NCBI GenBank assembly: GCA_021372895.1
Contig: JAJFTP010000011.1
Location: forward strand, 1 to 36,057
Source: Synergistaceae bacterium
Lineage (GTDB): Bacteria > Synergistota > Synergistia > Synergistales > Synergistaceae
DNA length: 36,057 nt
Reading direction: 5' to 3'
Shown here: piece by piece, positions 1-36,057 of the stretch
How the letters are laid out: every line of letters starts with the position of its first letter
Position numbering within the stretch: the stretch's first letter is position 1
Program-made: the position numbers and the translations under genes
Notes under the pieces: model-generated
What the model saw: the letters and a program-made list of their open reading frames with translations, nothing else
What the model was told of the DNA's origin: nothing
The model's database searches: none

Positions 1-8
1 CGTTTATA

Positions 9-2141
9 CTAGGCGGAGAGAGAGAGCAGCGAGCGATAGTTTGGATACGGCATATTATCTTCGGACAGATAGACTTCTGTCGAATCCGCTATCTTTCTTA
101 TTTCGCTCATAAGAGGCACTGCTTTCGTTACAAGCGCTTCGGCATGTTCCCTGGGTCCAAGCACTGCAAGCTGTTCTTTCAGTTCAATGAGCTCCGCGGT
201 CTTCTCAATAAGCCCGACCTTTGCCTTCGCAAGCTTGGCGATATGTGCGTTCCATAAATCGAGTCCGGGGATATTCAAACCTTCAACAGCTGCACAAGAC
301 GCCTTTTCGAGTATGATCTGTTTCGATATTCCCGGAAGTATTCCTTCCCAGACCATATCGCGCAGGACAGTTATTTCTATCTCTATATTTTTAACAAAGG
401 ATTCCATCTTTATCCTGTACAATGCTTCCATTTCCTTCCTCTTAAATACACCGAATTCTTCCAGCATGTCAAGCGTTTTCGGTTCCATAAAGAGGTCGAT
501 GCCCTCGGGGATCGTATGTGCCTTGATTATTCCACGGCGTTGTGCTTCTTCATGCCACTCTTTTGTATATGCGTCTCCCTCGAAGCGGATATTTTTATTT
601 ATCTTCGAGACTTCCCGGATCGTGGATATCGCAGCATCTACCGGGTCTTCTCCGTTGTTTATGCGTTTTTCAAACAGGATGAGAAATTTCTCCATGCCGG
701 CCGCCCAGACTGATAAGAGTGCTGTCAGGGGGACAGCCATCGCCTGGGACGCGCCCGGCGCGCGAAACTCGAACTTATTTCCTGTGAACGCGATCGGACT
801 CGTTCTGTTGCGGTCACTGTCAAAAGCAACGATCTCAGGCAGTTTCGAAAGCCCAAGATCCACGGTGCTCTTTACGGGCAGGCCTTCGTCATCACTGCCC
901 TCTTCTATCATGCGGATCATTTTGGCAACTGCGTCGCCCAGATATACACTGATTATAAAGGGCGGAGCCTCGTGACCGCCGAGACGGTACATATTGCCCG
1001 GTGTAGATACGGATGCCTGAAGAAGCCCAAAGTATTCCGAGACTCCAAGCACGAACGACGAAAGGAATGACAGGAAAATAATATTTTTCCTATGGTTCGT
1101 CGAAGGTTTCAGCATATTGCGGCCCTCGCTGTCACGCAGAGAGAAATTGATATGTTTCCCGCTGCCGTTCATATCCAAAAATGGTTTTTCGTGGAAAAGG
1201 AGGCGCAGTTCGTGCTGACGCGCCATTTTGCGCATGGTCTCCATGATGAGCTGGTTCTGGTCACACGCAAGGTTCGCCTCTGTAAAATTCGGCGCAAATT
1301 CGAACTGGCAGCGCGCCGCTTCATTGTGCCTAGTCGCGAGACCTACGCCGAGACGCGCAAGGTCGCGCTGCACGTCTTCCATGTACGCAAGCACTCTGGT
1401 CGGTATTGAGCCGAAGTAGTGATCCTCCATTTTCTGGTCTCGGGGCGGAGGTGAGCCTGCAAGCGTACGTCCGCAGAAGCGGATATCCGGCCTCTGCTGC
1501 GCACGCGGTCTGTCGAGCAGGAAGAATTCCTGTTCGGCGCCGACCGTGACATGGACATAGCGTATGCCACGGTTGCCGAAGAGCTTAAGCATCTTCAGCG
1601 AGCGGCTCTCTATCGCCTGCATTGAGCGAAGCAGATACGTCTTGAGGTCAAGCGGTGATCCGTCATAAGCGAGAAAGACAGATGGAATACAGAGTGTGCC
1701 GCCCTTTGGGCTTTTTATTATGAAAGCGGGGCTAGTCGGATCCCATGCACTGTAGCCTCGCGCCTCGAATGTGCTCCTCATGCCGCCGGAGGGGAAGGAG
1801 GACGCATCGGGCTCACTCTGCATGAGGTCTTCTCCTCTGAAGGATTCAAGTGGGAACCCGTTTTCATCGGCCATTACAAAGGCAGTATGTTTTTCTGCAG
1901 TAAGCTCGGTGAGAGGGTGGAACCAGTGAGCCCAGTGGCTTGCACCCTTGCTGACCGCCCAATCCTTCATGGCAAGCGCCACTGTATCGGAAATACTGGA
2001 ATCGAGCTTCTGCCGTCCCTCTATTGCGCCTATGAGATTCTCATATACGTCCTTCGGAAGACGCTGCTTCATTTCCTTATTATCGAAGACAAGTGAACCA
2101 TATATCTCTCTCATAGTTGGATATCCTTTCATCTCTGCCAT
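9..2141 (-). CDS. glnN: Glutamine synthetase type III (GlnN family)
   Basis: Makes glutamine from glutamate, ammonia and ATP in the cytoplasm. The 710-residue length fits type III enzymes (about 700-730) rather than the 440-470 residues of type I. Visible family blocks are HWAHWFHPLTE near residue 70, GAEQEFFLLD near 201-210 (metal-binding glutamates), FHEKPF then NGSGKHINFSL near 316-335, and GNKFEFRAPGASQ further on. The frame is open upstream to 2234, but the start at 2141 is preferred because a strong GGGGAGGG ribosome site lies 6 bases upstream and the family begins with a short MAEM-like leader. It stands alone, divergent from the macrodomain gene. A promoter and palindromes upstream are listed separately. 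Confidence 0.95.
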   Translation of the reverse strand: MAEMKGYPTMREIYGSLVFDNKEMKQRLPKDVYENLIGAIEGRQKLDSSISDTVALAMKDWAVSKGASHWAHWFHPLTELTAEKHTAFVMADENGFPLESFRGEDLMQSEPDASSFPSGGMRSTFEARGYSAWDPTSPAFIIKSPKGGTLCIPSVFLAYDGSPLDLKTYLLRSMQAIESRSLKMLKLFGNRGIRYVHVTVGAEQEFFLLDRPRAQQRPDIRFCGRTLAGSPPPRDQKMEDHYFGSIPTRVLAYMEDVQRDLARLGVGLATRHNEAARCQFEFAPNFTEANLACDQNQLIMETMRKMARQHELRLLFHEKPFLDMNGSGKHINFSLRDSEGRNMLKPSTNHRKNIIFLSFLSSFVLGVSEYFGLLQASVSTPGNMYRLGGHEAPPFIISVYLGDAVAKMIRMIEEGSDDEGLPVKSTVDLGLSKLPEIVAFDSDRNRTSPIAFTGNKFEFRAPGASQAMAVPLTALLSVWAAGMEKFLILFEKRINNGEDPVDAAISTIREVSKINKNIRFEGDAYTKEWHEEAQRRGIIKAHTIPEGIDLFMEPKTLDMLEEFGVFKRKEMEALYRIKMESFVKNIEIEITVLRDMVWEGILPGISKQIILEKASCAAVEGLNIPGLDLWNAHIAKLAKAKVGLIEKTAELIELKEQLAVLGPREHAEALVTKAVPLMSEIRKIADSTEVYLSEDNMPYPNYRSLLSLSA

Positions 2142-2204
2142 GTAAAGCCCTCCCCGGAAATTGGATCTATGTAAATATTGTCGATTTATATCATTTATTA
2201 AGCA

Positions 2205-2234
2205 TATATACAAGCGTATTTTTATGCTTAGCAA
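2205..2234 (-). promoter_or_regulatory. Putative glnN promoter
   Basis: On the minus strand TTGCTA (2229-2234) is followed after 17 bases by GTATAT (2206-2211), overlapping TATATA. This is a plausible sigma-70 promoter about 65 bases ahead of the glnN start. Assigned from sequence only. Confidence 0.4.
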
Positions 2235-2248
2235 GCAATTATTTCTGC

Positions 2249-2278
2249 AATATGCGCATATTCAAAGAATATATGCGC
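2249..2278. promoter_or_regulatory. Overlapping palindromes upstream of glnN
   Basis: AATATGCGCATATT at 2249-2262 is a perfect 14-bp palindrome. Its right half also pairs with a third half-site: GCGCATAT (2254-2261) is the inverse of ATATGCGC (2271-2278). The three half-sites lie just upstream of the putative glnN -35 box, a position suited to an activator. The cognate regulator is unknown. Confidence 0.4.
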
Positions 2279-2586
2279 CGTACATGTGTCAGATGACTTG
2301 TAGGTGTATTGGGATCGCCGGGCAAAATTTCTTTGTGTGCGTCTTTTGAATAAATTCGCATTTAAGGTAAGCCGATCGATCCAACCACAAAGAATTATGG
2401 TCAAACTATATTTGTATGCCTTGCTATAACAATTGTATCGACCCGTGATTTCCCGACATTGACGATTGCCCTCTGACAGCTGATTATGTCTGCTTTGTGC
2501 AGTTTTTATACCGCAATCCTCTGGACATTGAGGAGCGGTGAGAGTACATTTTGATATAGAAAAAAATATAAAGGGAGGGGAAACAA

Positions 2587-3117
2587 ATGGATAATAGCGT
2601 TCTGTCGCGCATCATAATCAAACAGGGTGACATTACAAAGGAAGAAGCCGATGCCATTGTCAATGCGGCAAACAGCTCTCTGCTTGGCGGAGGCGGTGTT
2701 GACGGCGCGATACATCGTGCCGCCGGTCCGGAGCTTCTGAGCGAATGCGCAACTCTTGGCGGATGTCAGGCAGGCCAGGCGAAGACAACAAAGGGATATG
2801 GTCTTCCCGCAAAATTTGTCATTCATACTGTCGGCCCCATATGGCGCGGCGGCAGCAACGGTGAAGAGGCCATACTTGCAGATGCATACCGGAACAGTCT
2901 GCTAGAAGCCGTCCGCGTAGGAGCACGTACCGTAGCCTTTCCCGCAATATCAACAGGGGTGTACCGCTTTCCGCCCAAGCGGGCGGCAGAGATCGCGGTC
3001 AGCACAATTGCGGATTTTTTAAGTACACATGACGAGATCGATGAAGTCAGGCTGGTCTGTTTTTCAAAAGAATCCGTAATTTATCACGAGATGGCGCTAC
3101 ATGCCTGCAAAAGATAG
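2587..3117 (+). CDS. Macrodomain protein, O-acetyl-ADP-ribose deacetylase type (MacroD/YmdB-like)
   Basis: Single macrodomain of 176 residues. The family removes acetyl from O-acetyl-ADP-ribose and can remove ADP-ribose from acidic residues. Diagnostic features are [19 protein letters not shown] near the N-terminus (the NAAN ADP-ribose loop), [14 protein letters not shown] containing the conserved Asp, HTVGPIW, and [13 protein letters not shown] in the phosphate-binding loop. A strong AAGGGAGGGG ribosome site precedes the ATG. It is monocistronic; no ADP-ribosyltransferase partner is visible nearby, so a toxin-antitoxin role is not supported. The exact substrate cannot be read from sequence. 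Confidence 0.92.
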
Positions 3118-3169
3118 ATCCTCTGTCCGCATCCGTCAGATATTATGTTGTCCATTCATTCAATATAAA

Positions 3170-3335
3170 TGATATTCCCAACTTTCCCACCGTCTTTCCC
3201 GCATGCTTTTGAGCGGGAATCCAGCGACTTAAATATTTTGAGGGACTGGTTCTCCGCTAAAAAACATTTAGAGAAGACGAAAAATAGAGGTTTTGAATCC
3301 ACTAGTAGCAAGAGGTGGGAAAGTTGAGTGATATT
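3170..3335. mobile_element. MITE-like element with terminal inverted repeats and flanking direct repeat
   Basis: CCCAACTTTCCCACC at 3177-3191 is repeated in inverse form as GGTGGGAAAGTTGAG at 3314-3328 (14 of 15 match). The pair is bounded on both sides by the direct repeat TGATATT (3170-3176 and 3329-3335), which looks like a target-site duplication. Inside, TTCCCGC (3196-3202) and GCGGGAA (3213-3219) form a dRS3-like hairpin. There is no coding capacity. The element fills the gap between the macrodomain gene and the ABC-F gene. A non-autonomous miniature transposable element is the simplest reading. Confidence 0.6.
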
Positions 3336-3442
3336 CCCATACTGTAAGTTAATGGGATATCCGGTTTTTATGCGTTTTTTATCCGCGAAGTTTGAGTATA
3401 TAATAAAGATTATTGTAAACAACACACTGGAGGTATTTTCCC

Positions 3443-5383
3443 CTGATTGAAATCCATGGACTACAGGTAAATTTCGGAGAACAGCTCGTCCTTGACGGAG
3501 TGGACTGGTTTATAACACCGAAGAGCAGGATCGGTCTTGTAGGTGACAACGGAGCTGGTAAAACAACATTGCTCCGTGTCATTGCAGGCATCTCAGAATA
3601 CGACGGAGGCTCTGTAAGCATTCCGCGCGGCCGCACTGTCGGCTATCTGCCCCAGGATCTTATCGAGATAGATGATATTCGTCTGCTTGATTACCTCAAA
3701 CGGCGCGCAGGGCTTGAAAAACTGGACAAAGAACTCAAAGAAACTGAAAACAGGATGTCAATGCTTGAAGAAGATTCGTCTGAGCTTCGCCGTCTTCTTG
3801 CAAAACATGAGCATCTCGAGAGACAATTTGAGACAAAAGGCGGATTCGGTTTTGACATCGAGGCCAAACAGGTTCTTAAGGGCCTTGGTTTTCACCCGGA
3901 AGTTGACGCACCGCGGCTGACATCCGAATTTTCCGGCGGCTGGAAGATGCGCGTAGCTCTTGCAGCGTTGCTGCTGTCGAGGCCTGACATCCTCCTTCTT
4001 GACGAACCGACGAACCACCTTGACACAGAGAGCATGGAATGGCTTGAAAGCTGGCTGCGCGACTACCGCGGCACTATAATCGCCGTCTCCCATGACAGAC
4101 GTTTTCTCGACAAAATGGTCACGTCTGTCGCTGAACTCTCCGGCGGAAAAATAAACATATACTCCTGCGGCTATGAAAAATTCCTTACAGAGCGCGAGGA
4201 ACGCCGCGCGCGCCTTGAGGCGGAGTGGGAGCAGCAAAAGGAAAAGATAGAGAGCATACAGAAGTTCGTCGAGCGCTTCCGATACAAGGCAACAAAGGCA
4301 ACTCAGGTCCAGAGCCGCATCCGCCAGCTTGAGAAGATGGAGATAACAGAGCTCGAAGGCCCGTCCAAGACTGTAAATTTTAAATTCAACGAAGCTCCGA
4401 GAAGCGGCCTCGACGTGATAGCGGCAAAAGATCTGACAAAAATATACGGTAACAACACGGTCTTTAAGGACCTTAACCTCACAGTCCAGCGCGGTGAGCG
4501 CGTAGCTCTGGTGGGCGTCAACGGTGCCGGCAAATCCACGCTGCTGCGCATACTCAATAAATCAGAGGAACCTACAAGCGGCTCTGTTAAATTCGGGCTA
4601 AACGTAAAACGGGCATATTTCTCGCAGGAAAGCGCGCAGAACCTCGACTATAGCAGGACTATATGGCAGGAGGTCAACAACAGCGGATCAAAACTGCCAG
4701 AGGGCGCAAAGCGTAGCCTGCTGGGGGCGTTCCTGTTCTCCGGCGATGACATATACAAAAAGATATCAGTCCTCTCCGGCGGAGAAAAATCGCGCCTGGG
4801 CCTGTTTAAAATGCTCCTTTCTGAGTCAAACCTGCTTATACTTGACGAGCCGACAAACCACCTTGACTATGCCACGAAGGAACTTTTCCAGAAAGCACTG
4901 CTGGAATATGGCGGCACGATACTCATAGTCTCTCACGACAGGGCGTTTCTTGACGATCTCGTTGGACGCGTTGTTGAGATACGGGATGGAAAGCTTTATG
5001 ACTATCCGGGCAACTACTCCTGGTTCATCGAAAAACGGTCGCTGCAGCTCGAAATTGAAAACAAGCCAAAGAACGGAGATCGGAAAAATGACACACTTGC
5101 AGACCGTACAAAGGAACAGAAGCGTGCCGAGGCAGAGGTCCGAAACAGGCTCTACCGCGAGCGAAAGGCCTATCAGGATGAACTGAAACCCATAGAGGAC
5201 GCAATTGAGCGCGATGAAAAGCGTAAGGAGGAGATCTCCGCCCTTTTATGCAGCCCTGAGGTTCTGGCCGACTCGGCAAATGTGCAGTCACTTATGATAG
5301 AGCTCAAGGAGATAGAGTCGCGGCTCCGCGATAACTATCCAAAGTGGGAGGTACTGGCTGACGCAATAGAGGTTATAAAATAA
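3443..5383 (+). CDS. ABC-F family ATPase (YdiF/Uup/EttA-like), probable CTG start
   Basis: Soluble protein with two ABC domains and no membrane segments; ABC-F proteins act on ribosomes in translation rescue or antibiotic protection. With the start used here it has 646 residues. Domain 1 has Walker A GDNGAGKTT (near 34-42), signature SGGWKMRVALA and Walker B LLLDEPTNHLD. Domain 2 has GVNGAGKST, LSGGEKSRLGL and LILDEPTNHLD. A charged C-terminal arm is probably a coiled coil. The first standard start codon is GTG at 3500, but it would remove the conserved first strand (IEIHGLQVNFGEQLVLDGV). The frame is open back to 3419 and GGAGGT at 3429-3434 is correctly spaced for CTG at 3443; ATT at 3446 is the alternative. 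The function is certain to family level only. Confidence 0.9.
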   Translation: MIEIHGLQVNFGEQLVLDGVDWFITPKSRIGLVGDNGAGKTTLLRVIAGISEYDGGSVSIPRGRTVGYLPQDLIEIDDIRLLDYLKRRAGLEKLDKELKETENRMSMLEEDSSELRRLLAKHEHLERQFETKGGFGFDIEAKQVLKGLGFHPEVDAPRLTSEFSGGWKMRVALAALLLSRPDILLLDEPTNHLDTESMEWLESWLRDYRGTIIAVSHDRRFLDKMVTSVAELSGGKINIYSCGYEKFLTEREERRARLEAEWEQQKEKIESIQKFVERFRYKATKATQVQSRIRQLEKMEITELEGPSKTVNFKFNEAPRSGLDVIAAKDLTKIYGNNTVFKDLNLTVQRGERVALVGVNGAGKSTLLRILNKSEEPTSGSVKFGLNVKRAYFSQESAQNLDYSRTIWQEVNNSGSKLPEGAKRSLLGAFLFSGDDIYKKISVLSGGEKSRLGLFKMLLSESNLLILDEPTNHLDYATKELFQKALLEYGGTILIVSHDRAFLDDLVGRVVEIRDGKLYDYPGNYSWFIEKRSLQLEIENKPKNGDRKNDTLADRTKEQKRAEAEVRNRLYRERKAYQDELKPIEDAIERDEKRKEEISALLCSPEVLADSANVQSLMIELKEIESRLRDNYPKWEVLADAIEVIK

Positions 5384-5468
5384 ATAACGACATTCTTCGT
5401 GATCGATGGAAGGATTATGAAAGACTTTGCAGACGCCGCGGCATCTGCAGAAAACAGGAGGCCGTGCA

Positions 5469-5915
5469 ATGCTCTACGATTCAATAGACAACCTAGCCGT
5501 AAATTTACCGGAATTTATTCCTATGCTTAAAGAACTCGTGCCTTTTCTTGAAGCTGTTCAAATACATACATTCGACGAGATCAAAAAAATGGATTTTGGC
5601 CCGATCGAACTGCGTTTCGGAGAATATAACACACAGCCGGCAGATAAAATTCCCTTTGAGGCGCACGTAAAACACTGGGACCTCCAGATAGTCCTTTCAG
5701 GTGAAGAATATATCGGGTATGCACCGCTTGAAACCCTCTTCAATACCATAACTTACAACGAGAAGGAAGACATTGCGTTCTACTCAGGCAAGGGACAGAT
5801 GCTCAAGCTGGAAAAAGGGATGGCGATCCTCCTCGCTCCCTGGGACGCGCACTGCCCCGGTATTATGATAGGAGATATCCCGATACAGATAAAGAAGATC
5901 ATAGTTAAGCTGTAA
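5469..5915 (+). CDS. YhcH/YjgK/YiaL family protein (cupin-like, sugar metabolism)
   Basis: 148 residues matching the YhcH/YjgK/YiaL (DUF386) family, linked in other bacteria to handling of sialic acid or other sugars, possibly as anomerases. Visible features are EAHVKHWDLQIVLSGEEYIG (conserved His and Glu of the beta-barrel metal site) and DAHCPG near the C-terminus. The ATG at 5469 is chosen because AGGAGG lies just before it; the frame continues up to 5427 without a ribosome site. A short inverted repeat (TGCAGA/TCTGCA, about 5430-5452) lies in the leader. No sugar catabolic genes surround it, so its substrate is unknown. Confidence 0.85.
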   Translation: MLYDSIDNLAVNLPEFIPMLKELVPFLEAVQIHTFDEIKKMDFGPIELRFGEYNTQPADKIPFEAHVKHWDLQIVLSGEEYIGYAPLETLFNTITYNEKEDIAFYSGKGQMLKLEKGMAILLAPWDAHCPGIMIGDIPIQIKKIIVKL

Positions 5916-6242
5916 GACTTCAGGTGCAGTCTATGGCGCTGTGTGGAATTTTTCCATGCATTACCTCGCACGTGTCTGATATAAATTTTTACGAAGGTCT
6001 ATTCAAGTTGCGATATCAAGAGAAATTAGCTCTTATGCCGCATTGGCGACCTGATTTCAAATCTGTCCGATACACTAATAGAGAAGTCTTGCTGTTTCAG
6101 AATCCTATTTTTACTATTTTGGGTATCAGTGGCATTATCTTACATTATGTCGTTAAATAAATAATAATATTTCTATTTTCTTAAATATATTATTGTGTTT
6201 TTATAAAATACCTATTGTTATATCGTTTTTAGATAAAACAGC
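5916..6242. other. Intergenic stretch, no supported gene
   Basis: A+T-rich gap after the YhcH-family gene. A 78-codon open frame (5924-6160) has no ribosome site and no recognisable motif and is not called. No clear terminator is visible. Confidence 0.5.
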
Positions 6243-6270
6243 TTGACTTATCCGACCCCTCCGTTATTAT
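6243..6270 (+). promoter_or_regulatory. Promoter of the lytic transglycosylase gene
   Basis: TTGACT (6243-6248), 16 bases, TATTAT (6265-6270). A transcript would begin near 6277, giving a 5' leader of about 74 bases. Confidence 0.55.
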
Positions 6271-6276
6271 ATGCTT

Positions 6277-6350
6277 GCGTTAAGAGTCCCCGCTGGGGCA
6301 ACTATTCAGAATATTTGCCTTGGCCGTCCCCGAAACGCTAGGAGGTAATC
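6277..6350 (+). promoter_or_regulatory. Structured 5' leader of the lytic transglycosylase gene
   Basis: GCGTT at the predicted 5' end (6277-6281) can pair with AACGC (6334-6338), immediately before the GGAGGT ribosome site (6341-6346). Inside, GGCAA (6297-6301) pairs with TTGCC (6315-6319). GGGG (near 6295-6298) can pair with either of two CCCC runs, one before it (near 6288-6291) and one after it (near 6328-6331). I could not match it to a known riboswitch class. Confidence 0.35.
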
Positions 6351-7214
6351 GTGCGAAAAATATGGAAAATGCGGAAGATTTTAGCTCCGCAGGCTGTGGC
6401 GGTAATGATACTATTTGTATCAGTCGTCTGTGCCCCGAATGTGGGCATGGGCAGCACCGTCCCGCCAAAGACACATAGCAACAGGCCAGAGGGAACAGTA
6501 ATCACTACAACGTACGAAACAGCACCCAAAGATGACATCGTGATCGTCAAAACACACTCAACAGTAATTTTCAAAGAAGATAAACTTCAGAACCAAATCT
6601 CCAATGACGATGTCAAACTTGGTGCGGAAGCACTCGTACTTGATCCAGCTGTCCTTGCTGCGCTCGGAAAAATGGGGCTCAGTAAAGACCATATTGAGCT
6701 CTGGTCAAGCGAACATCCCCTCTCGACACTGAACAACCTCAAGGATATGCCCGCAAAAAAACAGCGTGACGTTGCTAGCGTCGCGGCGTTTATCCGTTCA
6801 GTCAACAAAAACATCTCTCCCAAGGTATCCTGGAGGGAAGCATGTGCTCTTGTCTATTACAGCGCGAAGTATGGTGTGCCGACTGAGCTTGCCGTTGGGG
6901 TGGCCAAGACAGAGAGCCGTTTCAATCCAAGCGCTCAGAGCAAAAGCGGTGCGTGCGGCGTAATGCAGGTGATGTGGAAAGTACACTCCGGTATGCTGCA
7001 GTCCAAGGGAATAGCTTCCAAGAAGGATCACATGTTCGATCCCGAGCGCGGAATCGAAGCAGGAGTAATGCTGATTTCACGTTACATCAGCGCATACGGA
7101 ACGGTACAGAAAGCACTCAACCGTTATTATGGCGGTATCTCCACAGCATACCTGAAGAAGGTCAACAAAAACATGGCTATGCTTGAGAACCACTCGGGGA
7201 AGGCAGAATATTAG
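6351..7214 (+). CDS. Secreted lytic transglycosylase (SLT domain)
   Basis: Cleaves the glycan strands of peptidoglycan. The 287-residue protein starts at GTG with GGAGGT four bases upstream. Residues 1 to about 35 form a signal sequence (basic start, hydrophobic core AVAVMILFVSVVC). The C-terminal half carries the Slt70-type domain: TELAVGVAKTESRFNP with the catalytic Glu, then SGACGVMQVM, then FDPERGIEAGVMLISRY and ALNRYYGG. The middle region (residues 40-150) is a linker I do not recognise. It is monocistronic, with its own promoter and an intrinsic terminator. Confidence 0.92.
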   Translation: MRKIWKMRKILAPQAVAVMILFVSVVCAPNVGMGSTVPPKTHSNRPEGTVITTTYETAPKDDIVIVKTHSTVIFKEDKLQNQISNDDVKLGAEALVLDPAVLAALGKMGLSKDHIELWSSEHPLSTLNNLKDMPAKKQRDVASVAAFIRSVNKNISPKVSWREACALVYYSAKYGVPTELAVGVAKTESRFNPSAQSKSGACGVMQVMWKVHSGMLQSKGIASKKDHMFDPERGIEAGVMLISRYISAYGTVQKALNRYYGGISTAYLKKVNKNMAMLENHSGKAEY

Positions 7215-7250
7215 CAGGGACAATTTTATTTTTTAACTCTAAACGCGGAT

Positions 7251-7287
7251 AGAGCCGCATCCTCGGGGGATGCGGCTCTTGTTTCTC
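7251..7287 (+). terminator. Intrinsic terminator after the transglycosylase gene
   Basis: AGAGCCGCATCC, loop TCGG, then the matching arm ending in GGCTCT, followed by TGTTTCT. A strong 12-13 bp stem. Confidence 0.85.
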
Positions 7288-7336
7288 AAAAACGGTTCAA
7301 TTGAGATATCCTAGCAGCGAAGAGCAAATACTTCTT

Positions 7337-8140
7337 CTACAATTCAAACTCCGCAACAACTGCCGTGTGATCCGACGGCCTTTCCATTGCCCTGAGCTCT
7401 CGTTCGACCCGCACACCTTTGCACATTGCCGCTATAGATCCAGTGCCGAGTATATGGTCAATGCGCCAACCTATGTTGCGTGCCAGGGAATCTTTCACTC
7501 TGTAATCCCAAAATGAAAACTCTCCCTCTCCGGGCCTGTGCTGCCGAAAGATATCAACGAGCCCCCACGACATTACTTTAAAGAACGCCTCTTTGACATC
7601 CCTATGGAAGCAGACGTGGTTTACCTTATTCTTGGGGTTCGTGACATCGATATCTGTCGGGGCAACGTTGAGGTCACCAATCCAAAGCAATTTGTCCGTA
7701 TTTTTATAGTCTCTTTCGAGAAGGGCAAGTATACGGTCAAAGAAGCTCAGCTTGTAAGGATATTCAGGACTTTCTAATTCCTTACCCTGCGGTACATAGG
7801 TGTTTATTATGTTCAGGTCGCCGAACCTCACACGCATAATTCGCGCGTTCTCCGACTCTTCCCTGCCATCTTCGGCCAGATCGTCTCCCAGGCCGAAGTC
7901 AGCTTCGTCCGGTTTGCTCTTTGATATTACCGCAATGCCGTTGTATGCCTTCATGCCCTTAAATGTGCAGAAGTAACCGTACTTCTCAAAAAATGCAACG
8001 GGGAAGTCCGCATCCTGACATTTCGTCTCCTGCAGACACAGGATATCCGGTGCTCCAGAGGATAAACACCACTGTTCAAGTATAGGAAGACGACTTTTAA
8101 CAGAGTTTACGTTAAATGTTCCAATATCCACCAAGGGCAT
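7337..8140 (-). CDS. xth: Exodeoxyribonuclease III (class II AP endonuclease)
   Basis: Base-excision repair enzyme that cuts DNA at abasic sites and degrades 3' ends. 267 residues, normal for the Xth/ExoA family. Conserved blocks are GTFNVNSVKSRL at the N-terminus, LQETKCQD with the metal-binding Glu, GDLNVAPTDID with the Asp/Asn pair, WRIDHILGT, and SDHTAV with the catalytic Asp-His near the C-terminus. AGGAGGG lies ahead of the ATG. It is transcribed on its own, convergent with the transglycosylase gene and divergent from the TAXI operon. Confidence 0.95.
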   Translation of the reverse strand: MPLVDIGTFNVNSVKSRLPILEQWCLSSGAPDILCLQETKCQDADFPVAFFEKYGYFCTFKGMKAYNGIAVISKSKPDEADFGLGDDLAEDGREESENARIMRVRFGDLNIINTYVPQGKELESPEYPYKLSFFDRILALLERDYKNTDKLLWIGDLNVAPTDIDVTNPKNKVNHVCFHRDVKEAFFKVMSWGLVDIFRQHRPGEGEFSFWDYRVKDSLARNIGWRIDHILGTGSIAAMCKGVRVERELRAMERPSDHTAVVAEFEL

Positions 8141-8560
8141 TGAAATCCCTCCTTTTCAAACTGTCTCGTACATATCTGATTATAGAACAGATATCTCCTA
8201 AGAAGCATAAAATGGTACAATGAAAAACGAGTTAAGAATTCTTTAGGGTTTTGCAGTCCCATAGAATTTAGGCAAATACATGGATATGCAAGATGACAAC
8301 AGTCCAAAAAAACATCCGCACCCCCCAATCAGGAGTCGCGTCCTAATATGGTTCCTATACAAAAAAATCGTGAAAATTTTTAATGTTGCCAGGGAAAAAC
8401 CCTGAAAATCATTCGTTGCTTTATCATGCTAAACAACCTTTTTAAAAAATTACGTTCTGAAATTACTATGTTTTCAGATATTAAGCCGTGATTATATAAA
8501 TTTTTTCAAAATTTACTTTAATTTTAATAAGTTAAATCTGTTGTTTTGTACCATGTAAAT
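8141..8560. other. A+T-rich intergenic stretch
   Basis: About 420 bases between the divergent exonuclease III gene and the TAXI transporter. I see no supported gene; an open frame entering from the exonuclease side (up to 8328) has no ribosome site of its own. Confidence 0.5.
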
Positions 8561-8564
8561 ATTT

Positions 8565-8583
8565 TTATACCAAGTGGTATAAT
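8565..8583 (+). promoter_or_regulatory. Extended -10 promoter with overlapping operator palindrome (TAXI operon)
   Basis: TTATACC (8565-8571), four bases, GGTATAA (8576-8582) is a perfect 7-bp inverted repeat. It overlaps an extended -10 element, TGG followed by TATAAT (8578-8583). The -35 region is weak. This geometry suits a repressor that blocks RNA polymerase at the TAXI transporter promoter. Confidence 0.5.
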
Positions 8584-8655
8584 ATATAATGTATTTGACC
8601 CAGCAAACTCAGAAGGCTGAGAATGGGAATTTGAGATGAGGGAACGGTGGTTTTT

Positions 8656-9648
8656 ATGAAGAAAATAGCGGCATTGGTTCTTTTAGTTGCATTATTGGCA
8701 TGCACATCAACACCGATATCTGCAGCTCCAGCACCAAAGGCCGGCTGGCCTTCACAGCTTAAATTCATGTCAGGACCTCCGGGCGGCAACTGGTTTGCAC
8801 TTGGAAGCGCGTTCGCGGATTTATGGAGCAAGAACGTTATCCAGACGACAAGCAGTTCAGGCGGAGGAGTTTCAAACATCATCAACGCTGATGTCAGAAA
8901 AGGGGATTTAGGATTCTCGGTCACTTCTCTCTTAGGCGCAGCAGTCAAAGGAGAACAGGACTTCCTCGGCCGCGCAACAAAGAATTCCGTCGTCATGGCA
9001 AACCTTTATACGCAGTACACCTATTTCATAATGCGCAAAGATTTTGCTAATAAACACAATATCAAGAAGCTGAGCGATATCTTTGACAAGAAAATTCCTG
9101 TTCGCATGGCGACACTGAAACCCGGCACCGCGTCGGAATTCGTAGTCAAGTCACTCTTCATGAAAGGCTACGGCGTGACCTACAAGGATATCAAAAAGAT
9201 GGGAGGCTCTATGGAGTTCGCATCTTATGAGGGCGGCGCGGATCTCCTTGCAGACAACCATATAGACTTGTTTGCTTTCTCCGTAGGCAAAATCGCATCC
9301 ATAGTCATGAATATCGAGAGTACCACCGATATTATCATACTTCCTGTCGATGACGCCGCACTCAAGGCCCTTGCCGATGCATACGGCACAGTTACCTTCA
9401 CAGTTGAGCCCGGAACTTACAAGAGCGTTACAAAACCAGTCAAGACTGTTGGAGACTACACCTGTATAGTTATCCGCAAGGACCTGCCGGATGATCTCGT
9501 TTACGATCTCTGTAAATCTATCTGGACAAACAGGGCGACACTTGCAAGTGCAGTCAAGGACATCTCTGAACTCAATCCTAAGACTGCAGTCCCAAACGGT
9601 GTTCCAGCGCATCCCGGCGCAGTAAAATTCTGGAAGGAAGCAAAGTAG
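8656..9648 (+). CDS. TAXI-family TRAP transporter solute-binding protein
   Basis: Extracytoplasmic receptor that delivers a solute, often glutamate or another organic acid, to the adjacent TRAP permease. 330 residues. Residues 1 to about 25 form a signal peptide (MKKIAALVLLVALLA, then SAAP). The mature start LKFMSGPPGGNWFALGSAFA and SSSGGGVSNI, GDLGFSVTS are typical of TAXI proteins (the TRAP-associated extracytoplasmic immunogenic family), distinct from DctP. ATG at 8656 is used because the signal peptide starts there; GTG at 8647 in the same frame is closer to GAGGGA (8638-8643) and remains possible. The substrate cannot be assigned. Confidence 0.92.
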   Translation: MKKIAALVLLVALLACTSTPISAAPAPKAGWPSQLKFMSGPPGGNWFALGSAFADLWSKNVIQTTSSSGGGVSNIINADVRKGDLGFSVTSLLGAAVKGEQDFLGRATKNSVVMANLYTQYTYFIMRKDFANKHNIKKLSDIFDKKIPVRMATLKPGTASEFVVKSLFMKGYGVTYKDIKKMGGSMEFASYEGGADLLADNHIDLFAFSVGKIASIVMNIESTTDIIILPVDDAALKALADAYGTVTFTVEPGTYKSVTKPVKTVGDYTCIVIRKDLPDDLVYDLCKSIWTNRATLASAVKDISELNPKTAVPNGVPAHPGAVKFWKEAK

Positions 9649-9683
9649 CTGCCGCTCTTCTATCTTTGCCTCTATTCTTTATC

Positions 9684-9711
9684 GACAGGGGCTCTCGTTT
9701 GAGCCCCTGTC
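9684..9711 (+). other. Perfect intercistronic hairpin between TAXI receptor and permease
   Basis: GACAGGGGCTC (9684-9694), six-base loop, GAGCCCCTGTC (9701-9711). There is no T run after it, so it is more likely an mRNA-stabilising or attenuating structure than a full terminator. It would allow more receptor than permease to be made. Confidence 0.6.
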
Positions 9712-9779
9712 AGCATATCTCGACCCGGGCAAGACAGACAGATTTAGTTAAGATCTCCCGCTGAGGAGCGTGTTATTAA

Positions 9780-11657
9780 ATGAGAAAACTTCGTGGCAAT
9801 ACACACAAAATCATGTACATCTACATTGTCATAATAGGCATGTTTCATCTGTACACATCTGTATTCGGAGCATACGAATCATATTTACAGAAGAACATCC
9901 ATCTCGGACTGGTGCTCCCTTTGGCTTTCATCCTTTTCCCGATGACCAGAAAATCACCAGACGACCGGGTCCCGATATACGACTGGATACTAGGCGGGCT
10001 TGCAATGTTACCGTCGCTTTATGTCATACTCAACTATGACGCTATTACGTTACGCATTATACAGGTCGATATCGTCACACAGACGCAGTTCATTCTCGGC
10101 ATCCTGCTCTTCGTGCTCCTCATGGAGGGAACGCGTCGGGTCGTTGGTCTCCCCTTAGTGATCATAGCGTGCATTTTTGCGGGCTATATGTACTTTGGAG
10201 ACAAACTCCCGGGCACTATGCACGGATTATCGTTCCCGCTTCATGAGGTTGTTGAGCAGATATACCTCACTGACGAGGGTATATTCTCCATGCCGCTGGG
10301 TGTTTCTGCAACACTTGTCGCAGCCTTCCTCATATTCGGAGGATTTCTCGAAAAATGCGGCACTGGCCCGTACTTTATGGAAGTCGCACAGGCGTTCACC
10401 GGAACTGCACCGGGCGGTCCGGCGAATATAGCGGTCATGAGTTCCTGTCTATTCGGCTCGATTTCCGGTTCGGCAGTTGCCAACGTTTACGGAACAGGAA
10501 CGTTCACCATTCCGCTTATGAAGAAGCTCGGCTACCCCGCACACTTTGCAGGCGCGGTCGAAGCAGTGGCAAGTTCAGGCGGTCAGATAATGCCGCCTGT
10601 CATGGGAGCCGGAGCGTTTCTCATGGCGTCTTTCCTCGGCGTCCCATTCGCCCAGGTCATGATTGCGGCTATTGTACCGGCGCTGCTCTACTATGGGGCG
10701 GTATTCCTCATGGTACGCCTCGAGGCGCTTAAACAGGGGCTCAAGGGACTCCCCAAGGAAGAGCTTCCCAATAAGCTCGCCGTTCTCAAGAGAGCATACC
10801 TCTTTCTCCCGATAATCGGACTCGTCTATTTTCTGCTCATCGGCTATACGCCGATGCGTGCGGCCGTAATAGGTATTGCCCTTTCATGGGTCGTCTCTCT
10901 GCCGCAAAAAAACAACCGCATGGGACCGCGGCAGATCATTGATGCGATCTACAACGGTGTTAAGAACATCACCCTCGTCTGTGTTGCATGTGCGTCCGCA
11001 GGTATCGTGCTTGGATCTGTTTCGCTTACTGGCGTCGGCGTCAAGCTCATCGGCTTTGTCCTCGCGTTCTCGCATGGCATACCTCTTGTCGCACTATTCC
11101 TCGTCATGATAGTCTCGCTCGTTCTGGGTATGGGGCTGCCAACGACGGGAGCGTACATTCTTGCGGCGGCGCTCGGCGCCCCGATCCTTACAACACTTGG
11201 CTTCCCGCCTCTTTCCGCACACATGTTCGTTTTCTATTTCGCGATAATCTCGAACATAACTCCCCCTGTCGCGCTTGCAGCATACGCAGCAAGTTCAATT
11301 GCCGGCTCCGAGCCGAACAAAACAGGATTCACTGCGTGTAAGCTGGGCTTTCTCGCGTTTGTGACCCCGTTCGCATTCTGCTATGACCCGGGGATCCTTC
11401 TGCAACTGGATTTCATGGGCAACGCCTATGGAATACTCGCGTGTGTCGCTTCCTGCTTCGGTTTTGGCTTTGCGATGATGGGCTACCTGAACCGCAACCT
11501 TTTGAAGTGGGAGCGCGTCGTGTTCGTTGTGCTATCGGTAATGGCGCTTTCGCCTGATAAGATCCTTACCATTACAGGTGCGGTGGGGATTGCCGTGGCG
11601 GCGTTCCTGTTCGGGAAAATAATCAGGAAGGACAATATTACGCCTGCTGCGGTGTAA
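9780..11657 (+). CDS. TRAP transporter permease, fused 4TM/12TM subunits (TAXI type)
   Basis: Integral membrane subunit of 625 residues in which the small DctQ-like part (N-terminal four helices) and the large DctM-like part are one polypeptide, as usual for TAXI systems. Visible blocks are EGTRRVVGLPLVIIA after the small domain, GTAPGGPANIAVMSSCLFGSISGSAVANVYGTGTFTIP, SSGGQIMPPVMGAGAFLMA, and GMGLPTTGAYILAAAL with ITPPVALAAYAA, all characteristic of the large subunit. GAGGAG lies 11 bases before the ATG. It works with the receptor gene upstream and is driven by an ion gradient. A bidirectional terminator follows. Confidence 0.93.
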   Translation: MRKLRGNTHKIMYIYIVIIGMFHLYTSVFGAYESYLQKNIHLGLVLPLAFILFPMTRKSPDDRVPIYDWILGGLAMLPSLYVILNYDAITLRIIQVDIVTQTQFILGILLFVLLMEGTRRVVGLPLVIIACIFAGYMYFGDKLPGTMHGLSFPLHEVVEQIYLTDEGIFSMPLGVSATLVAAFLIFGGFLEKCGTGPYFMEVAQAFTGTAPGGPANIAVMSSCLFGSISGSAVANVYGTGTFTIPLMKKLGYPAHFAGAVEAVASSGGQIMPPVMGAGAFLMASFLGVPFAQVMIAAIVPALLYYGAVFLMVRLEALKQGLKGLPKEELPNKLAVLKRAYLFLPIIGLVYFLLIGYTPMRAAVIGIALSWVVSLPQKNNRMGPRQIIDAIYNGVKNITLVCVACASAGIVLGSVSLTGVGVKLIGFVLAFSHGIPLVALFLVMIVSLVLGMGLPTTGAYILAAALGAPILTTLGFPPLSAHMFVFYFAIISNITPPVALAAYAASSIAGSEPNKTGFTACKLGFLAFVTPFAFCYDPGILLQLDFMGNAYGILACVASCFGFGFAMMGYLNRNLLKWERVVFVVLSVMALSPDKILTITGAVGIAVAAFLFGKIIRKDNITPAAV

Positions 11658-11713
11658 ACAAGGGTAAATACCGGATACGGATTGCGTAAGTAAACATTGT
11701 GCATACTTAAAAT

Positions 11714-11753
11714 AAACACAAAAGGCAAACCCTGAGGTTTGCCTTTTGTGTTT
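11714..11753. terminator. Bidirectional terminator between TRAP permease and dapB
   Basis: An 18-bp perfect stem (arms 11714-11731 and 11736-11753, loop CTGA) with A-rich and T-rich flanks serves both converging genes. Its last base is also part of the dapB stop codon. Confidence 0.85.
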
Positions 11754-12538
11754 TATCTTACTTCCGAAAGATCGCGGATAAATGTCCCTGCGGGCATCAT
11801 GGGCAGCTTTCTAGCAGTTAAAAATATTCCGTCCATGTAGATTTCGCTTGTATGGTCTTCGACGGTGATCCTGATTATCTCGTCCTGTCTCGCAAGCATG
11901 ACTTCGTGCTCAGAATAGGGACCCGGCCAGGGCATTCGCTGTGAGATGACCTGTACCCCTGCAATCTCTGCGCCCATGACTCCGGGATAAGTTTCTTTGC
12001 CCGGCTTCCAGTCCCTTTGAGTTTTGGACGCAGCGTGTGCGAGAACCGCAGCCGTTCCGCTCGGTGCGTTCGCCATCTTGTACGAGTGGCGGTCTATAAT
12101 GCTGACATAAGGATAGAATTCGCTGACTTTTTTTATAAAGTCCTGAACAAAACTGATGCCTAGCCCGTAGTTCGCTATCGCGGCCCAGCGCAGCCCTTTC
12201 TCTTTAACGGCCTTCTTGAAGGGTTCAAACTGTTCCTCGGTGAGTCCCGTCGTCCCGATCACAACGTTAAAGTCAAATTCAAGGTAGGTTTTCATATTTC
12301 CTTCAAGAACCGGCGTTGCGGAGAAATCTATCACGATGTCCGGCTTTGCTGCGGCAAGCCCTGTCACAAGATCATCAGTCGCAATGATCCCGAGCGGCAC
12401 GCTTCCCGCAAGCGTGCCGAGGTCCTGACCAGCTTCTTTGCACCAGCCACCTACAAGTTCAAATCCATTCTGTGTTTGGATGCTTCTCACAATGGTCTTT
12501 CCGACATTCCCTGATGCTCCTGAGACAAATACTTTCAT
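11753..12538 (-). CDS. dapB: DapB-family reductase (4-hydroxy-tetrahydrodipicolinate reductase), divergent active site
   Basis: DapB reduces hydroxy-tetrahydrodipicolinate with NAD(P)H in lysine and diaminopimelate synthesis. 261 residues, normal length. Seen: nucleotide-binding SGASGNVGKT at residues 6-15, VIDFSATP, VIGTTGL, and NAPSGTA. In the usual signature HHxxK-x-DAPSGTA this protein has RHSYKMANAPSGTA, so the second His is Ser, the Lys is one place early, and Asp is Asn. The region after it has an insert around RMPWPGPYSEHE. Start at 12538 chosen because the upstream in-frame extension to 12592 is not conserved; a G-rich run lies before it. It is monocistronic and divergent from ogt. 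Family is clear; exact substrate is less so. Confidence 0.82.
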   Translation of the reverse strand: MKVFVSGASGNVGKTIVRSIQTQNGFELVGGWCKEAGQDLGTLAGSVPLGIIATDDLVTGLAAAKPDIVIDFSATPVLEGNMKTYLEFDFNVVIGTTGLTEEQFEPFKKAVKEKGLRWAAIANYGLGISFVQDFIKKVSEFYPYVSIIDRHSYKMANAPSGTAAVLAHAASKTQRDWKPGKETYPGVMGAEIAGVQVISQRMPWPGPYSEHEVMLARQDEIIRITVEDHTSEIYMDGIFLTARKLPMMPAGTFIRDLSEVR

Positions 12539-12623
12539 AGCCGTCCCCCCATGTGTTTTTATATATGTACTGATAGTATAATTGAAATACACAAGTCCGG
12601 CTTACGCGAAAGGGTGCGCTTTT

Positions 12624-13103
12624 ATGAAAAATTTTTTCTATTACGAGTTCGACGTGGTCGGACGGCTCAGAATCGGAGAAGAAGACGGTAGACTGACAGA
12701 TCTTCATTTTGAAAGATCACCGGATATGTATACGGATTCAGACATTGCTGAGACTCCATTACTTTTTGAGACGCACAGGCAGCTTTCGGAATATTTCACC
12801 GGAGAACGCAAAAACTTTGACCTGCCGCTCATGCCGAAAGGGACTGATTTTCAGTTGCGCTGTTGGTCGGCCTTGCTTAAAATTCCCTACGCAGAGACTC
12901 GCAGTTATGGCGACATTGCTCGTGCCGTAGGACGCCCCAAGGGTTTCCGTGCAGTCGGCATGGCCAACAACAGGAACCCTATTGCTATAATCATTCCCTG
13001 CCATCGCGTTATAGGCTCGGACGGTAAACTCGTTGGTTTCGGCGGTGGGCTTGACATTAAAAAATTCCTTCTTGAAATGGAATGCACACATGCCGCGTCT
13101 TGA
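12624..13103 (+). CDS. ogt: Methylated-DNA--protein-cysteine methyltransferase
   Basis: Removes methyl groups from O6-methylguanine by suicidal transfer to its own cysteine. 159 residues. The helix-turn-helix region TRSYGDIARAVGRPKGFRAV and the active site IIIPCHRVIGSDGKLVGFGGG with the acceptor Cys are complete. The N-terminal ribonuclease-like domain is present but diverged. The ATG at 12624 is chosen with AAGGGTG upstream rather than the ATG at 12582. It overlaps the glycosylase gene that follows by 14 bases, giving a two-gene alkylation-repair operon. Confidence 0.95.
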   Translation: MKNFFYYEFDVVGRLRIGEEDGRLTDLHFERSPDMYTDSDIAETPLLFETHRQLSEYFTGERKNFDLPLMPKGTDFQLRCWSALLKIPYAETRSYGDIARAVGRPKGFRAVGMANNRNPIAIIIPCHRVIGSDGKLVGFGGGLDIKKFLLEMECTHAAS

Positions 13104-13692
13104 ATACGGGGAACCTGAACTCGCATATCTCAGTAAAAAAGATAAAAAACTTGGCGCTATTATTGAACGGACCGGCTTCATAGAGCGCAAGCTCAACGGC
13201 GACCTCTTTGACGCGCTGGTAGGCTTAATAGCTACGCAGCAGATATCAAACAAAGCCGCTGAAACTGTCACAAGGCGGATGTACGAAAAGTTCGAAGTTA
13301 TCACGCCTGAGAGACTGGGCTACACAGCCGCGGAGGAAATACAGGCTATAGGTATATCCATGAGAAAGGCACATTACATCAAAGGACTGTGTGATGCTGT
13401 GCTGAGGGGAGACCTCGATATCGACGCCCTGCATGCGCTGCCAGATGAAGAAGTTGCAGCAAAACTCCTGCCGATAAAGGGAATAGGAAACTGGACCGTA
13501 GAGATGTTCCTCATCTTCTCTCTCGGGCGCATGGATGTTGTGAGCTGGGGCGATTATGCAATCAAAAAGGGCATGATGAACCTTTATGGGCACAAAGAAC
13601 TGGACCGCGCGAGTTTCGACCGTTACAAAAAACGCTACTCTCCCTACGGTACCGTCGCTTCGCTCTACCTTTGGGAAGCGTCCCGCACATAA
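13090..13692 (+). CDS. DNA-3-methyladenine glycosylase, AlkA-like HhH-GPD family
   Basis: Excises alkylated bases from DNA. 200 residues, a short AlkA-like protein lacking the N-terminal TBP-like domain of E. coli AlkA. Seen: LVGLIATQQISNKAA near residue 38, the helix-hairpin-helix LLPIKGIGNWTVEMFLIF, and the following DVVSWGDYAIKKG, where the Asp after WG is the catalytic residue. The start at 13090 lies inside the last codons of ogt (14-base overlap), with only a weak GGAATG upstream, which suggests translational coupling. The pairing with ogt supports a role in alkylation repair. Confidence 0.9.
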   Translation: MPRLEYGEPELAYLSKKDKKLGAIIERTGFIERKLNGDLFDALVGLIATQQISNKAAETVTRRMYEKFEVITPERLGYTAAEEIQAIGISMRKAHYIKGLCDAVLRGDLDIDALHALPDEEVAAKLLPIKGIGNWTVEMFLIFSLGRMDVVSWGDYAIKKGMMNLYGHKELDRASFDRYKKRYSPYGTVASLYLWEASRT

Positions 13693-13732
13693 CTGTATTT
13701 ATCCGATTCTCCGGCCGCCCATTGTGCAAATG

Positions 13733-14494
13733 TCAGCAGATCATTCCAGCAGCGATAAGAAGCACACAGAGAACAAGGATCACGACATCCGCAGTCCGAA
13801 ACGGATAATTTTTATAGCCGCTGCCGCGTGTGCGGCAGTTGAAGCCGCGAAGCTCCGCAGAGATTGCTGCGCCCTCTGTTTTTCTGACCGATGTTATTAG
13901 CAGCGGCACGCAGAGCGGAAAGATCAACCGCACTTTTTTAAAGAGATTTCCCGTGTCAAACTCGACGCCCCTTGCTGTCTGCGCTTCCATGATTTCCACC
14001 ATTTCTGCTGAAAATACAGGGATAAAACGCATCGCCGTTGTTAACGCAAAGGCATATTTGTATGGTATATGGGCCTTACTTACAAGCACATTGGACAGGT
14101 CGCTCATCTTTGTTACGGACAGCATAAGTGCAAGAGGCAACGTGGCGCCTATAAGACGCAACACCATAAGCAACGAGAATGAGAGGCCCCTGTCTGTGAT
14201 GATGATGTTCAATGGCAGACGGAGCAGTACATGGCCGTCACGGATGAAGAACACCTGCAGAATGAAGAGAAACAGGCAGAACTTAATAAGCACTTTCAGC
14301 ATCCTCAACGCACGGTACACGATTCCCGCCGCAGCCGCCATCGCTACATTGAGGACTGTGATCCCGGCACAGAAGAGATGTCTCTCTGTCACAAAACATG
14401 CGGCACAGAGCATTAATGAAAGAATAAGTTTTGTCATCGGGTTGAGCCTGTGCAACAGCGAATTCCCTGGTATATAATCGAAGAATCCGCCCAT
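13733..14494 (-). CDS. ecfT: ECF transporter transmembrane component EcfT
   Basis: Membrane scaffold that couples the two ATPases to the substrate-binding S component. 253 residues with an opening LNPMTKLILSL typical of the family, several hydrophobic segments, and the paired coupling-helix motifs AQTARGVEFD and AELRGFN (the two A-R-G type motifs that contact the ATPases). Its ATG overlaps the upstream ATPase stop by one base (TAATG). It is the last gene of the T-box-controlled operon. Confidence 0.92.
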   Translation of the reverse strand: MGGFFDYIPGNSLLHRLNPMTKLILSLMLCAACFVTERHLFCAGITVLNVAMAAAAGIVYRALRMLKVLIKFCLFLFILQVFFIRDGHVLLRLPLNIIITDRGLSFSLLMVLRLIGATLPLALMLSVTKMSDLSNVLVSKAHIPYKYAFALTTAMRFIPVFSAEMVEIMEAQTARGVEFDTGNLFKKVRLIFPLCVPLLITSVRKTEGAAISAELRGFNCRTRGSGYKNYPFRTADVVILVLCVLLIAAGMIC

Positions 14495-15300
14495 TATGCT
14501 GTCCTTTTGGCTTTTTTTTCAATGGCCGAAACCATCTCGTCCACCGTAAATATCTCTTCAAATCCATCCCCAAGTCTCAGCGCGAGTCCGGTGATCTGCG
14601 GCGGAAGAAGGGATGCCTGTGCGAGAAGTTTCTTATCACGCAGTATTTCTTTTACCGGACCCTTTGCCAGAAGTTGTCCTCTGTTCAGAACCATTACATC
14701 TTCGGCAAAATCCCCTACTACCTCCATGTCGTGCGAGACCATGAGCACCGTTGTCCCTTGCTTATTTATTGCGCGGACGGATTCCATTATGTGCATACAC
14801 TCGCGATAGTCAAGGCCTGTTGTCGGCTCGTCAAGTATTAGAAGCTCCGGTTTCAGGGCAAGAAGTGAGGCAAGCACAAGGCGCTGTCGCTCTCCGCGGC
14901 TCATCGTAAACGGATCCATCTCACCCTTGAAACCGAAGGCAGCAAGTACCGTTTCACAGCGGCGTTCTGCCTCTTCCCCGTCGTCCATGATGCATCCAAG
15001 TCCAAACATAATTTCGTCACGCACTGTATTTTTGCATATCTGCCTGTCAGGATTCTGAAAAAGGAACCCGGTGAATCTGGCTATGCGGCTAGTCTTTGTC
15101 GAAGCGGTATTAAACCCCCCGACCGCCACGGAGCCGCAGCTTGGCTTCAGAAGACCGTTGCACAGTTTACCGAGAGTCGATTTGCCCGCGCCGTTTGCCC
15201 CGATTAGAGCGGTGAAATCCCCTCGTCTTATATGGAAGGAAACCCCTTTGATGACATCCATTCCTCCCAAGTGACAGACGACATTATCGAAAATTATCAT
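14494..15300 (-). CDS. ecfA: ECF transporter ATPase (EcfA), variant signature
   Basis: Cytoplasmic ATPase of the ECF transporter, 268 residues. Walker A GANGAGKST near residues 34-42, Q-loop FLFQNPDRQICKNTVRDEI, signature MSRGERQRL (in place of the common LSGGQ), Walker B LLILDEPTTGLD, and H-loop VSHD. The C-terminal extension of about 40 residues is normal for EcfA proteins. Its start overlaps the preceding ATPase stop by four bases (ATGA). The non-canonical SRG signature paired with a canonical one in the partner suggests one strong and one weaker ATP site in the heterodimer (inference). Confidence 0.93.
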   Translation of the reverse strand: MIIFDNVVCHLGGMDVIKGVSFHIRRGDFTALIGANGAGKSTLGKLCNGLLKPSCGSVAVGGFNTASTKTSRIARFTGFLFQNPDRQICKNTVRDEIMFGLGCIMDDGEEAERRCETVLAAFGFKGEMDPFTMSRGERQRLVLASLLALKPELLILDEPTTGLDYRECMHIMESVRAINKQGTTVLMVSHDMEVVGDFAEDVMVLNRGQLLAKGPVKEILRDKKLLAQASLLPPQITGLALRLGDGFEEIFTVDEMVSAIEKKAKRTA

Positions 15301-16160
15301 CCTATCGTCCTCCTTACCATCGTCTCCGCCTCTTTTACATCAAGCGGGATATCCCCGCTGTAAAGCCCTCTTTCCGCAAGCCTGTCAGCCAGAGTAACAA
15401 CACGTGGACAATTGACGCCGGCTCCCTCCATCTCACTGCTATGCCTCAGCACGCTGCGGACTGATCCTTTAAAAAGGATTGAGCCCTTCTGCATCACCGC
15501 AAGTTCTTTCGCAAACTCGCAGAGAAGCATGATCTTCTGTTCAACAACCACGACCGTTATGCCGTGTTTTTCGTTAAGTTCGCGAAGAAGATGAAATATC
15601 TGCCTGCTGCTCTGCGGGTCAAGTTCTCCCGTAGGCTCATCAAGAATCAAAATTTCCGGCATAAGGGCAGTAATCGCGCATATTGCGACTTTCTGTTTCT
15701 GCCCGCCGCTGAGCGTTGCTATACTTCTATCACGAAGGTCAGAGATGGACGTCTTTTCAAGTGCACCTGCCAGCCGTGATTCAATTTCGTCCCGCGGTAC
15801 GCAGAAGTTCTCCAGTCCAAAAAGAATCTCGTCCTCGACGACAGAGGCAACCATCTGGCTGTCAAAATCCTGTCTCACGCTTCCGATATGGCGGGCAAGG
15901 TTCTCGGGTGTGCTTTCAAACGTATCAAGGCCGTTCACCCTTACCTCACCGTAGAATTCCCCCTTGAAATGGTGGGGTATTATGCCGTTCATTGCCTGGA
16001 GTAATGTTGTTTTTCCTACTCCGCTGCTTCCGATGATCCCGAGAAAACCGCCTTTTTCAACCGTCAGATTTATATTGTTCAGCGCATAACCATCGCTTCC
16101 GCTGTACCTGAAATACAGATTACGTATGGATATCATAGTTATATCCTTGCTGCCCGACAT
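15297..16160 (-). CDS. ecfA: ECF transporter ATPase (second EcfA)
   Basis: Partner ATPase, 287 residues. Walker A GSSGVGKTT near 44-52, Q-loop SVRQDFDSQMVASVVEDEI, signature LSGGQKQKVAI, Walker B ILILDEPTGELD. In the H-loop position the sequence reads VVVVEQK, so the usual His is replaced by Gln. The start at 16160 has AGGAGAAGG upstream; an internal Met nine codons later has no such site. It is co-transcribed with the TrpP-like gene 24 bases upstream and with the other ATPase and EcfT downstream. Confidence 0.93.
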   Translation of the reverse strand: MSGSKDITMISIRNLYFRYSGSDGYALNNINLTVEKGGFLGIIGSSGVGKTTLLQAMNGIIPHHFKGEFYGEVRVNGLDTFESTPENLARHIGSVRQDFDSQMVASVVEDEILFGLENFCVPRDEIESRLAGALEKTSISDLRDRSIATLSGGQKQKVAICAITALMPEILILDEPTGELDPQSSRQIFHLLRELNEKHGITVVVVEQKIMLLCEFAKELAVMQKGSILFKGSVRSVLRHSSEMEGAGVNCPRVVTLADRLAERGLYSGDIPLDVKEAETMVRRTIG

Positions 16161-16184
16161 TTGCCTTCTCCTTTTATATCGCTG

Positions 16185-16772
16185 CTAGGCTATATTCTTA
16201 CTGTTGTTTGACCGCAAGGTAAGTCTCAGGGGGATATAAAGTATCTGTACAATAACCGCATTTACCGCAGCCGTTCCAAATATGATTCCGAGGAAAATTG
16301 CAAGTGGGACGGGCTTTATATCCGCACCTGCGTAGAAGACAAAATACATGATGCCGATGAATGTAAATCCGCTCGCAAGCGTACTCATAAACGTGCTGAT
16401 TATCGGGATCGGAGAAAACCCGTCCTTTTTCATTGGAAACTTCATAAAAGCAGACATAACAAGTGCTCCTACAAGTTCGCTCGGAAAGTTTATGTAAGGC
16501 GTCCCCGGAAAGAACTGGCAGACCGCGCCGGCCAGAAGTCCGATGATAGCCGCTTCCTTAAACTTCGGTTTGATAAGCAGAATCGCCAGACAATACATTG
16601 CTATTATGAAATTAGGCTTCATGCCCATAGAAAACATCGAGCCGACAAAAAATTTAAGCACAGCTCCTGCTGCAAGAAGGACGCCGACAAGTAATATCTG
16701 CGAAATAGAAAGGCCACCGCCCTTCTGCTCCAAAACCACTCTCTTCTCCATTACCTCTCTTCTCTGCTCCAT
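16185..16772 (-). CDS. trpP: TrpP-like tryptophan transporter, predicted ECF S component
   Basis: Small integral membrane protein of 195 residues with about five or six hydrophobic segments after a charged 20-residue N-terminus. The block FSMGMKPNFIIAMYCLAILL and the following FPGTPYINFPSELVGAL resemble the TrpP (YhaG) family of predicted tryptophan transporters, whose size and topology match ECF substrate-binding (S) proteins. It is the first gene after a T-box leader and is followed directly by two EcfA ATPases and EcfT, so it is the likely substrate-specific subunit. Family assignment is from recalled sequence resemblance; the substrate is supported by the Trp-like T-box specifier but not proven. 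Confidence 0.75.
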   Translation of the reverse strand: MEQRREVMEKRVVLEQKGGGLSISQILLVGVLLAAGAVLKFFVGSMFSMGMKPNFIIAMYCLAILLIKPKFKEAAIIGLLAGAVCQFFPGTPYINFPSELVGALVMSAFMKFPMKKDGFSPIPIISTFMSTLASGFTFIGIMYFVFYAGADIKPVPLAIFLGIIFGTAAVNAVIVQILYIPLRLTLRSNNSKNIA

Positions 16773-16852
16773 CTGCTACCATCCTCTCTCATCTTAAAAA
16801 CAATCTCTTCTCTTCCGTTGCTGTCTGAACCAAGTCTGATCCTGCTCTCTGT

Positions 16853-16891
16853 ATAAAAAAATCTGCCCCTTAGATAATCTAAAGGACAGAT
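16853..16891 (-). terminator. Regulated terminator of the T-box leader
   Basis: ATCTGTCCTTTAGA pairs with TCTAAGGGGCAGAT across a TTA loop (14 pairs, including G-U pairs), followed by a run of seven T. Its 5' arm is shared with the T-box antiterminator, so uncharged tRNA would switch it off. Confidence 0.85.
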
Positions 16892-17111
16892 AATAAACAC
16901 ATCTGCGGTACCACCTTAATTGGCCTGAAAATCAGACCCGCTCTTTCGGACATGCAATGACACGCCCTGTCGTTAACGCCGGCGTACGTCCCGGATACTC
17001 GGTTTACACCTTTCACCAGACCCTCCGTGGCCCATTTGCCGTTCTGCATCTCCGCAGGCTTCTCAGCTCCGCCTGCTCTCTGTAAGGCGCATATAACGGG
17101 TTGATCCCCAC
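16853..17111 (-). promoter_or_regulatory. T-box riboswitch, probable tRNA-Trp specificity
   Basis: The T-box sequence AAGGTGGTACCGC is at 16905-16917 on the minus strand. Upstream are ACAGAGAGC with a GCAGGC/GCCTGC Stem I hairpin (17054-17076), the specifier region, and a GAGTA...CGTTAACG Stem III block. The specifier loop is bounded by helices GTGG/CCAC (17108-17111 with 17027-17030) and CCGTT/AACGG (17095-17099 with 17039-17043). It reads CAAATGGG, and by analogy with glyQS the codon is UGG (17032-17034). AAGG and GCAGAT of the T-box can pair with ATCTGTCCTT to form the antiterminator. The tRNA-acceptor bulge is UGGU, which fits an A discriminator best, whereas bacterial tRNA-Trp usually has G (possible as a wobble pair). 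Confidence 0.85.
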
Positions 17112-17142
17112 ATCATCGGTTTAGCTATTTGTATTGATGGGT

Positions 17143-17171
17143 AAATTATCACTTAAATATATATCTGTCAA
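17143..17171 (-). promoter_or_regulatory. Promoter of the T-box/trpP/ecf operon
   Basis: TTGACA (17166-17171), exactly 17 bases, TAATTT (17143-17148) on the minus strand. It lies just ahead of the T-box Stem I. Confidence 0.75.
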
Positions 17172-17279
17172 CCTTTTTATGAAACCTGATAAATCTCGTC
17201 CTCATTTGCTCAATCATAATGTAAAATTATCTGAGAGCTCTTCACTGCTCTATTTCACATGAAGAAACGAGGATCCAAA

Positions 17280-18287
17280 ATGGGAATCAAACCTCTTTTA
17301 CATATTATCAGCCACACAGACCTCGATGGCGTTACCGCCGCTGCGCTCGCGTGGCACGCAAACCGGGGGACGGGAAGGCTTCTCCGCGTCTCTCTTACGG
17401 GATACGGAGATGTTGACAATCTTATTCTGGAAACGCTGCGGGCGGGCGAGGAACCGCTTGTCCTGGATCTGTTCTGTCAGAGAGAGCAGACGGTAGACGA
17501 AATAGACGGCATCTGGGATGATGACAGGCAGCCCTTTCTCTTCGACCATCACAAGAGTACTTTCGAGCGCTACGGCAATAGAAAATGGGCCGTCATCGAT
17601 ACAAATTACTGCGGGGCGATGGTCTACTGGAACTGGCTCATGGCACAGGACTTCAGCAATGAGCATAAGGCACGTATAGCTGGGATGGAACCGCTTATGC
17701 GGATCGCGAACGACAGGGATCTCTGGCTTGGAGAAATGCCCGAAAGCCGTCTCTGGCAGGGGCTCGTGACGATGTGCGGACATTGGGGCACTTTAATGAG
17801 GCTCGTGACAGATCCTTCGTCTGAACTAACGCCTGATGAACGCTCCGGCGCGGAAGATTTCGTCGCACAACAGGAGGAACGGTTTTCTGCCGCAAAAGAA
17901 AAAATAATTAGGACAGGGAATGAGCTCTCCTTTGTCTGCGACGGGATACTTGAATTCGGGGATGTCTCTGACTTCTGCGGCCTTATCCTCGACAGGGAGC
18001 CGGATCCTCCCCTCGTTGCAGCGGTAGCTGCCAAGCGTATGGGAGGTGACTGGGCGGTCTCCATGCGAAGCCGCGATGGATTTGCCGGGAGGGTTATGGC
18101 TCTTCTCAAAGACGGCAAAAAGGTACGCGGCGGCGGACATGGCGATGCTTCCGCCCTCTACTTCCCACACCATTACAGCGAGGAACAGATCCGGAATTCC
18201 GTCCTCGCTGCCATACGGGTCGAAAAAGAACGCGCTGAAACACCTAAGGTCACACTGGGCGATCTGTTCAAAGGGCTGCAGGCTTGA
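17280..18287 (+). CDS. DHH/DHHA1 family phosphoesterase (NrnB/oligoribonuclease-like)
   Basis: 335-residue member of the DHH superfamily, whose relatives hydrolyse short RNA, pAp or cyclic dinucleotide products. Metal-binding motifs are ISHTDLDGVTAA near residue 11, VLDLFC, and FDHHKST (the DHH motif). The C-terminal DHHA1 domain carries VRGGGHGDASAL, the substrate-binding GGGH. ATG at 17280 is preferred with GAGGAT six bases upstream over the ATG at 17259. The stop codon overlaps the start of the glycosyltransferase gene, so the two are co-translated. The exact substrate (nanoRNA, pAp or c-di-AMP product) is not determined. Confidence 0.85.
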   Translation: MGIKPLLHIISHTDLDGVTAAALAWHANRGTGRLLRVSLTGYGDVDNLILETLRAGEEPLVLDLFCQREQTVDEIDGIWDDDRQPFLFDHHKSTFERYGNRKWAVIDTNYCGAMVYWNWLMAQDFSNEHKARIAGMEPLMRIANDRDLWLGEMPESRLWQGLVTMCGHWGTLMRLVTDPSSELTPDERSGAEDFVAQQEERFSAAKEKIIRTGNELSFVCDGILEFGDVSDFCGLILDREPDPPLVAAVAAKRMGGDWAVSMRSRDGFAGRVMALLKDGKKVRGGGHGDASALYFPHHYSEEQIRNSVLAAIRVEKERAETPKVTLGDLFKGLQA

Positions 18288-19420
18288 GATCAATAGCTAT
18301 ATTCTATGCCTCTGAAGGTACGGGACACAAAACCGCAGCAGAGAATCTGCGGGACTGGTTTTTGCTTGAAAATCCCGGCGGACAGGTGCTTTGCCGTGAT
18401 GTCCTTGACTACATCCCGTCGTGGCTGCATCGGCTGGTATCGGACAGCTATCTTTTTATGGCACGCTATGCCCCATGGGCATGGGGCTGGTTTTACTGGG
18501 GTTCAGACAAACCGTCGCTCCAGACCAGTGCCTTCGAATGGTTTCACTCCGTTTTGTGCAGGCTCTATCTCCCTGGGATCGAGCATGATATCGCGGCGGC
18601 GGGAGCAGAGGCCGCCATATTTACCCATTACTTCGGCGCCGCACATCTGGCACGGCGTAATCTTGGAATGTTCCCTGTATATTACGTGAATACAGACTTT
18701 GTCTGTCACCGTTTTCAACGGGATAAAATATTCCGTGCCTCTTTCGTGGCAAGCCCTATCGCGATAAAGCAGCACAATGACGAGGGGATAGAGAATGTCT
18801 TTGACACCGGTATTCCAATATCTCAGAGATTCTCCGACCCTCCGTCAAAGGCTGCCGCAAGAACAAAGCTGGGGCTTGACTCCGGCCGCAAAATATTGAT
18901 CGTGAGCGGCGGCGGGATCGGAGCCGGAGCTGTTCTTTCTGCCGTTGATTCGCTCGCACGCCGCGAGGACTGGCTGACTGTCGTAATTTGCGGAAACAAC
19001 AAGGCTCTGCGCAAAAAACTTTCTTCCATATATAAGAACGCGGCACACATACGCATCGAGGGTTTTGTCTCCAACATGGAGGATTATTACTGCGCTGCGG
19101 ACCTGTGTGTGATGAAACCGGGGGGACTCTCGCTGTCAGAAGCTTTGGCGGCAAAGCTGCCGCTTATTCTCATGGATCCCATACCAGGCCAGGAACAGCT
19201 CAACATGGATTACCTCTGCGGACTCGGCGCAGCAACCGCACTTAAAGATGCAGTCCGCTCCGCCGACAAAGTACAGAATTTGTTTGAGGATAGAGACGCA
19301 CTGATCAACATGGCCCATGCAATCGCAAAACTCTCAAGACCAGACGCAGCACGTAAAATACTGAAGATGGTCAAAGAAATGTCCTGTTATGATCAGGAGT
19401 CTGCGAATAAGCCGGACTAA
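18284..19420 (+). CDS. GT28 glycolipid glycosyltransferase (MGDG synthase/UgtP-like)
   Basis: Predicted peripheral membrane enzyme that transfers a sugar from a nucleotide donor to diacylglycerol or a similar lipid. 378 residues. The N-terminus IAIFYASEGTGHKTAAENL matches the MGDG-synthase N-domain (the GTGHKTAA glycine loop). The C-terminal half has ILIVSGGGIGAGAVL and MKPGGLSLSEALAAKLPLIL followed by PIPGQEQLN, the donor-binding region of family GT28. It starts at TTG, which overlaps the upstream stop as TTGA. MurG is excluded by the N-domain. Lipid acceptor and sugar are unknown. Confidence 0.85.
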   Translation: MRSIAIFYASEGTGHKTAAENLRDWFLLENPGGQVLCRDVLDYIPSWLHRLVSDSYLFMARYAPWAWGWFYWGSDKPSLQTSAFEWFHSVLCRLYLPGIEHDIAAAGAEAAIFTHYFGAAHLARRNLGMFPVYYVNTDFVCHRFQRDKIFRASFVASPIAIKQHNDEGIENVFDTGIPISQRFSDPPSKAAARTKLGLDSGRKILIVSGGGIGAGAVLSAVDSLARREDWLTVVICGNNKALRKKLSSIYKNAAHIRIEGFVSNMEDYYCAADLCVMKPGGLSLSEALAAKLPLILMDPIPGQEQLNMDYLCGLGAATALKDAVRSADKVQNLFEDRDALINMAHAIAKLSRPDAARKILKMVKEMSCYDQESANKPD

Positions 19421-19525
19421 GCCATATCAATGCACAAGCAACAGAGATGTTCAACAGTTAAACGGCTGTAGGAATGTATATGATATCTTGAGAGATATGG
19501 TCCGCATGTACTTAATTTTTTCAGT

Positions 19526-19559
19526 TTTTATAGTTCTATATCTTTTATAGTTCTATATC
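19526..19559. repeat. Perfect 17-bp tandem duplication at the ppx stop codon
   Basis: TTTTATAGTTCTATATC occurs twice back to back (19526-19542 and 19543-19559). The second copy contains the last codons and stop of the Ppx/GppA gene; the first copy lies just beyond it. Confidence 0.8.
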
Positions 19560-20465
19560 AAACAGCCTATACATCAAACCATGGCGAAGACTGCGGTCGC
19601 TGACAGTTATCTCTGAGACTCCGAATAGCTCCATGACAGCCTTGACTATACATGCGCCTGCAAGAATGACATCAGCGCGTTTAGGTTCAAGCCCCACGAT
19701 TTTATGGCGCTCTTCGAGCGTCTTTGACGCATAACATGCTATCTGCGCATCCACATCAGAGAGAGTCAACTTTGAGCCATGGATCGCGCCAGTGTGATAC
19801 ACGGCCATACTTTGCCTTACAGCGGCCATACTTGTCACGTTCCCTCCGATCCCAACCAGAAGCTTTGGAGCAACGCTGACTAAACCCGCTGCAAGTTCCC
19901 CCTGGATTTCAGACTGAACTTCCAAAAGCAATTCCTCCGGTACCGGCATTTTTGAAAAATACTGCTCCGTTATACGGACGGCGCCGATATTCAGGCTGAA
20001 TTTATTTTTGATGACTCCCTCCTCGCTAAGGACAAACTCCGTGCTTCCGCCTCCGGTGTCGAACATTACAAGGCTGCCATTTGCAGCACCGGGTATTGTA
20101 AATATAACAGCGCTGTATGAAAGCTCTGCTTCCTCTTCCCAGGACAGAATTTTCACATCTATGCCCGTTAGCTCCCTTACCCGCTTTATAAACGCCGACG
20201 AGTTCTTTGCCGTTCGCAGTGCCATAGTGCCTGCCGCCACAATCTCCTCCGCTCCAGCTTCTCGCGCTTCCAGGACAAAGCCGGCGACGATCTGAGCATT
20301 GCGTTCCAATGGCACATGCCCGATCTCACCGGAGATATTAAGTCCTTCCCCAAGCTTTGATATTTCACTGACATCCTTGATAAATACCAGCATATCCTTC
20401 TTGATTTTCTCTGCGAGGCAAAATTTAACAGAGTTTGTGCCTATATCTATGACCGCTTTTTTCAT
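19545..20465 (-). CDS. Ppx/GppA family phosphatase
   Basis: Exopolyphosphatase or pppGpp phosphohydrolase family with the sugar kinase/actin fold. 306 residues, the short form without the C-terminal HD-like domain of E. coli Ppx. Seen: AVIDIGTNSVKFCLAE at residue 4 (phosphate 1 loop), AAGTMALRTAKNSSAFI, MFDTGGGSTEFVLSE (phosphate 2 loop with the catalytic region), and LLVGIGGNVTSMAAV. AGGAG lies ten bases upstream of the ATG. It is convergent with the glycosyltransferase gene. Polyphosphate versus pppGpp preference cannot be decided. Confidence 0.9.
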   Translation of the reverse strand: MKKAVIDIGTNSVKFCLAEKIKKDMLVFIKDVSEISKLGEGLNISGEIGHVPLERNAQIVAGFVLEAREAGAEEIVAAGTMALRTAKNSSAFIKRVRELTGIDVKILSWEEEAELSYSAVIFTIPGAANGSLVMFDTGGGSTEFVLSEEGVIKNKFSLNIGAVRITEQYFSKMPVPEELLLEVQSEIQGELAAGLVSVAPKLLVGIGGNVTSMAAVRQSMAVYHTGAIHGSKLTLSDVDAQIACYASKTLEERHKIVGLEPKRADVILAGACIVKAVMELFGVSEITVSDRSLRHGLMYRLFDIEL

Positions 20466-20552
20466 TTTAAACCAGCTCCTGGGCCTTTCCCTGCAGTTTT
20501 ACATCATCCAAGCTTTACTCTGCTAAGCCTTTTTAGTATAGCATAGCCTAAT

Positions 20553-20592
20553 TTACAGAAAAAGACGGGCATATGCCCGTCTTTTTCTGTAA
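20553..20592 (-). terminator. Terminator after the orphan TRAP receptor
   Basis: A perfect 40-bp palindrome centred at 20572/20573, with core ACGGGCATATGCCCGT and a CTTTTTCTGTAAA tail on the minus strand. Located between the receptor gene and the Ppx/GppA gene. Confidence 0.85.
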
Positions 20593-20613
20593 CGTGCACT
20601 GTAAGACGAATCG

Positions 20614-21627
20614 TTATTTGCTCTTGGGTGCAAACTGTCTGCGAAACTCATTCATGAGATCCTTACCCATATTGGCGTCAAGTTTAACCCAGCTCTTTGA
20701 GATAGCAGCCTGGAGCGGAGCAAGCTCCTTGTCCGTGTAGGTGTATACCTTAATGCCTTTTTTTCTCATCAGGTCCATGTAGCGGGCGTCATCTTTCTTC
20801 GCCTGGTCAATCGATTTTGCCGCAACCTTTGAAACTGCGTCAGAGATGATTTTCTGATCTGCAGGCTTCAGTTTACCCCATGTTTTCTGGCTCATAAGGT
20901 AAGACTCGTTTTCAAGTGAGTAATTTAGCTGATACCAGTACTTCATGGCGTCCTTCAGCACTGTGTAGGCAAGTGCGGGAGGGATTGAAGAAACTGCGTC
21001 ACAGACTCCTGTCTGCATTGACTGGAAGATGTCAGCGTATGGCAGGGATATTGTCTTGTATCCCATTGCCTCAACTCCGGTCTTATATACATCCATAAAA
21101 GGGACACGCGTAAGCACACCCTTGTTGACAGTCGGATTGAGTGGTTCTCTGACCGGCTTTGTACTCCCGAGTCCAATCATCCCTTCGACGTTGAAGCCAA
21201 GAAACTTGACGCCGAGACGGGTATGGAACTGATCCATCTTCGTCGCCATCCATCCGTTGGGCTTGAAAGCCTTCTTGATTCCGTCGTATCCTGTCACGAA
21301 ACCGTTAATATAGACGAGCTCCATTCGCGGGTCAAACTGACTTGGAACGGAGATAAGAGCCATGTCGATTGTACCGCGGATGAGCTCTTCATAGACTAAT
21401 GTATAGTCTCCAAGCTGATTCGCAGGAAAAATTTTAATATCTATCCGTCCGTTTGACTTTGCTGCGACTTCTTTGGCTACTTCCTTCATGAAACCGGTTG
21501 CGGTGTGGTCGGGCGGGAACTGCCCCGCAAAACGCAGAGTCGTCTGCGCAGCCGATGCAATTGTTGCCATTGCCGTAAGGATAAACATTGCTGCAAGTAC
21601 TGATGCAATTTTTTTGATTCTTTTCAT
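20614..21627 (-). CDS. TRAP transporter solute-binding protein, DctP family (orphan copy)
   Basis: Periplasmic receptor of 337 residues. Signal peptide at residues 1 to about 26 (MKRIKKIASVLAAMFILTA, then ASAA). The mature protein begins TTLRFAGQFPPDHTA, with IKIFPANQLGDY, RGTIDMALISV and VLTRVPFMDVY, where the Arg is the carboxylate-binding residue of the family. Start chosen at 21627 with GAGGAG and AGAAGG upstream. It is closely related along its whole length to the receptor at 24686-25693, including GVLTRVP, QSMQTGVCDAV and GIKV. It has its own promoter and terminator and no adjacent permease of its own. Confidence 0.93.
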   Translation of the reverse strand: MKRIKKIASVLAAMFILTAMATIASAAQTTLRFAGQFPPDHTATGFMKEVAKEVAAKSNGRIDIKIFPANQLGDYTLVYEELIRGTIDMALISVPSQFDPRMELVYINGFVTGYDGIKKAFKPNGWMATKMDQFHTRLGVKFLGFNVEGMIGLGSTKPVREPLNPTVNKGVLTRVPFMDVYKTGVEAMGYKTISLPYADIFQSMQTGVCDAVSSIPPALAYTVLKDAMKYWYQLNYSLENESYLMSQKTWGKLKPADQKIISDAVSKVAAKSIDQAKKDDARYMDLMRKKGIKVYTYTDKELAPLQAAISKSWVKLDANMGKDLMNEFRRQFAPKSK

Positions 21628-21799
21628 CCTTCTGTTTCTCCTCTCAAATTGTCCATACGTTATATTTACTTGATCCACAGCCATTTGGCTGTAAAACACT
21701 GATATATATTAGGATTTGCGTCTATTTATACCTCTCCTATAAATCCTATCTATATGCCGAATATTTTTAGGGGATACGGAAAAATGCTTCCGGTTGTTT

Positions 21800-21816
21800 T
21801 TGTACATTGAATACAA
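21800..21816. promoter_or_regulatory. Operator-like inverted repeat at the orphan TRAP receptor promoter
   Basis: TTGTA (21800-21804), seven bases, TACAA (21812-21816). It overlaps the -10 box and the expected start of transcription, the usual place for a repressor such as a GntR-type regulator (the regulator class is a guess). Confidence 0.4.
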
Positions 21817-21843
21817 GATATATTAGAGGTGTGTATCTGTCAA
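21815..21843 (-). promoter_or_regulatory. Promoter of the orphan TRAP receptor gene
   Basis: TTGACA (21838-21843), 17 bases, TATCTT (21815-21820) on the minus strand, about 190 bases before the start codon. A small hairpin (ACAGCC/GGCTGT, 21677-21692) lies in the leader. Confidence 0.65.
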
Positions 21844-22031
21844 CAACAGACTATTTTATATGTGATTATTGGTTATTGTTTAATATAAAAAAAATAAGGG
21901 AATGAAGTTGAATGTTTATGCGCCTTCACGGCAGCATGGACGATATACATTGGTATTACTTATATTATCAATATAAGTATATATTTACATGCGAAGATGA
22001 AAAGTAATGGCAACCGTACTTACAGGCAAAA

Positions 22032-22058
22032 TAAAAACGCCTGCCTCTCAAGCAAGCG
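22032..22058 (-). terminator. Terminator after the small membrane protein gene
   Basis: CGCTTGC, seven-base loop, GCAGGCG, followed by TTTTTAT on the minus strand. Confidence 0.65.
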
Positions 22059-22085
22059 TAATATATCAGATTAATTTTGCCTCTT

Positions 22086-22346
22086 CTATTTATCGAGCGG
22101 TGGAAGCGGGGTTATCTCTTCTTCCTTTGAAAATTCCTTCTTAGGAACCCGTCTTTCCCACCAATTGGCCAAACTCTCCATATATAACTGCGCCCAAACC
22201 GGGTCCGGCCACTTTTTCCTATGCGCTGTGGTGGAGAAACATGCGCACATCATCGCAGCAAAATAAAGATACGGATGCTGGAATGCAAGAGCAGCACCAA
22301 AAAAAATAAAACACAGCGACGCAAACAGATCTTTATAGAAATACAC
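22086..22346 (-). CDS. Small hypothetical membrane protein
   Basis: 86 residues; I do not recognise the family. The N-terminal half is hydrophobic (LFASLCFIFFGAALAFQHPY and YLYFAAMMCACF), enough for one or two membrane segments, and the C-terminal half is charged (RRVPKKEFSKEEE). It starts at GTG with AGGAAG upstream. Evidence that it is a real gene: an extended -10 promoter (TGG-TATAAT) about 40 bases upstream and an intrinsic terminator just after the stop. It lies between the TRAP membrane genes and the orphan TRAP receptor, so it may be related to that transporter, but nothing proves it. Confidence 0.6.
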   Translation of the reverse strand: MYFYKDLFASLCFIFFGAALAFQHPYLYFAAMMCACFSTTAHRKKWPDPVWAQLYMESLANWWERRVPKKEFSKEEEITPLPPLDK

Positions 22347-22381
22347 ACTATCGCTTCCTGTCCCGTAGAAAATATTATAAA

Positions 22382-22390
22382 ATTATACCA
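22382..22390 (-). promoter_or_regulatory. Extended -10 promoter of the small membrane protein gene
   Basis: TGG followed by TATAAT on the minus strand (TATAAT at 22382-22387). The -35 region is poor. Confidence 0.4.
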
Positions 22391-22564
22391 GATAAGATGT
22401 GACTTTTAACCTTTTCGACGATTGCCAATAAGCTGCGCCATTTAGGAAAACCGCTGAGATCCCTGGCTCCCGGACCGTTTGTGCCGTGATCTTATGTAAT
22501 AGGCATGTACTTGGAAACCGACCACGATGCAATTGTTTGTTGGATATATCCACGAAAGCCTGTC

Positions 22565-22622
22565 TAAAAGAAAGGGACTCTCAGCGCATATTTTTATATG
22601 CCCAAGAGCCTCTTTCTTTTTG
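22565..22622 (-). terminator. Terminator of the DctPQM operon
   Basis: Long stem with A-rich base (AAAGAAAGAGGCTC opposite GAGTCCCTTTCTTT) and a loop around GCATATAAAAATATGC, ending in TTTCTTTTA on the minus strand. Confidence 0.75.
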
Positions 22623-22682
22623 TAAATTCAGTGTCAAAGTAAATAAAATAGGTTTATATCTCGCTCCTGGGTATCAATCGGC

Positions 22683-23999
22683 TTACCAAGGAAGGCCAAG
22701 TATGATATGCGGCAGAAAGAGTGATACTCTTGGGATATATGTCGTCACGATAAGAACCGGTATCCAGCAGAGAGCCATTAAGGTCAGGGCCGGTTTCATT
22801 ATCTCGTTTATAGACGCCCCTCCGACTCGCCCGCTCAGATAGAGAACCGGCGCACAGGGCGGTGTTATACAGCCAAGAGCTGTGTTGACTCCGACAATCG
22901 CAGCGTAATGGACTGGGTCAACGCCAAGTTTGGCAATTATTGGCAGCAGGATCGGCGTTGTAAGTACAACAACGCTGATGTCGTCCATGAGCATCCCCAT
23001 CAGAACAAGGAAGACGTTTATCATGAACATTATAATCAACGGATTCTTTGAGATGGAATAGAAGAGGTAGAGCACCTTTCCCGGCAGGTCTTCAAGGATA
23101 TAGAGCCTTGATAGCATCGAGACAGAGTAGAGCATGACCATAATGACGCCGGTCGTGATAGAGCCTTCGATCACTATGGAATAAAGAGTCTTGTAATTGA
23201 GCCCCTTGTAGACGTAAAGTCCGATCGGGATACAGTAGAGGACGGCCAGTGCCGAAGCTTCCGTAGTCGTCATTACTCCTCCGTATATCCCGCCGAGGAC
23301 CATAACCGGCATTACCAGCGCCGGAATTGCAAGATATCCGCGCTTCATGAACATATCCACGCGCTCCTTAGGGGAACGCTTCTGGCTGACAAGTATATCT
23401 TTATTGTTGCGGAGCATCCATAGATTGATAACACTTAGCAGAACTATCGTTACAATTCCAGGTCCGATAGTGGAAAGGAAACAGGCGAGAACTGATATCC
23501 CGCTTATCCACGCGAAGATGATAAGGGTCGCGTTGGGCGGGATCAGCAGCCCAAGCAAAGAAGCGTTGGCCATGAGCGCGCATGCATGCCCCATGGGATA
23601 GCCTCCCGCCTTAAAACGCGGGAACATTATAGCGCCGATGCATGAGAGAGTGGCGCATGCCGCTCCGCAGATTGAACCGAATACCGCACATGAGATTATC
23701 CCGACTACTCCGAGTCCGCCTTTTATGTGGCCCACAAAGACATCGACCATATCTATGAGCTTTTCAGCGATGCGCCCTCTCTCCATAATACCGCCTGAAA
23801 TGATGAACATGGCAATGGCGATCAGGGAGACGGAATTCATCTGAGTAAAGCCGTAGGGGAGAAGCTGGGTCGCCTGATAGCCGGCCTGGTCCACTCCGCC
23901 AAAGAAGATAAGCCAGGCACAGGACGCCATGAAACTGACCGGAACCGGCACACCAATGACAAGACACGCCATTAGAATTACAAGTGCTATATAAATCAT
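22683..23999 (-). CDS. dctM: TRAP transporter large permease subunit DctM
   Basis: Transport-catalysing membrane subunit, 438 residues, within the usual 425-440. It has about 12 hydrophobic segments. Family blocks are GVPVPVSFMAS at the N-terminus, GGIMERGRIAEKLIDM, GGLGVVGIISCAVFGSICGAACATLSCIGAIMFP, and late DDISVVVLTTPILLPI with GCITPPCAPVLYLSGRV. The start overlaps the DctQ stop by four bases (ATGA). A long terminator follows. Confidence 0.95.
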   Translation of the reverse strand: MIYIALVILMACLVIGVPVPVSFMASCAWLIFFGGVDQAGYQATQLLPYGFTQMNSVSLIAIAMFIISGGIMERGRIAEKLIDMVDVFVGHIKGGLGVVGIISCAVFGSICGAACATLSCIGAIMFPRFKAGGYPMGHACALMANASLLGLLIPPNATLIIFAWISGISVLACFLSTIGPGIVTIVLLSVINLWMLRNNKDILVSQKRSPKERVDMFMKRGYLAIPALVMPVMVLGGIYGGVMTTTEASALAVLYCIPIGLYVYKGLNYKTLYSIVIEGSITTGVIMVMLYSVSMLSRLYILEDLPGKVLYLFYSISKNPLIIMFMINVFLVLMGMLMDDISVVVLTTPILLPIIAKLGVDPVHYAAIVGVNTALGCITPPCAPVLYLSGRVGGASINEIMKPALTLMALCWIPVLIVTTYIPRVSLFLPHIILGLPW

Positions 24000-24586
24000 A
24001 CTGTTTTACCTCCGGCAAAAAGGGCTTTTGTCGCTCTGTAGGCTTCCCAGCCAAAGTAATATGACATTGAAACAAGCCCCATGAATATCGGAAGGTAGCC
24101 CGTCCACATTGGGATTCTCCATGCGACGGACTTAGGAATGGCAACCCCTGTCCCCAGAGGCCCCAGGAAACCGAACATGAAGAAATCGTATCCCCACCAA
24201 GTGAAAAGCAATGTGACCCCAAGGGTAATGACGGTCTTTACAAAAATCAGCAGCCTCTTTACGGTCCCTTCTTTAACGTAGGACACAACGAGATCCGCTG
24301 ATACATGCGACCCGGCAAATGCTCCGTATCCTGCACCCATAAAATATAGCCAGAAGGCGAATATCTTGATCCATTCCTCATAGCCATAGAGGTCCATTTC
24401 GAGTATATAACGCATAACTGTTGCTGCGCTTATGATAACAACCAGCAGCATCGCCATCGTAAAACATATGACAGAATAGATGCTGACAGTACATTTGTCA
24501 AAGAAATTCGTTGGTTTTCTTAAAGTTGAAACCGGCACTTCGTATACGTATTCGCTGTACTTCTGCTGTGTTTCTGCTTCAGACAT
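23996..24586 (-). CDS. dctQ: TRAP transporter small permease subunit DctQ
   Basis: Small membrane subunit with four predicted helices, 196 residues. After a polar 35-residue N-terminus come SVICFTMAMLLVVIISAATVMRYI, then the conserved YGYEEWIKIFAFWLYFMGAGYG and GSHVSADLVV (the E-E-W and G-S-H-V blocks of DctQ proteins). ATG at 24586 is used with AGGAG nine bases upstream; a TTG one codon earlier is less likely. It overlaps dctM and lies 100 bases after the receptor gene. Confidence 0.93.
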   Translation of the reverse strand: MSEAETQQKYSEYVYEVPVSTLRKPTNFFDKCTVSIYSVICFTMAMLLVVIISAATVMRYILEMDLYGYEEWIKIFAFWLYFMGAGYGAFAGSHVSADLVVSYVKEGTVKRLLIFVKTVITLGVTLLFTWWGYDFFMFGFLGPLGTGVAIPKSVAWRIPMWTGYLPIFMGLVSMSYYFGWEAYRATKALFAGGKTV

Positions 24587-24616
24587 CAAAAGTTGCTCCT
24601 TTCAAAACAGAAAACC

Positions 24617-24636
24617 GGGGAGGGGCACCCCTCCCC
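24617..24636 (-). other. Intercistronic G-C hairpin between receptor and dctQ
   Basis: GGGGAGGG and CCCTCCCC with a four-base loop, followed on the minus strand by GGTTTTCTGTTTTG. It is a weak terminator or a stabilising structure. It resembles in position the hairpin between the TAXI receptor and its permease. Confidence 0.6.
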
Positions 24637-24685
24637 ATTCGAATTTTCCTGTAAATTACTACAGATAAACTTATCTATCCATTAT

Positions 24686-25693
24686 TTATTTAACAGATTT
24701 GCCTAGGTGCTTCTCAAATTCCTCCATAAGCTCTTTTGTCATCCCGCGCTTACCAAGCTCCGGCCACGTTGTGATGCAGGCTTCTTTGATGGGCTTAAGC
24801 TCTGCTTCGGTATATCTGAATACTTTGATGCCCTTCTTCTCCATAAGGTCCATGTACTTGTTATCTTCTGATTTTGCATTGTCGATGGAGCGAAGTGTAT
24901 ATTTCTTTGCTACTTCCTGGAAAACTTTCTGGTCTGCCGGTGTAAGCTTCTTCCAGGATTTTTCGCTTACCATCATTGCGAGGTATTCCATTGAATAGTT
25001 TGTATGATACCAGTATTTCAGCACGTCGCCGAGTATCGTGTACGCAGCTGCCACAGGATAGCCGTCAACTGCATCGCAGACTCCGGTCTGCATTGACTGA
25101 TAAACATCCGAGTAGGGGATGGTGATCGGACGGAAACCCATTGCCTTTGCGCCGAGGGTATAGACATCCATATTAGGTACACGTGTGAGAACACCCTTGT
25201 CGACCTTCGGGTTAAGGGGTTCTTTGAGAGGTTTCGTTGAGCCGATACCGATCATACCCTCAATATAAGACCCGATCAGTCTTACGCCGAGTGCGCTTGA
25301 AAGTTCGTTAAGTTTGTTGGGGAGCCATGCGCCGGGGACGAAAACTTTCTTCGCCTCGTCGTAGCCGCTCACATAACCGTTGATGTAGACGAGCTCAAGT
25401 CGCGGATCAAATTCACTGGCTATTGACATAAGGGACATGTCGATCGTGCCGCGGATCATTTCTTCCATAACGAGCGAGTAATTGCCGAGCTGGTTTGCCG
25501 GATAGACCTTTATCTCTACGCGGCCGTTGGTCTTCTGTGCGATTTCTTTTGCCATTGCATTCATGGTTTTGGTTGCCATGTGGTCTGGGGGAGACTGTCC
25601 TGCGAAGCGGAAAACAATCGGAGCTGCCGTTGCCGGTGTGACTATCGCTGCAAAGAGGAATACCACTGCTAGCAATACTGCAAATTTCTTCAA
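24686..25693 (-). CDS. dctP: TRAP transporter solute-binding protein, DctP family
   Basis: Periplasmic receptor of the adjacent DctQM permease, 335 residues. Signal peptide about 1-24 (FAVLLAVVFLFAAIV, then ATAAP). Mature start IVFRFAGQSPPDHMA, with PANQLGNYS, EEMIRGTIDMSLMS and VLTRVPNMDVY (Arg near residue 171 expected to hold the substrate carboxylate). The start codon is TTG with GGGAGAG upstream; no ATG near it would keep the signal peptide. It is a close paralogue of the receptor at 20614-21627. The operon order is receptor, DctQ, DctM. Confidence 0.94.
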   Translation of the reverse strand: MKKFAVLLAVVFLFAAIVTPATAAPIVFRFAGQSPPDHMATKTMNAMAKEIAQKTNGRVEIKVYPANQLGNYSLVMEEMIRGTIDMSLMSIASEFDPRLELVYINGYVSGYDEAKKVFVPGAWLPNKLNELSSALGVRLIGSYIEGMIGIGSTKPLKEPLNPKVDKGVLTRVPNMDVYTLGAKAMGFRPITIPYSDVYQSMQTGVCDAVDGYPVAAAYTILGDVLKYWYHTNYSMEYLAMMVSEKSWKKLTPADQKVFQEVAKKYTLRSIDNAKSEDNKYMDLMEKKGIKVFRYTEAELKPIKEACITTWPELGKRGMTKELMEEFEKHLGKSVK

Positions 25694-25917
25694 TTAAAAA
25701 CTCTCCCTTCAAAATCCCTATTCTCCAAATATGATGCTGTTTCCGGGCCTAAGGTAACAAAGAATTAAAAAAAGCTCAATTTGACTTCAGATTATTTCTG
25801 TCACAACCCTCCTTTCTGAAATAAAAAAATAACTCTTCTGAATTTTTGCCAATATTCCAAATCAACTCCTACGCTAGGTTTGAAATACTGATTAAAAAAT
25901 ACTTAATCTTACAAAAT

Positions 25918-25946
25918 AAATTACATCATACCGCCAGTTTAGTCAA
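25918..25946 (-). promoter_or_regulatory. Promoter of the DctPQM operon
   Basis: TTGACT (25941-25946), 17 bases, TAATTT (25918-25923) on the minus strand. The leader to the TTG start is about 220 bases. A perfect 8-bp palindrome TGTATACA (26001-26008) lies 54 bases upstream. Confidence 0.65.
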
Positions 25947-26081
25947 TTGCCTTTAACCGTTTTTACATACAGATTGATATTTTAGGGTGCTATTTTCTAG
26001 TGTATACAATGAGCACTTTAACATATTATGCGCTGTAAATACAATTTAAGAACTGCACAAGACAGCAAAATACGTTATATT

Positions 26082-26633
26082 TCAGATGGGAAATAACGTT
26101 CCTGAAAGGAGAACGGCGCCTATTGCACCGTATAGGAGAAGCAGAATAGGGGGATTTTCCCTGAAAATGCGGCAGAATTTTAAAAGCAGCAGACCAAAGA
26201 CAAAAAGAGCCAAGGCGACCGACCCATTACCTATCGTTGCTTTCAAAGGCGACAAAAGAGATAGGAAAAGAAGCCCTGCGACAACAGGGCGCAGAAAGGC
26301 TTTAATTCTCTTGCTGTTTTCATCGGAAGCAAATTTGAGCAACTGTATAACAATGCTCAGCAGGGCAATAGGTGCCGCAACAAGCGAAAGGGTCGCGACA
26401 AATGAGCCCCAAAAACCCGCCTGCTGGAACCCTACGAATGTCGCGGCGTTTATCGCTATCGGTCCCGGTGTAACCTGAGACATCGCAAGTACCTGGTTGA
26501 ACTGTTCTCTTGTCAGCCAGCCGGTGCTGGTAACCAGCTGATATTCGATCAGCGGAAGCGTGGAGAGTCCCCCTCCGAATGCGCATATACCCACCTGAGC
26601 AAATGCAGCGGCAAGTCCGGCCAGCATGTTCAT
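26082..26633 (-). CDS. Chromate-type transporter, short CHR protein (second of a pair)
   Basis: Half-size CHR-family membrane protein, 183 residues. Family features are CAFGGGLSTLPLIEYQLV near residue 17, TREQFNQVLAMSQVTPGPIAINAATFVGF (the PGP block), and several hydrophobic segments. In short-chain CHR systems two such half proteins act together in place of one full-length ChrA. Its ATG overlaps the stop of the partner gene by four bases. Whether the natural substrate is chromate or another anion such as sulfate is not known; no chromate resistance regulator is nearby. Confidence 0.9.
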   Translation of the reverse strand: MNMLAGLAAAFAQVGICAFGGGLSTLPLIEYQLVTSTGWLTREQFNQVLAMSQVTPGPIAINAATFVGFQQAGFWGSFVATLSLVAAPIALLSIVIQLLKFASDENSKRIKAFLRPVVAGLLFLSLLSPLKATIGNGSVALALFVFGLLLLKFCRIFRENPPILLLLYGAIGAVLLSGTLFPI

Positions 26634-27166
26634 TTTTTAAAGACTGCCCTTTCTCTCAACAGCTGGATAGCTATCGCCGCAGACATTGCAAGAAAAGGAT
26701 GGATATGAAATATTCCTATCATTGCGATTACTGCAGCAAAAGGCACAGCATTCCACCATCCGGCAGACAGTGTGTTCTTGACATTGTCGAAGACCACGGT
26801 CGTGATGATAGCGCTGGTGCCTGCGAGAACGCCCCGAAAGAACCCCTGGACCCCTGGTACATCTGAATATTTCAATATTAACGGGGAAAGAAAAAGTACA
26901 ATAATAAAGGGGGGGAAAATAGCACCTGATACAGCGGCGACACTGCCTGGAAACCCTCTGTAATGACGGCCCATTATCCATGATATTGAAACGGCGAGAG
27001 GTCCGGGCATCGACGCGGCAAGGCTGATCATATCAGCAAATTCTTCAGCATCAATATCCATGCGCTTTTCCTCTTCAAGCTGGACCATCCCAAGGATAAC
27101 AATTCCCCCTCCAAAGGTGACAGCGCTTATTTTGAAAAAGAAGAAAAACAGCTCAAACAACGTCAT
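26630..27166 (-). CDS. Chromate-type transporter, short CHR protein (first of a pair)
   Basis: 178 residues. The N-terminal block ISAVTFGGGIVILGMV with QLEEEKRMDIDAEEFADMISLAASMPGPLAVSISW is the CHR signature, including FGGG and PGP. It has hydrophobic segments similar in layout to its partner, consistent with opposite-topology halves. A GGAG site lies before the ATG. An open frame of 64 codons (27153-27347) runs into its start but lacks a ribosome site and is not called. Confidence 0.9.
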   Translation of the reverse strand: MTLFELFFFFFKISAVTFGGGIVILGMVQLEEEKRMDIDAEEFADMISLAASMPGPLAVSISWIMGRHYRGFPGSVAAVSGAIFPPFIIVLFLSPLILKYSDVPGVQGFFRGVLAGTSAIITTVVFDNVKNTLSAGWWNAVPFAAVIAMIGIFHIHPFLAMSAAIAIQLLRERAVFKK

Positions 27167-27329
27167 TTACATCTGCTCCGTTTTTGCTAAGATTTAGTCC
27201 TGACTTGCTTTGCAACAATGATAGATGATATAGGATGAAAAGAAAACAACATCCGATGCTCCACATAATCACATCCAGCCCAAAACACGGGCGGTCAGAG
27301 CTGTTCTCTGACAATACCTGATTATCGTT

Positions 27330-27356
27330 CATGTAAAAAAATCGCATTTTTACATG
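27330..27356. promoter_or_regulatory. Inverted repeat upstream of the CHR genes
   Basis: CATGTAAAAA (27330-27339) and TTTTTACATG (27347-27356) are exact inverse copies with a 7-base spacer. A second palindrome, ATGCCA/TGGCAT, is at 27391-27406. Both lie in the divergent gap between the CHR pair and the next plus-strand unit, so they may be operators. Confidence 0.35.
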
Positions 27357-27451
27357 TTAAATACAGACCTGGCCTGTTATTGGTTTATCCATGCCAAATG
27401 TGGCATATAATATACGAGGCTTGACAAATAAAATTAAAAATGATTAAAAGC

Positions 27452-27620
27452 GATCAACTGAACTTTCCCAGTTATTCCTATATAGTGGCAGTGGCCTTAT
27501 AGGCCTTTTCCCCCGTCTTCCTATCATGTTTTCCAGACGGGATCAAGGGTCTTTAAAGCGTTGAAACTACCGGGCTCCTGCTTGGAAACATGCGGAAGAT
27601 GGCGGAAAAGTTCAGTGATC
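27452..27620. ncRNA. Candidate structured RNA (or small inverted-repeat element), strand uncertain
   Basis: The ends GATCAACTGAACTTTCC (27452-27468) and GGAAAAGTTCAGTGATC (27604-27620) pair over 16 base pairs with two single-base bulges. Inside, CCGTCTTCC (27513-27521) pairs with GGAAGATGG (27594-27602), and CATGTTTTCC (27525-27534) with GGAAACATG (27584-27592). A small hairpin GGCC-TTATA-GGCC sits at 27493-27505. On the plus strand TTGACA (27421-27426), 17 bases and TTAAAA (27444-27449) lie directly upstream. No open frame covers it. Size and single-rod shape recall 6S RNA, but I cannot match any known family. Confidence 0.4.
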
Positions 27621-27682
27621 AAGACAACCAGTTATATTTAGTGCTAAAGTGATAATATATAATTTTTTGGGGGGGCAAGGGT

Positions 27683-28405
27683 ATGAAAAAACCAGTTGTA
27701 TTTTTTGTTGCGATACTTCTTATGCTGTTTAATGCTGCGCAATTATCTGCCGGAGAGGCGGAAAAACGCGTAGCTAAAGAGATTGGAGGTTTACTTATAG
27801 AAGAGTTCAAGCCCGATTCGCTGAAACTTAAAATAAGCGACGGAGGCAGTTTTATCTGGGCTGAGATGGTCGGCGCAAACATCGAGGCGATTCGCATTGA
27901 AAATATGAAGCTGAGGGCAATGCTTAAAGAAGCACCGAAACAGGCCCTTTCAGGCGACAAATACGGGCTTGCAAATCTTATTATGATGTCGGAAGGCGAG
28001 GTCGTTTTGCTTGAAAAGGATGTAAATAACTATTTTCTTGCCGGCATAAACACCAAAGGTTTTTCAAACCTGAAATTCGATTTTACACCGGAAGGCTTTT
28101 CTGCAGATGGGATATTTTCCGCAAAGTTTCTCTTTACGATAAAAATCAGACTCAAGGCAAAAGGAGTGCTCGGCCTCCAGGCGGATGGAGTATATCTTGA
28201 AAATACTGCTATTTATGTCGAAGGGGTCAAACAGCCGGAAAGCCTTACAAGCATGATCATTGGCAAAGTCAATCCCCTTTTGCCTTTTAAAAAAATCCCA
28301 TTTCCCGTCAGTTTCAAGAAAATTAAAATGACTGACACTTCGGCAATAATGACAAGCGATCCAAAGCCGTTTACAAAGGGGGAGAGCTGGAGCTGGCATA
28401 AATAA
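27683..28405 (+). CDS. Secreted DUF2993 (LmeA-like) family protein
   Basis: 240 residues with a signal peptide (MKKPVVFFVAILLMLF, then QLSAGEAEK). The rest is beta-rich with alternating polar and hydrophobic residues. The C-terminal part (VNPLLPFKKIPFPVSFKKIKMTD) resembles DUF2993, a family whose characterised member LmeA acts at the cell envelope. The family call is tentative; no catalytic motif is visible. GGGGGG and AAGGG precede the ATG. It is monocistronic with an intrinsic terminator further downstream, next to the origin region. Confidence 0.6.
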   Translation: MKKPVVFFVAILLMLFNAAQLSAGEAEKRVAKEIGGLLIEEFKPDSLKLKISDGGSFIWAEMVGANIEAIRIENMKLRAMLKEAPKQALSGDKYGLANLIMMSEGEVVLLEKDVNNYFLAGINTKGFSNLKFDFTPEGFSADGIFSAKFLFTIKIRLKAKGVLGLQADGVYLENTAIYVEGVKQPESLTSMIIGKVNPLLPFKKIPFPVSFKKIKMTDTSAIMTSDPKPFTKGESWSWHK

Positions 28406-28546
28406 GTAGGATATAAACTTAGGTGACAAACTCTATGATTGATTTCGCACTTTATCATCAATAGATGAAAACTGCACAATACCAGTGATAAGCGATAAAA
28501 TTCATTCAGACAGGCCGGCCGGCAACAAAATATAATAACGAATTTA

Positions 28547-28571
28547 CGCGGGGATAACCCCCGCGTTTTTT
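28547..28571 (+). terminator. Intrinsic terminator between the DUF2993 gene and the origin region
   Basis: CGCGGGG, short loop, CCCCGCG, then six T. Confidence 0.85.
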
Positions 28572-28712
28572 CATGCGTATTTCCATCTCTCGCCGTTTTA
28601 TACTAAACATCAAATAAGGTCTATTCTGTTACACACTTCATGGAAACTTATTTTTAGTCTCTTATTTGTCTTATTTATTGTTTTTAGAAAAGTATCGAAA
28701 TATACACAATTT

Positions 28713-29029
28713 CTATCCACATGCTGTGGATATCTCTTTGCCCTTTCCTTCCTTTCGCATTCTTTCCACTTCTGGAGGGGGAGACCTTTTAATAATAATA
28801 ACAAATTGTATTTATTAAAGTCATATATTTACTGATCTATAATGTTTTATTCACAGATGTCACAATACTATCCAGATGTTATGCACGACTGTTTAATCAA
28901 GTTGGTCAAAAAATGTCAATATACCCCCGGGGTTGTGTTTTTTTACGCTTGTTCTCCACCGCTGCTTTTTTGCACGAGATACTATGCCATTAAATATTTT
29001 GTGGATATGTGTATATCTTTTGTGGATTT
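28713..29029. promoter_or_regulatory. DnaA boxes and A+T-rich DNA upstream of dnaA
   Basis: Near-consensus DnaA boxes: CTATCCACA (28713-28721) and TGTGGATAT (28725-28733) as an inverted pair, TGTGGATAT (29000-29008) and TGTGGATTT (29021-29029). The stretch 28790-28857 is nearly all A and T and could unwind. These fit autoregulation of dnaA and possibly one half of a bipartite origin. Confidence 0.6.
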
Positions 29030-29142
29030 AAAAGACGTTTTGTTTTTGCGTTTTAAATATTCCTCCGCGCCGACCCCTTTCATGATAAAATTATGTTGCT
29101 TTTCTATTTCGTCTTCTTTTTTTACCTTTGAGGTGAGAGTGA

Positions 29143-30483
29143 ATGCTGAAGGAACTGGATGTTATCTGGAACGAGTTTAAGATGCACTGTGTGGGGATGC
29201 TTTCCGCTGCGGATAATGCGGCAAAGACATATTTGGATACATGCCTTCCCGTATCTCTTGATGACGGGGTGCTTGTTCTTGACGTACCCACACCATTTGC
29301 CAAGGAACAGATAAAATCCAGATTTCTCACGCAAATGAAGACAATTCTCGCAGAGACTGGTTTTGGAACTGATATTGAGATAAAGGTAAGCCAGGAGACA
29401 AAAGATGATGTGGGTGCGGAGGATCGCGCAATTGCAGCAGCGGCTCCTATAAGGTTTGGGACCAGCCGTAACGGGCTTAATCCCAATTATGTCTTCTCTA
29501 CCTTTGTGGTTGGAAAATCAAACAGGCTTCCCCATGCGGCGTGCCTTGCAGTTGCAGAATCACCCGGTATAGCCTACAACCCTTTATTCATCTGGGGAAA
29601 GGTCGGCCTTGGGAAGACGCACTTGATGCATGCGATCGGACATCACATAGAAAATACTCAGTCTAATACCAAGGTTCTTTATGTCAGCTCCGAAAAATTC
29701 ACAAATGATTTTATAACGGCAATACGAAACAACACCAACGATCAGTTCCGCGCCCGTTACAGGGAATTGGATGTCCTGATGATAGACGATATCCAGTTTA
29801 TTGGTGACAAAGAGGGAACGCAGGAAGAATTTTTTCATACTTTCAACTCTCTTCACAACTCAAAAAAACAGGTAATAATAAGCTCTGACAGGCCGCCGAA
29901 AGATATACAGGGAGTAGAGGACAGGCTTGTATCAAGATTCGAATGGGGCCTTGTAACCGATATACAGCCGCCTGATCTTGAAACACGTGTGGCCATTCTG
30001 CAGAAAAAGGCAGAAATTAAAAATTATACTATTCCTGCTGATATAATTTTATTTATCGCCCAAAACGTACCAAGCAATATCAGGGAGCTTGAGGGCACCT
30101 TAAATCGAGTTGTAGCATGTTCCGAGTTCAACGAAGAGCCGATAAACATGGAAAATGTAACTGTTTGGCTCAAGGATATGATCCGCGAAAATAATTCCGG
30201 TCCTGTCAGCATAGGTCTTATTCAGCAGATGGTTTCGGAGACCTTTGGTTTCTCTATTGATGATCTTTTATCTCAGAACAGAACAGCCGATCTGGCGCTT
30301 GCAAGACAGATCGCCATGTATCTTGCAAGGAATAAGACCGGTGAAAGCCTTCAGCAGATAAGCTATTCGTTTAATAAAAAAGATCACACCACAGTCATTC
30401 ATGCCTGTAAAAAGGTGGAAAAACTCATAAAGACTGATTTACGCGTACGCTCTTTTGTGGATAATATTGCTAGTAAACTATAA
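29143..30483 (+). CDS. dnaA: Chromosomal replication initiator protein DnaA
   Basis: Binds DnaA boxes and opens the origin. 446 residues with the usual four domains. The AAA+ domain has Walker A WGKVGLGKTH (151-160; commonly GGVGLGKT), Walker B VLMIDDIQF (about 211-219), sensor I ISSDRPP and an arginine-finger region RLVSRFEWGL. The DNA-binding domain IV has DHTTVIHACKKVE, the family signature, but is preceded by NKK where most DnaA proteins have a GGR or GR motif. GAGGTGAG sits just ahead of the ATG. It is flanked on both sides by DnaA boxes. Confidence 0.98.
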   Translation: MLKELDVIWNEFKMHCVGMLSAADNAAKTYLDTCLPVSLDDGVLVLDVPTPFAKEQIKSRFLTQMKTILAETGFGTDIEIKVSQETKDDVGAEDRAIAAAAPIRFGTSRNGLNPNYVFSTFVVGKSNRLPHAACLAVAESPGIAYNPLFIWGKVGLGKTHLMHAIGHHIENTQSNTKVLYVSSEKFTNDFITAIRNNTNDQFRARYRELDVLMIDDIQFIGDKEGTQEEFFHTFNSLHNSKKQVIISSDRPPKDIQGVEDRLVSRFEWGLVTDIQPPDLETRVAILQKKAEIKNYTIPADIILFIAQNVPSNIRELEGTLNRVVACSEFNEEPINMENVTVWLKDMIRENNSGPVSIGLIQQMVSETFGFSIDDLLSQNRTADLALARQIAMYLARNKTGESLQQISYSFNKKDHTTVIHACKKVEKLIKTDLRVRSFVDNIASKL

Positions 30484-30711
30484 TTTCCCACTGTGTTTTT
30501 TGTGAATCTATATGTGCATAGATCAGCTTATGTCTTTTTCCACACCGAAATTGTGGATATTGTGGATAAAATAAGGATTCTCTCTTGATTTTATCCACCA
30601 AAAAAATCCTTTCTCTGTCTTGTTTTTTTTGCGTTTTACACATTTCCACAGCACCTATTACGACGAATATTATTTTTTAATATAAAAGAAAAGAAATAGG
30701 GAGGTCTACTT
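30484..30711. other. oriC: Probable oriC (dnaA-dnaN intergenic DnaA-box cluster)
   Basis: In 228 bases: TTTTCCACA (30536-30544), TGTGGATAT (30552-30560), a perfect TGTGGATAA (30561-30569), TTATCCACC (30591-30599), and ATTTCCACA (30642-30650), followed by an A+T-rich stretch (30660-30697). Two boxes are directly adjacent in the same orientation. No genes. This arrangement between dnaA and dnaN is typical of bacterial origins. Confidence 0.75.
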
Positions 30712-31878
30712 ATGAAGCTTATTATCAACAAAAAACAATTCCTGCAGAGCTGGGGGCTTGCCGAGAGAAGCACATCCAGTTCAAGCTCCATGAACATACT
30801 TTCCTCGGTTCTGATAAAAGCTTCCTTTGATGAGGTCTCTCTTCAGGCAACTGATATCCGGACATCCATAATATGCTCCGCTTCCGGCGTTACCGTTGTA
30901 GAGCAAGGAGAAGCGGTTTTCCCGATAAAGATGGTCAGTGATCTATTTAAAAAAGCACCGGGAGAGGAATTTACTCTATCTGTCATTGATGGTAAGGTTG
31001 TTTTGAAGGCAGGAAGGAGCAAGTATAATTTCAGTACATATCCGGTAAGTGAATTTCCGGTCCTTCCTTCTTCCGGATCAGCAAAGCTCTTTTGTAAAAT
31101 TTCAGCGAAAGAACTGACAGAGGTACTGGAAGAGGGAACGCTTGCAGCATCGACAGGTGAAGAATTTCCTCTTTATCTGTCTTCTGCAAATTTTCAGATA
31201 TCGAACGGAATATTGAACATCATATCAACGGATACAAGAAGGCTTGCCCTTTCCGGAGCTGTGGTCCTTGAATCAACAGATGGTGTCAGTTCTCTGCTTC
31301 CTATGAAAGGAGTAAAAGAAGTCCAGAGGATACTTGGGTCTTTAAATCCAAATTCCATAGTTGATATACTTTATGATGATGCTCAGTTTTACTTCAAGGC
31401 GGAAAATGTTGAATTTACAGTAAGACGTGTAGAATCGCGGTTTCCTCCTTATGAAAAAATTCTTCCTAAAAGTAATACAACAAGTATTACTATTGATAGG
31501 GGTGATCTTATTTCCGCACTTGAGCGGGTGGATGTGATTGTAAGGGATTATAACCGTATGGTGATACTTGATATAATTACAGGCGAGAGTTTAGTAATGA
31601 GAGCCAAAGCTCCTGACTTTGGTCAGGCGGTTGAAGAGATAAATGCAGATATAACAGGAGAAACATTAAGAATGGCAGTAAATTCCAAGTTCTTTATGGA
31701 AGCACTTAAAGTAATGCGTGACTCTGATGTGAGACTTACATTTAACGGTCCATCCGGGCATATGGCAGTCAGGCATACAGATAGTGATAAATTTTTATGT
31801 CTTATTGCTCCGATTAATTTATCCGAAGAAGAAATGAAGATAGAAAAAACCGGGATAACTGATGGAGACGGGTTTTAG
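30712..31878 (+). CDS. dnaN: DNA polymerase III subunit beta (sliding clamp)
   Basis: Ring-shaped processivity clamp, 388 residues, slightly longer than the common 366-380. It begins MKLIINKKQFLQSW and continues with three repeated clamp domains; the block DTRRLALSGAV marks domain 2 and FLCLIAPIN the C-terminus in a position corresponding to the usual Y-(L/V)-(I/V)-MP-(M/L)-R end. Here the clamp end is followed by an extra tail of about 20 residues. AGGGAGGT precedes the ATG. It overlaps recF by 17 bases. Confidence 0.95.
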   Translation: MKLIINKKQFLQSWGLAERSTSSSSSMNILSSVLIKASFDEVSLQATDIRTSIICSASGVTVVEQGEAVFPIKMVSDLFKKAPGEEFTLSVIDGKVVLKAGRSKYNFSTYPVSEFPVLPSSGSAKLFCKISAKELTEVLEEGTLAASTGEEFPLYLSSANFQISNGILNIISTDTRRLALSGAVVLESTDGVSSLLPMKGVKEVQRILGSLNPNSIVDILYDDAQFYFKAENVEFTVRRVESRFPPYEKILPKSNTTSITIDRGDLISALERVDVIVRDYNRMVILDIITGESLVMRAKAPDFGQAVEEINADITGETLRMAVNSKFFMEALKVMRDSDVRLTFNGPSGHMAVRHTDSDKFLCLIAPINLSEEEMKIEKTGITDGDGF

Positions 31879-32941
31879 CAGAGTAAGGTTCAATAACTTT
31901 AAAAATCTGGAGCCCCGGGAGATGAAATGGTCCCCGGGGCTGAATTTGCTTACAGGAGTTAATGGCTCAGGCAAGACGAACATACTTGAAGGAATTAATA
32001 TTATATCGGGATGGGGGCCTCTTGAAAGAGGTACCAGAACAAACTCTCTTCCGACATGGAACAGCGGTACCAGTGATGTACAGCTTACAGGACAGTTAAA
32101 CAGCGAATATGGAGAGATAATCAAGGTAAAAATCTCCGGCAGATATTCCATTAAAATAGACGATAAGACGATAAAAGCCGCTGAACTCCGCTGTAAAATA
32201 CCTGTACTCTCTTTTCTTCCAAACGACATGTCCATACTTGAGGATTCCGCATCTTACAGGCGTAGGCTCCTGGATATGATCCTTGCTCTTCTTATCCCCG
32301 CATATGCAGTAAGATTGTGTGATTATAGAAGGGGTATCCGCCAGAAGTCAATATTGCTCGGAAAGGGATACTCCGCCGCCATAGTAGATCGAGCTCTCGT
32401 GTCACTTGCTGCGTGGATATGGAGAATGAGAGAGGAAGCAGTACTGTTGCTCTCAGATTGTATGGAAGGACTGGGGGAACTTTTACCCGCAAGGATAGGA
32501 CTGTCTCTGGCAAGGGGCGGCGCCGGTTTTGCAGAAGACACGGAAGAAGATTATATAAAAGCACTTCAAATCAACAGAGTAAAAGAAGCTGCACTCAGAG
32601 CTTCTGTCGTTGGACCGCACAGGGATGATCTGGTAATAACTGCGGATGGAAAATCAGCAGCAATGTCTCTTAGCAGGGGACTGCGCCGAAGAGTTGCCAT
32701 CGCATTGATGCTTGCAGCATCAGACGGGGTACGCCGAAAGCTTGGCAGAGAGCCGGTGCTGCTTCTGGATGAAGTTACCGCAGAGTTGGATGCAGAGGGA
32801 AGAAAAGTATTGTTTGAAGCGCTGACAGAAAGAAAAGGGCAGGTTTTTGCTGCAACGGCCGAACCGTTCATATCTGGTTTTCCAGGGAAAGTATATACTG
32901 TTTCAGAAGGAAGAGTGATAAGTTCCAATGATGATTTATAA
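31862..32941 (+). CDS. recF: DNA replication and repair protein RecF
   Basis: SMC-like ATPase that loads RecA at gaps, 359 residues. N-terminal FNNFKNLEPREM, Walker A GVNGSGKT (32-39), ABC-type signature MSLSRGLRRRVAIAL, Walker B PVLLLDEVTAELD. The usual signature has more S-x-G-E-Q; here it reads SRGLRR. The start lies inside dnaN with only a weak ribosome site, suggesting coupling. It overlaps mnmG by 14 bases. Confidence 0.94.
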   Translation: METGFSRVRFNNFKNLEPREMKWSPGLNLLTGVNGSGKTNILEGINIISGWGPLERGTRTNSLPTWNSGTSDVQLTGQLNSEYGEIIKVKISGRYSIKIDDKTIKAAELRCKIPVLSFLPNDMSILEDSASYRRRLLDMILALLIPAYAVRLCDYRRGIRQKSILLGKGYSAAIVDRALVSLAAWIWRMREEAVLLLSDCMEGLGELLPARIGLSLARGGAGFAEDTEEDYIKALQINRVKEAALRASVVGPHRDDLVITADGKSAAMSLSRGLRRRVAIALMLAASDGVRRKLGREPVLLLDEVTAELDAEGRKVLFEALTERKGQVFAATAEPFISGFPGKVYTVSEGRVISSNDDL

Positions 32942-34826
32942 TGACAAATATGAGGTTATTATTGTCGGAGGAGGCCATGCGGGATGTGAAGCAGCCCTTT
33001 CTGCTGCCCGAATGGGAGCCCGGACCCTCATGCTGAACCTTTACATAGACAACACAGCTATGATGCCGTGTAATCCTTCCATAGGCGGACCGGCAAAAGG
33101 GCACCTTGTCCGTGAGATAGATGCTCTCGGGGGGGAAATGGCGCGTGCTGCAGATAAAGCAACGCAGCACCTGCGTTGGCTCAACACGTCAAAAGGTCCG
33201 GCTGTCAGGACACTGAGAGCTCAGTGCAGTCCAAGGATATACAGCAGCCATTACAGAACTGCGCTGCTTACCTGTCCGAATTTGGAGATCCATCAGTCAC
33301 AGGTCACGGATCTTATTGTTAAGGATGGAACGGCTATAGGGGTAAAAATAAAAACAGGCCAGATTTTTTACTCAAGGACAATAATCATGGCTACTGGAAC
33401 ATATCTTGCCTCTAAAATACACATAGGTATGACATGCCATAAATCAGGTCCTCTCGGAATGGTTGCAGCTACAGAGTTATCCCGCAGCCTAAGGAACACG
33501 GGGCTCGAGATCGGACGTCTGAGGACCGACACGACGCCAAGGCTTCACAGAGATACCATAAACTGGGACATACTAGATAAGCAGGAAAGTTTATCAGAAC
33601 CTGAAGCGTTCTCATATTTTGGAGAGAAACGGACATATTCGGGAATGGTATGCGGCATGACAAGATCCAACAAAATAACTCATGATGTCATCAGAAAATA
33701 TTTTTCAGAGTCACCCCTGGTTCAGGGTACCCTTGATACGGAAGGGCCGAGATATTGCCCCTCCATCGACGACAAGGTAATAAAGTTCCCCGAAAAGGAT
33801 TCCCATCCCATTTTCCTCGAACCCATTGATCCTGATGGCAGAGAAGTCTATATGCAGAATTTTTCAACATCAATGTGCCTTGAGGCTCAGTTTGAAGCCG
33901 TAAGCACGATCAGGGGCTGTGAGAAGGCGCACATATTAAGACCTGGGTATGCGATTGAGTATGACTTTGTGATTCCTACACAGCTTGAACCTTGGCTCGA
34001 GACAAAACAGATAAAGAATCTCTTTCTTGCAGGACAGATAAACGGCACATCGGGGTATGAAGAGGCCGGTGCACAGGGGCTTATTGCCGGCATCAACGCT
34101 GCGCTAAGGGTGCACGGAAGCGGACCGTTGGTTCTGGGACGAGACCAGGCATATATAGGAGTACTCATAGATGACCTTGTAACAAAAGGGACAAAAGAAC
34201 CATACAGGATGCTTACCAGCAGATGTGAATACAGGCTCATGCTTCGCCATGACAATGCTGACAAACGACTTTCCGGGATCGGGCACGATATAGGCCTGCT
34301 GCAACAGGAAAAATGGAATATCCTTTGCGCGCGCTGGAGGAAAATGGACATGGAAATCAAGCGTATAATGAATTTTAAGATCCATCCTACGGAAAAAGTC
34401 AATGAGATACTTCGGAGTGCCGGCTCCTCCCCGATCACAGAAGGACTTCCGGCATCCGACCTGCTTTGCAGACCTGAGATCACATGGGAGATCATTGCGC
34501 CGCTTATTTCTTCTGAAGATATTGATAAAGAACTTGGAGAGCGCATATCGACAGACCTCAAATATAAGGGATATATCGACAGACAGAATAGACAGGTTGA
34601 AAAATTCCGCCACATGGATCGACTGAAATTTCCGGAGGACTTTGATTTTGCATCGATTGGAGGACTTTCGGGGGAAGGACGCCAAAAACTTATCCGCCAT
34701 GTTCCCAGAACACTTGGGCAGGCGTCAAGGATCTCCGGGATCCCGCCGACCGATATCCAGCTCCTTTGGGTCACGCTGGAGAACAGACGCAGAGAGAGGA
34801 CTGAAAATAAAGATGGAATCTCTTAA
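32928..34826 (+). CDS. mnmG: tRNA uridine-5-carboxymethylaminomethyl modification enzyme MnmG (GidA)
   Basis: FAD enzyme that, with MnmE, modifies U34 of certain tRNAs. 632 residues, usual length. FAD-binding VIIVGGGHAGCEAALSAAR at the start, then NPSIGGPAKGHLVREIDALGG, and in the middle GTSGYEEAGAQGLIAGINAA. The C-terminal KYKGYIDRQ, RLKFPEDFDF, GEGRQKLIRHVPRTLGQASRI block is complete. MnmE is not in this window. Part of the dnaN-recF-mnmG-DUF721 overlapping run. Confidence 0.97.
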   Translation: MMIYNDKYEVIIVGGGHAGCEAALSAARMGARTLMLNLYIDNTAMMPCNPSIGGPAKGHLVREIDALGGEMARAADKATQHLRWLNTSKGPAVRTLRAQCSPRIYSSHYRTALLTCPNLEIHQSQVTDLIVKDGTAIGVKIKTGQIFYSRTIIMATGTYLASKIHIGMTCHKSGPLGMVAATELSRSLRNTGLEIGRLRTDTTPRLHRDTINWDILDKQESLSEPEAFSYFGEKRTYSGMVCGMTRSNKITHDVIRKYFSESPLVQGTLDTEGPRYCPSIDDKVIKFPEKDSHPIFLEPIDPDGREVYMQNFSTSMCLEAQFEAVSTIRGCEKAHILRPGYAIEYDFVIPTQLEPWLETKQIKNLFLAGQINGTSGYEEAGAQGLIAGINAALRVHGSGPLVLGRDQAYIGVLIDDLVTKGTKEPYRMLTSRCEYRLMLRHDNADKRLSGIGHDIGLLQQEKWNILCARWRKMDMEIKRIMNFKIHPTEKVNEILRSAGSSPITEGLPASDLLCRPEITWEIIAPLISSEDIDKELGERISTDLKYKGYIDRQNRQVEKFRHMDRLKFPEDFDFASIGGLSGEGRQKLIRHVPRTLGQASRISGIPPTDIQLLWVTLENRRRERTENKDGIS

Positions 34827-35301
34827 GGATGCCGGCAGACTATTTACCACAGATGTGCCTGATGCGGTTAAAGCCTGCCTTAAACTAGCCGAGCTCGAAC
34901 AGGAGTGGCATAATGTAGCGGGTGAGGCAATTGCTGAAAGGAGCTCCCCTTCAGCGTGTGAATTTGTGGAAGAAGGACTGAGGATTACCATAAATGTTAC
35001 GGATGCAGGAGTTGCTCAGGCAGTAAAGTTCAGAAGATCTGCGCTTATAAAATCACTGCGTAAATTTTTATCTTTACCATCTATACAAATTGACGTTAAA
35101 GTTGGAAAAATTACAAGACGATCTGCTGCAAAACCTCCGCTTCCCGCATGCAGGAGACGGGCTCCGGTCATAATCTCGGAGAAGGCTGTAAAGGAAGAGA
35201 CAAAAAGACTGACATCTGAAAACGGAGATCCTGAAATTGCAGAAACAGTGGCAAGGCTTAAGGTGGCATCAGAGAAGCTTAGCCTAAGAAAAAACGGTTA
35301 A
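34813..35301 (+). CDS. DUF721 (DciA-like) protein, predicted helicase-loader
   Basis: 162 residues. DUF721 includes DciA, the ancestral loader of the replicative helicase DnaB. Features: WHNVAGEAIAERSSP resembles the family block W-x-x-V-x-G-x-x-x-A-x-H-(A/T), followed by LRITINVTDAGVAQAVKFRRSALIKSL. A basic region (RRSAAKPPLPACRRRAPV) and a charged C-terminal helix follow. The start overlaps mnmG by 14 bases with AGAGAGGA upstream. Its place in the origin block suits a replication role. Function is by family only. Confidence 0.75.
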   Translation: MESLKDAGRLFTTDVPDAVKACLKLAELEQEWHNVAGEAIAERSSPSACEFVEEGLRITINVTDAGVAQAVKFRRSALIKSLRKFLSLPSIQIDVKVGKITRRSAAKPPLPACRRRAPVIISEKAVKEETKRLTSENGDPEIAETVARLKVASEKLSLRKNG

Positions 35302-35321
35302 AAGCCCAGATAAATAATAAT

Positions 35322-35342
35322 GATTATTATTTTTCGGTAAAA
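35322..35342. promoter_or_regulatory. Fur/PerR-like palindrome upstream of superoxide reductase
   Basis: TAATAAT-G-ATTATTA (35325-35339) is an exact 7-1-7 inverted repeat, extended to 10-bp arms. The 7-1-7 layout matches Fur-family operators. A TATACT -10 candidate is at 35388-35393. Being pure A/T it could also arise by chance in this A+T-rich gap. Confidence 0.45.
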
Positions 35343-35416
35343 ATGCCGATGGTTCTATTGTTTTGTCAGTTTAATATTATACTAAGACATGATTAAAAAA
35401 TGGGGGGTAATCTTAC

Positions 35417-35809
35417 ATGAAAATAGGAGATCTCATTCAAAGCGGCGATTTTAAGGGAGAGAAGCATGTTCCCGTTATTGAAGCACCGGAAAAAGTAAAA
35501 GCCGGAGAGAAATTTACAGTAAAAGTAAGTGTAGGCAAGGAAATTCCACATCCAAACAAGATGGAGCACCATATCTGCTGGATCGGGCTTTTCTTTAAAC
35601 CCAACGATGCCAAATTTGCGATTGAGCTCGCAAAGTTTGACTATACCGCGCACGCAGCATCAATGGATCCGACTGTGGCAGGTCCTGCCCTTGCGGAACC
35701 CTTCAGCTGCGTCGCCATCAAACTTTCAAAGCCAGGGACCCTTATAGCGCAGAGCTACTGCAATCTGCACGGACTCTGGGAGACATCACAGGAAATCGCA
35801 GTGGAATAG
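35417..35809 (+). CDS. Superoxide reductase (neelaredoxin type)
   Basis: Reduces superoxide to hydrogen peroxide without making oxygen, a defence typical of anaerobes. 130 residues, the single-iron class without the N-terminal desulforedoxin domain. Iron ligands by comparison with the Pyrococcus enzyme: His17 (in GEKHVP), His45 (in PHPN), His51 or 52 (in MEHHICWI), Cys115 and His118 (in SYCNLHGLW), with Glu15 and Lys16 at the site. GGGGGG lies ahead of the ATG. It is monocistronic and ends before two tandem hairpins. Confidence 0.95.
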   Translation: MKIGDLIQSGDFKGEKHVPVIEAPEKVKAGEKFTVKVSVGKEIPHPNKMEHHICWIGLFFKPNDAKFAIELAKFDYTAHAASMDPTVAGPALAEPFSCVAIKLSKPGTLIAQSYCNLHGLWETSQEIAVE

Positions 35810-35820
35810 AAATTTAAATA

Positions 35821-35850
35821 CCCCTTGCTTTGTAAGGGACTTTTTGATTT
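35821..35850 (+). terminator. Terminator after superoxide reductase (first of two)
   Basis: CCCTT (35822-35826), seven-base loop, AAGGG (35834-35838), followed by ACTTTTTGATTTT. Confidence 0.6.
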
Positions 35851-35856
35851 TGCACG

Positions 35857-35892
35857 AAGAGGGATGTCCATACCGGATGTCCCTCTTTGTTA
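35857..35892. terminator. Second, bidirectional terminator between converging genes
   Basis: AAGAGGGATGTCC (35857-35869), loop, GGATGTCCCTCTT as its near-inverse (35875-35887), then TGTTATT. It can serve superoxide reductase and, in reverse, the minus-strand gene at the window end. Confidence 0.7.
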
Positions 35893-36002
35893 TTGAGTAA
35901 TGAATGTAATATAATAAACTCAAACTTCGCACATAAATAACGTGCACAGCACCTTGACAATCCAATAATCGGCGAACGTTAAGAATATTATTTTTAGTCA
36001 TT

Positions 36003-36056
36003 TCACGCACATCTGAGCAGCTTGTTCTTCAGCATCTCAGGCAATGCTTCAATGAA
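36003..36056 (-). CDS. C-terminus of an unidentified gene, cut by the window edge
   Basis: On the minus strand an open frame runs from the window end to TGA at 36003-36005, giving the last residues FIEALPEMLKNKLLRCA. Too short to identify. The bidirectional terminator downstream supports that a minus-strand gene ends here. Confidence 0.4.
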   Translation of the reverse strand, partial: FIEALPEMLKNKLLRCA

Positions 36057-36057
36057 T

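Follow-up and report, generated by a model that had tools for sequence, protein, structure and literature searches.

We conclude with high confidence that the four-gene trpP operon at positions 13733-17171 of the window (the whole 36,057-nucleotide stretch of DNA analysed), on its minus strand, encodes a group I, or self-contained, ECF-type ABC importer for tryptophan that senses the charging of tRNA-Trp. The genes, together with their promoter and T-box, were read from the sequence and its open reading frames, and the features of the locus are as follows.

17143..17171, minus strand: promoter, TTGACA (17171-17166), 17 nt, TAATTT (17148-17143), read directly
16879..17125, minus strand: T-box leader (RF00230), predicted to respond to tRNA-Trp
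17031..17038, minus strand: 3' side of the specifier loop, CAAA-UGG-G, with UGG at 17034-17032, from the Rfam alignment
16910..16913, minus strand: antiterminator bulge, UGGU, predicted to base-pair with the 3' end of the tRNA, read from the sequence
16861..16891, minus strand: intrinsic terminator, a 14-bp stem plus TTTTTTT, which competes with the antiterminator
16743..16855, minus strand: AG-rich tract across the trpP ribosome-binding region, a candidate TRAP site on the basis of AG density
16185..16772, minus strand: trpP, 195 aa, predicted ECF substrate-binding (S) component for tryptophan (Pfam, transmembrane helices, Foldseek)
15297..16160, minus strand: ecfA1, 287 aa, ECF ATPase with LSGGQ present and the H-loop His substituted (VVVEQK)
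14494..15300, minus strand: ecfA2, 268 aa, ECF ATPase with the H-loop SHD present and a degenerate signature (MSRGER)
13733..14494, minus strand: ecfT, 253 aa, transmembrane coupling component

The original prediction had placed a TTGACA-17-TAATTT promoter ahead of genes spaced by 24 bases or overlapping, and both were found as described: trpP and ecfA1 lie 24 nt apart, ecfA1 and ecfA2 overlap by 4 nt, and ecfA2 and ecfT overlap by 1 nt. A generic promoter scan did not list this promoter because its -10 hexamer fits TATAAT at only 3 of 6 positions. TTGACA, followed after 17 nt by a hexamer starting with TA, precedes most of the T-box-bearing Synergistota relatives that were read.

The protein encoded by trpP matched the Pfam TrpP family (PF17099) with E = 1.8e-8 and 34.8 bits against a cut-off of 27.2, over model positions 4-169 of 169; a profile search gave no better family, which upholds the family assignment made earlier, and PF17099 also matched 39 of 41 sampled family members. 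The protein has six transmembrane helices. When its predicted model (pLDDT 79.7) was compared with the PDB using Foldseek, the nine leading matches were RibU, YkoE or ThiT chains, with probabilities of 0.51-0.97 and individually weak E values (0.26). For the model of a Clostridia homologue (pLDDT 87.5), the first 13 matches were RibU, ThiT, PanT and FolT-type chains, with probabilities up to 1.00, TM scores up to 0.61 and, again, individually weak E values (0.018). Thus, for both models the leading PDB matches were all solved ECF S components. A sequence search of the PDB with the TrpP profile returned no match, and the likeness emerged by fold comparison only; the profile did match two ThiT proteins over nearly their full length, with E of about 0.003. 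These predicted structures support an ECF S-component fold for TrpP, and its small-xxx-Ala motif (see below) likewise counts towards the importer. The original prediction offered TrpP as an ECF substrate-binding protein as its own inference, and, while the fold supports the role, the idea is already in the literature: B. subtilis TrpP is counted among that organism’s ECF S proteins (PMC11487621), and the label “Substrate-specific component TrpP of tryptophan ECF transporter” appears in the output of an annotation pipeline (PMC12021177). The “TrpP” of Corynebacterium glutamicum was set aside: it is described as SdpI-like (PMC11995493) and probably carries the name by coincidence.

The window encodes its S, two A and T components as one set; group I ECF transporters are defined by just such a dedicated module within one operon (PMC5037267). 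We surveyed gene neighbourhoods in 80 relatives gathered by TrpP peptide patterns, which are 53-79% identical and not independent of one another. The complete order trpP-ecfA-ecfA'-ecfT was present in 68, from at least three phyla, and in 10 of the remaining 12 the locus runs off the contig. The survey therefore bears out the dedicated module that had been proposed. An apparent trpP-ecfA1 fusion in three genomes proved to be an artefact of automatic ORF extension; both of the sequences that were read carry an in-frame stop. It is conceivable that TrpP instead works on a shared ECF module while the adjacent EcfAA'T serve another substrate: the same genome has a shared-type ecfA-ecfA-ecfT set in a ribosomal-protein region, one Treponema record carries trpP without ECF genes beside it, making solitary use of TrpP possible, and a small-xxx-Ala motif, the T-component contact motif of group II (PMC5037267), was found in the first transmembrane helix of TrpP in 72 of 72 sequences. 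However, the genes follow a strict order and overlap or nearly touch in all 68 ordered relatives, a single leader is common to all four genes, and the second full ECF set is already there for shared duty. We consider this arrangement highly improbable and favour the dedicated importer.

The leader matched RF00230 with E = 1.4e-20 and 91 bits over model positions 1-219 of 219, confirming the predicted T-box; the gathering score is 93 bits and the leader falls 2 bits lower, so a default scan missed it. The match to the covariance model is full, including stem I and the antiterminator, and the terminator, identified by separate detection, is kept in the aligned leaders of relatives. The specifier had been proposed to read UGG. 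In CAAAUGGG, shifting the reading of the loop one base earlier gives AUG, overlapping UGG, which would allow the T-box to read methionine and the operon to import a methionine-related compound. However, the register GAA-N-codon-purine also fits the ACC specifier of this genome’s thrC T-box, which places the specifier here at UGG rather than at the overlapping AUG, and AAAUGG is invariant across nine aligned Synergistota leaders. In addition, the antiterminator bulge of four relatives is UGGC, complementary to the G-CCA end of tRNA-Trp (the tRNA-Trp search used a Synergistota sequence as query) and so expected to pair with its G73. The corresponding base of tRNA-Met is A73. With Trp leader peptides or TRAP-type sites in relatives that lack this T-box, the methionine reading has a negligible probability. 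The UGG specifier, borne out by the thrC register and the nine leaders, also fits the predicted function of TrpP encoded downstream.

Tryptophan is very likely the substrate, because relatives without this T-box use other tryptophan regulators, namely Trp-codon leader peptides, TRAP-type RNA sites or a palindromic operator. Of 77 loci, 8 carry Trp-rich leader peptides, whereas 0.02 such loci would be expected. TRAP-type repeats in Clostridia relatives, with NAG triplets spaced 2-3 nt, reached z values up to 13, and all ten genomes tested with such repeats carry a TRAP gene. TrpR-like hits (PF01371) could not be linked to the operator seen in spirochaetes, which is absent from both of the TrpR-like loci that were read. 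These regulator swaps among relatives had escaped the original prediction.

Regulation by tryptophan sensors would suit uptake of a precursor or relative of tryptophan (indole, anthranilate, kynurenine or a Trp dipeptide) through the same ECF importer equally well. Two trpB genes are present in the genome, and in several relatives trpB was detected but trpE was not, which would suit indole salvage. However, four relatives (G170, G172, G147 and G159) keep the transporter with both trpE and trpB undetected, so a biosynthetic precursor would be useless to them, and B. subtilis TrpP acts on 5-fluorotryptophan, its deletion conferring higher resistance to this compound (PMC13170310). We therefore regard a precursor as an unlikely natural substrate and retain tryptophan. 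In the window’s genome, trpC-F-B-A stops at a contig edge, so the missing trpE proves nothing, and a reading of this organism as a tryptophan auxotroph was dropped.

EcfA and EcfT match ECF subunits of solved structure. The best PDB match of EcfA1 was 4mki_B (E = 1.5e-43); EcfA2 matched the ECF_ATPase_2 profile at 2.1e-61, under the profile cut-off; and EcfT matched Pfam CbiQ (E = 2.9e-27), with EcfT 4hzu_T as its best PDB match (E = 9.4e-22), and has both arginine coupling motifs, ARG and LRG. The H-loop His of EcfA1 is missing in 77 of 77 sequences, with LSGGQ retained in the window, and the EcfA2 signature is degenerate in about 70 of 70, SRGER replacing SGGQ in the window. In one ATP site of the pair the H-loop His is thus absent, as is the SGGQ facing it; the other site is intact, so that ATP hydrolysis by EcfA1-EcfA2 is probably asymmetric; both ATP sites are normal in the shared-type ECF module of the same genome. 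The degenerate site was missed by the original prediction, and its conservation may be a new, unreported feature.

The original prediction also overlooked the AG-rich tract across the start of trpP. AG density near this start is 20.8 per 100 nt, against at most 10.4 in the 29 other genes of the window, and the genome carries a TRAP gene (PF02081, E = 1.3e-33). Triplet spacing in the window’s tract was no better than in shuffles (z = 0.08; p = 0.68), and we dropped a TRAP site called on spacing alone. An AG-rich tract covers the trpP ribosome site in the T-box leaders of TRAP-gene carriers, which suggests dual control of trpP by T-box and TRAP in these genomes; the tract and such control may be new and unreported. 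In B. subtilis, rtpA and ycbK form one operon, the at operon. A Trp T-box mediates rtpA induction, and TRAP targets ycbK at its start region (PMC11255114), a precedent for combining T-box and TRAP, although that operon encodes anti-TRAP and YcbK whereas the window’s encodes a predicted tryptophan importer. Tentatively, but as a serious possibility, we propose a distinct ECF importer subfamily in which one ATP site is permanently degenerate, like that of heterodimeric ABC exporters, and in which some lineages control the mRNA at two levels, by the T-box on transcription and by TRAP on trpP translation.

We infer the substrate, docking, transport and direction of TrpP-EcfAA'T as follows. TrpP would bind tryptophan on the outside and dock onto EcfT, and the EcfA1-EcfA2 ATPase pair would power its inward release. 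Uncharged tRNA-Trp would read UGG with its anticodon and pair its 3' end with the UGGU bulge, stabilising the antiterminator and allowing transcription of the four genes; with charged tRNA the terminator would form. TRAP with bound tryptophan may additionally block trpP translation.

The B. subtilis tryptophan uptake protein TrpP (YhaG) belongs to the same Pfam family, and TRAP blocks its translation at the start region (PMC11255114, PMC13170310). There, TRAP is apparently the sole regulator of tryptophan import (PMC13170310), whereas the window’s trpP is preceded by a T-box; and six S proteins, TrpP among them, accompany one general EcfA1/EcfA2/EcfT set (PMC11487621), whereas the window’s module is dedicated. 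Dedicated S, A and T sets are found in the group I YkoEDC, BioMNY and NikM systems (PMC5037267), and YkoEDC is controlled by a THI box riboswitch, comparable to the leader described here. In contrast to these examples, the window’s system has a predicted amino-acid substrate, a tRNA-sensing leader and a pair of separate ATPases in which one site is degenerate; YkoE also lacks the small-xxx-Ala motif present in TrpP. TrpXYZ of Streptococcus suis (PMC9382623) likewise imports tryptophan as an ABC system under Trp T-box control; however, it uses a substrate-binding protein and a separate permease (TrpX, TrpY, TrpZ) rather than an ECF S component. What is new here is the variant, a dedicated trpP cassette under T-box control.

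Tryptophan import by ECF transporters has been claimed in the literature with few experiments behind the claim. A four-gene set in which the transporter stays constant and the regulator is swapped between lineages points firmly to the substrate and is a clean object for reconstitution. The degenerate ATP site, if real, lets one test whether an ECF importer requires two working ATPase sites, and joint T-box and TRAP control, if true, would mean that a single importer reads both tRNA charging and free tryptophan.

The operon runs on the minus strand with the claimed gene order, spacing, overlaps and T-box all in place, and the gaps between trpP, ecfA1, ecfA2 and ecfT are 24, -4 and -1 nt. A scan of the window against Rfam at the curated threshold returned no entry anywhere, because the T-box, at 91 bits, falls just short of the 93-bit gathering score. 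When searched individually, it matched the whole Rfam model (E = 1.4e-20). Three T-boxes, this one included, were found in the window's genome (G000; C numbers denote its contigs):

Window, 17171 down to 13733, minus strand: promoter, T-box leader with terminator, trpP, two ECF ATPase genes (ecfA1, ecfA2), ecfT
G000:C76:2123-2354: T-box (L002) before an argG-like gene
G000:C60:40170-40400: T-box (L003) before a thrC-like gene

The thrC leader, with a specifier loop of GAAG-ACC-A in which ACC is a threonine codon, sets the reading register. In the same register the window's leader reads CAAA-UGG-G, a tryptophan codon, as originally predicted, and the nine leaders aligned all contain AAAUGG. CGC is a plausible specifier for the argG-like gene's T-box. 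In four of the nine leaders the bulge of the antiterminator reads UGGC, which would pair with the G-CCA end of tRNA-Trp.

Pfam assigned the membrane protein to TrpP (E = 1.8e-8) and to no other family. An AlphaFold2 model built with 72 homologues had six transmembrane helices (pLDDT 79.7), and its top nine Foldseek matches in the PDB were ECF S components (RibU, YkoE, ThiT), with probabilities of 0.51 to 0.97, TM-scores of about 0.42 to 0.57 and weak E-values (0.26 or higher). For a better-modeled Clostridia homologue (pLDDT 87.5), the first 13 matches were RibU, ThiT, PanT and FolT-type chains, with probability up to 1.00 and a best E of 0.018. Two ThiT proteins, both located downstream of TPP riboswitches, also aligned with the TrpP profile over almost the full length (E about 0.003). 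In helix 1, residue 30 is small and residue 34 is alanine in 72/72 sequences, a motif which contacts the T component in group II ECF transporters (PMC5037267). TrpP has already been stated to be an ECF S component (PMC11487621, PMC12021177).

EcfT matched solved EcfT chains (E = 9.4e-22), and both operon ATPases matched solved EcfA chains. A search with TrpP yielded 80 loci, spread over Synergistota, Treponema and other spirochaetes, Clostridia, an Oligosphaera and one record labeled Desulfarculales. Of these, trpP-ecfA1-ecfA2-ecfT occurred in the same order in 68, and 10 were truncated by a contig end. One (L145) fell short only of a confident EcfA2 call, and the sole clear exception was a Treponema trpP without adjacent ECF genes (L117:1415-2011). 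TrpP matched at E ≤ 0.01 in 23 of 188 Synergistota genomes, at least one weak match actually being ThiT. The window's genome has a second ECF set in a ribosomal-protein region:

G000:C60:57500-64500: shared-type set of two ATPases and EcfT (L193), adjoining a ribosomal-protein-like and a truA-like gene

The EcfA1 H-loop histidine is replaced in 77/77 sequences, nearly always as EQK, and the EcfA2 signature is SRGER or a close variant, not SGGQ, in about 70/70. EcfA1 Walker B reads LDN in place of LDE in two Synergistota genera. The histidine is kept in all five PDB chains aligned and in both ATPases of the shared set, where SGGQ is normal. Because an ATP site in an ABC dimer combines the Walker motifs and H-loop of one ATPase with the signature of its partner, these losses predict that the site formed by the EcfA2 Walker motifs and H-loop together with LSGGQ of EcfA1 is intact and that the other is degenerate. 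Heterodimeric ABC exporters, which also have a degenerate site, provide a parallel. We found no description of a degenerate site in the TrpP module in the open-licence literature searched.

Control of the operon differs among relatives. In some Synergistota relatives (genera g11-g13) the T-box is replaced by a short reading frame with a WWW or similar run, in most followed by a terminator hairpin. Trp-rich frames (WWW, WWRW, WWQW) precede the operon in 8/77 loci (L078, L087, L092, L097, L113, L114, L119 and L120) versus 0.02 expected, and are putative leader peptides for ribosome-type attenuation of an ECF transporter. Several Clostridia carry long GAG/UAG triplet series spaced by 2-3 nt (z up to 13), and the TRAP gene was present in all ten such genomes tested; in other Clostridia a motif search recovered T-boxes before the operon. 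In spirochaetes, a palindrome near GTTnCTATATATAGnAAC (≤2 mismatches) lies within 160 nt upstream of trpP in 25/33 loci, often doubled (for example L085, L091, L094, L101 and L105), with zero occurrences across 263 kb of surrounding DNA. Its regulator may be a TrpR-like protein.

The window's genome also encodes TRAP:

G000:C2:9538-9735: TRAP (MtrB) gene (L158), flanked by genes resembling those for DNA polymerase III alpha and pyruvate kinase

Among Synergistota carriers, which represent few genera and are not independent, TRAP was present in 11/11 with the T-box versus 0/9 without it. In the 70 nt 5' of trpP, the number of AG per 100 nt was 14.3-22.9 in the T-box leaders of 13 TRAP-positive genomes, two of them Clostridia, versus 2.9-11.4 in 11 TRAP-negative ones (p = 3.7e-5 by Mann-Whitney test, kinship ignored). 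The window's trpP leader is the most AG-rich of its 30 gene starts, twice the next, and its triplet spacing was not significant against dinucleotide-keeping shuffles. Since TRAP blocks trpP translation in B. subtilis (PMC11255114), dual control by T-box and TRAP would be plausible.

Elsewhere in the window, DctP-type and NMT1/TAXI-type solute-binding genes with large membrane proteins (20614-25693 and 8647-11657) make up tripartite (TRAP-T) transporters, which have no connection with the RNA-binding protein TRAP. By reading, dnaA-, dnaN-, recF- and mnmG-like genes lie in a row (29143-34826), so a replication origin may be in or near the window.

One tryptophan ABC importer under a T-box, TrpXYZ, is already known (PMC9382623). 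A dedicated TrpP module under a T-box appears, from a search of open-licence papers, to be a new arrangement of known elements, and an earlier description is possible. T-box, Trp leader peptide and TRAP have tryptophan in common, and these regulators give strong but indirect evidence that tryptophan would be the substrate.
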